From NCBI GenBank assembly GCA_016192705.1, contig JACPTQ010000040.1:1-54925 (forward strand): DNA of 54,925 nt. The letters are read 5' to 3'. Made by a program: the position numbers and the translations under genes. Shown in pieces: positions 1 to 54,925 of this stretch. Within the stretch, counting starts at the first letter, position 1, and each line of letters begins with the position of its first letter. The notes beneath the pieces were generated by a model, which was not told the DNA's origin, ran no database searches, and saw only the letters and a program-made list of their open reading frames with translations. The stretch comes from Deltaproteobacteria bacterium. Lineage in GTDB: Bacteria > Myxococcota > JACPTQ01.

Positions 1-30
1 CGCCGCAGATGGGCGTTTTTCAGCAACCTG
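1..30 (-). repeat. Partial copy (A) of a ~126-bp terminal-inverted-repeat element, cut by the window edge
   Basis: Read on the minus strand this is the left end of the repeat family also present at 32410-32535 and 48487-48613: a CAGGTTGCTGAAAAACG arm followed by CCCATCTGCGGCG. Only 30 bases are inside the window. The first repeat base follows the TGA stop codon (31-33) of the neighbouring minus-strand gene with no spacer. It could act as a transcription terminator or be a mobile repeat; the sequence alone cannot decide. Confidence 0.8.
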
Positions 31-993
31 TCAGAGAGCGAATGCGAGGGCGAGGACCAGCGCGACCGCGACTGGGATTGTGAAGTTGTCGTCGATTCGG
101 TCGTCGCTCGCGAGTTCGGCAGCGGCCCCCGTCGCCGCGGCAAGCGCCGCGATGCCGATGACGGCACCAAAACCGAGCGGCTTACACACCGCGAGAAAGA
201 ACGCCACAACCGCAAAACTAACAACAAAAAAAGTTGTCGTGCCTACGACGCTTTTTCGCCGCCAAAGTTTCACGTGCCCAAACCGACGCCCCATCAGTGC
301 CGCCGCAGGATCGCCAAACCCAAGCACCAGCACCGCGACCTGTGCGACCGTCTGGTCGAAAACCGCCACAACGAGAAACGTCGCCGCCGCGTACCACGTG
401 GCAGACGGGATTTGGAAGCGTTCGCGCGGGCGCGTGATTGGCCGCAGGACCTTGTCAAACAGGATTTCGTTCCATCGCGGGAAGATGCGCCGCGTGATGT
501 CAAGCGTCGCGTAAACGCCTAGAATTGTTCCAAGTACAATGAGACACCCCGTGCGGCTCAACACCCACTGGTAGAGGACGACACCAACAACAGCATTCAG
601 CAGATGAAAAAGGTTTCGCGCTAAGTTCCGCGGTCGAAGCGAACCGGGAAGCGCGTCCGTCTCCGATGCCAGAGTCGCCGCGCGCACGCTGACCATGAGC
701 GCCTCGTAACTGTCCATGAGCCGCGCCCGCGCGTCGCGAAGCGCCTTGCGATCGGGCGGCGATGGCAAATGCCCGGCCAGCGCTCGCAGATTTCCGGCGA
801 CGCGCTCGATCGACGCCGCAAGCCGCTCGCGGTGCTCCGCAAACGATGCCTTGAGGCCCTGCATGCGCGCCTGTAAGTCGCGACACCGCGCGGATAACCT
901 GTCGGCGGCGTCCGACCCTGGAATCGGAAGTGGATCGAGCGCCGAAACAAAGGCGTAGAGGTCGTTCGTGGCCATGAGAAGTTCCGCAGACAT
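31..993 (-). CDS. CTP-dependent lipid kinase of the DGK1/dolichol-kinase/phytol-kinase family
   Basis: Predicted integral-membrane kinase that phosphorylates a lipid alcohol; the substrate cannot be read from sequence. About 320 aa. Residues 1-115 are charged and helical, probably coiled coil, and are not part of the usual family core. The rest has roughly six hydrophobic helices. The diagnostic motif GFGDPAAALMGRRFG lies at about 225-239, followed by RRKSVVGTTTFF, matching the family's GD-x-AA-x-x-G and KS-x-x-G signatures; an R-x(3)-H element is near 126-130. I chose ATG 993: the alternative TTG at 1032 coincides with a good -35 box, and the -10 box ends 9 nt before ATG 993, so the mRNA is probably leaderless. 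The stop codon touches a repeat element. Confidence 0.78.
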   Translation of the reverse strand: MSAELLMATNDLYAFVSALDPLPIPGSDAADRLSARCRDLQARMQGLKASFAEHRERLAASIERVAGNLRALAGHLPSPPDRKALRDARARLMDSYEALMVSVRAATLASETDALPGSLRPRNLARNLFHLLNAVVGVVLYQWVLSRTGCLIVLGTILGVYATLDITRRIFPRWNEILFDKVLRPITRPRERFQIPSATWYAAATFLVVAVFDQTVAQVAVLVLGFGDPAAALMGRRFGHVKLWRRKSVVGTTTFFVVSFAVVAFFLAVCKPLGFGAVIGIAALAAATGAAAELASDDRIDDNFTIPVAVALVLALAFAL

Positions 994-1002
994 GTGACAC
1001 TT

Positions 1003-1032
1003 AAGATAAACATTTTCGCCAGTCTGATTCAA
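1003..1032 (-). promoter_or_regulatory. Predicted leaderless-type promoter of the lipid kinase gene
   Basis: TTGAAT (1032-1027), 18-nt spacer, TATCTT (1008-1003), then 9 nt to the ATG at 993. There is no Shine-Dalgarno sequence between the boxes and the start. Spacing fits transcription starting 1-3 nt upstream of the start codon. Prediction only. Confidence 0.5.
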
Positions 1033-1101
1033 GAAGTTTCGGAGGACGGGACCAATTCACTCTTGACGTTCGACCTTCGACGTCGACTTCGCCTCTCGCG
1101 C

Positions 1102-1130
1102 TTGTCTTTATCTGACGCCTCGTTGAGAAT
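1102..1130 (+). promoter_or_regulatory. Predicted leaderless-type promoter of the lipoprotein gene at 1139
   Basis: TTGTCT (1102-1107), 17-nt spacer, GAGAAT (1125-1130), then 8 nt to ATG 1139. The -10 box is imperfect (4 of 6). No ribosome binding site is visible. The boxes sit in the 145-bp divergent region shared with the lipid kinase gene. Confidence 0.35.
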
Positions 1131-1138
1131 GGCGCGCC

Positions 1139-1972
1139 ATGAAGTCGCCGTTGTCCGTCGCCCTACTTTTTTCCGTCGCCGCGGCCGTTCTCCCGGCCTG
1201 CAAAGAGCTTGAGAAAACTGAACCGATTCAGCTTCGAAAGCGCGAAAAACCGAAATGGCCGGCCGTCGCGACGCCGGTGGCGCCAGTGCCCGTGGCACCT
1301 CCCGTCGCCGCCGAATATGAAAAAGTGCCGACGCCAATCTTTGAGGACAATTTCGATCGCGCCGCCTTCGGAGATAAATGGCGCGTGCAAGGCGGTGATT
1401 GGCGCATCGAGGCGGGCGCCGTCAAGACGCGTGGCGCGCGAAACAAGTGCCTCTGGGGAGCGTGGGAACTGCCCCAAGACGTCGAACTCGAATTCGACGC
1501 GCGGAGCGATTTCGCCGATGGCGACATAAAATTCGCGATGTTCGCGGACGGAGAAAACTACGAGGGCGGATACACGCTCATCTTCGGCGGTTGGAAAAAC
1601 TCGGTGTCGCTCATCGCGAAAGGCGACGAGCACGCGATTCAAAAAAAGCTCCTCGACCAAGTCCGGTATCGCACGGACGTTAAGGTCGTTCAGGGAAAGG
1701 TTTATAAATATCGTGTCGTTCGCAAGGGGCGCGTTCTCGAGTGGTTCATCGACGGCGCGTCGTTCCTCACTTTCGACGATCCGCAGCCGATCCTAGGCCC
1801 GGGGTTCAATCGATTCGCGTTTTGCAATTGGGAAAGTCCGCTGACGTTCGACAACCTGCGCGTCTGGGCGCTTCGACCGAAACCGTCGGCGCCTCCGACG
1901 CCGAGCCCGGCTTCTCCCATCGACGCCGCGAAAAACCCACCGGCGACGAAATCGAAACCAGCAAAGCGGTGA
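1139..1972 (+). CDS. Exported lipoprotein with a concanavalin-A-like (laminin-G/DUF1080-like) domain
   Basis: 277 aa. The signal peptide ends in a lipobox, LPAC, with the acylated cysteine at residue 21. A Pro/Ala/Val-rich linker runs to about residue 62. The globular part, about 65-245, begins FEDNFDRAAFGDKWRV and carries alternating beta-strand patterns (DVELEFDARSDF, NRFAFCNWESPLTFDNLRVW) typical of family-16-like or 3-keto-disaccharide-hydrolase-like jelly rolls. The tail is a disordered Pro/Lys/Ala stretch. Probably a surface or periplasmic carbohydrate-binding protein; no catalytic residues can be named. Divergent from the lipid kinase gene. Confidence 0.65.
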   Translation: MKSPLSVALLFSVAAAVLPACKELEKTEPIQLRKREKPKWPAVATPVAPVPVAPPVAAEYEKVPTPIFEDNFDRAAFGDKWRVQGGDWRIEAGAVKTRGARNKCLWGAWELPQDVELEFDARSDFADGDIKFAMFADGENYEGGYTLIFGGWKNSVSLIAKGDEHAIQKKLLDQVRYRTDVKVVQGKVYKYRVVRKGRVLEWFIDGASFLTFDDPQPILGPGFNRFAFCNWESPLTFDNLRVWALRPKPSAPPTPSPASPIDAAKNPPATKSKPAKR

Positions 1973-1981
1973 CAGGATCCG

Positions 1982-2024
1982 TCAATTCGTTGAGCTAATA
2001 GACACCGCATCGTCAGCGAATTGA
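1982..2024 (+). terminator. Hairpin downstream of the 1139-1972 gene, possible terminator or mRNA-end structure
   Basis: Arms TCAATTCGTTGA (1982-1993) and TCAGCGAATTGA (2013-2024) pair over 12 bp with one G-U pair and a 19-nt loop. It starts 9 nt after the stop codon. No U-tract follows, so intrinsic termination is uncertain; an RNA 3'-end stabiliser or operator is equally possible. Confidence 0.3.
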
Positions 2025-2183
2025 ACGCTGCCGCCGCATTTCTACATGTTTTCGCACGATTCAAGCCCGCGTTACCGCGCGGGACGTGGCCCGCGAGTTG
2101 CTTGACTCGGTGCGTCGCATGAATTCGCGCGTGACGTTCGCTCGCGAAATCGGCGTTGGAGAACTTCTGGAGGAGAAAAGACA

Positions 2184-3221
2184 ATGAAGAAACTAATTGG
2201 GCTATCAGCACTCATCGCGGCCGTCGGGTGTGGCGGTGGGCTGCCGAGCGACTTGGGCGATGAACAGGCCGAGGACCTCGGTGCGGTTGAACTCGAAACA
2301 GGCGATAAGGCGGACCATACGCTGATTCGCCCGATCGGCACGTTCGACGCGGCTCCCGGCGCCTACGCGGGGCAGTTCACGAAGCTCGTCCTTATGACGG
2401 ACAAAACGTTCCATATGGAAACGCTTATTTACTGCATCACAACGCCGTGCAACCCAATCGCGACGAACGGGCGTTACGAGTATTGGCGAAACGGGGTCGG
2501 GACGCGGTTTATCCGCTTCCGCACGACCGCTGGCCGGCTCATCAGCTCGTACGCCTACACTTACAGCAACACGACGGACACGCTCAAGCTACGCAAAATC
2601 AACACGCGCGCGTGGTTCAAGATGATCGGCACGGCGAACGCGTGGTGCAGCGACGCGGGCGACTGCGCGGCGCAGAACCTCATTCACCCAATGTGCGCGA
2701 TTCGTCCAGGCGGCGGCTGGTACTGCAACCGGGACAACACCTGCGGGTATAGCTGCGGCAGCGCTCCACCACCTTGCGCGGCCGTGCTTTGCGCGCCGAA
2801 CACGCATTGCGACGACTCAAGCGGCACCGCCCAGTGCCTTCCGAATGTAACGTGCGCGACGGTCCGCTGCGCGTCGGGCACTTACTGCTCCGACCTGAAC
2901 GGCACAGCCGAGTGCCTCTCGTACAACACGTGCGCCAACGTTCGCTGCGCGTCGGGCACGCACTGCGAAGACCTTCCGATCGTTTGCTTTGCAGCGCCAT
3001 GTCCACCGACCGCGCCCAGCTGCGTCCCGAACAACCCGGCTCCGTGCTTCAAGGGTGGCTGCTCGGGGCAGCTTTGCACGGACCAGGCGGGCGCGATCTC
3101 AACGTGCGAGTGGCGAGACGAGTACGCGTGCTATCGCACCGCAACGTGTGAACGCCAGACGAGTGGAGCTTGTGGGTGGACCTCGACGCCCGAGCTTCGC
3201 ACCTGCCTCGGCACGAACTAG
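2184..3221 (+). CDS. Cysteine-rich lipoprotein with C-terminal eight-cysteine-cluster domain
   Basis: 345 aa, preceded by a strong Shine-Dalgarno (GGAGGAG, about 2169-2175). The signal peptide ends AAVGC, so Cys16 is the likely lipidation site. The N-terminal half (about 35-155) is a low-cysteine beta-rich domain. From about 190 there are three similar Cys modules of the form C-A-x-V-x-C-A-x-x-T-x-C, resembling EGF-like or disulfide-knot repeats. The C-terminal part (about 285-345, starting CFKGGCSGQLC and containing CEWRDEYACY and CERQ) matches the eight-cysteine-cluster domain seen in myxobacterial secreted proteins. Expected to be extracytoplasmic and disulfide bonded. Function unknown. 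Confidence 0.7.
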   Translation: MKKLIGLSALIAAVGCGGGLPSDLGDEQAEDLGAVELETGDKADHTLIRPIGTFDAAPGAYAGQFTKLVLMTDKTFHMETLIYCITTPCNPIATNGRYEYWRNGVGTRFIRFRTTAGRLISSYAYTYSNTTDTLKLRKINTRAWFKMIGTANAWCSDAGDCAAQNLIHPMCAIRPGGGWYCNRDNTCGYSCGSAPPPCAAVLCAPNTHCDDSSGTAQCLPNVTCATVRCASGTYCSDLNGTAECLSYNTCANVRCASGTHCEDLPIVCFAAPCPPTAPSCVPNNPAPCFKGGCSGQLCTDQAGAISTCEWRDEYACYRTATCERQTSGACGWTSTPELRTCLGTN

Positions 3222-3248
3222 AAAAACCGCCCCCGCGCCCGCCCCCCG

Positions 3249-5330
3249 TTACCGCTTTGACGTTTTCTCGTCGGGCCGCGCCGGAATCGACGCGCGCCAA
3301 GCCGCCCAAAGCTTTCTGAAGATCGCCACGCGCTCCGGCTCCTTTCGAGCCAGGTTTCGTTTTTCGCCGCGGTCCGCATCAAGGTCGAAAAGCTGCTCAG
3401 CGCCCGTCGCCGCGTACCGAATGTACTTCCATCGCTCGTGCACGATCGCCTGCATCGGCTTTCGTTTCTCGTCTTCGATCATCTCAATAAAAACGGGCGG
3501 TCGCGTCGCCACATCGCCCCGCGCCAGCGGAACGAGACTCACCGCGGCCGGTGGCGCACCGATCGGCTCCGGCGCTGCACCCGCTTCGCCCGAACGCGAC
3601 TCAAGATACGCCAGCGCGCGAATTGTCGCCGTAACATCGAGCGTCGAAACCGGCGTCTGCACGCGCCCAGGCTTCGTGTTCGGCAGCCGCGCGACGAGCG
3701 GGACGTGGACCTGATCGTTAAAGAGGCTCATGCCATGCCAATTGTACCCGTGCTCGCCGAAACCTTCGCCGTGATCCGACGTCACGAAGATTGCCGTGCG
3801 CGCCGCGTCGGGATGCTTTTCGATCGCCGCGAGGAGACGCCCCATATGATGATCGGCAAACAGAATTTCGCCGTCGTACCGGTCGATTCGTTCGTCGCCA
3901 AACGAATGAAAATCGGCATGCTTCACATAATTGTGGTGCGGCTCCATATAGTGCACCCACAAAAAGAAAGGCGCCCGAATCTTTAACCCGTCGAGCGCGC
4001 GAATCACGCGATCGGTCAGCGCCTCAGCCTCCGTTCCCTTGCTCACGATGCGATCGCCCTTTTGCGCGAGCTCCGTGTCCCACACCTCGAACCCGCGACC
4101 AAACCCGTTCGACGCGTCGAAATATTGGTGCGTCAAATAGCCGTAGTTCCGATACCCAGCCGCCAGAAGCTCGTCGGCGATCGTCACGTTTTCGGCGAGA
4201 AAGACTGGCCACTGGCCGAGCCCGCGTTTTACGGCCGAGGGAAATCGCCCCGTCAAAAGCGCGGGGATCGCGTCGCGCGTTAGCGTCGCGGGCGAAAATG
4301 CGCGTTCGAACAATGTGGCCGTCGCCGCGAACTTGTCGAGTCGCGGCGTCGTCTGCCGCGCGTAACCGTACGACGAAACGTGGTCCGCCCGGAGCGTGTC
4401 TATCGTAATGAGGACGAAGTTGGTTTTCGGCGCAACGTCGGGTGGCGCTTCGATCGTCCCGCGTAAACTTGGCGTTTCGGCGCGGGTCGCGACGCTCGCG
4501 GCTGACTGCGGTTTCCGCGCTTCGGCCGGCGCGCGTCCCAGGGTTCCTCGCGCCCGCGCGAGTTTCGGTGCCGTCGCCGCCGGTTTCGGAACGGTTTTCA
4601 CGCGGCTGGGCGAGCTCAACAGCGACGTGACCGCGAGATCGCGCACAACGGCGCTCACCTCAACGCGTCGCCCGGAACTCTTGAGGAGCGTGAACGTCGC
4701 GACAAGAATGAGAAGGACGGCGGCATAAGGGAGGTGCGCCAAAAACCAGCGATTGATTGAGTCGGTCGCACGCGCGGGCGGCATCGGCGCGCGAAGACGC
4801 CACGCAAAGAGGACGGCCCATAACCCGATTCCGACGACACCAAACCACGCGACGCCACGTGGTCGCGCAAACAGTGCGACGGCCGCGACGAGGATGAGTG
4901 CGCTCACGGCCTCCGCGACATTCCGGCGCGCACTTGATTGCGCCACAACCGCGTCAATCGCATGCGCCAGCCACCGACAACCAACAAACGCCGCGACGAC
5001 AAAGAGAGAGAAGGCCGCCGCTGCAAGAACGGGGTTCTGGAATCGCGCGACCAGCGACGCGCCAACCGCAAGCCCAGCCGCGCCGAGCATGAGCGCCGCC
5101 CCTTCACCGCGCCCGCGACGCGGGGCACCGACGATGGCCACAATTCCAACGAGGAAACCGATCGCGATCCAAACGCCGAGTGGCACGATTCCATAAATCG
5201 CCGCGTGCCGTCCCTCGGCGACGAGCAGAGCGGCCTCGGCGCCGCCCACAACTCCCGAAGCCAAAAGCGCCGCATCGATCGACCGAACCGCGGTGCGCGA
5301 CCTCTCCGCAAATGAAATCGACGCCGTCAT
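3249..5330 (-). CDS. Membrane-anchored alkaline-phosphatase-superfamily (sulfatase-like) hydrolase or transferase
   Basis: 693 aa. The N-terminal third contains about six hydrophobic helices (residues about 18-220), then a Pro/Ala/Arg linker, then a periplasmic sulfatase-fold domain from about 303. Metal-binding motifs are visible: DTLRADH near 311, TSDHGEGFGEHGYNWHG, and a YMEPHHNY loop. The usual formylglycine motif (C/S-x-P-S-R) is absent; the aligned segment reads TLTRDAIPALLTG, with threonines in its place, as in LtaS and phosphoethanolamine transferases. A phospho- rather than sulfo-group enzyme is therefore likely. Start at ATG 5330, preceded by AGAAAGGG; an in-frame upstream codon at 5390 has no ribosome site. 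Divergent from the SH3 lipoprotein. Confidence 0.72.
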   Translation of the reverse strand: MTASISFAERSRTAVRSIDAALLASGVVGGAEAALLVAEGRHAAIYGIVPLGVWIAIGFLVGIVAIVGAPRRGRGEGAALMLGAAGLAVGASLVARFQNPVLAAAAFSLFVVAAFVGCRWLAHAIDAVVAQSSARRNVAEAVSALILVAAVALFARPRGVAWFGVVGIGLWAVLFAWRLRAPMPPARATDSINRWFLAHLPYAAVLLILVATFTLLKSSGRRVEVSAVVRDLAVTSLLSSPSRVKTVPKPAATAPKLARARGTLGRAPAEARKPQSAASVATRAETPSLRGTIEAPPDVAPKTNFVLITIDTLRADHVSSYGYARQTTPRLDKFAATATLFERAFSPATLTRDAIPALLTGRFPSAVKRGLGQWPVFLAENVTIADELLAAGYRNYGYLTHQYFDASNGFGRGFEVWDTELAQKGDRIVSKGTEAEALTDRVIRALDGLKIRAPFFLWVHYMEPHHNYVKHADFHSFGDERIDRYDGEILFADHHMGRLLAAIEKHPDAARTAIFVTSDHGEGFGEHGYNWHGMSLFNDQVHVPLVARLPNTKPGRVQTPVSTLDVTATIRALAYLESRSGEAGAAPEPIGAPPAAVSLVPLARGDVATRPPVFIEMIEDEKRKPMQAIVHERWKYIRYAATGAEQLFDLDADRGEKRNLARKEPERVAIFRKLWAAWRASIPARPDEKTSKR

Positions 5331-5339
5331 GACCCTTTC

Positions 5340-5368
5340 TTGCACGCCCACGGGGGGACGAATAATAC
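5340..5368 (+). promoter_or_regulatory. Weak candidate sigma-70 promoter for the SH3 lipoprotein gene
   Basis: TTGCAC (5340-5345), 17-nt spacer, TAATAC (5363-5368). The start codon is at 5467, giving a leader of about 90 nt that ends in a GGAGG ribosome site. The -10 box matches only 3 of 6 consensus bases. Confidence 0.25.
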
Positions 5369-5466
5369 GAGCGTCGCACGGGGATCTCAAGCGAGACGTG
5401 GTTTTTTTGACTTGTCGCCGGCCATTCGAATACGTTCCAGGGGACGGAAAACGTTCGGAGGTAACA

Positions 5467-7344
5467 ATGCGCGCAAATCATCTATCGATTTTTATTGCAG
5501 TTTTGGCTCTCGGGCTGGGGTGCTGGGGAAACAAAAAAGACAAGAAAAAGGAGAAAGCGAAGGACGACGTGGCCCTCGCGTCGGGCTCTGAACGCGAGCT
5601 GACGCGCGATGAGGCGCTGCGCGAGCGCCCGGACTTGGGTGACGTGCCGGTTGTGGCGCGTGTGTCAGCCGGAACGAAGCTCGACATCGTCGAAATGAAG
5701 GAGGCGTGGGTCAAGGTTCGCTCGAAGGACGGGCAGGCGCAGGGCTGGCTCCCGAAAGAGGCGCTGGTGCCACTGCCGAAACTTCCGGAGACGAGTGCTG
5801 CGGAAGCGACGGCTGCGACGGGGACGCCACCGGAAGCGACGGGGGCTACCGCTCCCGCATCCGGAGGCGCTGCCGTATCGCCAACCGCGGCCGCTCCCGA
5901 AACCGCACCCGCATCCCCAACCCACGTTGTGAAGTGGCCGTGGGTCCGTATGCGCAAGACGCCCGACGGTGAGATTGCGGGGCGACTGACCGAAGGGATG
6001 GCGGTCGAAACGTCGGCGCGCGAACGCGTGAAGAACAAAGAGTGGGTCAAAATCTCGGCAACCCAAGGTGAGAAGACGGTGACCGGATGGGTTGCGGCCG
6101 CGGCCCTCACCACGGCGAAGAGCACCGCGAAGAAGGCCGAGGCCAAAGACCGGTCCGCGGAAAAGGCGACCGTGAAAGGTTCGTCGCCAACACCTGCGAG
6201 CGACGAGCCGACGGTGCCCGGCGGATCAAAGCGATTCGCAAAGCGGGATTCGACGCCGCGCTCGACCGCCAAGACCAGCGGCGAATCAGCGGACACAGAA
6301 CGCGACGAAACGATCAAATGGTCGACCGTGCGCTTGCGCAGCGCGCCGTCGACGAAATCGAAGGTGCTCGCCGATATGCCGCAAGGAACAAAAGTTACGG
6401 TCGTTAAGTCCCGTGGCGAATGGTTGAAGGTCAACGCGCATCTTTCCGAGCAAGACGCGACAACGGGGTGGGTCATAGCCAAATCGACGAAGGCGAAAGA
6501 TGCGCGAGACACCGAAAGTGTGACGTCTACGGCGCGCACCGCCGACTCCGAGACCGAAACGAAGAAAATTGTTTGGAAATACGTTAACTTGCGGTCGAAG
6601 CCCAGCACATCGACGGGGAAGATCTTGGCGAAGTGGGACAAGGGGTTCGCGGTTAAAGTCGTTGCGACGGATGGAGATTGGACGCGGGTGCGGGCGCGGG
6701 CGCGAGCCAAAATGCCTGGGGCGCGCGTCGGTTGGATTAAATCAGCCGCGCTCGGCGACGACGGAAACGAGCCGGCCGATGCACCGAGTGGCGCCAAGCG
6801 GAAGGTGCGCGCGGAAAAAACCGATCCGTCGCGCGACGCGATGCCCGATCGCGACCGAGCAGACATTAGGCGCGGGAAAACGGCAATCCGCGCGATGACA
6901 CTCGCGAAAAGCGCGGTCGCGACGACGCACCCGGACACAACCTCCGCGGATGACGACGCCAGCGAAGACGCCGCGCCCAGGAAGGTTGCTAAACCCGAGC
7001 CGGCGAGGCCGAAAACCAAGGTGTCGCTTATTCCAGATGCCGCGACCAAAGGCGCCGCCACGTTGCCGCTGCCGAGCGATTCAAAAAAACCCGCGCCTGT
7101 GACGCAGCCGGCACGCGCCGCTCAGCCAGCGATTCCCGCGGCCACCGCGATCAAACCCGACAAGGGCGTCGCGTCGATCGGATGGCCCGTCGTTCAGATT
7201 CGCGACGAGCCGGATGGCCGAATCGTCGGCGAGCTCAAACGCGGCGCCCGCGTCACCGAGCTCGCGCGCGACGGCGAGTGGGTGAAAGTTCGTTCAAGCG
7301 ACACAACCGGCTGGATCGTCGACCAAGCTCTCGCCAAACCGTAA
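5467..7344 (+). CDS. Lipoprotein with five bacterial SH3 (SH3b) domains
   Basis: 625 aa. ATG 5467 follows GGAGG with a 5-nt spacing; the frame is open further upstream but overlaps the divergent gene. The signal peptide LALGLGC gives a lipidated Cys19, followed by a Lys-rich stretch. Five SH3b modules are recognisable by the pattern V-x-(L/M/I)-R-x-x-P then a W-V-K-V strand and a GW(V/I/L) end: about residues 60-100, 155-215, 280-345, 360-425 and 565-622. They are joined by long low-complexity Ala/Lys/Thr linkers. SH3b domains usually bind peptidoglycan or peptide ligands, so an outer-membrane-anchored wall-binding role is inferred. No catalytic domain is present. Confidence 0.78.
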   Translation: MRANHLSIFIAVLALGLGCWGNKKDKKKEKAKDDVALASGSERELTRDEALRERPDLGDVPVVARVSAGTKLDIVEMKEAWVKVRSKDGQAQGWLPKEALVPLPKLPETSAAEATAATGTPPEATGATAPASGGAAVSPTAAAPETAPASPTHVVKWPWVRMRKTPDGEIAGRLTEGMAVETSARERVKNKEWVKISATQGEKTVTGWVAAAALTTAKSTAKKAEAKDRSAEKATVKGSSPTPASDEPTVPGGSKRFAKRDSTPRSTAKTSGESADTERDETIKWSTVRLRSAPSTKSKVLADMPQGTKVTVVKSRGEWLKVNAHLSEQDATTGWVIAKSTKAKDARDTESVTSTARTADSETETKKIVWKYVNLRSKPSTSTGKILAKWDKGFAVKVVATDGDWTRVRARARAKMPGARVGWIKSAALGDDGNEPADAPSGAKRKVRAEKTDPSRDAMPDRDRADIRRGKTAIRAMTLAKSAVATTHPDTTSADDDASEDAAPRKVAKPEPARPKTKVSLIPDAATKGAATLPLPSDSKKPAPVTQPARAAQPAIPAATAIKPDKGVASIGWPVVQIRDEPDGRIVGELKRGARVTELARDGEWVKVRSSDTTGWIVDQALAKP

Positions 7345-7423
7345 GCGTACGAATGCGTTGTAAGCATGTGAGCGACCCGCATACGGTCACATCACCTGCT
7401 CTTTGCACCAACGCCTCCTCGGG

Positions 7424-7453
7424 TTGACCCGCTCGGCGCGCAAAGCGTAGATT
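7424..7453 (+). promoter_or_regulatory. Predicted leaderless promoter of nadB
   Basis: TTGACC (7424-7429, 5 of 6 consensus), 18-nt spacer, TAGATT (7448-7453), then 6 nt to the GTG start codon at 7460, which would itself be the transcription start. No Shine-Dalgarno is seen before the GTG. Confidence 0.55.
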
Positions 7454-7459
7454 CCCCGC

Positions 7460-9085
7460 GTGGCTGAGCGGTACGACGCAGTTGTCATCGGCTCGGGAAT
7501 CGCCGGACTTTCGTTCGCGCTCAAGGCGGCGGCGCGCGGGACGGTTGCACTCGTCACGAAGCGCGCGGCCAGTGAATCCAACACGGTTAACGCACAAGGC
7601 GGTATCGCGTCGGTGCTTGCGCCCGGCGACTCGATCGAGGCGCATGTTGCCGACACGGTGCTCTGTGGTGACGGGCTGTGCCACCGCGACGCGGTGCAGG
7701 TTTGCGTCGCAGAGGGCCCCGAGCGAGTTCGCGAGTTGATGCGCCTCGGCGCCGAATTCGACATGTCGGCCACCGGCGAATTCGATTTGACGCGTGAAGG
7801 GGGGCACACGCAACGGCGCGTCGTTCACGCGGGTGACATCACAGGACGCGAGGTGATTCGCGTTCTCTTGTCGGCCGCGCGGGCGAATCCCAACATTCAT
7901 CTCTTCGAGAACCACTTCGCGATCGATGTCATTGTGACGGCTAAACATCTGCGGGGCGAAAACAAAGCGAACGACGGAGGGAATAACCCAGACACCGCCA
8001 AAGCCGGAAACCGAGCCCTCGGCGCCTATGTTCTCGACGTCGAGAGCGGGAGCGTTCGAACACTCCTCGCGCCCGTCACCGTGCTTGCAACGGGCGGTGC
8101 GGGCAAGGTCTACCTCTACACGTCGAACCCCGACGTCGCAACCGGCGACGGCATCGCCATGGCGTACCGCGCGGGCGCAGTCGTCTCCAACATGGAGATG
8201 TTTCAGTTTCACCCGACGTGCCTCTTTCACCCGCACGCAAAGTCGTTCCTCATTTCAGAGGCGCTTCGCGGCGAAGGCGGTATTCTGCGCACCGTCGACG
8301 GCGGCGAGTTTATGGGCCGCTACCACCCGATGCAAAGCCTCGCCCCGCGCGACATCGTGGCCCGCGCGATCGACGCCGAATTAAAACGCCGCGGCGACGA
8401 CTACGTCTGGCTCGACATGACGCATCTTTCGTCCGACTTTTTGAAGCGGCGCTTCCCCAATATTTTCGAAACGTGCGCACGCTTCGGCGTCGACATGACC
8501 ACGCAGCCAATTCCGGTCGTTCCGGCCGCACACTATTCATGCGGCGGTGTCGTGACCGACTTGACCGGCGAGACCAACATTCGCGGCCTCTACGCGATTG
8601 GCGAAGTCGCGATGACGGGACTTCACGGGGCGAATCGCCTGGCGTCGAATTCGCTCCTCGAGGGGCTTGTTTTTGCGCACCGCGCGGCCGCCGCCTCGAC
8701 GGAACACGGTCGCGACGCGGGATTCACGCGCCTCACGCCTCCCGACTGGGACGCCGGTCGCGCAACCAACTCGGACGAGATGGTCGTCGTTTCGCAGAAT
8801 TGGGACGAAGTCCGGCGCCTCATGTGGAACTATGTCGGCATCGTCCGCTCCACGCGGCGGCTCGAGCGCGCGCGGCGACGCATCGCCGTTCTCCTCGAAG
8901 AAATCCGCGAGTATTACTGGGACTTTCTCGTGACGCGCGATCTCCTCGAATTGCGCAACATCGCCACCGTCGCGGACCTCGTGATTCAATGTGCTCTTCA
9001 ACGTCGCGAGAGCCGCGGCCTTCACACGACAATCGACTACCCGTCCAAGCGCGACGAAGCGCGCGACACCACCGTTCGCCGCTAA
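7460..9085 (+). CDS. nadB: L-aspartate oxidase
   Basis: 541 aa flavoprotein that oxidises L-aspartate to iminoaspartate, the first step of de novo NAD synthesis; NadA (31480-32409) performs the next step. The N-terminal FAD-binding motif VVIGSGIAGLSFAL is at about 8-21. Family signatures include AQGGIASV near 48, GGHTQRRVVHAGDITGREV near 114 (substrate/FAD region), a GGAGKVYLYTSNP segment, HPTCL and GLHGANRLASNSLLEG. The C-terminal helical domain of the succinate dehydrogenase/fumarate reductase family is present. Length is normal. The start is GTG; no ribosome site is visible and the mRNA is probably leaderless. The stop overlaps the stop of the converging gene within CTAA (9082-9085). Confidence 0.95.
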   Translation: MAERYDAVVIGSGIAGLSFALKAAARGTVALVTKRAASESNTVNAQGGIASVLAPGDSIEAHVADTVLCGDGLCHRDAVQVCVAEGPERVRELMRLGAEFDMSATGEFDLTREGGHTQRRVVHAGDITGREVIRVLLSAARANPNIHLFENHFAIDVIVTAKHLRGENKANDGGNNPDTAKAGNRALGAYVLDVESGSVRTLLAPVTVLATGGAGKVYLYTSNPDVATGDGIAMAYRAGAVVSNMEMFQFHPTCLFHPHAKSFLISEALRGEGGILRTVDGGEFMGRYHPMQSLAPRDIVARAIDAELKRRGDDYVWLDMTHLSSDFLKRRFPNIFETCARFGVDMTTQPIPVVPAAHYSCGGVVTDLTGETNIRGLYAIGEVAMTGLHGANRLASNSLLEGLVFAHRAAAASTEHGRDAGFTRLTPPDWDAGRATNSDEMVVVSQNWDEVRRLMWNYVGIVRSTRRLERARRRIAVLLEEIREYYWDFLVTRDLLELRNIATVADLVIQCALQRRESRGLHTTIDYPSKRDEARDTTVRR

Positions 9086-9804
9086 GCCGAACGCGTCACT
9101 TCAAATTCGCAGGTCGACCCGCCCGACACCGACACGCATCGCACCTCGCGCGCGTCGTACCTGTCGCCCGTGAGACCAATCAGATAGCCCGCGGTCCCTC
9201 CGGCCGTGATAACGCACGTCGGCTTCGTGGCCGCCCCCAGCATCTTCGCTTCCATCGTCTCGGTCATGACAACGCGAATCGGGTCGCGCTCAAAAGCGTA
9301 CTCGACGACGTTCCCCCAGCCGCCCTCCGTGATAATGAGGCGCGAAACCTCGCGTGTGATGTGCCGAAACAAGCGCCCGAGCCGCGCGTCGCTTCGAACC
9401 GACTCCATGAGCCGGCGCTCCGCGATCGCATCTCGAAGCGCACTCGGAATCCAGCGCATGTCCTTCAAGACTTCTTGAATCTCCCACGTCGTTCCCTGCG
9501 TCGCGATGCGATACAAAAGCGCGTCTTTCGCGTCATCGCCAATCGCCGCCGCGATCTCCTTGTGAAACAGCTTGAGCCAGCCCGCCCCAAAAATCACCTC
9601 GCGAACGCCGCCAAATCCGATCTCGCCCCGCTCGGCGTCGACGTCATGCAGGTCGAAGGCCCGCATCCCAAGCAACGCGCGGTGAATAAACGGCAACCTC
9701 GCCCCAGCTCGCGTCGACACGAGTCGGCGCACCGCATCGCGCGCAACCGGATTTTTTTCAACGAGGTCCAAGACCGGCAAAACGACGTCGAGCTCGTCCA
9801 TCAC
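9082..9804 (-). CDS. V4R-domain (4-vinyl reductase-like) protein
   Basis: 240 aa, no signal peptide. The N-terminal 100 residues are helical and unrecognised. The C-terminal part (about 110-238) resembles the V4R small-molecule-binding domain: a central GGWGNVVEYAF stretch and the closing pattern C-V-I-TAGGTAGYLIGLTG, then E-V-R-C-V-S-V-G-G-S-T-C-E-F-E-V, where cysteines and glycines fall where V4R proteins have them. V4R domains bind hydrocarbons or metals in regulators and in bacteriochlorophyll and methanogen proteins; the ligand here is unknown. The ATG overlaps the upstream gene stop (9801-9804), so the two genes are translationally coupled. Confidence 0.55.
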   Translation of the reverse strand: MMDELDVVLPVLDLVEKNPVARDAVRRLVSTRAGARLPFIHRALLGMRAFDLHDVDAERGEIGFGGVREVIFGAGWLKLFHKEIAAAIGDDAKDALLYRIATQGTTWEIQEVLKDMRWIPSALRDAIAERRLMESVRSDARLGRLFRHITREVSRLIITEGGWGNVVEYAFERDPIRVVMTETMEAKMLGAATKPTCVITAGGTAGYLIGLTGDRYDAREVRCVSVSGGSTCEFEVTRSA

Positions 9805-10799
9805 TCTGGAAACCCAATCCCCTTCTCGCGCGCCATAATCTCTTCGATCGACCGCATTTGCAAACCGAGGAACCGCTCATTCTCCGCCTTGTCGGGGTAT
9901 CCCTCGTTGACCGTGCCGCCGAACATCCACGTCTTGTAGACCGCCTCGCCGCCCTCGTTGTCCGCCTTAAACGAAATGTAAAACCGCCCGCGCATTTTCG
10001 TCTCGGCGAAACTCTTTCGCACCTTCGATGTCGGCGCCGAAGTGCCAAATACGTAACGCCACAGCTTCCCAACGATCGCGCTGCGGTCGACAAACCCCTT
10101 CCCGTCTCGCGTTGAGCGCGCTGGCCCGACAACCGACAGCCCGTTCAAGTTGACGAGGTCCCATTTCCGCGCGCCCACTTTTCGCCGCTCAACCGGGGGC
10201 GTCTCGATGCGACTCATATCGACCGCGTCGAACGCCCGAATCGCCGCCGCGGGAACGCCGTACAACTCGTTCGAGAAATGGTTCCAATCCGCCTTTCCGA
10301 TCCGCACGATGTCCTCGAACCGAACCTTCGCGCTGCTCGTCGCATCGGCGTACCCAAACGGCCGGCCCCACGCCTTGGCCGGCACAACGATTTCGTAGAA
10401 CCCAAAAAAAACGTTGTACCAAATCGACGCTGGGTTCGCGTAATTCCCGCGCCCAAGAAGGTCGGTTTCAGCTGCGGCGAAGGCGACCTTGAAAACGAAG
10501 CGCGGATACGCGGAGAAGAGCGCGTTGTGCACGACTTTGCCGATACCAGCTGGGAAACCGGTCGCGTTCGGGCCAACGTTAATTCGCAGCGCGAAGGGCG
10601 CCGATTTTGATTTCCCGATCTTTGGGTCGTCGACCTTTGGAACGTTGAGGATAATCTTGTCGTTGATTTGCGCGACCGGAACGACCTTCTCGATGAGACC
10701 CTTCAGGGGCGATAGGTCGGGCCACTTGACAGCCTCCGCGCGACCTCCACCGATCATCAGTCCAGCGACAACAAAAGTAACAACGAGAGCTTTTCGCAT
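9801..10799 (-). CDS. Exported protein of unknown function, coupled to the V4R gene
   Basis: 332 aa. Signal peptide MRKALVVTFVVAGLMIGGGRAEA with a likely type I cleavage after AEA near residue 23, preceded by a strong AGGAGGG ribosome site. The mature part is mixed alpha/beta, with few cysteines and no motif I recognise. Aromatic-rich segments (ASIWYNVFFGFYEIVVPAKAWGR) suggest a ligand-binding or membrane-associated fold. First gene of a two-gene operon with the V4R protein; the pair may sense or carry a hydrophobic compound, which is inference only. Confidence 0.6.
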   Translation of the reverse strand: MRKALVVTFVVAGLMIGGGRAEAVKWPDLSPLKGLIEKVVPVAQINDKIILNVPKVDDPKIGKSKSAPFALRINVGPNATGFPAGIGKVVHNALFSAYPRFVFKVAFAAAETDLLGRGNYANPASIWYNVFFGFYEIVVPAKAWGRPFGYADATSSAKVRFEDIVRIGKADWNHFSNELYGVPAAAIRAFDAVDMSRIETPPVERRKVGARKWDLVNLNGLSVVGPARSTRDGKGFVDRSAIVGKLWRYVFGTSAPTSKVRKSFAETKMRGRFYISFKADNEGGEAVYKTWMFGGTVNEGYPDKAENERFLGLQMRSIEEIMAREKGIGFPE

Positions 10800-10857
10800 G
10801 ATTGACCCTCCTACCCTGAAACCATTCGAACATATTCATCTACGTTCGGCAAACGGA

Positions 10858-10869
10858 GCGGAATTCCGC
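10858..10869. promoter_or_regulatory. Perfect 12-bp palindrome between divergent genes
   Basis: GCGGAATTCCGC reads the same on both strands. It lies 59 bp upstream of the minus-strand exported-protein gene and 22 bp upstream of the -35 box of the divergent lipoprotein gene, a good place for a shared operator. A 12-bp palindrome can occur by chance. Confidence 0.25.
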
Positions 10870-10890
10870 AGCTGGACGCGTTCCACTCCC

Positions 10891-10919
10891 TTGTATTCGG
10901 ATGTAGGTTCATGTATGAT
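10891..10919 (+). promoter_or_regulatory. Candidate sigma-70 promoter of the LNS2 lipoprotein gene
   Basis: TTGTAT (10891-10896), 17-nt spacer, TATGAT (10914-10919, 5 of 6 consensus). The predicted start near 10926 gives a leader of about 40 nt containing GGAG at 10954-10957, 8 nt before ATG 10966. This is an ordinary led promoter, unlike the leaderless type seen elsewhere in the window. Confidence 0.45.
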
Positions 10920-10965
10920 GTTTGGTTATTGCTTTCAGCGGCTGGTGATTTACGGAGTTAATAAA

Positions 10966-12165
10966 ATGATGGCCAAATATCCAAAACTCGTTCTGGCCCT
11001 GGGCGCGTCGGTGGCGCTTATAGCGTGCGGTGACCCTACGATTCCTTCGCCCTCAGCGGGCGACCCCAATCCCTCACCACGCCTTTCCGATCGCCTCGAT
11101 GCAGGGACATCGACAACTCCACCCAATCCGATTCCGCCGGCACCAGCCGTAGAAGACGCGGGTTCGGTTGTCGACGCAGGTTCCACGACGCCAGCGGTCG
11201 ACGCCGGCCCAACGCCCAACCCGAACCCAAACCCGAACCCAACACCAGTCGGCTGCAGCACCGCTCCGCAAACCCCCGACCCCGCTTGGTCGCACGGCTG
11301 CCCGGCCTATGCGCCCACGATTCGCCCGGCCGGCAGCGACGCAGCCTACCTCATCGGCAAATTCGCGTACTGCGAACTCATCGACAAAGACTTGAAAGAG
11401 GAGTGGGTTCAAACGTGGGTAGAGGACACCCAATGCAATTGGACCATGGTGTCGCGCCAAAAGACGTCGCTCGACAACGATTCGGTTTGGGTCGACGGCG
11501 TGCAGGATGACGGCGGGCGCATCTTCAAGCTCCTCGCAGGCGCGGCGGTCACCGCGGGCAGCCACAACGTCACGATGCTCGTCGAGGGCGATCTCTCGCG
11601 GGCCGACTTCGCGCTCCACGTTTTTAAGCGGGGGACGCACGCGGTCATTTTCGACATCGACGCGACGCTCACCACGAGCGACTTGCAGGCCGTTATGAGC
11701 CTCGCAGCGGATATTTTTGGCGGGTCGTTTTCGCCAACGGCGTACGACGGCGCCGCGGAGCTGACGCGCAATTTCGCCGCGAAGGGTTACAAAGTGATCT
11801 ACCTCACGGCGCGCAAGGAGTTCATGCGAAGTCTCACGGAGAAGTGGCTGAAGGACGGTGGCTTCGCCGCGGGTGTCGTATTCTTCATGGACGGCTTCAG
11901 TTTGTCTCCGCCCAGCAAGCCTGACCAGCTTGCGTACAAGAAGGCGAAGATGAAAGAGATCGCGACGACAAAGGGTCTGGCGATCGACTACGCCTACGGC
12001 AACGCCGAACACGACGTCGAGGCGTATCAGTCGGTCGGGATTCCCAACAGCCGCATCTTTACGATTGGCGACATTGCCGGCGTTCGAAGCTCTACGCCGA
12101 TTCGAGACAACTACTGCGATCACTTGAATTCGGCGCGCGGCTTCCCGACGCCCAGCCAGCCGTAG
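10966..12165 (+). CDS. Lipoprotein with a lipin-like (LNS2) HAD-phosphatase domain
   Basis: 399 aa. The signal peptide ends LIAC (lipidated Cys21). Residues 22-95 are a Pro/Asp/Thr-rich disordered linker with an Asn-Pro repeat. A Cys-containing beta-rich domain follows (about 97-220). The C-terminal domain starts HAVIFDIDATLTTSDLQAV; DIDATLT at 230-236 is the catalytic D-x-D-x-T loop of lipin/Smp2/Ned1 (LNS2) HAD proteins, followed by YLTARKEFMR, KPDQLAYKKAKMKEI and YAYGNAEHDVEAY, which match LNS2 motifs II-IV. In eukaryotes the family dephosphorylates phosphatidate. Here it would act outside the cytoplasm, anchored by lipid; phosphatidate or phosphoinositide-like substrates are a guess. Start chosen by GGAG at 10954. 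Confidence 0.75.
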   Translation: MMAKYPKLVLALGASVALIACGDPTIPSPSAGDPNPSPRLSDRLDAGTSTTPPNPIPPAPAVEDAGSVVDAGSTTPAVDAGPTPNPNPNPNPTPVGCSTAPQTPDPAWSHGCPAYAPTIRPAGSDAAYLIGKFAYCELIDKDLKEEWVQTWVEDTQCNWTMVSRQKTSLDNDSVWVDGVQDDGGRIFKLLAGAAVTAGSHNVTMLVEGDLSRADFALHVFKRGTHAVIFDIDATLTTSDLQAVMSLAADIFGGSFSPTAYDGAAELTRNFAAKGYKVIYLTARKEFMRSLTEKWLKDGGFAAGVVFFMDGFSLSPPSKPDQLAYKKAKMKEIATTKGLAIDYAYGNAEHDVEAYQSVGIPNSRIFTIGDIAGVRSSTPIRDNYCDHLNSARGFPTPSQP

Positions 12166-12168
12166 CCT

Positions 12169-12705
12169 TTAGTAATCGAGCCCCTTTTGCGCGAGCACGC
12201 CTTTCTGATACGGGTGCTTGACCTCAACCATCTCCGTCACCAAGTCGGCGCGCTGCACAACGCTCGGATGCGCGTTTCGCCCCGTCAGAATCACGTGAAC
12301 TTCTGGTGCACGCGCGTCGATAATCTCGTGAACCCGCGCAAGTGGCAAAAGCCCCTCCCGCACAACGACGTTGATTTCGTCGAGCACCACCATCGCGTAG
12401 TCGCCCGACTTGACCTTCTCAAGCGCAAGCGCCGCCCCCTCGGCCGCCGCCTTCTCATGCACTTCCTTCGGATACTTGTCGTCCAGAATGCGATAAAACC
12501 CTTTGCCCGCCTGAATCATCTCAAGCTCGGGCGCGAGCCGCTTCACCGAATCGAGCTCGCCGTAGTGCCACGTCCCCTTCATGAACTGAATGACGCACAC
12601 CGTCTTGCCGTAGCCAACCGCTCGAAGCGCGCAACCGAGCGCACTCGTCGTTTTCCCCTTTCCGTTTCCGGTAAAGACCGTTACGAGACCGATTTGTTTG
12701 GCCAT
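12169..12705 (-). CDS. cobO: Cob(I)yrinic acid a,c-diamide adenosyltransferase
   Basis: 178 aa cytoplasmic enzyme that transfers the 5'-deoxyadenosyl group of ATP to cob(I)alamin or its precursors (CobO/CobA/BtuR family). P-loop-like GNGKGKTT lies at residues 13-20, and VVLDEINVVVREGLL and HVILTGRNAHP are typical of the family. Length is normal. It follows the Nudix gene with a 32-nt gap and no clear ribosome site, so co-transcription from the upstream operator-promoter at about 13207-13249 is likely. No cobalamin riboswitch is visible. Salvage or de novo role cannot be told from this window. Confidence 0.93.
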   Translation of the reverse strand: MAKQIGLVTVFTGNGKGKTTSALGCALRAVGYGKTVCVIQFMKGTWHYGELDSVKRLAPELEMIQAGKGFYRILDDKYPKEVHEKAAAEGAALALEKVKSGDYAMVVLDEINVVVREGLLPLARVHEIIDARAPEVHVILTGRNAHPSVVQRADLVTEMVEVKHPYQKGVLAQKGLDY

Positions 12706-12737
12706 CTGATGCTGCTCAGCAACGCGCGGGAGCGCCG

Positions 12738-13151
12738 CTAGTTATTGAACTCGGCAACGAGCTTCTCGACCGTCGCCTGGTCAGCGCCCGGAAACTGATA
12801 CTGGTCGAGTTCGCCAACGAGCACCCACCGATAATCGTTGACGCGCACGGGCTTCAGCCCTTCCGAAACCAACTCGCAGTCGTACGCGTGCAGCTCAATC
12901 GTATAGGCATCGTACTGATGTCGCACTGAGCGCGCGAGTTTTCCGACGCGAATCTCGGCGTCCAGTCGCTCACGAAACTCACGCTTCAACGCCGTCTCGT
13001 CGTCCTCGCCGGTTTCAACCTTGCCGCCCGGGAACTCCCAAAGGAGCGGGAGCGTCGCATTCGGCCGCCGCTGCGTAATCAAATACTTGTCCTGTCGCCG
13101 AACAATGGCCGCAACCACGCGAATCGTCTTTTTGTTGCCCGTGTCACCCAT
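12738..13151 (-). CDS. Nudix hydrolase-like protein (MutT/CTP pyrophosphohydrolase type) with altered Nudix box
   Basis: 137 aa. After an N-terminal RVVAAIVRRQDKYLITQRRP strand pair comes LWEFPGGKVETGEDDETAL and KREFRERLDAEI. The Nudix box G-x5-E-x7-R-E-U-x-E-E-x-G-U starts at G43, but the second Glu of the EE pair is Arg62 and the conserved Gly is Asp64. In MutT that Glu is a key metal ligand, so activity may be reduced or changed. The overall pattern matches MutT/NudG enzymes that cleanse oxidised nucleotides. A strong GGGGGT precedes ATG 13151. A 14-codon reading frame overlaps the start. Confidence 0.82.
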   Translation of the reverse strand: MGDTGNKKTIRVVAAIVRRQDKYLITQRRPNATLPLLWEFPGGKVETGEDDETALKREFRERLDAEIRVGKLARSVRHQYDAYTIELHAYDCELVSEGLKPVRVNDYRWVLVGELDQYQFPGADQATVEKLVAEFNN

Positions 13152-13188
13152 TCTGGACCCCCAAAATTGCCTTCAAATCTTGCCGCAT
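13144..13188 (-). CDS. Possible 14-aa leader peptide overlapping the Nudix start
   Basis: ATG 13188 is preceded by AAGG and GGAGG; it encodes MRQDLKAILGVQNG and stops at a TGA that overlaps the Nudix ATG region by 8 nt. Its position directly after a promoter with an operator-like palindrome, and its overlap, would allow translational coupling. It could equally be chance; an in-frame GTG at 13206 would extend it by six codons. Confidence 0.25.
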   Translation of the reverse strand: MRQDLKAILGVQNG

Positions 13189-13206
13189 TTGGCCTTTTTC
13201 CTCCAC

Positions 13207-13230
13207 GGAATACTCTAAATAGACTATTCC
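13207..13230. promoter_or_regulatory. 24-bp near-perfect palindrome, probable repressor operator
   Basis: Half-sites GGAATACTCTA and TAGACTATTCC are inverted around an AA centre, 11 bp each with a single mismatch. It is strikingly AT-rich for this genome. It overlaps the -10 box of the predicted promoter for the Nudix-cobO operon, 56-79 bp upstream of the Nudix start, so repression by blocking RNA polymerase is the simple reading. The regulator is unknown. Confidence 0.5.
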
Positions 13231-13249
13231 TCGCCCCCGCTCCGCGCAA
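13221..13249 (-). promoter_or_regulatory. Predicted promoter of the Nudix-cobO operon
   Basis: On the minus strand, TTGCGC (13249-13244), 17-nt spacer, TAGTCT (13226-13221). The -10 box lies inside the palindrome at 13207-13230. Confidence 0.35.
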
Positions 13250-13275
13250 GGGACCGCATAGACGCGCAACCTCGA

Positions 13276-13605
13276 TTAACTTCCGCGCCGCCCACGCCCC
13301 GATTTCCCGTCGGCGCTCGTCGCCCGCCTCGTCTCACCCTCTTCGCGATCGTAGATCGCGTTGACGACCGCATCAACCTCACGCAAAAAACGCGGCGCCC
13401 CATTCATTTCAAACTCCCAGCGCAGATTTCCGCGCACGCGCAGAAGGGCATCGGCGCGCGAAAACTTGAGGTGAATGAAGAGCTCCGTTCGACGGGCCGC
13501 TTCCGCAAGCACCATTTCGCGCAGCTTCGCAACCTCGTCCGCCCCACTCCCGCCGCTCATCTGCGGCTCCATCCAGTCAAACGGCAACCGAACCTCGCTC
13601 TCCAA
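13276..13605 (-). CDS. Conserved-looking hypothetical protein, 109 aa
   Basis: No family recognised. A central region (about 25-88) has an amphipathic helix (EVAKLREMVLAEAARR), two strands (ELFIHLKFSRADALLRVRG, LRWEFEMN) and a final helix (LREVDAVVNAIYD), followed by a basic, probably disordered tail rich in Arg/Gly/Ser. No signal peptide or membrane helix. The longest start is TTG 13605; ATG 13572 is an alternative and neither has a good ribosome site. It shares a short divergent region with the FHA activator. Confidence 0.5.
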   Translation of the reverse strand: MESEVRLPFDWMEPQMSGGSGADEVAKLREMVLAEAARRTELFIHLKFSRADALLRVRGNLRWEFEMNGAPRFLREVDAVVNAIYDREEGETRRATSADGKSGRGRRGS

Positions 13606-13679
13606 CTTCCACGATAACCGGGCGCGAGCCTAAACTAATTCCGGGCGGCCGTCTATGTGGTGTCGGAAGACCCCATTCC

Positions 13680-13709
13680 TTGACCCGCACGAGCGGGGTT
13701 TGCTATACC
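13680..13709 (+). promoter_or_regulatory. Predicted leaderless promoter of the FHA activator gene
   Basis: TTGACC (13680-13685), 18-nt spacer, TATACC (13704-13709), then 6 nt to ATG 13716, placing the transcription start at the start codon. No Shine-Dalgarno is visible. Confidence 0.55.
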
Positions 13710-13715
13710 CAGCCC

Positions 13716-15179
13716 ATGAGCAACCACGAGAGCTTTCCGCCCGAGGAACCCAAAGCCAAGATTTCAGAGCGGTTTCCGGATTATGTTCCCCCAACAAAAA
13801 TCACTTACGTCGGCGGAAAGCCGGTCACGCTACACCTCCGCAAATGCCGATTGCAGCTCAAGGATGGCGACGAGTGGGGGCGCGAGTTTATCAGCGACAA
13901 AAACGTCATCACGGTTGGCTCGGTCGACGACAACGATCTCGTCGTCAAGGACGACACGGTTTCGCGATACCACTGCAAGATTATTGAAGACAATCAGTCT
14001 TATCTCCTGGTCGACCTGAACTCGACGAACGGGACGTTCGTGAACCGCGTGCGCGTGCGCGAAGCGTTTTTGAAGCCCGGGAGCCTCGTCACGCTCGGGA
14101 AAACCGAAATGCGGTTTCAGGCGATGGACGAGAAGGTTGAGATTCAACCGTCGGCCAAGGAGGCGTTCGGGGGGATCATCGGGCGCGCGGAAAAAATCCG
14201 GGAGATTTTTGGAATTCTCGAAAAGATTTCGCCAACCGGGGTGACCGTCGTTATTGAAGGCGAAACCGGTACCGGTAAAGAAGTCGTCGCGCGGGCGATC
14301 CACAACAACAGTCCGCGGAAGGCAAAACCGTTCATGGTGTTCGATTGCGGCGCCGTGCCGGAGAACCTCATCGAGAGCGAGCTGTTTGGGCATGAGAAGG
14401 GGAGCTTCACGGGCGCCGTGATGACGCGCCAGGGGCTCTTTGAGATGGCGAACGGCGGGACGATTTTTCTCGATGAGCTCGGCGAGCTGAACCTTGATCT
14501 GCAACCAAAACTTTTGCGCGTGCTCGAGCAGCGCGAGGTCAAGCGCGTCGGCTCAAATAAGTCGATTCCGATAGACGTGCGGGTGATCGCCGCGACAAAC
14601 CGCACTTTGGAAAAAGAGGTGCGCGAGGGGCGTTTTCGCGAGGACCTTTTTTACCGGCTTTCGGTCGTGCGAATCTTCATGCCGCCGCTTCGTGACCGCA
14701 AAGAAGACATTCCGCTTCTCATCAAACACTTCCTGCGCACCATGACGTTTAATCGCGACGAAACGGGAAAGCCGCGCGTGACGCGTGTCGATCGCGGGGC
14801 GATCGAAGTCATGAAAAACTACGACTGGCCCGGAAACGTTCGCGAGCTCTTGAACGTCGTTGAACGCGCCTGTTCGTTTGCGGATGAGGGGGTTATCGCC
14901 TCGGAGAACCTGCCGATTCAACTCACGAGCGGATCGCAGCCGCGCGCGAAAGTCGCGGGGGGTGGCAATGCGCACGCGGGGCCACCTGAGGAGAAGTTGC
15001 CGTTCAAAGAGGCGAAGGAGAAATGGGTTAGCTCCTTTGAGCGCGACTATATTCTTGGTCTTCTCAAGAAGAACAACATGAACATTTCGCACGCGGCGCG
15101 TGAAGCGGACATCGATCGAAAATACTTTCGAAAGCTGATGAAGAAGTACGGAATCGACGCAAGCGACTACACGGAATAA
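13716..15179 (+). CDS. FHA-domain sigma-54-dependent transcriptional activator
   Basis: 487 aa enhancer-binding protein. FHA domain about 45-135 with the phosphothreonine-binding pattern GS...SRYH...NSTNGTFVN (68-110) in place of a receiver domain, so it probably responds to a Ser/Thr-phosphorylated partner. AAA+ domain about 152-385: Walker A GETGTGKE (182-189), the sigma-54 contact loop GSFTGA (229-234, a Ser variant of GAFTGA), Walker B GGTIFLDEL, and the WPGNVREL sensor region. A Fis-type helix-turn-helix closes the protein (ISHAAREADIDRKYFRKLM). This architecture is common in myxobacteria. ATG 13716 is preferred over an in-frame codon at 13680, which falls in the -35 box. Its stop lies 3 nt from the converging gene of the ExbBD cluster. 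Confidence 0.93.
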   Translation: MSNHESFPPEEPKAKISERFPDYVPPTKITYVGGKPVTLHLRKCRLQLKDGDEWGREFISDKNVITVGSVDDNDLVVKDDTVSRYHCKIIEDNQSYLLVDLNSTNGTFVNRVRVREAFLKPGSLVTLGKTEMRFQAMDEKVEIQPSAKEAFGGIIGRAEKIREIFGILEKISPTGVTVVIEGETGTGKEVVARAIHNNSPRKAKPFMVFDCGAVPENLIESELFGHEKGSFTGAVMTRQGLFEMANGGTIFLDELGELNLDLQPKLLRVLEQREVKRVGSNKSIPIDVRVIAATNRTLEKEVREGRFREDLFYRLSVVRIFMPPLRDRKEDIPLLIKHFLRTMTFNRDETGKPRVTRVDRGAIEVMKNYDWPGNVRELLNVVERACSFADEGVIASENLPIQLTSGSQPRAKVAGGGNAHAGPPEEKLPFKEAKEKWVSSFERDYILGLLKKNNMNISHAAREADIDRKYFRKLMKKYGIDASDYTE

Positions 15180-15182
15180 TTC

Positions 15183-15953
15183 CTACAACAATAAATGGAC
15201 GAGTGCTGAGAGAACCGACGCTTCGCTCCCTGAACCGTGCGGCAACGTCGCGTCTTGGCTCTTCGTGACTTTGAGCCCACGGTCATCGATTCGCAAAATC
15301 GTCGCACGCACGCCGCCTTTCACGGGACGAAGGAGCGCAACGATCCACGTGTCGACAAACCCAGCGCGGTTTCGCGTCGACGGATCGAAGAGACGCCACG
15401 GCTCGTCCTTCGTCGCATCTTTCGTCCGCGCGAGAAGGACGGCGGTTTTCACGCGCGCGAACAGGCCGCGAAGATCGGCGGACGCATCGTCGGAAATCTT
15501 GTAGGCCGGGTCGATCGCCAGAACCTCCTCGAACCGCTTCCACGCGTCGTCGCGCTTCGCGCGCGCCAGTGCCACACGTGCCCGCACAGCCTCGGTTTCA
15601 GCCCACTCACGCGTCGTATCAACAATCGGCAAGATCGCCTGGAGCGCCAGCGAGACCTTGTCGAGCGTCTTTGTCGCAACGCCATCGTTCTGGTCCGACT
15701 CGAACTGGCGGAGCGCCTCGGCGCGCTTTGCCACGACCCGCGTCATGATTGTTCGTGCGTCAGACTTGGAGGCGACCGGCGGCGCCGCAATCGTCAACCC
15801 ACGACTCGCGAGGGTCTCCGCAAGCGCCGCGCGCACGCGCTCCGCAACGCCTTCGTCGATTCGCGTCGACGACATCGTGATCAGGGTCACGCGCTCGCCC
15901 GCACCCAGCGTAGAAACCAAAGCGACGCACAAGGGCCCACATAGAATCGTCAT
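15183..15953 (-). CDS. Exported protein with TPR-like helices, last gene of the ExbB-ExbD cluster
   Basis: 256 aa. A hydrophobic N terminus (ILCGPLCVALVSTLGAGE) looks like a signal peptide. Residues about 25-45 (ITMSSTRIDEGVAERVRAAL) resemble the strand-helix start of proteins that act on outer-membrane or penicillin-binding complexes. The middle (about 75-170) is helical with an AWKRFEEVLAIDPAYKI element typical of a tetratricopeptide repeat. No enzyme motif. It lies 54 nt downstream of exbD with its own predicted leaderless promoter in that gap, so it may be made both with and without the motor genes. Confidence 0.6.
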   Translation of the reverse strand: MTILCGPLCVALVSTLGAGERVTLITMSSTRIDEGVAERVRAALAETLASRGLTIAAPPVASKSDARTIMTRVVAKRAEALRQFESDQNDGVATKTLDKVSLALQAILPIVDTTREWAETEAVRARVALARAKRDDAWKRFEEVLAIDPAYKISDDASADLRGLFARVKTAVLLARTKDATKDEPWRLFDPSTRNRAGFVDTWIVALLRPVKGGVRATILRIDDRGLKVTKSQDATLPHGSGSEASVLSALVHLLL

Positions 15954-15962
15954 CGTGAAGAC

Positions 15963-15991
15963 AGATTACGGGCGTCGCCCGCCCCGGTCAA
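15963..15991 (-). promoter_or_regulatory. Predicted leaderless promoter inside the exbD-15953 gap
   Basis: On the minus strand, TTGACC (15991-15986), 17-nt spacer, TAATCT (15968-15963), then 9 nt to ATG 15953. No ribosome site precedes the ATG. Confidence 0.45.
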
Positions 15992-16006
15992 CGCACTTTT
16001 GGAAAC

Positions 16007-16444
16007 CTACTCGCGCCGTTCGCTCACGCCGATTGAGATCCGCTCGATGCGAAGCTTTTGCGCGAGCCCCAAAATCTCCACGACGCGCCCGTGCGACACC
16101 TGGCTGTCGGCGTCGATTCGCACGGCACCGTGGCCTTCGGTCTTTTTCCACTTCGTCAACCGCTCCTCAACTTCGCGCAACGTCGCCACGGCGCCATCCA
16201 CCGCAACACGCCCGTCGCGATCAACTTCAATCGCAAGTTCGGCTGGCCCTGCCTTTGCGGCCACTCCAGCCACAGCGTCTTTGGGCAAATTGACGTCCAA
16301 GCGCGATCGATTCGCGGTTTCGGCCTCGCTGAACGACGCCGTGAGAAAGAAAAAAATCATGAGGTTCAAAAACGTGTCGACGATCGGCGTCGTGTCGACG
16401 AGCGGGCGAATGCTGACATCCCAAGGTCCACCGCGAAAATTCAC
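16007..16444 (-). CDS. exbD: ExbD/TolR-family biopolymer transport protein
   Basis: 145 aa. A single N-terminal membrane helix (IVDTFLNLMIFFFLTASF, about 21-38) carries the proton-coupling aspartate in the LVDTTPIVD segment; in ExbD/TolR/MotB this Asp is essential. The periplasmic domain (about 60-145) shows the ExbD pattern LAIEVDRDGRVAVDG and GAVRIDADSQVSHGRVVEIL. It forms a stator with the ExbB-like protein encoded just upstream, converting proton motive force into force on the TonB-like partner. Its ATG overlaps the exbB stop (16441-16444), typical of tightly coupled stator genes. Confidence 0.9.
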   Translation of the reverse strand: MNFRGGPWDVSIRPLVDTTPIVDTFLNLMIFFFLTASFSEAETANRSRLDVNLPKDAVAGVAAKAGPAELAIEVDRDGRVAVDGAVATLREVEERLTKWKKTEGHGAVRIDADSQVSHGRVVEILGLAQKLRIERISIGVSERRE

Positions 16445-17151
16445 GTCGTCACCGCCGGGGCTGGGTCAGCGGTCCCTGTCGGAGCCGCCCAGGCCCCAGG
16501 CGCACGAACATCCGCGCCAAAATACCCGGCGCCATCGAGCAACTCGAGCATGTTCGCCGCTTCCGCTTCGAGCGTGATGAGGAGACGCGTGACGCGGCCC
16601 ATCAAAAACCCGTGCGCAACGATTGAAATCACCGCGATGAAAAGTCCGCCCGCGGTGTTGATCAAGATTTCCCAAATCCCCGTCGACAAGAGCTGCGTGC
16701 GCGCGTCGGCGTCAAGCCCCGTGACTTGCGACACGCGCTGAAAAACGCCGATCATGCCGACGACAGTTCCGAGCAACCCAAGAAGCGTCGCGAGCCCCGC
16801 AATCGTCGACGGCCCCCCCAAAAACTGGTGCAAGTTCGCCGCCTCTTGGTGCCCCGCGGTTTGCAGCTGCTGCTTCACAATCTCGGGGTGTCGCCCCTTC
16901 ATTCGGAGCGCCGTCCCCAGCACCGTCGACACCGGCGTCGCCCGCGCCGCGCAGACCCCCATCGCCTCCGGGAATTTTCGCTCGATGATGAGCCGATGCA
17001 CCAGCTGAATCAGGGCGGGCGGCGCAATGTTATTTCGCCGCAAATACCAAAGCCGTTCGAGCAAAATCGTGAACGACAAAAGCGCGCAAAAAACAATCGG
17101 GTACATCATGTACCCGCCTTTTTCGAAAAGGAATTCGTAAACCTCACGCAT
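16441..17151 (-). CDS. exbB: ExbB/TolQ/MotA-family proton channel protein
   Basis: 236 aa from ATG 17151. Three membrane helices: about 14-30 (YPIVFCALLSFTILLERLWYL), about 120-142 (IAGLATLLGLLGTVVGMIGVF) and about 160-182 (INTAGGLFIAVISIVAHGFLM). The GLLGTVVGMIGVF and LINTAGGLFIAVI patterns are the ExbB/TolQ signatures. An in-frame GTG at 17163 is possible, but the GAGGAG site would then touch the start; it is about 11 nt from ATG 17151. Located between the FHA/AgmX-like gene and exbD on the same strand. Confidence 0.9.
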   Translation of the reverse strand: MREVYEFLFEKGGYMMYPIVFCALLSFTILLERLWYLRRNNIAPPALIQLVHRLIIERKFPEAMGVCAARATPVSTVLGTALRMKGRHPEIVKQQLQTAGHQEAANLHQFLGGPSTIAGLATLLGLLGTVVGMIGVFQRVSQVTGLDADARTQLLSTGIWEILINTAGGLFIAVISIVAHGFLMGRVTRLLITLEAEAANMLELLDGAGYFGADVRAPGAWAAPTGTADPAPAVTT

Positions 17152-17181
17152 GCGGCGTTTCACTCCTCTCGCGATCGCTGC

Positions 17182-19254
17182 TCAGTTTCTGCCGGCCGCC
17201 TTAAACAGGAACGGGTAAGTGACGGTCACGCGCTCGCCGTACGGCGAACGCTGAAATTCCCAGCGCTTGATCTTACTGCACATGCAACCTTCGACGTTCG
17301 CGTTCTTGAGCGTCGATTCGCGAATCTTGCAACCATCAACTTCGCCGCTTGTCAAAATGCCGAACGACACAATCACCTTCCCGCTCAGATTCGGTAGTTT
17401 TTCAAACTCTACCTGATAACAGTATTGAATCTCCTTGAGCCGCTGGCGAATAATGCGCCGCACCATTTCACGATCGATGTTCCCTTCGAACGTGACATCG
17501 CCCGTTGAAACCGGCGGGCCGAACCCGGCCGGGGTCGCCAACTTCGTGCGTTTCCTGAGCGGCAACGCGGCCCGCGCCGGCTGCACCTGACCCGCGGTGT
17601 TGACGTTGCCAATTCCGACCGTACGGTCGATTCCGCCACCGCCCTCCGCACTGCCCTCGTCCCCGAACCCGCCTTCGCCCTGTCGATCGCCGTTTGGCCC
17701 AACGTCCGTCGGGGATCCCGCGCCCGACGCGCGATCCCCGCCACGGGCCACGCCCTTTCCCCAATCGCTTGACACGTGAAACTCACCGGCCCCCCCCGTC
17801 GGCCGAAAGAGTCGCCCCAAACTCGGGTCCCGTTCGATCCGTTCGAGCTCCTGCATCAGTTTGGTGCTCTTCACAACCTCGACGTCGCGCCGCTTTTTTT
17901 CGCCCGGCTCAAGCGTCGTGGTATCCGGCGCTTTGATGCCAAGCTTTGCGCGCCGCTGAGGCCCCTCGGCGATTCCCGCACGCCCCGACTTTCCGGCGTG
18001 CCGCCGCCCTCCGTCCTTTGGCTCGACTTTCGTCGATGCCATCCGCTCGAGGATGCGACGCTCGCGTTCCGACAACGGATGAACCTCGGGTTTGAACTGC
18101 GTCGGCGAAAACCGGTCAGACCCGTCAAAACGATCGCGGCTAAACCCATGCGGGTCGTCGGGCTGTATCGCCGCAACGAGCAGCGTCCCGCCGTTCAGAA
18201 GAAGCGACACGAGAAACGCGAGCACGATGAGCGGGTTGATCGACGCAAACCACGGCGTCCGCGCGGTTCTCGGACGACGCGCAACAGTCAGCTCGAGTTC
18301 AAATGGATCGAGCCACAAGGTCGCGGTCGACCCAAGCGGGAACGGGACGGTGAAACTCGCCACAAACTGCCCCGGGCCACGCTCCGCCGACGTCGCGAGC
18401 GCGCTGAGCGGAAGTACGCTGTCTCCGCGCCCAACCGTGCCGGAAAGCTCAGGAACCAAATGAAGCCACCGACTGCCACCGCGTTCGATCAGAAGCGGAA
18501 ACGTCGGCGCCGGGAGGTGTGCGGCGGTGCAGAAAAAATCGCTCGCCGGTCCGTCTCCAACCGAAACGCCCTCGCCGTCACCAAGAAAGCGGTGCACCAC
18601 CGTGCTCGCACCCCATCGTACCGTGAGGACCACGGCTTCCGCGCCCTGCGCCGCCGACCGCCCCGGCTGCGTCGCACCCCGGTGCCCTTCGCCCGTGCGC
18701 TCGCCCTCCGGCGACCAACCAAACCCAGGCGGTGCACCGAACCCCGCTATCGGCAGCTGCGCGTCATCTCTGGAATCGAGCCCCGAACGACGCTCCGCGA
18801 CTTTTCCTTCCTTGGACGAGGCGCCGAGAAGAACGGCCGTATGCAGGTCCTCATGACGCACCGCGGGTTCCGTCTCGATGCTCATCGTAGCGTCCGTCAC
18901 CAAACGCACAAGAGTCCCCCCGAAACGGATTTCGTCGCTCGGGTGCAGTTCCTTTTTCTGTATTCGCTCGCGGTTCAAAAAAGTCCCCGAGCGGCTCCCG
19001 AGGTCGATGAGCCACAGCCCTCCGTCGGGCGCTGTTTCTATAACAGCGTGGACCGCCTCGACCGACGGGTCCTCCAGCCGCAACGTTGAGGTTGGCGCGC
19101 GCCCCACCTTAACAACCGCTCCAGCACCGTCCACAACCCGCGGCGGTTTGCCAGGCTCAAAAACAGAAAACCGAAGCGGTGCCACGCGCGATTTCGGGTT
19201 GCCATCGGGGGTCAGCGATGAAGTCGAAGTGCCGTCCGCCATTCGTTGCGACAA
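17182..19254 (-). CDS. FHA-domain, membrane-spanning AgmX/PglI (TonB-like) protein
   Basis: 690 aa. FHA domain about 45-120 (KVGRAPTSTLRLEDPSVEAVHAVI, then GSRSGTFLN). A beta-rich second domain covers about 205-325. A single membrane helix lies at 339-361, then a charged Gly/Asp/Arg-rich periplasmic spacer to about 585. The C-terminal domain (about 585-690; LKEIQYCYQ, GKVIVSFGILTSGEVDGCKI, STLKNANVEGCMCSKIKRW, VTYPFLF) matches AgmX/PglI C-terminal domains, structurally TonB-like and found in myxobacterial motility and envelope proteins. Adjacent exbB-exbD should energise it. The FHA half on the cytoplasmic side suggests phospho-dependent gating. Start is TTG 19254 or ATG 19242; no strong ribosome site favours either. 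Confidence 0.85.
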   Translation of the reverse strand: MSQRMADGTSTSSLTPDGNPKSRVAPLRFSVFEPGKPPRVVDGAGAVVKVGRAPTSTLRLEDPSVEAVHAVIETAPDGGLWLIDLGSRSGTFLNRERIQKKELHPSDEIRFGGTLVRLVTDATMSIETEPAVRHEDLHTAVLLGASSKEGKVAERRSGLDSRDDAQLPIAGFGAPPGFGWSPEGERTGEGHRGATQPGRSAAQGAEAVVLTVRWGASTVVHRFLGDGEGVSVGDGPASDFFCTAAHLPAPTFPLLIERGGSRWLHLVPELSGTVGRGDSVLPLSALATSAERGPGQFVASFTVPFPLGSTATLWLDPFELELTVARRPRTARTPWFASINPLIVLAFLVSLLLNGGTLLVAAIQPDDPHGFSRDRFDGSDRFSPTQFKPEVHPLSERERRILERMASTKVEPKDGGRRHAGKSGRAGIAEGPQRRAKLGIKAPDTTTLEPGEKKRRDVEVVKSTKLMQELERIERDPSLGRLFRPTGGAGEFHVSSDWGKGVARGGDRASGAGSPTDVGPNGDRQGEGGFGDEGSAEGGGGIDRTVGIGNVNTAGQVQPARAALPLRKRTKLATPAGFGPPVSTGDVTFEGNIDREMVRRIIRQRLKEIQYCYQVEFEKLPNLSGKVIVSFGILTSGEVDGCKIRESTLKNANVEGCMCSKIKRWEFQRSPYGERVTVTYPFLFKAAGRN

Positions 19255-20143
19255 AACCTACATCCAATCCTTACCCAGGAAAATCCTGGGCCAGTTATCT
19301 ACCTCAAAAACTACCAGCTTTTCGGTGGGCTGGCAATTGCGTCGAGGAGCTCTGTGGAGGGGCTGACAGTTAACAGTTGAGAGTCAACCGTTATGAAAAT
19401 GATCGTTCTTGCGATGTTGGCTTAGAACTCATACCTCCTGGCCGTCGCCTGACGACTGTCGGCTCGCAGCGCTCAGCGTACGCCTTTGTGCGACATTCTT
19501 CTAAATCGTCACTTGAATCGAGCAAGAATTTCAAAGCGAGATTTTGCCGGTGACCGGTTTCGCGCATAAAACCCTCGTAAATTCAGCTGCCGATCTAAAG
19601 CGAGCCCGGCCGTGCCCTTGCATTACCAAAAGGCGTCCGGGTACCGAGGTCACGAAGGGAGATGGAGGGATCGTAAGGTGTCCATGACAGACCGTACGTG
19701 CATTGAGACCGTTGACGCCGCGTCACGCTGGGTGCCGCGAACGACTCGGCCTCACCTGCCTCTCGTCGGTTCTTCCGCGCGCGGGTTTCCGTTCCAACCA
19801 CCACCACCGCCCCGCGCGTGCGACCCTAAACTCTGCCCTCTTCGTCGCTAACATCCTGGTCACCTTTCGCCGCCCATCGAACCCCCAATGACCTCGGACC
19901 CGGGCATTTTTTGCGACGAATCCCCTAACAGGATGCCGAAAAAACGCCCGCCGCGCGCTCCGGTTGTCTCCGCAGCTCCGCGCTCACAGACCTTTTGGAC
20001 TGCTCGCTCTTCGGGCGTCTCCATAAACCAGCCGAAAAGCGTATGTTTCAGATGCGCCCTCAGAGTCGTTGCTGCGTCAACCGTGCGCGCGGCGGGCGTT
20101 TCACTCGCCCCCGGCGGCTTCAAAAGGGTTTTTCCGCATCCTG
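19255..20143. other. About 890 bp without a supportable gene
   Basis: Between the FHA/AgmX gene and the dioxygenase gene (both minus strand). It holds a 7-bp-arm hairpin (19274-19290), an inverted repeat AACAGTTGA/TCAACCGTT (19372-19392, one mismatch), and several overlapping open frames on both strands, none with convincing composition. The least bad are a 58-codon minus-strand frame (19567-19391) with GAGGG before its ATG, a minus frame at 19860-20123 starting with TTG, and an opposing plus frame at 19888-20166. I recognise no protein family in any of them. It may be a decayed gene or mobile-element remnant. Confidence 0.4.
19274..19290. promoter_or_regulatory. Perfect hairpin/operator upstream of the FHA/AgmX gene
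   Basis: CCCAGGA AAA TCCTGGG: 7-bp perfect inverted arms around a 3-nt centre, 20 bp upstream of the predicted start. It could be a protein-binding operator or a leader hairpin of the motor operon. Confidence 0.35.
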
Positions 20144-20821
20144 CTAGACCGGCAAGACGATGTTGATCGTCCAGCGGCCGTCGCGCAAGTGGGCGATGGC
20201 GTTCTTGCGTTGGCAGCGCGGAACCGCGAGATAGATGAGGTCCTTGTCGATGTACCTATCGCCCTCGAAATAAAACTGCGACGTCAACGTATAGCGGGCC
20301 CGATGCACTTTGAAATGAATGTGGGCGGGGCGCATCCAGCCAGGCAAACCGGACGGGTATGGCGGCGGCTTAATCGTTCTAAACGCGAACGCACCGTCGG
20401 CTTTAATGCGCGTGCGTCCCCAGCCTTGAAAGTTCGGATCGCGCTCCCTGGTTTTCGGCGCCATCGGGTGATTGTAGTGGCCGGCGGCGTCAGCCTGCCA
20501 AATCTCAATGCGCTCACCCTCAAGCGGCCGCCCATTTTTGTCCGTAATGCGCCCCGTTACCTGTATAATTTCGCCCTTCGCGCGCTCTTTCTTACCGCGC
20601 ACGCAGGCGAGGTCGAGCTCGTCGCCGGGCGAGACACACGTCAAATCGGCGCCCTTATCGTCCGGCAAATCCGGCGGATAAAAGGGGCCTTCCGATTGCG
20701 GCGCCGTCTTTTTGCAATCGCGCGTTCGCGCCGAAGCCACGCGTGAAACGCCAAGAAGCGTTGCGCCGGCACCCAACATTCGAAGCCAGTCTCGTCGCGA
20801 CAAATCATCCGAATCAAACAT
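20144..20821 (-). CDS. Tat-exported intradiol ring-cleavage dioxygenase-like protein
   Basis: 225 aa. ATG 20821 follows GAGAGGAGG. The N terminus SRRDWLRMLGAGATLLG is a twin-arginine-type signal, unusual for catechol or protocatechuate dioxygenases but common in secreted relatives. The core matches the protocatechuate 3,4-dioxygenase fold: SEGPFYPPD, TGRITDKNGRPLEGERIEIWQADAAGHYNHP and a closing HIHFKV. The four non-haem Fe(III) ligands can be assigned as Tyr116, Tyr155, His167 and His169. It should oxidise an aromatic diol outside the cytoplasm; the substrate is unknown. It lies 67 nt downstream of the histidine kinase gene on the same strand, so the two-component system may share its transcript. 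Confidence 0.82.
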   Translation of the reverse strand: MFDSDDLSRRDWLRMLGAGATLLGVSRVASARTRDCKKTAPQSEGPFYPPDLPDDKGADLTCVSPGDELDLACVRGKKERAKGEIIQVTGRITDKNGRPLEGERIEIWQADAAGHYNHPMAPKTRERDPNFQGWGRTRIKADGAFAFRTIKPPPYPSGLPGWMRPAHIHFKVHRARYTLTSQFYFEGDRYIDKDLIYLAVPRCQRKNAIAHLRDGRWTINIVLPV

Positions 20822-20888
20822 GAAACCTCCTCTCGACAGGTTGGAAATTACCGTCTGTAACATTAGACGACCGACTGGGTCTATTTAT

Positions 20889-22391
20889 TCATTTGGCGCT
20901 CAAAATTTTTTGTTCGGTCGCCGGCAACGAAAGCCGAAACGTCGTCCCGTGTAAGGCGGTGCTCACCACATGAACGGCACCACCATGAGCGCGCGCGACG
21001 GCGGCGACGACAGCAAGGCCAAGGCCGCTTCCGCCCTCGTCCGAACGCGTCGTGAAGAACCGATCCCAAATGCGCGGGAGATTCGCGGGGCTGATGGGCG
21101 TACCCACATTGTGAACAGCGATAGCGACGCGACGCGCGGCCGGTTCGGGTGAAACGGTTACCGTGACATGGGTATCCGGCGCGCAGTTTTGAAGTGCGTT
21201 GTCGACGAGGTTCTCAAGCGCCGCGAGAATGTGGGCGCGGCGTCCGCGAATGCGCGACAACGGCGTCTCGACGCGCACGTCAACCCCAGCGTCGGCGCGC
21301 GTTGCACAAACTTCCGTGACCAGCGTCGCCAAATCGAGGTCCTCAAACGGAACGACATCGGCTTCCATGCGCGCAAGCTCGAGCAGGCGCGTCACCACGC
21401 GGTCGAGCCGCGACGCATCAGCAAGCATGTTTCGCAGGAATTTCTCGCGCGCGTCTTTGTCGTTCGCGGCCCCCTCGAGGAGGAGCTCCGCGGCCCCACG
21501 GACGCTTGTGAGCGGCGACTTGAATTCGTGCGCAAGATTCGCGGTCGTTTCAGCGATTTCATTCGCGCGCCGGTCAAGGCGATCGGCCATCACCGCAAAC
21601 GCCCGCGCCAAGTCGCCGATTTCGTCGCGTCGGTCGAGCGCGAGGCTCTGCGATCGATCGCCCGCGGCGATTCCTTTTGCGACACGGATGAGCCGGTTGA
21701 GCGGTCGCGCGATCGTTTCAGACAGGAAAAGCGAGACGAGCGCGGTGACGAGAAGCGCGATGATGAAGACGTGGAGAATCGAATTGCGGATGTCGTGCAT
21801 CGCGCGCCAAACCGGCGACGTGGAACGCGAAACGTAGATGACGCCCAAGACCGGATACCCATCGTGCTTGATGGGAACGGCGATGCAAAGGAAGAGATTG
21901 CCACGCGAAGCTCCATAAGTGGGCACGTCGCTCAAGCTCGACAGCCGCGAGCCTTCGCGCACCAACTCGCCGGTGTCACCAAAGCGGGTGGCGGCGCCAT
22001 AGCGGCCGCCAAACGCGCGCACGATCTCCTCGCGGCGGGCGATCGATGCGTGTCTCCTCGCGCCTGGAATCTGGTCGAGTCGGCTAGGGAAATACTGCGA
22101 GTCGGCGACGACGTCGCCGCTTGCGTCGAGCAGCCGGATTCGAACCATCGTGTCACGCGTAATTCCAGAAAGGAGGCGACGGCGCTCGCCAAGTCGCGGC
22201 CCGCTCGGGTCCCGGAGGATGACTTCGCGAAGCACTTGGGCTTGGTGCGCGAGATCGTCTTCGAGCGCGCGCAGGAGGCCGCGTTCATATGCGCGCGCGA
22301 TGACGACGCCGATGATCGGGATCGACACGAGGAAAATGTGAACGAGAAGAAACCGCGCTCGAAACCGAAACAAAAAACGAAAACGGCTCAT
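20889..22391 (-). CDS. Membrane sensor histidine kinase (ChvG/EnvZ-like)
   Basis: 500 aa. Membrane helix at about 13-32, a 170-residue extracytoplasmic sensor region, second helix about 204-224, HAMP linker about 225-280 ([21 protein letters not shown]). HisKA motif [13 protein letters not shown] with phospho-acceptor His288. HATPase boxes: N box [12 protein letters not shown], a degenerate G1, F box [21 protein letters not shown]. The ATG overlaps the regulator stop by 4 nt (ATGA), so kinase and regulator are made together. The sensor domain has no PAS or known ligand motif; the HAMP and HisKA layout resembles ChvG/CreC kinases. Confidence 0.93.
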
Positions 22392-23107
22392 ATTGTGTCG
22401 GGGTCGCGCGCCTTGTAGCCGACGCCGTGGACCGTCTCGATCGGGTCGACGTTGAAGGGGCGCAGCTTCGCACGGATGCGTCGCACGTGCGTGTCGATGG
22501 TTCGCTCGGTGATGACGTTGTCGTGACGGTACGCGCGATCGACGAGCTGCGCGCGCGAAAGGACGCGGCCGGGGTGCTCAAGGAGCGCGCAAAGAACGCC
22601 GAACTCTGTTGCGGTCATCTCGACCTTTTTCCCGCGCACCGCGACTTCGTGGCGCGTGAGGTTCAGTTCAACGTCGCCGCAAGCGTACTTCCTGTCGTCA
22701 CCCGACGCCGCACCGCGCCCCGACGCCCGTCGAAGCACGCTCTTGACGCGACTCACGAGCTCGCGCGGGCTGAACGGCTTCGCAACGTAATCGTCACTCC
22801 CAAGATCGAGCCCCAGGACGCGATCGATCTCCTCGCTGCGCGACGATAAAAAAATGATGGGAAGCGCGCTCGTTTCGCGAATCTTTCGGCACACCGCGAG
22901 GCCGTCCATCTCGGGCATTAAGATGTCGAGCACGACAAGGTCGATGCCGCCGCTCGCAATGCGGTCGAGCGCCTCGACGCCGTTTGTCGCGAGCGTGACG
23001 GCGTACCCTTCGCGGGCGAGCGCATACTCGACGACGTCGCGAATGTTCCGCTCATCGTCAACAACCAAGATCCGCGCACCCAGCGCGCCCGCTTTTTCAA
23101 GTTTCAT
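22388..23107 (-). CDS. OmpR/PhoB-family response regulator
   Basis: 239 aa. Receiver domain about 12-125: acidic pair DD near 17-18, phospho-acceptor Asp61 ([13 protein letters not shown]), switch Ser/Thr in FLSSRS and Lys in [11 protein letters not shown]. Winged-helix DNA-binding domain about 145-235 ([24 protein letters not shown], then [15 protein letters not shown], typical of OmpR/PhoB). Start at ATG 23107, which forms an ATGA overlap with the preceding membrane-protein stop; a GTG at 23113 is the alternative. Pairs with the adjacent kinase. Targets are not visible; a chromosomal dioxygenase and the upstream membrane genes are candidates by proximity. Confidence 0.93.
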
Positions 23108-23415
23108 AGGCACGAATATGATCCGGCGCTCCCGTGGTGGTCAAACCTCTTCCGAAAAGAGTATTCAGCGTAAAGCGTTATCCCAAGGGAAAAGCTGGGC
23201 AGAACCAAGTACCACAAATAAACATTATTAAGAAACGCCACTGCATCAACCAAACAGATATAACAGAATGGCAAAAGCCAATAACCGACAAGCCTGTGCA
23301 ATCCGCCGGGTCGTGTTCCGGTCGCGAGGCAGAGGATCCCCGCGACGACCACAACCAACGCGATTACCAGCAGAACCATGAAGTAAGCGAAAATCCAGGA
23401 GAAATCAAAGTCCAT
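23104..23415 (-). CDS. Small membrane protein of unknown function, three or four helices
   Basis: 103 aa. Hydrophobic segments at about 8-32, 42-62 and 65-82, with a short charged middle loop and a positively charged C-terminal tail ([11 protein letters not shown]). A GAGGGAT ribosome site precedes ATG 23415. It overlaps the upstream gene by 11 bp and the regulator by 4 bp, so it is embedded in a coupled operon. No family recognised; a regulatory partner of the kinase is conceivable but unproven. Confidence 0.65.
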
Positions 23416-24079
23416 CTATCCCTCGACCACCGCGTTCCTCGCTGACAGACGGATCAGGCAACACGTCGGTGACCGCCGAAAGTCCTTCGACGCGAAAAAC
23501 GATTTCGCTGACGAGCTCACGCGAATCGTGACCCGGTGCGCCCGAAAGTCGAATGAGCTCGGCTTGAACGCGAAGCTGCGCGAGCAGTTCGTTGATTTCG
23601 TTTAGCTCGTGCAAGAGTCGCCCCCGAAGCGCCCGAAGGCGAGCGATCTGCTCGCGACGAAGCGAGACGATGTGCGCCGCGCGCGCGTTCCCCGCGGCCT
23701 CGAGCTCGCGCTGACGTTCTTCGGCCGCCAATTCCGACATCGCCTTATCGTTCAGCAGCCGGTCAATCTCCGAAACGTTTTGCGACACCTCGATGACACG
23801 CGCCGACAGCCGAACGATCGCCGCTTCGTCCGGCAAGATCTCGGCGAGCGGTGTGCGACGCGCGAGCCGGAGCGTCTCGGCGAGCTGGAGGTCGCCAGCA
23901 CCGCGGCCGTCGGGCTCGCGATCTCGAACGATGACAAACGGCCCGTAGAGTGGCCAGAAGAGAAGGAGTAGCCCCGCGTCGCCACCGCTCGACCACGACG
24001 CGCGACCCCGCACGAGGGCAACGACTGCGCAACCGGTTCCAACGCACGCGTACAGAATGATGAGTGTCGCGAGGTTCAT
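23405..24079 (-). CDS. Membrane-anchored coiled-coil protein of unknown function
   Basis: 224 aa. Two hydrophobic segments at the N terminus (about 4-22 and 35-50: LLLLFWPLYGPFVIV), then a long charged helix-forming region (about 65-180) with leucine and alanine heptads, EIDRLLNDKAM and LRRLRALRGRLLHELNEINELLAQL, characteristic of a coiled coil. The tail (180-224) is weakly structured. ATG overlaps the upstream stop by 4 bp (ATGA). Likely forms an oligomeric cytoplasmic stalk on the membrane. No homologous family recognised. Confidence 0.65.
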   Translation of the reverse strand: MNLATLIILYACVGTGCAVVALVRGRASWSSGGDAGLLLLFWPLYGPFVIVRDREPDGRGAGDLQLAETLRLARRTPLAEILPDEAAIVRLSARVIEVSQNVSEIDRLLNDKAMSELAAEERQRELEAAGNARAAHIVSLRREQIARLRALRGRLLHELNEINELLAQLRVQAELIRLSGAPGHDSRELVSEIVFRVEGLSAVTDVLPDPSVSEERGGRGIDGL

Positions 24080-24837
24080 GGGCGAGCCTCGCCGAGCGTC
24101 TGCGGTTCGGACAGTCGCGTTCGAAGTGGCCCCACGTCGGCTGGGAGCGGTGCGTAGTCACGGGTGTACCGCCCCCGCGCGGAGTTGAGCGACGTCTCGA
24201 CCGACTCAATGAAGCTCCCTTCGAGCGCGCGAACGAAAACCACGTCGGGAGTGCGCGGCCGCAACAGATACGGTCGGAGCGTCCAGGACGCCTGTGCCCC
24301 AACGACGAGGAACGCAGCGGCGACGGCAACGAAGACCCAGCCTTTGCCAGTGCCTTCTCGCGCCTTGAGTCCTCGCAAAAAAACGCCGACGCCCGCGAGG
24401 CCGCCGATGGCGCAGCAAAACACGGTGACGAGCGCGAGGTTGTGGTACGACATCTCCAACTTCATACAGAGGAGAACGACCGGGCTGAGCGCGACCAAAA
24501 CGAGTGAGCCAAGCGCGAGCGACGCTAAGATGAGGAGCGTATCTCGGCGCAAATCGGTCTTTCCATCGATCGCGATGCGCACCGTCGAAAAGACCGGTGT
24601 CACAAGCGCCGCCGTGATAAGCACCACAAACGGAATTTTGATCGCCGCGTAGAGGATTTGGAGACCGCCACGGTTTGCACCGACGACGCCGCCAAAGATC
24701 GCGCCGCTCAATAAGATGGTGATGAGCAACGTCTTCGCCGTGAGCGCGGTCGCTTCGCCAGATTCAATGCGCGCGACGAATGCGCCGCGGTTTCGAAGCA
24801 GCTCGTCTGAAATTGTCAAAACGGATGATTGAGGCAT
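24076..24837 (-). CDS. Six-helix integral membrane protein of unknown function
   Basis: 253 aa from ATG 24837, which has GGAGGG seven bases upstream; an in-frame upstream extension lacks a ribosome site. Hydrophobic helices at about 33-52, 62-82, 97-125, 130-152 and 168-186. The segments GGLQILYAAIKIPFVVLITAAL and GAQASWTLRPYLLRP resemble a widespread uncharacterised family (Yip1-like or mis-labelled WH2 proteins) that ends in a similar GAQ-x-x-W-x-LRP motif. The C-terminal 60 residues are hydrophilic. Overlaps the upstream gene by 22 bp. Function unknown. Confidence 0.65.
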   Translation of the reverse strand: MPQSSVLTISDELLRNRGAFVARIESGEATALTAKTLLITILLSGAIFGGVVGANRGGLQILYAAIKIPFVVLITAALVTPVFSTVRIAIDGKTDLRRDTLLILASLALGSLVLVALSPVVLLCMKLEMSYHNLALVTVFCCAIGGLAGVGVFLRGLKAREGTGKGWVFVAVAAAFLVVGAQASWTLRPYLLRPRTPDVVFVRALEGSFIESVETSLNSARGRYTRDYAPLPADVGPLRTRLSEPQTLGEARP

Positions 24838-25349
24838 GACGCCCTCCGAATGAACTCCGCGTATAGAGTCGCGCCGATCGCAAGATAAGCGCAGCTCCAG
24901 AAGACAAACAGGAGGACGCTGGCCGACGACATCGATTCGCGCGACCAAAGCGCCGAGACGAGCGAGCGAAGGCCGATGATTCCTGCGGCGGCGAGCGCGG
25001 CGGCGCCGAAGGCGAGCGAGGTGTTAGGGTGCAGCGTTGTCGCGACGAGGAAGGCAAGCGGCGCTGCGAGTCCGAGGAGAACAACGCCAGCGTTGCGAAG
25101 CGCATATAAAGTTGCTCGCGCAAACGCAGCGGCCGCCGGAACCGGGCCGACGTACGCAGCACCGATGAAGAGCGCCGGCACCATGAAGGCTGTAAGTCCG
25201 AAGCTGATGAGTGGAACAATCGCGGCGCATTCGAGCATCGCGGAACCGCCCTGGGCGATACCGATGCAAACGCCCGCGGCGGCTGGACCGGCGAGCGCGA
25301 TGGCGGCGTCTCCTATGTTGGGTGTTGAAAGGGCGTGAGCCGAAGTCAT
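24816..25349 (-). CDS. Integral membrane protein of unknown function, four or five helices
   Basis: 177 aa. ATG 25349 follows GGAGG. Ala/Gly-rich hydrophobic stretches at about 14-36, 40-62, 84-104, 108-130 and 143-164. No signature recognised. It is the first gene of a run continuing 24837, 24079, 23415, 23107, 22391, each overlapping the next by 4-22 bp. The overlaps imply stoichiometric production of these membrane proteins with the two-component system. Confidence 0.62.
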   Translation of the reverse strand: MTSAHALSTPNIGDAAIALAGPAAAGVCIGIAQGGSAMLECAAIVPLISFGLTAFMVPALFIGAAYVGPVPAAAAFARATLYALRNAGVVLLGLAAPLAFLVATTLHPNTSLAFGAAALAAAGIIGLRSLVSALWSRESMSSASVLLFVFWSCAYLAIGATLYAEFIRRASCLNHPF

Positions 25350-25504
25350 TTCGAAACCTCCATTTCTGTAACTGTGTTCTTCTGACGAGCATCCTCGCGA
25401 ATCGATTTGGCCTGCGCGCGTCGGACAAGAGGAGATTCGATGGAGGTTTTGTGGCGAAACGATGGCAGGAGCGGAAACGTCGAGGGCGATGCTCGAACCG
25501 CGCG

Positions 25505-26887
25505 CTATTGTCCGGGAGGCGGATCGTGCGGTGGTAGACTTTCTGGCGGCACGAATTCCCTTTCGCGCCTCGCCCGTCGGCGCTCGCGCACGATGAGCCA
25601 CGCAACGCCGACAAACCACGCGACACCGATTCCCGCGAGCACGATGTGAACCAAAGAATCCCCGGCCTCGTTCGTCGCCAAGCTCGACGCCGCAGAGCCG
25701 CGCGGCGCCGAAAGAGCTTGGAACGCAGCCCGATTCTGGGCGAAGTCCGAGATCGACATCACGACGGCCCAGGGCTCGCGGGTGCCGACGTCCGTAATAC
25801 GCCAAGCGCCTTGTCGGTTCTTCTGCAGCTTGAATCTCAGAGGCAGAACCGAATTCGATTGCTGTCCGACGAGCCGCTTGAAATAGCTTTCGCGATCGGC
25901 GTCCTCCAGACCCCGCACAAGGCGAAGCATATCCGATCCGACATGCTGGTCCGCAAGTGACGATTTGAAAAGCGCCTTCATTTTCTCAACGCTACGCTCC
26001 GTCGCCGTCATCTTCGCGGCAATCGCCACCTTCACCGAAACGGCGCCGTCGCCATCTTCTGTCTGCTTTTCGTCGACCTCGATTCCCAGAAACTCGAAAT
26101 GCGAGTCGTTCGCCATCTTCGTTTGGACCCCCTTCATGAAGCCCTTGAGAACATCCGCTCGATCTTTCGGTTTCGGGTCATTCCTTCCAAAGAGCCCCCT
26201 CATGAGCCGCTCGTCCACGCACCGATCGACCGCAGCCGCCCACTCTCCACGCCGCACAAGGCCAATGAACTCGGCCACCACGGCGGCTGCCGTTCCTTTG
26301 GCCGGCTCGCGCAAATCGTTGGCAACAATTCTCTCAAACTGATCGATCTCATTCAGCTCATTTCGCGTTTCGGCGTGTTCGGGGTCGAGCTTGAGCGCAA
26401 CGTTAAACGCGGCGCGCGCCCCTTTGCGATCCCCCAGCTGTTTCCGCGCGAGGCCCAGCACCCAGTGCAGATCGGGCTCGGCGACGAGAACCTTCGCGGC
26501 GGCTTCCAGCTCCTTGAGTCCGCGACTCGCATCACCCGTCAAAAATAAGAGGCGCCCATCCATGTATTGAAGAATAGCCGACGACGGATAAATGGCCCGC
26601 GCCTTTCGCACCTCGCGCATCGCCGCGCTAAAGTTCCCCTCGGCGAAAAGTTTCGCGACCGCGTCGTAGGCGACCGATGCCTTGTCGATGGCGTCGTCCG
26701 GCTGTTCGTCGCCGGGATCTTCGTTGCGCGGGGTTTCATCGTTCGCGCGCGCCGCGACCCGTGCACCGCGCCTTGCAGACGCCGGCGCCTGAACCTTCGC
26801 CAGCGCGAGATCCAGATCGAAAAAAAGAATCGCGACCCCCAAAGTGAACATCACCGCGAAATAGCACGCGCCCGCGTTAAATTCCAC
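25505..26887 (-). CDS. Tetratricopeptide-repeat protein with two membrane anchors
   Basis: About 460 aa from GTG 26887; ATG 26851 is an alternative that would leave the first hydrophobic helix without a charged start. Helix about 9-27 (ACYFAVMFTLGVAILFF), then an Ala/Asp/Glu-rich linker, then tetratricopeptide-like helices about 65-160 (AVAKLFAEGNFSAAMREVRKARAIYP, LHWVLGLARKQLGDRKGARAAFNVALKLDPEHAE). A mixed globular domain follows (about 180-400), then a C-terminal helix (LVHIVLAGIGVAWFVGVAWLIV) and a Pro-rich tail. Both ends in the membrane place the TPR part outside the cytoplasm or as a loop. Function unknown. It lies 155 nt upstream of the membrane-protein chain on the same strand. Confidence 0.65.
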   Translation of the reverse strand: MEFNAGACYFAVMFTLGVAILFFDLDLALAKVQAPASARRGARVAARANDETPRNEDPGDEQPDDAIDKASVAYDAVAKLFAEGNFSAAMREVRKARAIYPSSAILQYMDGRLLFLTGDASRGLKELEAAAKVLVAEPDLHWVLGLARKQLGDRKGARAAFNVALKLDPEHAETRNELNEIDQFERIVANDLREPAKGTAAAVVAEFIGLVRRGEWAAAVDRCVDERLMRGLFGRNDPKPKDRADVLKGFMKGVQTKMANDSHFEFLGIEVDEKQTEDGDGAVSVKVAIAAKMTATERSVEKMKALFKSSLADQHVGSDMLRLVRGLEDADRESYFKRLVGQQSNSVLPLRFKLQKNRQGAWRITDVGTREPWAVVMSISDFAQNRAAFQALSAPRGSAASSLATNEAGDSLVHIVLAGIGVAWFVGVAWLIVRERRRARREREFVPPESLPPHDPPPGQ

Positions 26888-26906
26888 GCGCGCCCTGTGG
26901 TATCGT
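26877..26906 (+). promoter_or_regulatory. Predicted leaderless-type promoter of mpl
   Basis: TTAAAT (26877-26882, weak), 18-nt spacer, TATCGT (26901-26906), then 8 nt to ATG 26915. No ribosome site is visible. The region overlaps the 5' end of the divergent TPR gene. Confidence 0.35.
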
Positions 26907-26914
26907 GCATCGCC

Positions 26915-28261
26915 ATGAAACTGCATTTTATCGCGATTGGCGGCACCGGGATGGGGGCGTTTGCACTCATGCTGCGCGAGGCGGGGCACGCGGTTCGCGG
27001 ATCGGACGGGCCGCTCTACCCACCGATGTCGACGCAGCTCGCGGCGGCGCAAATCGCCGTCATGAATGGGTTTCGCGGCGAGAACCTCGATTGGGGCCCC
27101 GACGTCGTGGTGGTCGGAAACGCGTGCCGACGCGACAACGTTGAAGTCGTTGCGTCGCAAGCGCGCGGGCTAAAGCTCACGTCGTTTCCGGCGCTCCTTG
27201 GCGAACAGTTCCTTGAGGGTCGCCGCTCGATTGTCGTTGCAGGGACCCACGGCAAAACCACAACAACCGCGCTGATCGTTTGGCTCCTCGAGGCATCGGG
27301 GCGCGACCCGAGTTTTCTCGTTGGCGGCGTTCCGCAGAATTTTGGACGCGGCTCAAAACTCGGACGGGGCGCGGATTTCGTCGTCGAAGGGGACGAATAC
27401 GACACCGCGTTCTTCGACAAGGGGCCGAAGTTTCTTCACTACCGGCCCAAGACGCTCGTCGTCACGAGCATCGAATACGACCACGCTGACATCTACCCAA
27501 ACATAGAAGCGATTGAAGCCCGCTTTCGCGAGCTTGTGGCGCTTGTCCCCGCGGACGGGCAGATCGTCGCGTGCGCCGACGAGCCGCGCGTTCGGGCCGC
27601 CATCGCAGGTGCAAAGGCGCCCGTCACGCCGTACCACCTCACGGACGCGACCGATGTCCGTGTTGACGCGAACGGCACCGCCTTCACGTGGCACGGTCGC
27701 CGTGTGCGATCGCCCCTCTTTGGAAACCACAATCTCCTCGACACGCTCGCCGCGCTCTCGGCGGTGCCTGATGCTGACCCAGCCGCCCTCGCGACGTTCA
27801 AGGGCGTCAAGCGCCGACAAGAAGTCATCGGTGAACCCCGTGGGATCACCGTCATCGACGACTTCGCGCACCACCCAACCGCTGTTCGCGAAACGCTCGC
27901 CTGCCTCGCGCTTCGCTTCCCTGGGCGACGTGTCATCGCCGTTTTCGAGCCGCGCACGCAAACGAGTCGCCGCGCCGTCTTCCAAGAGATGTACGCGACC
28001 GCGTTTGACGCCGCGCGCGTCGCCATCATCGCGGCCCCCTTCGGCGCCGATGCCCTCGCGCGCGACGCTCGCTTTGACGCGCCCCGCCTCGCCCGCGACC
28101 TTGCGGCGCGTGGAATCGACGCACACGCAGAGGGCGACGTCGACAAAATCGTCAACCTCGTCGCGACCACCGCGCGCCCCGGCGACGTCGTCGCCATCCT
28201 TTCAAACGGCGGATTCGGCGGCCTTCACGCAAAACTCCTCACGCGCCTCTCCGAAGGTTGA
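26915..28261 (+). CDS. mpl: UDP-N-acetylmuramate:L-Ala-gamma-D-Glu-meso-DAP ligase
   Basis: 448 aa cytoplasmic Mur-ligase-family enzyme that attaches recovered tripeptide to UDP-MurNAc in peptidoglycan recycling. N-terminal HFIAIGGTGMGAFALML and GSDGPLYPPMS are closer to Mpl than to MurC. ATP P-loop GTHGKTTT at 110-117. Mpl-type segments FLVGGVPQNF, FVVEGDEYDTAFFDKGPKF, the RRQEV turn, DDFAHHPTAVRETL, EPRTQTSRR and SNGGFGGLHAKLL are all present. Length is normal. The frame is open upstream to 26567, but that part belongs to the opposite-strand gene. Role fits with the lytic transglycosylase at 40874. Confidence 0.93.
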   Translation: MKLHFIAIGGTGMGAFALMLREAGHAVRGSDGPLYPPMSTQLAAAQIAVMNGFRGENLDWGPDVVVVGNACRRDNVEVVASQARGLKLTSFPALLGEQFLEGRRSIVVAGTHGKTTTTALIVWLLEASGRDPSFLVGGVPQNFGRGSKLGRGADFVVEGDEYDTAFFDKGPKFLHYRPKTLVVTSIEYDHADIYPNIEAIEARFRELVALVPADGQIVACADEPRVRAAIAGAKAPVTPYHLTDATDVRVDANGTAFTWHGRRVRSPLFGNHNLLDTLAALSAVPDADPAALATFKGVKRRQEVIGEPRGITVIDDFAHHPTAVRETLACLALRFPGRRVIAVFEPRTQTSRRAVFQEMYATAFDAARVAIIAAPFGADALARDARFDAPRLARDLAARGIDAHAEGDVDKIVNLVATTARPGDVVAILSNGGFGGLHAKLLTRLSEG

Positions 28262-28339
28262 GAGCTTGTGAATGAAATGGGGGCGCCGTCGCGTAGAACA
28301 TCGCTTGCACTGTTCATGAAACCGTGGCATTTCGTCTCC

Positions 28340-28358
28340 GTGACCGGTTAACCGTCAC
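28340..28358. promoter_or_regulatory. Palindromic operator-like site before the LCCL lipoprotein gene
   Basis: A perfect CGGTTAACCG core (28345-28354) is flanked by GTGAC and TCAC, making a near-palindrome of 19 bp. It lies 18-36 bp upstream of ATG 28376, just before the GAGAGGAC ribosome site. Candidate binding site of a dimeric regulator. Confidence 0.35.
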
Positions 28359-28375
28359 AGAAGTCGAGAGGACAA

Positions 28376-29197
28376 ATGCGGCGTCTCCTTTCACTCGCTC
28401 TCGCGGCCATCACTCCATTGGGTTTAAGTGTTCTTGCGGTAACGGCCTCGTGTAAAAAAGACCAATCCACCGCCGTGCCCACTCCGCGAGACGAACGCGC
28501 GGCGGCGCCGGAGGATCGCTTGGCGGCCAGTGCCTCGGCCGCAGTCCTGACCCCCGCCGTGCCTCGCGCGGACGGCGATCCATCTGCGTGTGACACGAGA
28601 TTGGGGAGACAGGGTGCCCCCGTCACGTGCATGTGCGCGCCTGACGCGATGACGGGACCGGTGTGGGGGAGCGACATTTATACTACCGATTCGGCAATTT
28701 GCGCCGCTGCGCTGCATGCGGGCGTCGTGACGAGGGCTGGCGGTGCCGTGGTCGTCGTGCCGACGGGCGGCTGCCGAACGTACAACGGCGTCACCCGAAA
28801 CGGGATCTCGTCGGGCGCTTGGGGCGAATACGAATCGAGCTTCTATTTCAAAGGCTATGGCGATGGAAAGTGCCAGACCGAGACGCCCGGCTGCCCGGGG
28901 GCGTTCGGCCAGATCCTTAACGTGTCAGCCGCCACGGTTCGGGAATGCGATTGCGGCCCAAAGCCACCCGATGGAAGCGTTTGGGGCACTGCGATCTACA
29001 CGTCTGACTCGTCGATCTGCGCCGCCGCTTGGCACGCTGGCGCTGTCACGACGCGCGGAGGGAAAGTGACCGTCAAGGGCGCACCGGGATGCGGGTCGTA
29101 TAAAGGGAGCGTTCAAAATGGCGTCGCGTCAGCCGATTGGGGAAGTTACCAGTTGAGCTTTTTCTTCCCGGCGAAGGGACCCGCAAAGTGCCCGTAA
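28376..29197 (+). CDS. Lipoprotein with two tandem LCCL domains
   Basis: 273 aa, ATG preceded by GAGAGGAC. The signal sequence ends VTASC, so Cys26 is the likely lipid anchor. After a Ala/Pro-rich linker come two similar modules, about 90-160 and 195-270, each with G-x-V-W-G-(S/T)-x-IYT-x-DS-(A/S)-ICAAA-x-HAG-V, then a GG-x-V-V-V core, C-x-(S/T)-Y-x-G-(V/S) and a W-G-(E/S)-Y closing strand. This is the LCCL fold, first known in animal extracellular proteins and occasionally found in bacteria. Each module has a Cys-rich entry (CMCAPDAM, CDCGPKPPDG). A surface binding role is inferred; ligand unknown. Confidence 0.78.
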   Translation: MRRLLSLALAAITPLGLSVLAVTASCKKDQSTAVPTPRDERAAAPEDRLAASASAAVLTPAVPRADGDPSACDTRLGRQGAPVTCMCAPDAMTGPVWGSDIYTTDSAICAAALHAGVVTRAGGAVVVVPTGGCRTYNGVTRNGISSGAWGEYESSFYFKGYGDGKCQTETPGCPGAFGQILNVSAATVRECDCGPKPPDGSVWGTAIYTSDSSICAAAWHAGAVTTRGGKVTVKGAPGCGSYKGSVQNGVASADWGSYQLSFFFPAKGPAKCP

Positions 29198-29236
29198 GAA
29201 AAGGCGTGCGCATCCGATGAAACGAGCGCTCGCATT

Positions 29237-29266
29237 TTGACGCGCCGACTCGACTGCTCGTAGACT
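29237..29266 (+). promoter_or_regulatory. Predicted leaderless promoter of the TMTC-like gene
   Basis: TTGACG (29237-29242), 18-nt spacer, TAGACT (29261-29266), then 8 nt to ATG 29275. No ribosome site in between. One of the clearest members of the promoter set. Confidence 0.55.
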
Positions 29267-29274
29267 TCTCGCGA

Positions 29275-30720
29275 ATGCGCCGACCGCATGTCATTGCGCT
29301 GGCACTCATTGTCGCGGTTGTACTCGCGGTCTTCGGGCAGACCCTGTCTTTCGACTTCGTTAGCTTTGACGACGCGATCCACGTTCGCAACAACCCGCAC
29401 GTCTTCTCGCCCGACTTCTTCGCGGCAAGTTTTTGGATTCAGCCCGAAATCGGTTACTCGGTCACGCTTCCAACACTGACCTACGCACTCAACCACGCGC
29501 TGCACGAGCTCGAGCCCGCGGGTTACCATCTCACCAACGTCCTCATTCACGCACTAAACGCCGCGCTCGCCTTTTTCTTGCTTGAACGCCTCGGCCTGAA
29601 ACGCCCCCTCGCGATCGTTGCGGCGCTCCTCTTCGCGCTTCACCCCGTCGTCGCTGAGCCTGTGTCTTGGATTACCGGCCGCAAAGACCTCCTCGCGACA
29701 TCATTCGCCCTTGGCGCCCTCATCGTCTGGCTTGAGCCGACGCTCACGCTTCGCCGCATCGTCGTCGCCAACATCCTCTTCGCGCTCGCCGCGCTCTCCA
29801 AGCCATCAGTATTCGCGCTTCCCCTCTTCCTCGTCTTCTACGACCGCTTCGTCGCACACCGCGGCTCATTGCAACGCGCCGCCTTGGCCATCACCCCCGC
29901 GATCGCGATCGCCGTCGCGCTCGGCATCGCGGCCGCCCTCTCATCGAGCCTCGACCTCGCGATCGACCCCGCGCGCGCCGCCCCGTTCCCGCTCCGCGTC
30001 TTTCGCTCGCTCGGCCATCGCCTCGCGTCGCTTCTCGTCCCGACCGACCACCACCCGTACTACCTCCTTAAACCAGCAACTTGGTTCGAACCCGCAACCA
30101 TCCTCGGAATGAGTTTCGTCGCGCTCATTGTCGCCCTCGCCGCCAACTGGGCGTTCCGAGCGTCGCGCGCTTTTCCGCTCGTCGTCCTCGGCGCGATTTC
30201 GTACGCCCCCATCTCGAACATCATCCCCCTCGTCCATGAGGTCGGCGATTCGCACCTTTATTTACCGCTTGTCTCCGTTGCGGGCCTCGTCGCGCTCGGC
30301 CTCGGCGAAATCACCGAGCGACTCAAACCCGCACTGCGAATCACCGCGTTCGCCGCACTCCCCGTCGCCTTCATTCCACTCACACTCGCCCAATCGGCCA
30401 TCTGGCGCGACAGCGTCACGCTCTGGTCGCATGAGCTCGAGGCGTATCCGCAGTCCGCGCGCGTTTGCCATCACCTGGCCGGCGCCTTTGCTCTTCGCGG
30501 CGAGCCCCACGTTGCGCTCGCGCATCTCGAACGCTGCGCCGTCGATCAGGAAAGTCGCGTTGAACTCTTGCCAAGCCTTGCCGCGGCCGCGGCCCAAGCG
30601 CGCGATCGCGAAAAGTATTTTTCGATTATGCGCGAAATGGTCGAGCATCGGCCCGACCACCCAAGCTCAAAGCAGTTTCGCGACCGTTACGGTGGGAAGC
30701 TCCCCGGCGTTTCAAGATAG
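29275..30720 (+). CDS. Multi-pass membrane protein, TMTC/GT-C-like glycosyltransferase candidate
   Basis: 481 aa. About nine hydrophobic helices between 5 and 370, followed by a short tetratricopeptide-like C terminus (about 375-475, AHLERCAVDQESRVELLPSLAAAAAQARDREKYF). The N terminus has FVSFDDAIHVRNNPHVFS; the acidic pair in the first loop corresponds to the catalytic D-D/E of GT-C enzymes. GYHLTNVLIHALNAALAFFLL and ALLFALHPVVAEPVSWITGRKDLLAT match eukaryotic TMTC and bacterial relatives annotated as O-mannosyltransferases. It would transfer a sugar from a lipid carrier to extracytoplasmic protein or glycan; donor and acceptor are unknown. Confidence 0.72.
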   Translation: MRRPHVIALALIVAVVLAVFGQTLSFDFVSFDDAIHVRNNPHVFSPDFFAASFWIQPEIGYSVTLPTLTYALNHALHELEPAGYHLTNVLIHALNAALAFFLLERLGLKRPLAIVAALLFALHPVVAEPVSWITGRKDLLATSFALGALIVWLEPTLTLRRIVVANILFALAALSKPSVFALPLFLVFYDRFVAHRGSLQRAALAITPAIAIAVALGIAAALSSSLDLAIDPARAAPFPLRVFRSLGHRLASLLVPTDHHPYYLLKPATWFEPATILGMSFVALIVALAANWAFRASRAFPLVVLGAISYAPISNIIPLVHEVGDSHLYLPLVSVAGLVALGLGEITERLKPALRITAFAALPVAFIPLTLAQSAIWRDSVTLWSHELEAYPQSARVCHHLAGAFALRGEPHVALAHLERCAVDQESRVELLPSLAAAAAQARDREKYFSIMREMVEHRPDHPSSKQFRDRYGGKLPGVSR

Positions 30721-30740
30721 ATGACTTTTTCGGCGCCCGC

Positions 30741-31367
30741 TCAAAACCCCGGAAAGCTGTTCCAGCGATGCTCAATCCGAACCGCGGCGACGTGTGCGTC
30801 GAGATCCCGCGCGGCGCCCGCATCGCGAACATCACGGTAGAACCGGCTGTACCGAACGCCGAGCCAGAGGCTTCGGTGGTTGTTTGGATTCTGAAGCGGA
30901 ATGTCGACCCCCAAAACCCAGTGCCAACCCAGCCCGAACACCGACGCCGTCGCGCCACCCGAGACGGTTCGCCATTCGCCGGTGGCACCGATGCCGAAAT
31001 GAAAGCCCCCCAAGATGTAGTGCGTGATGCGGTTGCCGAGATGCGAGAGAAACGCTGGGTGAAAATTGAGGGTCGTGCCGAAACCGTGACCAAGAAACCG
31101 AACGTCGACGCCCGCCTGTGAAAAACCCGTCGTCGCGAATCCATAAAAAATGGTCGTGTCGAAAAGCTGTAGCGTGCTCGCGACGCGCGCCTCGACCTGT
31201 GTGGCGACGCCCACGCGTCCACTGAACTCTGAGTTGTTGAGAATGCTTGGGCCGACCGCGACCGACGTCCCCGTGAATGCGCCGGTGTAATGCTTCCCGG
31301 CGAATGCCACCGTTGGTGCAGCGGCGAACACAAATGCGACAAGTTGAACAGGGATCGCGCGAAACAT
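30741..31367 (-). CDS. Putative outer-membrane beta-barrel protein
   Basis: 208 aa from ATG 31367, preceded by GGGGAG; a longer upstream frame overlaps the nadA promoter region. Signal peptide with AFAG cleavage site near residue 24 (PTVAFAGK). The mature protein is a series of alternating amphipathic strands rich in Gly, Phe, Tyr, Trp, for example HYILGGFHFGIGATGEW and SLWLGVRYSRFYRDV, fitting an eight- to ten-stranded barrel. It ends in Trp-Asn-Ser-Phe-Pro-Gly-Phe; a terminal Phe is the typical BamA recognition signal. No specific family recognised. Confidence 0.65.
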   Translation of the reverse strand: MFRAIPVQLVAFVFAAAPTVAFAGKHYTGAFTGTSVAVGPSILNNSEFSGRVGVATQVEARVASTLQLFDTTIFYGFATTGFSQAGVDVRFLGHGFGTTLNFHPAFLSHLGNRITHYILGGFHFGIGATGEWRTVSGGATASVFGLGWHWVLGVDIPLQNPNNHRSLWLGVRYSRFYRDVRDAGAARDLDAHVAAVRIEHRWNSFPGF

Positions 31368-31479
31368 TCTCCCCAAGTGTAACAGGGCCAATCGTTGTCG
31401 CAAGGAAGCAACCGCTGCGATTGAGGCGGCGCCGGTGTCGTGGGAGAATCGAGGTGCAGAACGATGAAGGAGCACGAGA

Positions 31480-32409
31480 ATGAAGGTTCTGGACATCCAC
31501 GACGAAATTCGGCGCCTCAAGCGCGAGCGCGACGCGATACTCCTTGCGCATTACTACCAAGAGTCGGAAATTCAAGACCTCGCCGATCACCTCGGCGATT
31601 CACTCGCACTTGCACAACAGGCGGCCAAATGCACGAATCGCGTGATCGTTTTCGCGGGCGTCAAATTCATGGCCGAGACGGCGAAAATCCTCAACCCCGC
31701 TCGAACCGTGGTCATGCCCGACCTCGAAGCCGGGTGCTCGCTCGCCGACGGTTGCCCCGCGCCAGACTTCGCCGCGTTCAAGGCGCGTTATCCGGGGCAT
31801 GTTGTCGTCACCTACATCAACTGCTCAACCGAGGTAAAAGCGCTCTCCGACATTATTTGCACGTCATCAAACGCGGAGAAGATCATCCGAAGCATTCCAC
31901 GCGACCAACCGATCCTTTTTGCGCCCGACAAAAACCTCGGCCGCTTCCTCGTCCAAAAAACCGGGCGCGACATGGTGCTGTGGCCCGGAACCTGTATCGT
32001 CCATGAGACGTTCAACGAGCGCCACCTCATCCGCCTAAAAACGCGGAACCCGGGCGCCGAAGTGATCGCGCACCCAGAGTGTGACGAAGTGATTCTGCGG
32101 CACGCGAATTTCATCGGCTCGACGTCGTCGCTTCTCGCGTACGCGGGAAAAAGTCGCGCGAAAGCGTTCATCGTGGTGACCGAGGGCGGCATCCTCCACG
32201 CGATGCGAAAGGCGTGGCCCGATCGCGAATTCATCGCAGCGCCGAACGACAGCGGTTGCGGCTGCAACGAATGCCCGCACATGAAGCGGAACACGCTCGA
32301 CAACCTTTACGCGTGCCTTGACCGACTTGCGCCCGAAATCACGATGGACGAATCGTTGCGCCTTCGCGCGCTCGCGCCGCTTGAGCGCATGATGCAACTT
32401 TCGGCCTAA
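31480..32409 (+). CDS. nadA: Quinolinate synthase A
   Basis: 309 aa cytoplasmic [4Fe-4S] enzyme that condenses iminoaspartate (from NadB) with dihydroxyacetone phosphate to quinolinate. Signatures: [21 protein letters not shown] at the N terminus, [12 protein letters not shown] with Cys86, the GTCIVHE and [10 protein letters not shown] segments supplying the other cluster cysteines, and VTEGGIL near the C terminus. Ribosome site GGAGCACG precedes ATG 31480. nadA and nadB are 22 kb apart here; nadC is not in the window. Its TAA stop is directly followed by a repeat element. Confidence 0.95.
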
Positions 32410-32535
32410 CAGGGTGCGGGAAAACGCCCACCTGCGGCGTTGGCGCGCCGCCGCTCGCTACCACGTACACCAGAGTACGCGTCCGCTCACGGCTTTCCGC
32501 GCCTGCCTTGCATCTGTGCATTTTCCCGCACCCTG
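32410..32535. repeat. Complete copy (B) of the terminal-inverted-repeat element, filling a convergent intergenic gap
   Basis: 126 bp. Perfect terminal inverted repeats: CAGGGTGCGGGAAAA (from 32410) and its reverse complement ending at 32535; counting two flanking bases on each side the match is 17 bp. The interior holds CGCCCACCTGCGGCG, GGCGCGCC, a GTAC-CACCAG-GTAC-like segment and a CACGGCTTTCCGCGCCTGCC stretch shared with copies A and C. Its first and last bases touch the TAA stop codons of nadA (32407-32409) and of the minus-strand gene (32536-32538). It should fold into a long RNA hairpin in either direction, so a bidirectional terminator role is plausible. It carries no ORF. Confidence 0.9.
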
Positions 32536-33801
32536 TTAATCTTTCGCGGGCTCTTCTTTCTCTTCCTTTTTTTCGACTTTGCGGATCCCGGTGATCTCCT
32601 CGCGTTCGACCAGCATCAACCGAGGTTTTCCGCTTCCAATCGTCAGCGCCGAAAACTTCTCGCGCAAAATTTTCCCGACGGCCGGCGCGTAGATGATTCG
32701 CTCCTCGTCCGTCCCACGCGCGATGCGCACCTCGATGCAACCGCGGTAAATGCCCATCTCGGTCGCCGTCTCGATGTTGATGCGCGAAATCTTGACCTCC
32801 GCGTCCCCCTCAGTCCAATGCGTGCCCACGCGAATCGGGTCGTGCAAAAAATCACTCGATTTCACGGTCTGTAGTCGCTCGGTCCCGCTCCCCTTGCGGA
32901 ACTTCAAGTGAATGCTCTCGCCCGTCCGCGACGCCGCCTCGACCTCTTGATCCTCGGTCGCCTGCGTGTCGGTCACCCGGTACGACCAAATGCGCCCAAC
33001 GACAAGCCCCGCATAGCCGTCGCCCTTTGCGGCCTTGATCGCTGGGAACGTCTTGTACGCGCCCTTTTCCATCTCCTGCTCCACTTCGGGCAGCCGCTTC
33101 AATCCTTTCGCAAACGCCTTCACCCACCCCTTAACCCACGAACTCGGGTAACGCCGCGTAATGCGCGCAATCTCACGGACGACGCGCCCCTCAAGACTCT
33201 GATTTACAAGCGCAGCGATCTGCTCCGACGATTCGTTGGCCGCCGAAGGACCGGCCAAAACACCCATGAGACGCGTCTTTGCGCGCTCACACGACTCGCC
33301 CGCCTGTACCGGGCGCTCTCCTTCGGTCAGCACCGCGAGAAGCGCCGCACGCGCCGCCTTGCACCGCACGTCGTCGTCCATCGATTCGAGCGCACCGAAA
33401 ATGTCGAGCACGCGCCCGAGCAAAAGAAGGCGCGCAACGCCAGCGAGGTCGGTCGCGTCGCGGCTCTCGAGGGCCTTAACCGCCGACTCGATGTAATCGA
33501 GGTTCGCCGTCACCGCCCGCTTGAGGAGCCGCTCCATAATCCGATACGGCGCCTCGCGTTTTCGCCCCATCGCTCGCGCCGCCTGCGACGCGGACTTCGT
33601 GAGCGTCGAAAGTTGCGCCGTGAGTCGCGCCCACCACTTCTCGCCCTCGGCAGACCGAAGAATCGCGCTCTCGATCGCCGTGAGCAGCGACTCAACCGCC
33701 GCGGGCTTTGAACCCGCCTCACCGCGCGCGACACCCGCCCCCGCAACCGTTGCGACGAATAAAGCCACCCCCCCACACGACGCCCAAAGAGTTTTTTTCA
33801 C
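32536..33801 (-). CDS. Exported helical protein of unknown function, coupled to the GspE_N-REC-TPR gene
   Basis: 421 aa from GTG 33801; the GTG overlaps the TGA of the upstream gene (GTGA) and has GAGGAAC seven bases before it. Signal peptide VKKTLWASCGGVALFVATVAGAGVARG with cleavage near residue 30. Residues about 35-250 are helix rich; about 280-405 are beta rich, including a WSYRVTDTQATED segment and TRVGTHWTEGDAEVKISRINIETATEMG-like strands. The end is a Glu/Lys-rich tail. No family recognised. The tight coupling suggests a joint function with the upstream regulator, possibly an envelope assembly factor. Confidence 0.68.
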   Translation of the reverse strand: MKKTLWASCGGVALFVATVAGAGVARGEAGSKPAAVESLLTAIESAILRSAEGEKWWARLTAQLSTLTKSASQAARAMGRKREAPYRIMERLLKRAVTANLDYIESAVKALESRDATDLAGVARLLLLGRVLDIFGALESMDDDVRCKAARAALLAVLTEGERPVQAGESCERAKTRLMGVLAGPSAANESSEQIAALVNQSLEGRVVREIARITRRYPSSWVKGWVKAFAKGLKRLPEVEQEMEKGAYKTFPAIKAAKGDGYAGLVVGRIWSYRVTDTQATEDQEVEAASRTGESIHLKFRKGSGTERLQTVKSSDFLHDPIRVGTHWTEGDAEVKISRINIETATEMGIYRGCIEVRIARGTDEERIIYAPAVGKILREKFSALTIGSGKPRLMLVEREEITGIRKVEKKEEKEEPAKD

Positions 33802-35213
33802 GTGATGTTCCTCAAATGTTGATCGATTTCTGAAATGAGACTCGGATCGGGACAACTCGCCTTCGCGCGCTCCCAAACCTCCGCAGCTTTCCGGCGAAAC
33901 CCCCGCTCTTGATAAAGAATCGCGAGCTCCTTGAGCGCTGCAAAAAGATTGGGCGCGAGCTCGACGGCTCGCTCGAACTCGTTCATCGCCTCGTAGGGCA
34001 ACCCACGCGCGAGTTTCACACGGCCCATAAGGAGTCGAAGCGGCGCAACAAACGGCTGCTCGCGAAGCGCGTCTCCGAGCCTCGCTTCCGCCTCATCAAA
34101 CTTTTCTGCGCCGACGAGCGCTTCCGCTTCTTCGACCGCGATCTGCGCGAGCGCCGGATCGCTGACCCTCGATTGACCGCCGGATCGGGACAGCAGATCC
34201 TCGGCGAGCCGATAGAGTTGATTGATGTCGAACGGTTTCTCGACAAACGCATCCGCACGATAAACGTTAAGAATATCCTCGCGAAACCGCCAACCGCGAT
34301 ACACCGCAGACATCATGATGACGGGAATCGATTGAAACCGGCTGCTTGATTTCACCTGCCGGCAGATCTCAAAGCCGTGGACCTCAGGCAACATCGCGTC
34401 GAGCAAAATAAGATCGGGGAGCGTGTTTCGAATCGCCTCAAGCGCGTGCGAACCCGTGCCGGCGAGCGTTATCTCGGCCTTAAGAGGGCGCAGCAGTCGC
34501 TCGCAAAGCTTAAGCAGCTCGGGATCATCATCAACGATGAGCACCCGTTTGCCACCCGTCGAACCGCTCACGGCCCCCGTGGCGGCGCCGGGCACAGGCG
34601 CCAACTGAGCGGTCACGGCGCTTGCCCCCACCGCTTCGCGCAACGCGGCCGGGACTTGCGGAAGATCGTCGCTCGTCACAACCGAAGCGAACCCGTTCTC
34701 GACATCCTGCGTGAGATCCGCTTCTTCGCCGAGATAAAGATCCTGGGCGCCGGCCCGCGCAAATGTGTAACACCGCTCAATCGTCTCGCGCAGCGCAATC
34801 TCAAGCGCCACATGGGGGATAACCCGTTTCCCCGTACGAAACGCAATTTCGTCGACCGTGTCGCGACGGTGCGGCTCCGCGAGCGCCACCAAAAGGCGAT
34901 CCGATTCCGATGCAATGGGAAGCGCGAGAACTTTGACCGCAATTTCATAAGGTATCGCCCCGAGCAGCGGAATCTTCACGACCGAGCGCGACAAATCGAT
35001 CGCCGGATAACCCAGTTGCCGCGACAGATGCACGAGCAACGCACGCTGCGGTTGAAACCCGAGCGCGAAGCAGTGAGACGCGAGGCGGCCGCCAAATCGG
35101 CGTTGGCGATCAAGCGCGCGGTTTAATTGGTCTTGGGATACCGTACCGGAACCGACGAGCATCTCACCGAGGAGACGAGAGCCCCCGTCCTTTCCGCGCG
35201 AAACACCAGCCAT
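33798..35213 (-). CDS. GspE_N-receiver-TPR regulatory protein
   Basis: 471 aa, cytoplasmic. Residues about 12-150 match the N-terminal domain of type II secretion/pilus ATPases (GspE_N/MshEN): LLGEMLVGSGTVSQDQLNRALDRQ and LGYPAIDLSR. MshEN domains can bind cyclic di-GMP. A receiver domain follows (about 222-345), with acidic residues 228-230, phospho-acceptor Asp272 (LILLDAMLPEVHG) and VEKPFD. The C terminus (about 365-465) is tetratricopeptide-like (FDEAEARLGDALREQP, AMNEFERAVELAPN). No ATPase or output DNA-binding domain. ATG 35213 lies 8 nt after a -10 box and is probably leaderless. Likely a regulator of pilus, secretion or motility machinery. Confidence 0.83.
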   Translation of the reverse strand: MAGVSRGKDGGSRLLGEMLVGSGTVSQDQLNRALDRQRRFGGRLASHCFALGFQPQRALLVHLSRQLGYPAIDLSRSVVKIPLLGAIPYEIAVKVLALPIASESDRLLVALAEPHRRDTVDEIAFRTGKRVIPHVALEIALRETIERCYTFARAGAQDLYLGEEADLTQDVENGFASVVTSDDLPQVPAALREAVGASAVTAQLAPVPGAATGAVSGSTGGKRVLIVDDDPELLKLCERLLRPLKAEITLAGTGSHALEAIRNTLPDLILLDAMLPEVHGFEICRQVKSSSRFQSIPVIMMSAVYRGWRFREDILNVYRADAFVEKPFDINQLYRLAEDLLSRSGGQSRVSDPALAQIAVEEAEALVGAEKFDEAEARLGDALREQPFVAPLRLLMGRVKLARGLPYEAMNEFERAVELAPNLFAALKELAILYQERGFRRKAAEVWERAKASCPDPSLISEIDQHLRNIT

Positions 35214-35221
35214 CTCTCTGA

Positions 35222-35250
35222 ACGATAACGATGGGCCGCCTCACCGTCAA
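35222..35250 (-). promoter_or_regulatory. Predicted leaderless promoter of the GspE_N-REC-TPR gene
   Basis: On the minus strand TTGACG (35250-35245), 17-nt spacer, TATCGT (35227-35222), then 8 nt to ATG 35213. Back to back with the promoter at 35302-35330. Confidence 0.55.
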
Positions 35251-35301
35251 CCAGTCGGGCGTTGTGCTTGGGCGGTCCACAATCCCTGCCGATAAGCCCT
35301 T

Positions 35302-35330
35302 TTGACTTCAACGGAATGACCGAATAGCTT
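35302..35330 (+). promoter_or_regulatory. Predicted leaderless promoter of the uracil-DNA glycosylase gene
   Basis: TTGACT (35302-35307), 17-nt spacer, TAGCTT (35325-35330), then 7 nt to ATG 35338. No Shine-Dalgarno sequence is present. Confidence 0.5.
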
Positions 35331-35337
35331 CGGCTCG

Positions 35338-36063
35338 ATGCCGGATCCGAAAGCCGAGGTGCTGCGCGTCGCAAGTGCCGTCCGCGATCTCCTGGAGGAG
35401 GAGACGTGGCTGCACGCGGTCGGTGTGCCCGTGCGAATGGAGGTTGCATCCGCGTCCGCACCCGCGCCCGGTCCCGCTCCCGCGCCGGCCCGTTCCCATC
35501 CCCTCACACTCGCTGAAATCCGCGCCGATCTTGGTGATTGCACCCGATGCAAGCTTCACACAACGCGAACAAAACTCGTCTTCGGCGTTGGCAACCCAAA
35601 CGCGGAAATCATGTTCGTGGGCGAAGGACCTGGTCGCGATGAGGACCTTCAGGGCGAGCCGTTCGTTGGCGCCGCAGGACAACTTCTCACGAAAATCATT
35701 CAAGCGATGGGCTTCGAACGCCGCGACGTTTACATCGCAAACGTCGTCAAGTGTCGCCCGCCGCAAAACCGCGACCCCGAGCCCGACGAAACGGGGACCT
35801 GCGCGCCGTTCCTTTTCGCCCAAATCGCCGCCATCTCGCCGAAACTTATCGTCACTTTGGGCAAGTGGGCCGCCTGGACGCTGCTCGAAACTGAGACATC
35901 GATTTCGCGCCTCCGCGGCAAGGTGGCGCGCTTTCGCGAAATCCCGCTCGTGCCAACCTATCACCCGGCCTACTTGCTTCGAAACCCGAGCGCAAAAAAA
36001 CTTGTTTGGGACGATATGAAGGCCGCGCTCACGCTTTTGGGCCGTACGCCACCACGCCCATGA
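35338..36063 (+). CDS. Type-4 (family 4) uracil-DNA glycosylase, [4Fe-4S]
   Basis: 241 aa. Removes uracil from DNA for base-excision repair. The first 55 residues are a helix plus a Pro/Ala linker absent from minimal family members. The core has the family-4 motif GEGPGRDEDLQGEPFVG (95-111), four cluster cysteines at 68, 71, 139 and 155 (CTRC, KCRPPQNR, TCAPF), and the HPAYLLRN segment (209-216) of the second active-site motif. The next gene starts at its stop codon (ATGA, 36060-36063), so the pair is co-translated. The start is set by the promoter spacing. Confidence 0.9.
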   Translation: MPDPKAEVLRVASAVRDLLEEETWLHAVGVPVRMEVASASAPAPGPAPAPARSHPLTLAEIRADLGDCTRCKLHTTRTKLVFGVGNPNAEIMFVGEGPGRDEDLQGEPFVGAAGQLLTKIIQAMGFERRDVYIANVVKCRPPQNRDPEPDETGTCAPFLFAQIAAISPKLIVTLGKWAAWTLLETETSISRLRGKVARFREIPLVPTYHPAYLLRNPSAKKLVWDDMKAALTLLGRTPPRP

Positions 36064-36707
36064 TCGACGCCATTTCAAACGCGCTGGCTGAACCAAATCT
36101 CGTCTTTGGGCTTTACGTCGTTGGCACGCTCGCCATCCTTTATGAAGTCTTTAAGCCCGGCTCGATATTCCCGGGCGTTGCCGGCGGCGCCATGGTCGTC
36201 GGCGCCATTCTCGCCTCGCGCGCTCTCCCCGTTCGCCCCTTCACCGTCCTTGGAATCGCCCTCGGACTCGGCCTCGTCACCGCCGAAGTTTACGTTCGAT
36301 CCCGCGGGGTCCTCGCGCTCGTCGGATTCGTCGTTCTTCTTACCAGCGGACTCCACCTCATCAATCTCCATCTGAATCTGCACGGTGCATCAATCCCAGA
36401 GCCCGCGTCGCCTGTCGTTGTCCTCGTCGGCTCCCTCGTCGCGACGCTCGCAATCCTCATCGGCGGACGCCGCATTGTCGACCACGAATCATCCGCCGCG
36501 GGAACGCCCGTTCGAACCATTGGACGATCCGGCACGTGGCGAGGAAAGGGAATCGTCGCGCTCGACGACTCGATCTGGCGTGGCGAGGCGGCCAGCGCCA
36601 TCGCTCCCGGTTCGCCCGTCATCGTTACCGGCGCGCGCGGCTTCGTGCTCACCGTCACGGCACTCAACGGCACCAAACCTCAAGCCCAACCTTCCAGACA
36701 CTCGTAA
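36060..36707 (+). CDS. NfeD-like membrane protein
   Basis: 215 aa. The first 120 residues carry four hydrophobic helices (about 15-30, 37-56, 60-80, 88-105), and the C-terminal 65 residues (RTIGRSGTWRGKGIVALDDSIWRGEAAS region to VIVTGARGFVLTV) match the small OB-fold domain of NfeD proteins (usually placed next to stomatins; no stomatin gene lies in this window). The N-terminal ClpP-like serine protease part of long NfeD is absent, so this is the truncated NfeD1b type. Overlaps the glycosylase gene by 4 bp. Proposed role in membrane protein quality control. Confidence 0.72.
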   Translation: MIDAISNALAEPNLVFGLYVVGTLAILYEVFKPGSIFPGVAGGAMVVGAILASRALPVRPFTVLGIALGLGLVTAEVYVRSRGVLALVGFVVLLTSGLHLINLHLNLHGASIPEPASPVVVLVGSLVATLAILIGGRRIVDHESSAAGTPVRTIGRSGTWRGKGIVALDDSIWRGEAASAIAPGSPVIVTGARGFVLTVTALNGTKPQAQPSRHS

Positions 36708-36773
36708 CCGCCCGCCCTGGAATCTCGCACGAGACAATCAAAGCGGCTATGATTCGACCCACGGGATGATTCG

Positions 36774-37151
36774 ATGACATCCATCCGCACAATTCTCTTG
36801 GTTGATGACGACAGCCGACTGCGCGATCTGTACGGCGGCGTTCTTCGACGAGCAGGCTACACCGTTACCGACGCCGAAAATGGCGCACAGGCGATCGCGT
36901 GTCTTCGCGATTCAGGTTTCGACCTCGTTCTCATGGACGTCAATATGCCCGTTATGGATGGCCTTGATGCAACGCGCCACATTCGAAAAAACGCGCAAAC
37001 GCGCGCCACCACTGTTATTGCGCTCACGTCGAACGCGATGCCAGAGGAGGTGGCGAAGGGGCTCGACGCTGGGTGCGATGGCTATATCGTAAAGCCGCTT
37101 GACCCTGAGGAGCTCTTGCGCGAGCTCGACGCGATTCTGGTTACCGAATGA
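36774..37151 (+). CDS. Stand-alone CheY-like receiver protein
   Basis: 125 aa, a single receiver domain without output. Acidic triad DDD at 11-13, phospho-acceptor Asp55 (LVLMDVNMP), switch residue Thr in VIALTSNAM, and Lys in YIVKPLDPEE. Such proteins act by protein-protein contact, for example in chemotaxis or phosphorelays. A GGGA element about 7 nt upstream serves as the ribosome site. The closest kinase in the window is the soluble one at 44445-45278, but pairing is unproven. Confidence 0.9.
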   Translation: MTSIRTILLVDDDSRLRDLYGGVLRRAGYTVTDAENGAQAIACLRDSGFDLVLMDVNMPVMDGLDATRHIRKNAQTRATTVIALTSNAMPEEVAKGLDAGCDGYIVKPLDPEELLRELDAILVTE

Positions 37152-37178
37152 AGCCAAACGCTGCGAAGGCTGCGAACC

Positions 37179-40100
37179 GTGCGAATTGACACGCGGATCG
37201 AGGCGCCCTTTCTGCGGCCGCTGGCGCCTGCGGAACAAGAACAGCTCGCGAGACAAGGGTGCTCGGGCGCTCTCGACGAAATTCGCATCGCGCCCGCCGC
37301 AGAAGGTGCACTCAAACAAATCATCCGCACGAGTTTTCGCGGCGCAACGTGGATCTTGTCGCCCGACGTCGACCTTCGCGATTCCGACATCGACGCATCC
37401 ATGCTAAGCGCGGCGACGGTTTCGCGATCGCGCGTTGAGCGGAGCTTCCTCGGGAATCACATCGTCGTGGGCGCCTGGAGCGTCGTGCGCGACAGCGTGC
37501 TCGCGCCGTTCCACCGACGCACGCAATTGCCAGGAGGCGCAACGCGCGTGGATCTGTTTGGCGTTACCGTTGAACAGTCGCATGTCTCGACGAGTGTCAT
37601 TTGGGGCGGAACGGACGTTGGACCGTTCGCTTCGGTCCGTCCGAATTCCATCGTTGGACCGTTTGTCCATGTGGGAACGGGCAGCGAAATCAAATCGTCG
37701 TGGCTCATCGGCGGAAGCCCGCTCCACCGCGTGGAGGTGCCGCATCGCAGCTACATCGGCGACGCGCGCATCCGGGCCATTCGCCTGGCGCCGCGATCGA
37801 TTGGTGAAGCTCCCGACGGCAACGCGACGGACGTCCCATGGGGGAGCCCCGCGTGGACAGAGCGTTGGGAACAGGCCCTTCGCGCGATCCGGCGCGGCGT
37901 TTGGCTCGACGCAACTCCGATCGGAATCGACGGTGGCGTCCAACCACGAACGTTGGCGCGGTTTCGACTTGACGGCCGCGCAATACAAGTTGAGATCGAG
38001 TCGGTCAACCTCGGCGCGCTGTTCACGACCAGCAATTTCGACCCGCGCGCCGGTGGCCTCAAGATGCCGACGGAGATCGGCGGCGGCGCGAAGATCGGCG
38101 TACTCACCTGGGCCCAAGCTCCATGTGTGATCGGCGAGGGCGCGCTGATCGCCAGCGGTTCAAAGGCGTTTCTTGATGTTGTGTCCAACGACAGCCTCGC
38201 GTTTGGCGGTGTTGGCGAACATCTTGTTAAGGAAGGTTACTTCTCCGAGACCGCGGTCCACTTGGGCGCCGGCGTTGAAACGGGCGTCAAAATCGCACTC
38301 GGCTACATGGCGGGCATCGACGCCGGGATTCGAGTCGCGAGTCAAGCCGCGGCGGCCTCCCACGGGATTGAACGCGTCGCGTGGATCGCCGAAGCCGACA
38401 CTCTGCTCGCGGCGCGCGAAGAAGCCCTCAAATGGCTCGGGCTGTTTCGAAAGGCAATCGGGCGCTCGCTTGATTGGTGGACGCGCGACAATAGGCCGGA
38501 TGCGATGGCGCGGCGAACCGACCACCAGCGCGCACTTGACCGCTTTGGGACGAGCTCACCGGCGCCCACGATCGAGTGCCGAGAGACCGACGCGACCGAC
38601 CTCGCGGAAGCCCTATCGATTGCAGCGGGCGCCTCGAATCCGTCGGCGTTCAGCAACATCGTTCACGACGACTTGGGCGTGACGTGGGACGACGTCGCGC
38701 GCGCAGCGGCGATCGCCGAATCGATCGCGCGCGAGTTGAGCGGACCGCGAGAGGCCGGGGCCCACGCGCGTGACGACCGAGCAAACATCCGCGCGGGAAC
38801 CGCACACGGCGCACCGACGCCACGGATGTTCGGAACCTCCGGTGTCCGCGGCGTTTACCGCGAATCTTCACGCGCGCCGCTTGCCGACTACACCACCTCG
38901 CAAATTGTGACGCCCGGGTTGAGCGCGCTTCTCGGTCGCGCCTTCGCCCGCGTGCTCTTGAAACGTGGCGAAGGAAACCTGGTCACGGTCGTTCACGACG
39001 TACGCCCCTCGAGCCTCCCGCTCGCAGCGGCTGTCGTCGAAGGACTCGTTCTGGAAGACGCGCGTGTCGAGTGGGGCGGGACTCAGACCACACCGACCGC
39101 AGCGCATCTCCGAGATCGCGCGGTGGTTGTCATCACCGCCTCGCATAATCCACCTTCCGAAAACGGCCTCAAGTTTTTCTCACGCGGTCGGCCCATCGAC
39201 GCGTCGTTTGAAGACGAGATCCAGCGAATGGCCGCGGACTTTTCCCAGGCACCAGTGTCGGGCACCCGCGGCGCACCTCGATCACCGCAAATCAAAAACA
39301 TCAGCGATGCGATCCGCGCAGCGCGGCGTGCGGATCTTCTGCGCGACGTCCACTCGCTCCGGCTCAACGAAGCGTTGTCGGGCAGACTGGTGGTCCTCGA
39401 TCTCGCGCACGGGGCCGCAGCGACGTTTCTCGGCGGAGGAGGCACGTCGTCGGTCGTGTCACCTGGACTCGAAGCCGTCCTCGCAACGGGCGCCGTGGTG
39501 ATCGGCTTTGCGTCCGAACAAGACCCGCCCATGGTCAACGTTGCGGTGGGTGCGGCGTATCCGTACGGCGAATGTCGAACGCCCGCTACGCCAGAATCCG
39601 CGTCGGGACTGGCCATCCGCCCCGGTCCCGGCGAGATCGCGGCGTTTGCGCGCGGTGCCCATGGGTATGGACGCGGCGAGGCGGGATCAGACGAAAACGG
39701 AACGTGGCGCCCACACCGAACTCCAGCCCGCGACGCACCGGAGCGCTCGATCTACTTGCCGGTTGGCACGACGCTCCCATCGAAAGCGCTCGCCGCGCAC
39801 GTCACGCGATTTTCGGGTGGTCTGAGCGGACTCATCGCCTTCGATCGGAATCCCGCGCTCCGTGCGGAGGTCGAAAAATGGCTTGTGACCTTGGGAACAC
39901 CGATCATCGCCGCAGCGGTCGACTGCGATGCCGACCGCCTGCTCGTCACCGACGGAGATCTCGCCGCGCGCGACCCAGGATTCCTCGATGGTGACCGACT
40001 CTTGGCGACCCTTGCCGCGGAGACGGAGAACGTCGCAGAAGTTGTCGTTACGTGTGAATCCGGAATCGGTGTTTCTGCGTTGGCCGCCGAACGTGCGTAT

Positions 40101-40877
40101 CCTTTTGTTCGAACAACGGTTGGCGACCGCGCCGTTGGCATGGCGCTCCTTCGACCAGGTGCGGCCAACAGGATTCAACCCGGTTCTGTCGCGCTCGGGG
40201 CCGAGCCCTCGGGGCATATCCTCATCGCCGAGCTGGACGACGAGCACGACGGCGTACCGCGCATCGTCGATGATCCGTTTTCAGTTTTTTTGCGACTCCT
40301 CGCCATTATGCAGCGACGTGGGAAAAACCTCGCGGCGATTGCGCAAGAGACGTGCGCCGCGTTGGAGCTCGACGTGGTCGTTCGAAAACCCGAGGCCTGG
40401 GGAATTACGCTCGACGATAAGCGGCGCTTAACGCTCGGTGACTGGCAGCCCAACCGCTCGGTTCGCCTGAGCGATTACGCCCGCGCGCACATCGATTTCG
40501 TCGCGGGCCGCTTCGCCGCGATCGCCTGCGACGTTGGCCTGGTCGAACGCCCGCCCAAAATAAAAGTCCCCAACACCGCGCGCTCCGATGAGAAGACCAT
40601 CCTCGGTGGAGCGGGCGACTTGACGATCGCACTCTTGGCGTCGTCCGAGGCACACCGCGGAGCCGAGGATATCGTGATAGCGGTAACGCGAAACTCCACA
40701 GTCATATTTGAAGCGGTGTCCCGCAACTCCGGTACAAGCCCAAAAAACTCGTGCTACTGGAAGGCCAACCTTGGCGACACGAACGTTCCAACGTCAACGC
40801 TGAAATCGATCTTGGAAAAGGCAGCGGCCGACCGCGCCGACTTCACGCTCAAGTGGCTCAAAAAAAACCGCTCGTGA
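37179..40877 (+). CDS. Fusion protein: left-handed beta-helix (DUF4954-like) plus phosphohexomutase
   Basis: 1232 aa. Residues about 1-55 and 60-330 resemble the hexapeptide left-handed beta-helix family: the LAPAEQEQLARQGCSGALDEI start is DUF4954-like, then irregular hexad repeats (VVGAWSVVRDSVLAP, TDVGPFASVRPNSIVGPFVHVGTGSEI). After a helical linker (about 400-540) comes a complete alpha-D-phosphohexomutase (PGM/PMM/GlmM type): FGTSGVRGVY near 550, catalytic-serine loop TASHNPPSENGLKFF near 654, metal loop DCDADRLL near 914, sugar-recognition loop GAEPSGH near 1007. The Ser-to-metal-loop distance (about 260) is about 120 longer than usual. GTG start. It probably interconverts a hexose or hexosamine phosphate; the helix may bind or acylate product. 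Confidence 0.82.
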   Translation: MRIDTRIEAPFLRPLAPAEQEQLARQGCSGALDEIRIAPAAEGALKQIIRTSFRGATWILSPDVDLRDSDIDASMLSAATVSRSRVERSFLGNHIVVGAWSVVRDSVLAPFHRRTQLPGGATRVDLFGVTVEQSHVSTSVIWGGTDVGPFASVRPNSIVGPFVHVGTGSEIKSSWLIGGSPLHRVEVPHRSYIGDARIRAIRLAPRSIGEAPDGNATDVPWGSPAWTERWEQALRAIRRGVWLDATPIGIDGGVQPRTLARFRLDGRAIQVEIESVNLGALFTTSNFDPRAGGLKMPTEIGGGAKIGVLTWAQAPCVIGEGALIASGSKAFLDVVSNDSLAFGGVGEHLVKEGYFSETAVHLGAGVETGVKIALGYMAGIDAGIRVASQAAAASHGIERVAWIAEADTLLAAREEALKWLGLFRKAIGRSLDWWTRDNRPDAMARRTDHQRALDRFGTSSPAPTIECRETDATDLAEALSIAAGASNPSAFSNIVHDDLGVTWDDVARAAAIAESIARELSGPREAGAHARDDRANIRAGTAHGAPTPRMFGTSGVRGVYRESSRAPLADYTTSQIVTPGLSALLGRAFARVLLKRGEGNLVTVVHDVRPSSLPLAAAVVEGLVLEDARVEWGGTQTTPTAAHLRDRAVVVITASHNPPSENGLKFFSRGRPIDASFEDEIQRMAADFSQAPVSGTRGAPRSPQIKNISDAIRAARRADLLRDVHSLRLNEALSGRLVVLDLAHGAAATFLGGGGTSSVVSPGLEAVLATGAVVIGFASEQDPPMVNVAVGAAYPYGECRTPATPESASGLAIRPGPGEIAAFARGAHGYGRGEAGSDENGTWRPHRTPARDAPERSIYLPVGTTLPSKALAAHVTRFSGGLSGLIAFDRNPALRAEVEKWLVTLGTPIIAAAVDCDADRLLVTDGDLAARDPGFLDGDRLLATLAAETENVAEVVVTCESGIGVSALAAERAYPFVRTTVGDRAVGMALLRPGAANRIQPGSVALGAEPSGHILIAELDDEHDGVPRIVDDPFSVFLRLLAIMQRRGKNLAAIAQETCAALELDVVVRKPEAWGITLDDKRRLTLGDWQPNRSVRLSDYARAHIDFVAGRFAAIACDVGLVERPPKIKVPNTARSDEKTILGGAGDLTIALLASSEAHRGAEDIVIAVTRNSTVIFEAVSRNSGTSPKNSCYWKANLGDTNVPTSTLKSILEKAAADRADFTLKWLKKNRS

Positions 40878-43141
40878 CGTTTGCCTCAACTCGATATCGT
40901 CGCGCTCGAATCCTCTTCGGCGGATTGGCATTTGCATTTCTCGCCGAACTCCCCGGGGCCGCCGGTGCTGCGTCGGCACCTGACCTGCTTCTGGAGTACA
41001 ACGCACGGCAACGCGCCGAACGACTCGATGTGGCCGGGACGCCAAAGGAAGCGTTGCCCGAGTGGTTGCGCATCATCAAACTCTGTCGCCGCGAGACTTT
41101 CTTCTCGTGCGCGGAGGCGCGAAAGCGTGTTCTGGCGCTCGTTCGCGATGAGACCGCGTGCGACGCGCTCGGAGAAGTCCGGCGGTTGATTCAAAAGGGT
41201 GACGAGCCTTTACTTCAGCGGCCATCCATTCTCTGCGCGATCCGCAAAGGTCGGGTCAGCCACGCGATGAAACCACTTCGCGATCTCGTTGTCCGCGCGT
41301 CCGAGTCGCCCGATGGCGTCTGGGCGCGTGACGTCGCCTTGCCCGAGTACATAAAGGCCGGCGGCTCGTGGCCGCATTATTCCGCGCGCGAAAAACTCGA
41401 CGAGGCCGTGGCCCTCCGTCGTGCCAAGCGTTTCGACGAAGCGCTGCAAAAATTTCGCGCGCTCGACTTCGAGTGGAGAGGCAATCCGTCCGCGGCGGAC
41501 CTTCGACGCCTCCTACCGTTTGAAACCGCACTCACACAGTTTCGCGCGACGAGCCTTGAGGCGGCTGAGGCAGGGTTCCGAAAACTTGTTAAGGAGGCGC
41601 GTTCCGTCGAACAAGCCGACGGTTACCGATTTTGGTTGGCATCAACCTTTCAAAAGCAAGGCCGGCTGCTCGACGCATCGAAGTTGTTTGAACAGATCTA
41701 TGGCCGACACGCCCGCGAGGATTCGGCACGCTCCACGCTCATGCGCTCCATAGAAGCCCTTCGGAAGACGAGCGAGGTGGAACGTATCTCGCGTCTCTTC
41801 GAGCGTCTTGGCGCTGACTTCCCAAATCATGCGCCATCCGTTGAGCTCGCATTCCGAGCGGTCCGCGTGTTGGCTGACGCCGGACTTTTCAAGCTGGCGC
41901 GCGCAGCCGCAACACGCTTCATGAGGCGGTTTGGAAAGCATCGACGCCGGGCCGACGCGGATTGGATGATCGCGTGGAGCACTTTCAAACTCGCGGAGTG
42001 GAAGCGCGCGGCGGCCCTGTTTAACAGCCTCGCGCGACGCTCACGCGTGGGCTCGGGAACAGTGACCGAGGGCGCCGCATACTGGGCGGCGGTCGCGTCG
42101 GAAAAGGCTGCGGTCGGCGGTTCGCGCACCATCCAAAACCAGTTCGCGCGACTCGCTGAAACCACCGGCGCTGGATTTTATCGGCACCTGGCGCAGAGCC
42201 GCAGCGCGCCGATCCCCAGAACGCCCAAGCCAATTTCTCCGCTCACAACTTCAATGGGCGACGCGACCGCGATCGAACAGGCCTTCAAACGGTTTCTACA
42301 AGCGCATCCTCTTGCGAATCGCTCGGCCCTTCGCGCGTTAACATTTGTGCAGAAAGGCCTTCTTGACGAAGCGGACCGTGAACTCTTCCGAATTCAGGAG
42401 CAGATTCGCACCGCGAAAGGTGGCCCCAAAGTTTCCGTGGTGCCCCCCCCCACAAGCAACGACCGCGCGTGGATGAGGCGGACCGCGCGTGGGATCTTGC
42501 TCGACTTGAACGGACTACACCGGGTCTTGGGAAACACATACCGCGTCGCACAAAACCTCCGCTTTTCGTACGGCTATCGCATTAACGGTGATGACGCCTG
42601 GCTTCGTTCGGCGTTCCCAACGCCCTTCTCAGAAATCGTCGCCCGCGCCGCACATGAACATCGGGTGCCCCTCGATCTCATTTACGCCATCATGCACACT
42701 GAGAGCTCATTCACGCCCGATGCCGTTTCGCCGGCCAACGCGCAGGGGCTTATGCAAATCCTTCCATCGACCGCGAAAAAGATCGCGGCGCAACGCGGGA
42801 TGCCTTTTGACGCGCGCGATCTCACGGCCATTTCCAAAAACATTGATTTCGGAGTCTGGTACCTCCGAGAGCTTCTCACCAAATTCCACGACCAATTGCC
42901 TCTCGCAATTGCAGCCTACAACGGTGGCCCACACAACGTCGCAGCCTGGCTCGACAACAAGGCGGCGCCCGCCCGCACGATGGACGAATTCCTCGAAGAC
43001 ATCCCGTTTCGCGAAACCCGCTTTTACGTTCGAAAGGTGATCGCTGCGGTCGGCGTCTACAGAAAGCTTTACGGCGCGGGCGGTCGCGTTACCGTTCCCA
43101 TCGCGCTCGACACACGATACGAAAACAACATCAACTTCTGA
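40874..43141 (+). CDS. Lytic transglycosylase, Slt70-like, with long helical N-terminal solenoid
   Basis: 755 aa from GTG 40874, which overlaps the TGA of the mutase gene (GTGA). Signal peptide with cleavage near residue 35 (ELPGAAGAASA). A long alpha-helical repeat region (about 40-560; EALPEWLRIIKLCR, FDEALQKFRALDFEW, DASKLFEQIYGRH) forms the superhelical ring of Slt proteins. The catalytic SLT domain is about 590-745: LIYAIMHTESSFTPDAVSPANAQGLMQILPSTA with catalytic Glu, and AAYNGGPHNVAAWLD. It cleaves peptidoglycan glycan strands to 1,6-anhydro-MurNAc products in the periplasm. Translational coupling to the mutase fusion suggests linked wall metabolism. Confidence 0.9.
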   Translation: MTFASTRYRRARILFGGLAFAFLAELPGAAGAASAPDLLLEYNARQRAERLDVAGTPKEALPEWLRIIKLCRRETFFSCAEARKRVLALVRDETACDALGEVRRLIQKGDEPLLQRPSILCAIRKGRVSHAMKPLRDLVVRASESPDGVWARDVALPEYIKAGGSWPHYSAREKLDEAVALRRAKRFDEALQKFRALDFEWRGNPSAADLRRLLPFETALTQFRATSLEAAEAGFRKLVKEARSVEQADGYRFWLASTFQKQGRLLDASKLFEQIYGRHAREDSARSTLMRSIEALRKTSEVERISRLFERLGADFPNHAPSVELAFRAVRVLADAGLFKLARAAATRFMRRFGKHRRRADADWMIAWSTFKLAEWKRAAALFNSLARRSRVGSGTVTEGAAYWAAVASEKAAVGGSRTIQNQFARLAETTGAGFYRHLAQSRSAPIPRTPKPISPLTTSMGDATAIEQAFKRFLQAHPLANRSALRALTFVQKGLLDEADRELFRIQEQIRTAKGGPKVSVVPPPTSNDRAWMRRTARGILLDLNGLHRVLGNTYRVAQNLRFSYGYRINGDDAWLRSAFPTPFSEIVARAAHEHRVPLDLIYAIMHTESSFTPDAVSPANAQGLMQILPSTAKKIAAQRGMPFDARDLTAISKNIDFGVWYLRELLTKFHDQLPLAIAAYNGGPHNVAAWLDNKAAPARTMDEFLEDIPFRETRFYVRKVIAAVGVYRKLYGAGGRVTVPIALDTRYENNINF

Positions 43142-43152
43142 CACGCACCAAT

Positions 43153-43182
43153 TTGACGGGCCCAGTGTGAGCGGCACAAGAT
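43153..43182 (+). promoter_or_regulatory. Predicted leaderless promoter of lysC
   Basis: TTGACG (43153-43158), 18-nt spacer, CAAGAT (43177-43182, 3 of 6), then 6 nt to ATG 43189. No ribosome site precedes the ATG. Confidence 0.4.
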
Positions 43183-43188
43183 ACCCTC

Positions 43189-44415
43189 ATGGGAATCGTC
43201 GTCCAAAAATATGGCGGAAGTTCGGTCGCCGATCTTGATCGGTTGCGGGCCGTCGCGAGTCGCGTCGTGGCCACAGCAAAGGCCGGCCATCGTGTCGTCG
43301 TTGTCGTGTCGGCGATGGGACGCACAACCGACGACCTTCTTTCGCTCGCGAAGTCGGTGAATTCAAACCCCAGCCGCCGTGAGCTCGATATGCTTCTGAC
43401 AGTCGGCGAGCGCGTATCGATGGCTCTCCTGTCGCTCGCGATCGGGAATCTTGGGCGCGAAGCGATTTCCTTTACAGGCAGTCAAAGCGGGATCATCACC
43501 GACGAGCGGCACAGCGACGCGCGGATCGTCGAAGTCCGTCCGAGGCGCATCGAGGAGGAGCTCGCGCGCGAACGGATCGTGATTGTCGCGGGTTTTCAGG
43601 GCGTCTCGCGAACACGGGAGGTGACGACGCTTGGGCGGGGCGGATCCGACACGACAGCGGTCGCACTCGCGGCTGCGCTCGGCGCCGATTTTTGCGAGAT
43701 CTGCAGCGATGTTGATGGCATTTACACTGGCGACCCGCGCATCATCGACGCCCCCGAGAAACTCGAACGCGTCAGTTATCAGGAGATGCAGGAGCTCGCC
43801 GAGAGCGGCGCGAAGGTCCTTTGCGCGCAGGCCGTCGAATGGGCCAAGAAAGCTGGTATCACAATCTTCGCGCGCGCCACCGCCGATCCCCCTCTTCTCG
43901 ATGCAGAGTCGATTCCCGAGATCCGCGGGACGCGAATCGAGAAATCATCCGATTCGCGGCGCGGCGTCGTCGGGGTCGCCAGCGAGAAATGCCTCGTCGC
44001 CATCACGGCGCCGTCATCCGACATTCACGAGCTGCAGGCGCTCAACGGACTTCTGTTTCGGCTCGGCGTCGAGCCCAAACAGGTTTCACTGGCTTCCGGC
44101 GTCTTGTCGCTCCTCTTCTCAACAACGAATCTCCACGATCTCAACGACGTGAAGCGAGCGCTCCTCATGGAAGCGCGCTGCCGAATTAGGTTCCGGGAAG
44201 GTGTTGGCGCCGTGTCAATCATTGGTTCTGGCGTCGGCCGCGACTCGGACGCGCTCAACCGACTCATCGATATTGTTCGACTCGAGGGCGCGGAATCGAT
44301 CGGCGTCCATTCGAGCTCGTTCAGATTGACGGTCCTTCTTCTAGAGGCGGATGTCGACCGCGTGACCCGAGCGGCGCATAAAGCGTTCGTCGGGACAACC
44401 GTTGCGTCGTCTTGA
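43189..44415 (+). CDS. lysC: Aspartate kinase
   Basis: 408 aa. Phosphorylates L-aspartate, the first step to lysine, threonine, methionine and diaminopimelate. The N-terminal [13 protein letters not shown] (7-19) binds ATP/aspartate; the [18 protein letters not shown] segment near 150 and [15 protein letters not shown] complete the kinase core. The C-terminal 150 residues hold two ACT-type regulatory domains ([39 protein letters not shown]), the site of lysine or threonine feedback in this family. Length is that of the monofunctional type. It is separated from the transglycosylase by 47 nt and has its own leaderless promoter prediction. Confidence 0.93.
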
Positions 44416-44444
44416 GAGTCGTCGCCCGCGTTGGCCTTGAATCG

Positions 44445-45278
44445 TCACGGTGCGGCCGAGACGACTTTTGAATCGCGCCAAACAGGAAGAACGACTTCGA
44501 ACGCCGTTGTCCCACCGCCGGGCAGGCGTGCCGTCGCGTCACGCTCGAGGAGCCTGAGCGTGCCCCCGAATCCCTCGACGATCTCCTTGGAAATCGACAA
44601 CCCAAGCCCCGTACCACGCTCAGCGTCCTTCGTCGTAAAGAACAGCTCGAAAATCCGGTCGCGCACGGTGTCCGGCACACCCTCACCATCGTCGACGACA
44701 ACGACGCGATACGCCCTCCCGTCGTCGACATCACCATGCACAAGCCGCAAGGTTCGGCGAGCTTCCTCGCACCCCTCAACCGCGTCGCGCGCATTGACCA
44801 CCAGATTCACGAAAACCTGCTGCAGTTGCTGCGGGTCTGATGCCACCAGAACATCAGGCGGATCTCCCACCCACTCAAGCCGCACCCCGCGCCGATTCAA
44901 TTGGTACTGAAGAATACCGTAAACCGACGCGATAACTTGTCCAACGGAGACGGCCTGTCGGTCAAACGACGCTTGACGCGAGAACATGCGCAACCGCGTC
45001 ACCATCGCCTCGAGGACGCGCGCCTGCTCCTCAATGATTTTGACCTTCGCATGGTTTGGATCGGTCTCGGACAGGCGCTTCATCACGATTTGTGCAAACG
45101 ACTTAATCCCCATGAGCGGCTGGTTCATTTCGTGAACCAAAGTCGCCGTCATCTTTCCGAGCTCGGCCATTTTCCCAAGCTGGGAAACCACTTCCAGCAG
45201 TCGCTTAATCTCTTTCGCCTGATCGGAAACGCTCCCGGCTGGATGACTGGTCGATGGTCTGGATTCCGCCCCGCTCAT
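44445..45278 (-). CDS. Soluble histidine kinase (NtrB/ZraS-type)
   Basis: 277 aa without membrane helices or PAS domain. A coiled-coil N terminus (about 20-45, AKEIKRLLEVVSQLGKMAELGKM) leads into the phospho-acceptor motif TLVHEMNQPL with His49. HATPase domain about 140-265 with N box VNLVVNARDAVEG, G1 DDGEGVP, F box FELFFTTKDAERGTGLGLSIS. A receptor domain is missing, so input probably comes through protein partners. It converges on lysC and lies 89 nt downstream of rplQ on the same strand; no start-adjacent ribosome site is clear, and a TTGACG box occurs upstream with non-standard spacing. Confidence 0.88.
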   Translation of the reverse strand: MSGAESRPSTSHPAGSVSDQAKEIKRLLEVVSQLGKMAELGKMTATLVHEMNQPLMGIKSFAQIVMKRLSETDPNHAKVKIIEEQARVLEAMVTRLRMFSRQASFDRQAVSVGQVIASVYGILQYQLNRRGVRLEWVGDPPDVLVASDPQQLQQVFVNLVVNARDAVEGCEEARRTLRLVHGDVDDGRAYRVVVVDDGEGVPDTVRDRIFELFFTTKDAERGTGLGLSISKEIVEGFGGTLRLLERDATARLPGGGTTAFEVVLPVWRDSKVVSAAP

Positions 45279-45367
45279 TCCGAATACCAGATGAACAGGC
45301 CGTCAATGAATCGGCTCATCGCCAGAAAAAACCTGAACGATCGCCGCCCCACCGCGTCACGCAACGC

Positions 45368-45862
45368 CTACTCTGCGGCGTCCGCCGCTTTCCCCGCTGC
45401 GCCCTTTTTCTCGGACGACGGGCCAGACTTTTTCCTGCTGGTCCCCTTCCCCTTCGCCGCTGCGACCGGCTTATCCTCCGGTAGCAACTCGACAAGCGAC
45501 ATCTCCGCCGCATCGCCACGGCGGTTTCCGAGCTTCACAATGCGCGTGTACCCCCCGTTCCGCTTTTCGAACCGAGGGGCGTAAACGTCGATCAACTTCC
45601 CGAGCACGACGTCGTCGTTAATCCTCGTGCGGGCCAGCCGTCGAAAAGCCACCGCACGCGCATGCGCGCCAGCGCGTTTCGCGATCAACGTCCTCTTCGA
45701 CAAAGTTACCAGCTTGTCCGCCAGACGTCGAATCACCAAAGCCTTTGCGTGCGTGGTCCGAATCCGCCCGTTCTCCACGAGTGCCGACAATAGGTTCCGG
45801 AACAAGGCACGGCGATGCGACGACGTGCGCGTAAACTTCTTTCCAGCTTTTTGGTGTCTCAT
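45368..45862 (-). CDS. rplQ: 50S ribosomal protein L17 with C-terminal extension
   Basis: 164 aa. The L17 core (about 1-120) starts MRHQKAGKKFTRTSSHRRAL and contains RIRTTHAKA and the RRLARTRI segment. The extra Lys/Ala/Glu-rich tail (about 125-164, ending in AGKAADAAE) is beyond the usual 115-130 aa length and is likely disordered. Last gene of the alpha operon, 25 nt after rpoA. Confidence 0.96.
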   Translation of the reverse strand: MRHQKAGKKFTRTSSHRRALFRNLLSALVENGRIRTTHAKALVIRRLADKLVTLSKRTLIAKRAGAHARAVAFRRLARTRINDDVVLGKLIDVYAPRFEKRNGGYTRIVKLGNRRGDAAEMSLVELLPEDKPVAAAKGKGTSRKKSGPSSEKKGAAGKAADAAE

Positions 45863-45887
45863 TTCCGTGCCTCAACCATTCAAAAAA

Positions 45888-46928
45888 CTAGTTCCCTTCG
45901 CGACCCTGACGCTTCCCGGGATCCCAATTCTCGAGCTTCATCCCAAGCGAAAGCCCCATCGACGTCAGAATCTCTTTGATCTCTTTCAGCGACTTGCGAC
46001 CAAAATTCTTCGTCTTAAGCATGTCGGCTTCTGTCTTTTGCACCAGCTCGCCAATAAACCGGATATTCGCAGCCTGCAAGCAATTCGCCGAGCGCACCGA
46101 CAACTCCAAATCATCCACCAGTCGGTAGAGATTCTCGTTCGTCGCGTCGACCTCAGTCTGAATCTGCGCAACCTCAAACTCTTCACGTTCCTCAAAGTTA
46201 ATGAAGATTGAAAGCTGCTCCTTCAGAATCTTCGCCGCAAAACCAACGGCATCCTCTGGCCGCAAACTTCCATCCGTCCACACCTCAAGAACCAGCTTGT
46301 CGTAGTCGGTCACCTGGCCAACGCGCGAATGGGTCACGTTGAAGTTCACGCGGCGCACCGGCGAGAACAGCGAGTCGACCGCAATCCACCCCGCCGGAAT
46401 CGGCGTGGCCTGCTTGTTCCGATCCGCCGAAACATATCCGCGTCCCATTTGGACGTGCATTTCCGCGCGCAGCTTCCCGTTGCCGGACAGCGTCGCGATG
46501 TGGTGGTTCGGATTCAACACCTCGACCTGCGCGTCGGTTTGGAGATCGCCCGCCTTCACCACCGCCTCACCCTTCACATCAATTCGCAAAGTTCGCGTCT
46601 CCGTCGCGTGCATTCGGAGTCGGACCTCTTTCAAATTCAAAATAATATCCGTCACGTCTTCCGTAACGCCCGGCAACGTCGCGAACTCGTGAAGCGCGCC
46701 CTCGATCTTCACAGCCGAAATCGCCGCGCCCTGCAGCGACGACAACAGCACACGCCGAAGCGAGTTGCCCAGCGTTATCGCAAATCCACGCTCGAGTGGC
46801 TCACACGAAAACTTCGCATAAGTCGCGGTCGCCGTTTCCGCCTCAATTTGCAACGCGCGCGGCTTGATGAGCTCGCGCCAATTCTTCTGCATAACCTGAT
46901 ATGTTGGTTTTCCTGTCGCTGTGCGCAT
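45888..46928 (-). CDS. rpoA: RNA polymerase alpha subunit
   Basis: 346 aa. N-terminal domain for dimerisation and beta/beta' assembly (about 20-250: [43 protein letters not shown]), linker, and C-terminal domain (about 270-335: [38 protein letters not shown] and [15 protein letters not shown]) that binds UP elements and activators. The start at 46928 is set by GGAGGG eight nt upstream. The N terminus has about 10 residues more than E. coli alpha. Confidence 0.97.
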
Positions 46929-46940
46929 AATCCCTCCGAC

Positions 46941-47567
46941 TTATTTCGAATACAGTTCGACGATGAGCTGTTCCTGAATTGGAATCGTCAGCTCTTCCCG
47001 CAAAGGAAGCGCCCGCACGACACCCTTCCACGACTTCTCATCGACCTCAACCCACGACGGGATCCCGCGTCGCGCCACCGTCTTGATCGCTTCCTGGATC
47101 CGGACGATCTTGCGGCTCTTCTCCCGAACCTCGACAACATCCCCAACCTTGAGCTGATACGACGGCAAATCGACCTTGTGTCCATTCACCGCAAAATGCC
47201 CGTGCCGAACAAGCTGTCGCGCCTCCGCTCGCGTGTTCGCAAATCCCATGCGAAACGTCGCGTTATCGAGGCGCCGCTCGAGCATGAAAAGCAAGTTCTC
47301 GCCGGTGATCCCCTTCCCCTTATCGGCATTCCGAAAGTATCGACGGAACTGGCGCTCCAAAACACCGTACATCCGCTTCACCTTTTGCTTTTCACGAAGC
47401 TGAAGCCCGTAATCCGAAAACTTTCCACGTCCCTGACCGTGCTGGCCGGGTGGATACTGGCGGCGTTCAAACGCGCACCGCTCCGAATAGCACCGATCGC
47501 CCTTGAGGAAGAGTTTCATCCCTTCCCTTCGACACTGACGACAAACTGAATCGCAATAACGCGCCAC
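46941..47567 (-). CDS. rpsD: 30S ribosomal protein S4, zinc-ribbon (C+) form
   Basis: 208 aa. Binds 16S rRNA early in 30S assembly. The N-terminal Cys9, Cys12, Cys26 and Cys31 form a zinc-ribbon of the C+ paralogue. The S4 RNA-binding domain lies about 98-160 ([32 protein letters not shown]). It lies between rpsK and rpoA as usual for the alpha operon. Confidence 0.97.
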
Positions 47568-47580
47568 GAAAACCTCCTCC

Positions 47581-48060
47581 TCAAACTCTACGACGCTTCG
47601 GCGGACGACACCCGTTGTGTGGAATCGGCGTGACGTCCCGAATCATGTTTACTTTCAATCCCGCAATCTGAACCGCCCGCAGCGCCGCCTCTCGCCCCGC
47701 CCCAGGTCCGTTCACAAAAATCGCAACGCTGCGCATCCCGTGTTCCATCGCCTTGCGCGCCGCGTCCTCTGCCGCAATCTGCGCGGCAAACGGCGTGCTC
47801 TTGCGCGAACCCTTAAACCCCTTTGCGCCAGCACTCGACCACGCAACGACGTTGCCCTGCGCGTCGGTCACCGTCACGATCGTGTTGTTAAACGAGGCCT
47901 GAATAAAAACGCTTCCCGTCGCAACTGTCTTCTTAGACTTCTTCGACGCGCGCTTTTTCTCGGTCTTCTCGCCCGCACCCTCTGCGGCCACGGTCTCAGC
48001 CGCGCCGTCGGTCGCCGTCGCTGGCGCCGCTGCTGGTTTCTCAGTCTGTTCGTCGGCCAT
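47581..48060 (-). CDS. rpsK: 30S ribosomal protein S11 with N-terminal extension
   Basis: 159 aa. The S11 core begins near residue 46 ([20 protein letters not shown]) and ends [10 protein letters not shown]. About 40 residues of Ala/Glu/Lys-rich sequence precede it; the last part ([10 protein letters not shown]) is strongly basic and could contact rRNA. Core S11 proteins have 125-130 aa. Flanked by rpsM and rpsD with short gaps. Confidence 0.96.
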
Positions 48061-48084
48061 GATTCGTCACCTCTCCTACGTTCC

Positions 48085-48465
48085 TTATTCGCCTTCCTTC
48101 TTCTTCCGAGCCAGAATCGCGCGCCGCGGACCCTTCCGTGTTCGTGCGTTCGTATGCGTCCGTTGCCCGCGCACCGGCAACCCGCGGCGATGTCGAAGCC
48201 CACGGTAGCAACCAAGGTCCATCAGGCGCTTAATGTTCATCGCCATCTCGCGTCGAACATCGCCTTCGACCTTGTGGTCCGCATCGATGACGTCGCGGAT
48301 CCGACGCACCTCGTCCTCGCTCAGCGCATCGGTTTTTTTGTTGAGATCAACGCCCGCCTTCGCCAGGATCTTTTTCGACGTCGTCCGTCCAATCCCGTAA
48401 ATATAAGTCAGCGCAACTTCCAGCCGCTTCTTTCGGGGCAAATCAACGCCAGCAATACGTGCCAT
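48085..48465 (-). CDS. rpsM: 30S ribosomal protein S13
   Basis: 126 aa. Starts [26 protein letters not shown] and ends with the basic C-terminal tail [19 protein letters not shown] typical of S13, which contacts the head of the 30S and the P-site tRNA. A strong AAGAGGAGACG ribosome site precedes ATG 48465; a repeat element begins 21 bp upstream of that start and so separates the gene from rpmJ. Confidence 0.97.
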
Positions 48466-48486
48466 TATCGTCTCCTCTTAAAACCG

Positions 48487-48613
48487 CAGGCTGCTGAAAA
48501 ACGCCCATCTGCGGCGTTGGCGCGCCGCCGTTCGCCTCCGCGTACATCTGAGTACAGCGTCGGCTCACGGCTTTCCGCGCCTGCCTTGCATCTGGACGTT
48601 TTTGAGCAACCTG
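48487..48613. repeat. Complete copy (C) of the terminal-inverted-repeat element inside the alpha operon
   Basis: 127 bp. Ends CAGGCTGCTGAAAAACG (48487-48503) and CGTTTTTGAGCAACCTG (48597-48613) are inverted repeats with two mismatches in 17 bp. The interior matches copy B almost base for base, including CGCCCATCTGCGGCG, GGCGCGCC, GTACATCTGAGTAC and CACGGCTTTCCGCGCCTGCC. It lies between the rpmJ stop (48639) and the rpsM ribosome site, in the opposite orientation to transcription compared with copies A and B. Confidence 0.9.
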
Positions 48614-48638
48614 AAAAATCAACACTTCTAACATCCTC

Positions 48639-48752
48639 TTACCCCTGGCGCTGCTTATGGCGAGGGTTGTCACAAATCACGCGCACCGTCCCCTTGCGCT
48701 TGACCACTTTGCATTTGTCACAAATCTTCTTAACCGATGCTCGAACTTTCAT
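48639..48752 (-). CDS. rpmJ: 50S ribosomal protein L36, zinc (C+) form
   Basis: 37 aa, too short for routine ORF listing: starts [20 protein letters not shown] and ends NPRHKQRQG with a TAA stop at 48639-48641. Cys11, Cys14, Cys27 and His32 bind zinc. Lies 8 nt after infA. In most bacteria rpsM follows with a small gap; here a repeat element is inserted. Confidence 0.95.
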
Positions 48753-48759
48753 GGTTCTC

Positions 48760-48978
48760 TCACTTTGCTCTGAAGGTAATCCGCCCGCGCGTCAAATCGT
48801 AAGGCGACAACTCAACCGTCACACGATCGCCGGGAAGAATCTTGATAAAGTTCATTCGCATCTTCCCGGAAATGTGCGCGAGGACGCGGTGGCCGTTCGC
48901 GAGCTCGACGCGAAACATCGCGTTCGGTAGCGGCTCCACCACTGTTCCCTCGACCTCAATCGCATCTTCCTTTGGCAT
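48760..48978 (-). CDS. infA: Translation initiation factor IF-1
   Basis: 72 aa. S1-like OB-fold: [40 protein letters not shown] and [11 protein letters not shown]. It occludes the A site of the 30S during initiation. Full standard length, placed between map and rpmJ. Confidence 0.96.
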
Positions 48979-49009
48979 TCCTACTTTCCTCTACACCCTA
49001 AAACACTCG

Positions 49010-49759
49010 TCACGGTTGACTCAGCACGTACGGACCCTTGTCCGTAATGGCGACGCTGTGCTCAAAATGGGCCGACAAACTTCCATCCTTCGTCACAACC
49101 GTCCAACCGTCATTCAGCCGATCGACCTCCCAGCCGCCGGCATTTACCATCGGCTCGATGGCAACCACCAAACCTTCGCGCAGCCGCAAACCGTTCCGCG
49201 CATCAAAGTAGTTCGGCACCTGCGGATCTTCGTGCATTTTGCGCCCGATCCCGTGCCCTACAAAATCGCGAACGACGGAATATCCGTTCGCCTCTACGTG
49301 TCGCTGCACGGCGCCGCCGATGTCGCTCACCCGACCGCCCGCGCGGCACGCCTCGATTCCGCAATCAAGCGACTCCCGCGTCACCTTCATGAGTCGTTCG
49401 GATTCCGCGGTCGCCTTGCCAATCGCGACCGTACGCGCCGAATCCCCAACGAACCCATCGAAGACCACCCCAAAATCGAGGCCTACGATATCGCCCTCCT
49501 TAAGGATTTCGTCCTTGCGGGGGATCCCGTGGACTACCACACTATTTACGGAAGTGCAAAGGTGAGCCGGGTACCCCATGTACCCCTTGAAAACCGGCGC
49601 AGCCCCGCGCCGCTTGGCGCCCTCTTCCGCGATTCGGTCGAGGTCGAGCGTCGAAACGCCCGGTTTGCAAGCCGACTCAAGCGCCTCTAGGACCTCAAAA
49701 ACAATGAGGTTTGCGCGCCGCATCTTCTCGATTTCGTTTTTCGATTTCAGCGTCACCAT
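49010..49759 (-). CDS. map: Methionine aminopeptidase type I
   Basis: 249 aa from ATG 49759 (GAGGCG six nt upstream; upstream in-frame extension overlaps adk). Removes N-terminal methionine from nascent proteins. Metal-binding residues are in GLDFG, GDSARTVAIG, GHGIGRKMHEDP, VAIEPMVN and FEHSVAI; substrate His in SVNSVVVHGIP. No N-terminal zinc extension. Its start is 4 nt from the adk stop. Confidence 0.96.
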   Translation of the reverse strand: MVTLKSKNEIEKMRRANLIVFEVLEALESACKPGVSTLDLDRIAEEGAKRRGAAPVFKGYMGYPAHLCTSVNSVVVHGIPRKDEILKEGDIVGLDFGVVFDGFVGDSARTVAIGKATAESERLMKVTRESLDCGIEACRAGGRVSDIGGAVQRHVEANGYSVVRDFVGHGIGRKMHEDPQVPNYFDARNGLRLREGLVVAIEPMVNAGGWEVDRLNDGWTVVTKDGSLSAHFEHSVAITDKGPYVLSQP

Positions 49760-49763
49760 CGCC

Positions 49764-50426
49764 TCACGACCGCGCGGCCCGCTCGACCGCCGCAAGGACC
49801 CTTGTCGACACCTCGTCGACCGGACCCACGCCATCAACGCGAACGAGTTGCCCCTTTGCTTCGTAAAACGCCAAGAGCGGCGCGGTCTTATCGCGATAGA
49901 CGCGCAACCGCTCTCGAACGGTCGCCTCTCGATCGTCATCGCGTAGCACAAGTGCACCGCCGCACTTATCGCAACGACCCGTCCCGACCGCTGGCCCAAA
50001 ACTGACGTGATGAATCTCGCCGCAGCCCGAACAGGTACGACGCCCAGAAATCCTCTTCACAACTTCATCTTCAGCAACATCGAGGCTCACGACCAGATCC
50101 AGACGCGTCGAATGTTGCTTCAACATCCGATCGAGAGCCTCCGCCTGATCAAGCGTTCGCGGAAACCCGTCGAGCAGAAAACCGTTCGCGCAATCGCGCG
50201 ACAAAAGTCGCTCTTCGACAATTCCGATAACGACGTCGTCAGGAACAAGCAATCCCTTCGACATAAACTCTTCAGCCTTTACGCCGAGCGTCGTCTTGTT
50301 TCGTTTCGCCTCGCGCAGAATATCGCCCGTCGAGATTTGCGGAACACCAAACCGGCGGCAAAGACGCTCGCACTGCGTCCCCTTCCCCGCGCCCGGCGCC
50401 CCCATCACAACGAGTCGAATCGCCAT
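49764..50426 (-). CDS. adk: Adenylate kinase, zinc-binding LID
   Basis: 220 aa. Catalyses AMP + ATP to 2 ADP. P-loop GAPGAGKGT at 9-17; NMP-binding region ISTGDILREA; FLLDGFPRTLDQAE. The LID carries Cys132, Cys135, Cys152 and Cys155 (CSGC, CDKC), giving a zinc site. Start at ATG 50426 with a GC-rich ribosome site; longer frame upstream covers secY coding sequence. Confidence 0.96.
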   Translation of the reverse strand: MAIRLVVMGAPGAGKGTQCERLCRRFGVPQISTGDILREAKRNKTTLGVKAEEFMSKGLLVPDDVVIGIVEERLLSRDCANGFLLDGFPRTLDQAEALDRMLKQHSTRLDLVVSLDVAEDEVVKRISGRRTCSGCGEIHHVSFGPAVGTGRCDKCGGALVLRDDDREATVRERLRVYRDKTAPLLAFYEAKGQLVRVDGVGPVDEVSTRVLAAVERAARS

Positions 50427-50436
50427 CGTCCCGCCC

Positions 50437-51756
50437 TTACGCCGTTCGCCGCCCGCGAATCCGCGGACCCTTGGGACCCGTGAACCCGGTATAGTGTCGC
50501 GTAATGAGGTGCGACTCGATCTGCTGAACTGTGTCGAGCGCAACGCCTACGACGATGAGAAGCGCCGTGCCACCAAAGAAAAACTGAACATCAAAATTCT
50601 TCGCGAGAATCGTTGGAATAACACAAATCGCCGAAACGTAAATCGCGCCACCAAGTGTTATCCGCGACAAAACTCGTTCTATGTAATCGGCTGTCCGGCG
50701 CCCAGGGCGAATTCCGGGGATGTACCCCCCCGATTTTTTCATGTTGTCCGCAACATCGACCGGATTAAACGTGACGGCCGTGTAAAAGTAACAAAAGAAG
50801 ATGATCAGGGCGACGTAAACCACGTTGTACAGCCACGCACCCGGATCCAATACGGCGGAGAAATCCCGCATCCAAGGCGAATCTACGTAGTTCGCGATCG
50901 TCGCTGGGAACATCAGAATCGACGAAGCGAAAATCGGTGGAATAACACCCGCCATGTTGACCTTGAGCGGGAGGTGCGTCGCCTGTCCGCCCATCACGCG
51001 TCGCCCAACGACGCGTTTCGCGTACTGGACGGGTATCCGCCGTTGCCCCCTTTCAAAAAAGACAACCACCCCGATCACCGCGACCATAATGATTCCAACG
51101 AGCGCCAGCGTGAATGGCTTCACGATGTCCTGTTGCATAAGCTGCGTCGTGCTGATAATCGCCGACGGAATGCGCGCAACGATTCCAGCGAAGATAATGA
51201 GCGACATCCCATTGCCGATCCCGCGCTCCGTAATCTGTTCGCCAAGCCACATGATGAACGCGGTCCCCGTCGTAAGCGAAATGACCGTCATCAGCTTGAA
51301 ACCGATTCCCGGATCGACGACCACCGGCGTTTGCGACGCATCCCTCAGGCCCTCGAGGAAAGCGGCAATCCCAAATCCCTGAACAATGCTCAAGAGAATT
51401 GTGCCGTAACGCGTATATTGCGTGATCTTCTTTTGGCCGACGTCGCCCTCTTTCTTAAGGCGCTCGAGCGTCGGCACAACGACCGTCAACAACTGAAGAA
51501 TGATGCTCGAGCTGATGTACGGCATGATTCCGAGGGCGAAAATCGACATCTGCTCGATGGCGCCACCCGAAAACATGTTGACGAGCCCAAGAAGCCCTTG
51601 GTTCGCCGTGCCGACAATTCGGGACATGACTTCGCGGTCGCAACCCGGCGACGTAATAAAAATACCGACCCGGTAAACCGCCAAGAGGCCGAGCGTAAAC
51701 AAGAGGCGCTTGCGGAGCTCTGGAATCTTGGGAATGTTGACGAAACCGCCCGCCAC
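50437..51756 (-). CDS. secY: Preprotein translocase subunit SecY
   Basis: 439 aa, ten membrane helices forming the protein-conducting channel with SecE and SecG. Family segments: [17 protein letters not shown] at helix 1, [36 protein letters not shown] and VRRTYGFTG-like cytosolic loop near the C terminus ([18 protein letters not shown]). The start codon is GTG at 51756, immediately next to the rplO stop. Confidence 0.96.
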
Positions 51757-52227
51757 TTAAATCACCTCGACCCGGCCGCCCGCCTTTTCGATCTTTTCGC
51801 GCGCGGTCTTGCTGAACCGGTTTGCCTTGACGGTCAGCGCCTTTTCAAGCGCGCCATCACCCAAAATCTTGATCCCACTTAAGCGCTTCGTGACAAGTCC
51901 GCTGCCCGCAAGGAGAGCCTCGTCGACGACGGTCCCAGCCTCGAATCGATTCAGATCGGCCAGGTTAACGACCGCCCACTCCTTGCGAAACGGAGCCTTA
52001 AATCCGCCCTTCGGCAATCGCCGCTGAAGCGGCATTTGACCGCCTTCAAACCCGCGGAAACCAAACTTTCCAGACCGCGCGGTCTGCCCCTTCCCGCCGC
52101 GCCCGGCCGTCTTGCCGTGTCCCGATCCCGTCCCACGCCCGACCCGTTTTCTCGCCTTATTGGCACGGTGAATGTTTCCATTCACCTTTCTCTTAGGGCT
52201 CTCTAGCCTCGAAAGTTCGCCTGACAT
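51757..52227 (-). CDS. rplO: 50S ribosomal protein L15
   Basis: 156 aa. Glycine-rich N-terminal tail with [20 protein letters not shown] and [25 protein letters not shown], then the globular C-terminal domain ([35 protein letters not shown]). N-terminal about 15 residues more than typical. Stop abuts the secY start. Confidence 0.96.
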
Positions 52228-52239
52228 TTCTTAACCGTC

Positions 52240-52446
52240 CTATCTGCCGAGCGGACCACTGCACTCGACGGCTTTAACCAAATGACATACCGCGCGAATC
52301 TGACCACGATTCGTCGGCGTATCCTCGACCACGACCGATTTCCCACGACGCGTTAGACCTAGCGCGCGCAGCGTCTCGCGATGCGTTTTCCGCGGCGTCG
52401 AAATCTCGCTTCGAACCTGCGTGACCTGAATCCACTTCTTCGCCAT
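52240..52446 (-). CDS. rpmD: 50S ribosomal protein L30
   Basis: 68 aa from ATG 52446, preceded by AAGGG; an in-frame upstream extension overlaps rpsE. Sequence MAKKWIQVTQVRSEISTPRK and the LGLTRRGKSVVVEDTPTNRG motif identify L30. One base from the rpsE stop. Confidence 0.94.
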   Translation of the reverse strand: MAKKWIQVTQVRSEISTPRKTHRETLRALGLTRRGKSVVVEDTPTNRGQIRAVCHLVKAVECSGPLGR

Positions 52447-52447
52447 G

Positions 52448-52948
52448 TCACGCACCCTTTCCTCGCAGCGCGGCCGCCTCGCTCGGATGCCGAAGCGACC
52501 TCAACGCCGCGACGGTTGCCTTCACAACGTTATGCGGGTTATTCGTCCCGATACACTTCGTCAGAATATTCTGAACGCCAGCCGACTCAACGAGCGCGCG
52601 AACCGCGCCGCCCGCAATGACGCCCGTTCCATCGCTCGCGGGACGCAAGAAGACGTAGCCGCTCCCGTAGTGCCCATACGTCTCGTGCGGAATTGTTCCA
52701 CGCTCGAGCGGGACTCGAAATAGGTTCTTCTTCGCCTGCTCGCCACCCTTTCGAATCGCCTCGGGAACTTCGTTCGCCTTCCCAAGTCCGACGCCCACCT
52801 GCCCCTGGCCGTCGCCGACAACGACGATCGCGCTAAAACTAAATCGCCGCCCGCCCTTAACAACCTTCGCAACACGGTTGATGTGAATCACGCGGTCGCG
52901 CAACCCCTCATTGTCCGCCGCGTTATCTTTTGACCGAGATGGCTCCAT
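52448..52948 (-). CDS. rpsE: 30S ribosomal protein S5
   Basis: 166 aa. N-terminal double-stranded-RNA-binding fold [20 protein letters not shown], then [26 protein letters not shown] and [22 protein letters not shown]. Participates in mRNA entry and accuracy. Normal length. Confidence 0.96.
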
Positions 52949-52978
52949 GCGTTTTCCTCTACTTCCGTCCGTAAAAAA

Positions 52979-53338
52979 CTAAAACTTCAACCCCGCCTTG
53001 CGCGCGCCGTCCGCGATCGCCTTGATGCGCCCGTGAAAGAGATACCCGTTTCGGTCGAACGCGACCGTGGTGATCTTCTTCTCCGCGCACACCTTCGCCA
53101 CCAACTCCCCGACCTTTGCCGCCACCGCGAGCTTCTTGCCGCCGGCCTCTGCAAGCGCCTTTGAGAGAGATGACACCTCGAGCAGCGTCTTGCGCGCGAC
53201 GTCGTCGACAACCTGCGCGTACACGTGCTTCGCGCTTCGAAAAACCGACAACCTTGGCCGCTCGGCAGTCCCCGACAGACGTTTACGAATCGCCCGCTTC
53301 CGGCGAATCCTCGAAGAATCCTTAGTGCTCATAGCCAT
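52979..53338 (-). CDS. rplR: 50S ribosomal protein L18
   Basis: 119 aa. Binds 5S rRNA. RKRAIRKRLSGTAERPRLSVFRSAKHVYAQVVDD near the start, and VAFDRNGYLFHGRIKAIADGARKAGL at the end match L18. A GGGAG ribosome site precedes ATG 53338. Confidence 0.96.
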   Translation of the reverse strand: MAMSTKDSSRIRRKRAIRKRLSGTAERPRLSVFRSAKHVYAQVVDDVARKTLLEVSSLSKALAEAGGKKLAVAAKVGELVAKVCAEKKITTVAFDRNGYLFHGRIKAIADGARKAGLKF

Positions 53339-53355
53339 GATAAAAACTCCCTCGC

Positions 53356-53907
53356 TTAACTGGCCGCCGCCGTAGCGCCCGCCTTACCCGCCTTCCGGCG
53401 AACAACCTCGTCGACATACTTAATCCCTTTGGCCTTGTACGGATCCGGCGGCCGGAGCCCTCTGATTTGCGCCGCCACAAGACCCACCTTGTGTTTGTCG
53501 ATCCCTTTCACCGCCAACCGCGTCCCCTTATCGACGTCAACATCGATCCCCTGCGGAATCTCAAAACGAACCGGCCTCGCAAACCCAAGCGACAACACGA
53601 GCGTGCGGCCGTCCACTTCGGCCTTATACCCAACGCCGCTGATCTCGAGGTCGCGCTGAAATCCCGTCTGAACCCCCGTTACCATGTTCGCGATCAAATT
53701 GCGGAACAGGCCGTGCTCCGATCGGACCAGTCGGTCCTCAGACGCCCGCGCAACCACGATCGTCTTCGCTTCAGCTTTCGCCGAAAGACCGTCAGGCAAT
53801 TGAATCGTCAGCTCGCCCTTGGGCCCTTTAATCCGCAACGACTGGCCACTCACAGCGCCCGAAACCTTGTCGGGCAATTCGATCGGTTTTCGTCCTACTC
53901 GAGACAT
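53356..53907 (-). CDS. rplF: 50S ribosomal protein L6
   Basis: 183 aa. Two related domains; starts MSRVGRKPIELPDKVSG, includes the KGPKGELTIQLP segment of domain one and GVGYKAEVDGRTLVLSLGFARPV and DKHKVGLVAAQIRGLRPPDPYKAKGIKY of domain two. Standard length and position. Confidence 0.97.
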   Translation of the reverse strand: MSRVGRKPIELPDKVSGAVSGQSLRIKGPKGELTIQLPDGLSAKAEAKTIVVARASEDRLVRSEHGLFRNLIANMVTGVQTGFQRDLEISGVGYKAEVDGRTLVLSLGFARPVRFEIPQGIDVDVDKGTRLAVKGIDKHKVGLVAAQIRGLRPPDPYKAKGIKYVDEVVRRKAGKAGATAAAS

Positions 53908-53925
53908 GTTTCCCTCACCTTAGCC

Positions 53926-54312
53926 TCACCACACGCTGAGGATATGTTCGCCACCTACGTTCAACTCACGTGCGGCCGCGTCGGTCACGACACCTCGCGA
54001 CGTTGACAGCACCGCCACACCAAGTCCATTCAGCACCTTCGGAATCTTCTCCTGCGAAAGGTAAACCCGCCGTCCCGGCTTGCTCACCCTTCGTATCCCG
54101 TGGATGATCGGCTTCCCACCCTTTTGGTACTTGAGCTCAATCACCAGCTTGCGCCCCGCGTCCTCGGTGACTCCCTTGACGAAGCCCTCTTCCGCCAAAA
54201 TGTGCGCAATGCGCGCCTTGATTCTGGAAAAAGGAACGCTCACGGTATCGTGCCGCGCCAACGTCGCGTTTCGAACGCGCGCCAAAAAATCTGCTATGGG
54301 GTCGGTCATCAT
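53926..54312 (-). CDS. rpsH: 30S ribosomal protein S8
   Basis: 128 aa. TDPIADFLARVRNATLARHDTV at the N terminus and STSRGVVTDAAARELNVGGEHILSVW at the end are diagnostic. S8 binds helix 21 of 16S rRNA and represses the spc operon in E. coli. Two in-frame ATG codons (54312 and 54309) are possible starts. Confidence 0.97.
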   Translation of the reverse strand: MMTDPIADFLARVRNATLARHDTVSVPFSRIKARIAHILAEEGFVKGVTEDAGRKLVIELKYQKGGKPIIHGIRRVSKPGRRVYLSQEKIPKVLNGLGVAVLSTSRGVVTDAAARELNVGGEHILSVW

Positions 54313-54327
54313 TTTCGTTTTCTCCGC

Positions 54328-54513
54328 CTACCAGCTCGACTTAATCACGCCCGGGATATCCCCCTTGAGCGCGAGATCACGGAAGCAAAGCCGGCACATT
54401 TGAAACTTCCGAATGAACGCGCGCGGGCGGCCGCAAAGCGGACACCGCGTGTAGCCACGCACCTTGAACTTCGGTGGCCGAATCGCCTTAGCTCTCAAAC
54501 TTGTTTTCGCCAT
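54328..54513 (-). CDS. rpsN: 30S ribosomal protein S14, zinc-binding short form (S14 type Z)
   Basis: 61 aa. Cys24, Cys27, Cys40 and Cys43 (CPLC and CRLC) form the zinc knuckle of the short paralogue; ends with [18 protein letters not shown]. Lies 5 nt after rplE. Confidence 0.97.
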
Positions 54514-54518
54514 CTTTG

Positions 54519-54925
54519 TTAGCTCCTAAAAGGCATCCCAAGGTGCGCGAGCAGCGCCTTCGCTTCCGCGTCGGTTCCGGCGGTTGTCGCAAATGAAACG
54601 TTCAACCCCTTCACCTTCTCTACCTTGTCGTAATTAATCTCCGGGAAAATGATCTGTTCCTTCACGCCGAGCGTGTAATTCCCGCCGCCATCAAACGACT
54701 TTGTCGGCACACCCTTGAAGTCGCGCACGCGCGGCAACGCGACGTTAACCAGCCGGTCAAAAAACTCGTACATCCGTTCGCCGCGAAGCGTAACCATGCA
54801 GCCAATCGCAAGGTTGGCACGCAGCTTAAAATTCGCGATGGCCTTCTTCGACTTCGTAACAAGTGGCCTCTGCCCCGATATCACCCCCCATTGCTCGACG
54901 CCCGCGTCGATGATTTTGGGGATGG
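54519..54925 (-). CDS. rplE: 50S ribosomal protein L5, 5' part outside the window
   Basis: The frame is open to the window end (54925), encoding at least 135 aa; only the C-terminal part is seen. [68 protein letters not shown] and [22 protein letters not shown] are L5 signatures. Its start and rplX/rplN lie beyond the window. Confidence 0.96.

Follow-up and report, generated by a model that had tools for sequence, protein, structure and literature searches.

A gene joining a GlmU-type acetyltransferase β-helix to a GlmM-type phosphohexomutase in a deltaproteobacterial genome

Gene structure and neighbourhood

The window analysed here is a 54,925-nt stretch of a 116.5-kb contig (C41), which belongs to a 5.21-Mb draft assembly of 88 contigs with a completeness of 96.65% and a contamination of 0.82%. 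The same contig encodes rpoA, secY and ribosomal protein L15, showing that the locus is part of the core chromosome. On the plus strand, the genes for a uracil-DNA glycosylase, an NfeD-like protein and a response regulator are followed by the fusion gene, a gene with an SLT transglycosylase domain and the gene for aspartate kinase. The fusion gene (37179..40877, +) is a single open reading frame of 1232 residues, real and in frame from end to end according to the ORF call, Pfam and NCBIfam matches and codon periodicity, and it comprises a predicted GlmU-type acetyltransferase β-helix, a helical region and a predicted GlmM-type phosphohexomutase. As the original prediction had noted, its stop codon overlaps the start of the downstream gene (40874..43141, +) in the tetranucleotide GTGA at 40874-40877, and a Pfam match places an SLT lytic transglycosylase domain in the product of this second gene. 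This gene order, seen in a single genome, may point to the joint role in wall or surface polysaccharide metabolism that the original prediction proposed for the two proteins.

Pfam finds Hexapep and Hexapep_GlmU in the N-terminal half of the protein and PGM_PMM_I and PGM_PMM_III in the C-terminal half, while neither the whole protein nor any of six fragments of it matches a nucleotidyltransferase domain. The earlier claim that one reading frame combines a β-helix with a phosphohexomutase and lacks a nucleotidyltransferase is thus borne out. The best GlmU-profile stretches on the protein (NCBIfam) likewise correspond to the acetyltransferase part of the profiles. Between the two halves lies a region of mostly helical character in a low-confidence AlphaFold model (aa 358-548; 38250..38822, +), with helices predicted at residues 357-393 and 397-437 and no Pfam match for aa 355-548. 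Sugar-nucleotide fusions of a nucleotidyltransferase, a β-helix and a mutase are known, and they share with the present protein the presence of a β-helix and a phosphohexomutase in one chain; however, the present fusion has no nucleotidyltransferase, and its β-helix appears to be of the GlmU acetyltransferase type.

The fusion was seen in one genome only, as would be expected if an error of assembly or sequencing had brought its halves together. We regard such an error as very improbable, since the gene lies in the interior of the contig that carries rpoA, secY and L15, and the remainder of the assembly yielded neither a separate glmM nor a separate acetyltransferase half of glmU. In addition, the reading frame and the codon-position GC bias (0.68, 0.53 and 0.71 at positions 1, 2 and 3 over the entire gene) persist from one half into the other without a break at the junction.

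The N-terminal acetyltransferase half

The first β-helix stretch (aa 67-110; 37377..37508, +) is recognised by Hexapep_GlmU, which scores 29.9 bits on aa 1-380 against a cut-off of 23.3. Two further stretches were delimited by phmmer matches to the PDB and by GlmU alignments: the first (aa 134-198; 37578..37772, +) carries R154, K172, H189 (codon at 37743) and Y192, and the second (aa 274-357; 37998..38249, +) carries N277, A280, N286, F287 and K295. They are separated by an insert of about 75 residues (aa 199-273; 37773..37997, +), evident in the profile and the alignments and without a Pfam match, which parts the His/Tyr turn from the Asn turn. The GlmU model TIGR01173 (NCBIfam) matches over two stretches with 61.4 bits (6.9e-17), below its curated cut-off of 366.85. 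When the N-terminal half was searched against the PDB using phmmer, 18 sequences were found at E ≤ 0.01, all of which are GlmU.

The active-site residues were mapped through an alignment of E. coli GlmU with nine GlmUs of the phylum, and the mapping was redone with eight of these and an independent profile. Of 12 acetyltransferase-site residues of the E. coli enzyme, among them S405, A423 and R440 on the CoA side, eight are identical in the fusion, i.e., R333 (R154), K351 (K172), the catalytic H363 (H189), Y366 (Y192), N377 (N277), A380 (A280), N386 (N286) and K392 (K295). Y387 is conservatively replaced by F287, and the three CoA-side residues are changed (S405 to V308, A423 to S326 and R440 to G344). 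Across the alignment, 31 of the 58 columns that are invariant in nine GlmUs are kept in the fusion, vs. 58 of 188 positions overall.

H189 aligns to residue 374 of 3d8v, as counted from the end points of the PDB match. A study of M. tuberculosis GlmU (PMC4619583) reports that the H374A substitution abolished acetyltransferase activity, that the K26A substitution removed uridyltransferase activity, and that the two halves of the enzyme are active when separate.

For the N-terminal half, AlphaFold gave a poor model with a mean pLDDT of 46.6, and a search of PDB structures with this model returned nothing at E ≤ 0.001; the β-helix assignment therefore rests on sequence profiles. These profiles, together with the retained residues, indicate that the N-terminal half is of the GlmU acetyltransferase (left-handed β-helix) type. 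Compared with GlmU (TIGR01173), the fusion shares the acetyltransferase β-helix with its sugar-side His, Tyr, Arg, Lys and Asn, whereas it has no uridylyltransferase half, contains the insert, differs at the three CoA-side positions and has a mutase attached.

The original prediction took the fusion to be a DUF4954-like β-helix protein joined to a mutase, and the N-terminal stretch LAPAEQEQLARQGC is reminiscent of DUF4954 proteins. However, the corresponding profile PF16314 has no match in the genome at E ≤ 0.01 and did not appear when the entire protein and its six fragments were scanned with Pfam, while GlmU profiles do match. The DUF4954 identity is hardly credible on this evidence and was replaced by that of a GlmU acetyltransferase, based on TIGR01173 and the kept catalytic residues. 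The suggested role in wall-precursor metabolism survives this change.

The C-terminal mutase half

Mutase domain I (aa 549-686; 38823..39236, +), which contains the catalytic Ser655 (codon at 39141), and domain III (aa 937-1058; 39987..40352, +) score 73 bits and 40 bits, respectively, both above the Pfam cut-offs. The characteristic loops are in place: FGTSGVRG, TASHNP with Ser655, the metal-binding loop DCDADR (aa 915-920; 39921..39938, +), the sugar loop GAEPSGH (aa 1007-1013; 40197-40217) and the phosphate-binding loop RNSGT (aa 1182-1186; 40722..40736, +). The mutase half thus keeps the catalytic Ser and His, the three metal-binding Asp residues and the adjoining Arg, the SGH of the sugar loop and the R-x-S-G-T loop. 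The earlier statement that every mutase motif is intact holds for the presence of these loops, but in the metal loop the Gly of DGDADR is exchanged for Cys, and Pfam domains II and IV were not recognised in the fusion protein.

Ser655 and Asp915 are 260 residues apart, vs. 139 in E. coli GlmM, which agrees with the predicted insertion of about 120 residues and gives a surplus of 121. Most of this surplus is accounted for by aa 785-891 (39531..39851, +), a segment that is extra in the alignment and predicted to be unstructured, with pLDDT below 50 at every one of the corresponding model residues (246-352).

The mutase half scores about 107 bits with the GlmM models, 42 bits with PgmG and 40 bits with phosphomannomutase/phosphoglucomutase (NCBIfam). 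The GlmM score is far under the cut-offs of 447.55 (TIGR01455) and 439 (TIGR03990); by strict cut-offs, the fusion is neither GlmU nor GlmM. In a tree of 31 rows, the mutase half is sister to the GlmMs with a support of 98/94, on a very long branch of 3.41 changes per column. The AlphaFold model of this half has a mean pLDDT of 62, with domain IV at low confidence, and it matches phosphohexomutase structures, including GlmM, although GlmM is not singled out. Taken by its loops and tree position, the C-terminal half is best described as a divergent GlmM-type phosphohexomutase. With GlmM (TIGR01455, TIGR03990) it shares the FGTSGVRG start, the ASHNP serine, D-x-D-x-D-R, SGH, R-x-S-G-T and the tree placement, whereas the additional residues between the serine and metal loops, the divergent domain IV, the N-terminal acetyltransferase and a score far below the equivalog cut-offs set it apart.

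The UDP-GlcNAc pathway in the genome

No GlmU and no GlmM over the curated cut-offs was found in the assembly (96.65% complete). The best GlmU match is a stand-alone 264-aa protein on another contig, which comprises the uridylyltransferase half only and is the only bacterial-type GlmU of the genome. It keeps 11 of 12 mapped residues, the exception being Y103, which is replaced by Ser. Its reading frame occupies 5806-6600 of L038 and the next one (6597-8165) begins within its last codons, showing that its other half was not lost to a gap in the assembly. The nucleotidyltransferase described in the original prediction as replaced is therefore missing from the fusion chain but present in the genome as a separate gene.

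A second GlmU-like protein, of the archaeal type and 401 aa in length, is encoded directly upstream of glmS; its score of 274 bits falls short of the cut-off (292.1). Archaeal-type GlmU (TIGR03992) has a sugar-1-phosphate acetyltransferase β-helix in common with the fusion; however, this copy has no mutase attached, and R and F stand where the catalytic His and the Tyr would be expected. It was therefore set aside as a glucosamine-1-phosphate (GlcN-1-P) acetyltransferase. A DNA-pattern scan of the genome for the motif H-x-x-Y-[ILVFM]-G-D gave five copies, and the copy in the fusion is alone in lying in a β-helix; the other four lie in a frame that, as read from its sequence, resembles prolyl-tRNA synthetase and in short frames of 164, 140 and 77 residues. 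As the assembly contains neither a canonical GlmM nor a full GlmU nor another β-helix with the His motif, no evident source of GlcN-1-P acetyltransferase other than the fusion is left.

Only two PF02878 mutases are present in the genome, namely the fusion and a PgmG-type protein on contig C20 (452 aa; 515 bits to NF046027), which groups with PgmG-type proteins in the tree. The fusion is the best candidate for the phosphoglucosamine mutase of this organism. However, the PgmG-type protein could supply GlmM activity, in which case the acetyltransferase half of the fusion would be active and its mutase half degenerate or acting on another sugar phosphate. The long branch and altered loops of the mutase half are consistent with such a loss or change of function, as is another genome of the phylum (G006, 95% complete) with a full GlmU and a single mutase match below the GlmM cut-off, suggesting that a genome may manage without a canonical GlmM. 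We consider this explanation unlikely: the mutase half groups with GlmM in the tree and keeps all of its catalytic loops, which neutral decay would not preserve.

A further explanation is that the product of the fusion is another N-acetylated amino-sugar-1-phosphate, destined for a surface polysaccharide, with UDP-GlcNAc supplied by canonical genes that are absent from the assembly. The assembly may lack about 3% of the genome, so that canonical genes could have escaped it, and the drifted CoA side of the acetyltransferase site and the wall-active transglycosylase domain encoded by the adjoining gene fit a surface-polysaccharide role. However, the sugar-side residues of the GlmU type are retained, a gap would have to take both glmM and glmU, and the truncated uridylyltransferase gene is no product of such a gap. 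We therefore judge this second product improbable.

Occurrence in other genomes

Of the 195 phylum genomes searched, 177 have a GlmU over its cut-off (183 have one at E ≤ 1e-20), and 177 have a GlmM over its cut-off. All kin listed for comparison belong to the same phylum and none to the same class. Among 58 relatives, six match the fusion, these being its own genome and otherwise mutase-only matches; the N-terminal half has matches in 12 of the 195 phylum genomes, i.e., its own genome and short GlmU-like segments elsewhere. Another full-length relative of the fusion was found neither among the 58 relatives nor among the 195 phylum genomes. The original prediction had named absence from relatives combined with an assembly error as evidence against the fusion; the absence is confirmed across the 195 phylum genomes, but an assembly error is unlikely.

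Six genomes in which a full GlmU or GlmM over the cut-off was lacking, or low-scoring, were searched again with query P0001, and no fusion was found in them. In one other genome of the phylum (G016, 82% complete), GlmU likewise consists of the uridylyltransferase part only (L108:6408-7352, minus strand) and GlmM does not reach its cut-off, yet no relative of the fusion was found there. It represents either a second split or an incomplete genome, and to some extent it speaks against a simple account of the splitting.

A plasmid search gave 19 records, all of which fall short of 80% coverage of the query; in the 10 listed, the match is confined to the region around the mutase. Among genome contigs, a scan with six short patterns gave 36 stretches, none of them confirmed, and a scan with two peptide patterns gave 196 stretches, of which three were confirmed, all as ordinary mutases. 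Being narrow and built on a few short patterns, these scans say little about other phyla. No report of a fusion between GlmM and the GlmU acetyltransferase was found in open-licence PubMed Central papers.

Proposed function

Bacteria cannot do without the synthesis of UDP-GlcNAc, and GlmU, usually one enzyme with two activities, is a drug target. The directly observed domains and kept catalytic residues, in an assembly with no canonical GlmM, full GlmU or other His-motif acetyltransferase β-helix, lead us to favour, with some confidence, the reading that the fusion is a bifunctional enzyme of UDP-GlcNAc synthesis. GlmS would produce glucosamine-6-phosphate, which the GlmM-type C-terminal half would convert to GlcN-1-P; the GlmU-type N-terminal β-helix would then acetylate GlcN-1-P with acetyl-CoA to N-acetylglucosamine-1-phosphate, and the stand-alone uridylyltransferase would add UMP to complete UDP-GlcNAc. 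The lineage would thus have split GlmU and joined its acetyltransferase half to GlmM, leaving the uridylyl step separate; two consecutive steps that are normally divided between two enzymes would be carried by one chain. Several points count against this bifunctional enzyme: it occurs in one draft genome, three CoA-side residues are changed, the mutase branch is long, the GlmM score lies far below the cut-offs, the metal loop has Cys, and domain IV is of low confidence. The PgmG-type protein on C20 as an alternative source of GlmM activity, the incompleteness of the assembly and genome G016 also weigh against it.

The fusion is a variant of known enzymes, and in its working it probably resembles one half of GlmU attached to GlmM. 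A broader proposal, to which we give an even chance, is that the near-universal bifunctional GlmU was dismantled and the pathway rebuilt as GlmM plus acetyltransferase and a free uridylyltransferase, with GlcN-1-P made and acetylated in one polypeptide, possibly handed from site to site, and with the inserts in both halves serving the new assembly. If true, the pairing of steps in the UDP-GlcNAc pathway can change, the passage of GlcN-1-P between active sites could be tested directly, and annotation by GlmU and GlmM cut-offs can miss an essential pathway. GlmU β-helices are trimers; thus, the fusion is probably a trimer as well, with the mutase domains on the outside.

GlmU-like proteins outside the window

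On contig C3 of the same genome, an archaeal-type GlmU-like protein is encoded at L039:4623-5828, and glmS lies directly downstream, the two genes overlapping. In this protein, the catalytic His of the acetyltransferase is replaced by R and the Tyr by F, and this loss suggests a nucleotidyltransferase whose acetyltransferase is retired. In G016, another genome of the phylum (82% complete), GlmU is reduced to its uridylyltransferase half (L108:6408-7352, contig C245), and no GlmM over the curated profile cut-off was found in that genome.

Other genes in the window

Two long ORFs, of 446 aa (32536-33876, - strand) and 481 aa (29275-30720, + strand), matched no Pfam family at the thresholds applied. 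The 446-aa ORF coincides in part with other ORFs and is possibly not a gene. A protein with two LCCL-domain stretches is encoded at 28376-29197 (+), and an FHA-domain protein, whose C-terminus is TonB-like by a weak match, at 17182-19254 (-). The protein at 10489-12165 (+) carries an HAD domain of the LNS2/PITM type (PF24694, 96.6 bits); this family takes its name from phosphatidylinositol-transfer proteins and lipins of eukaryotes.
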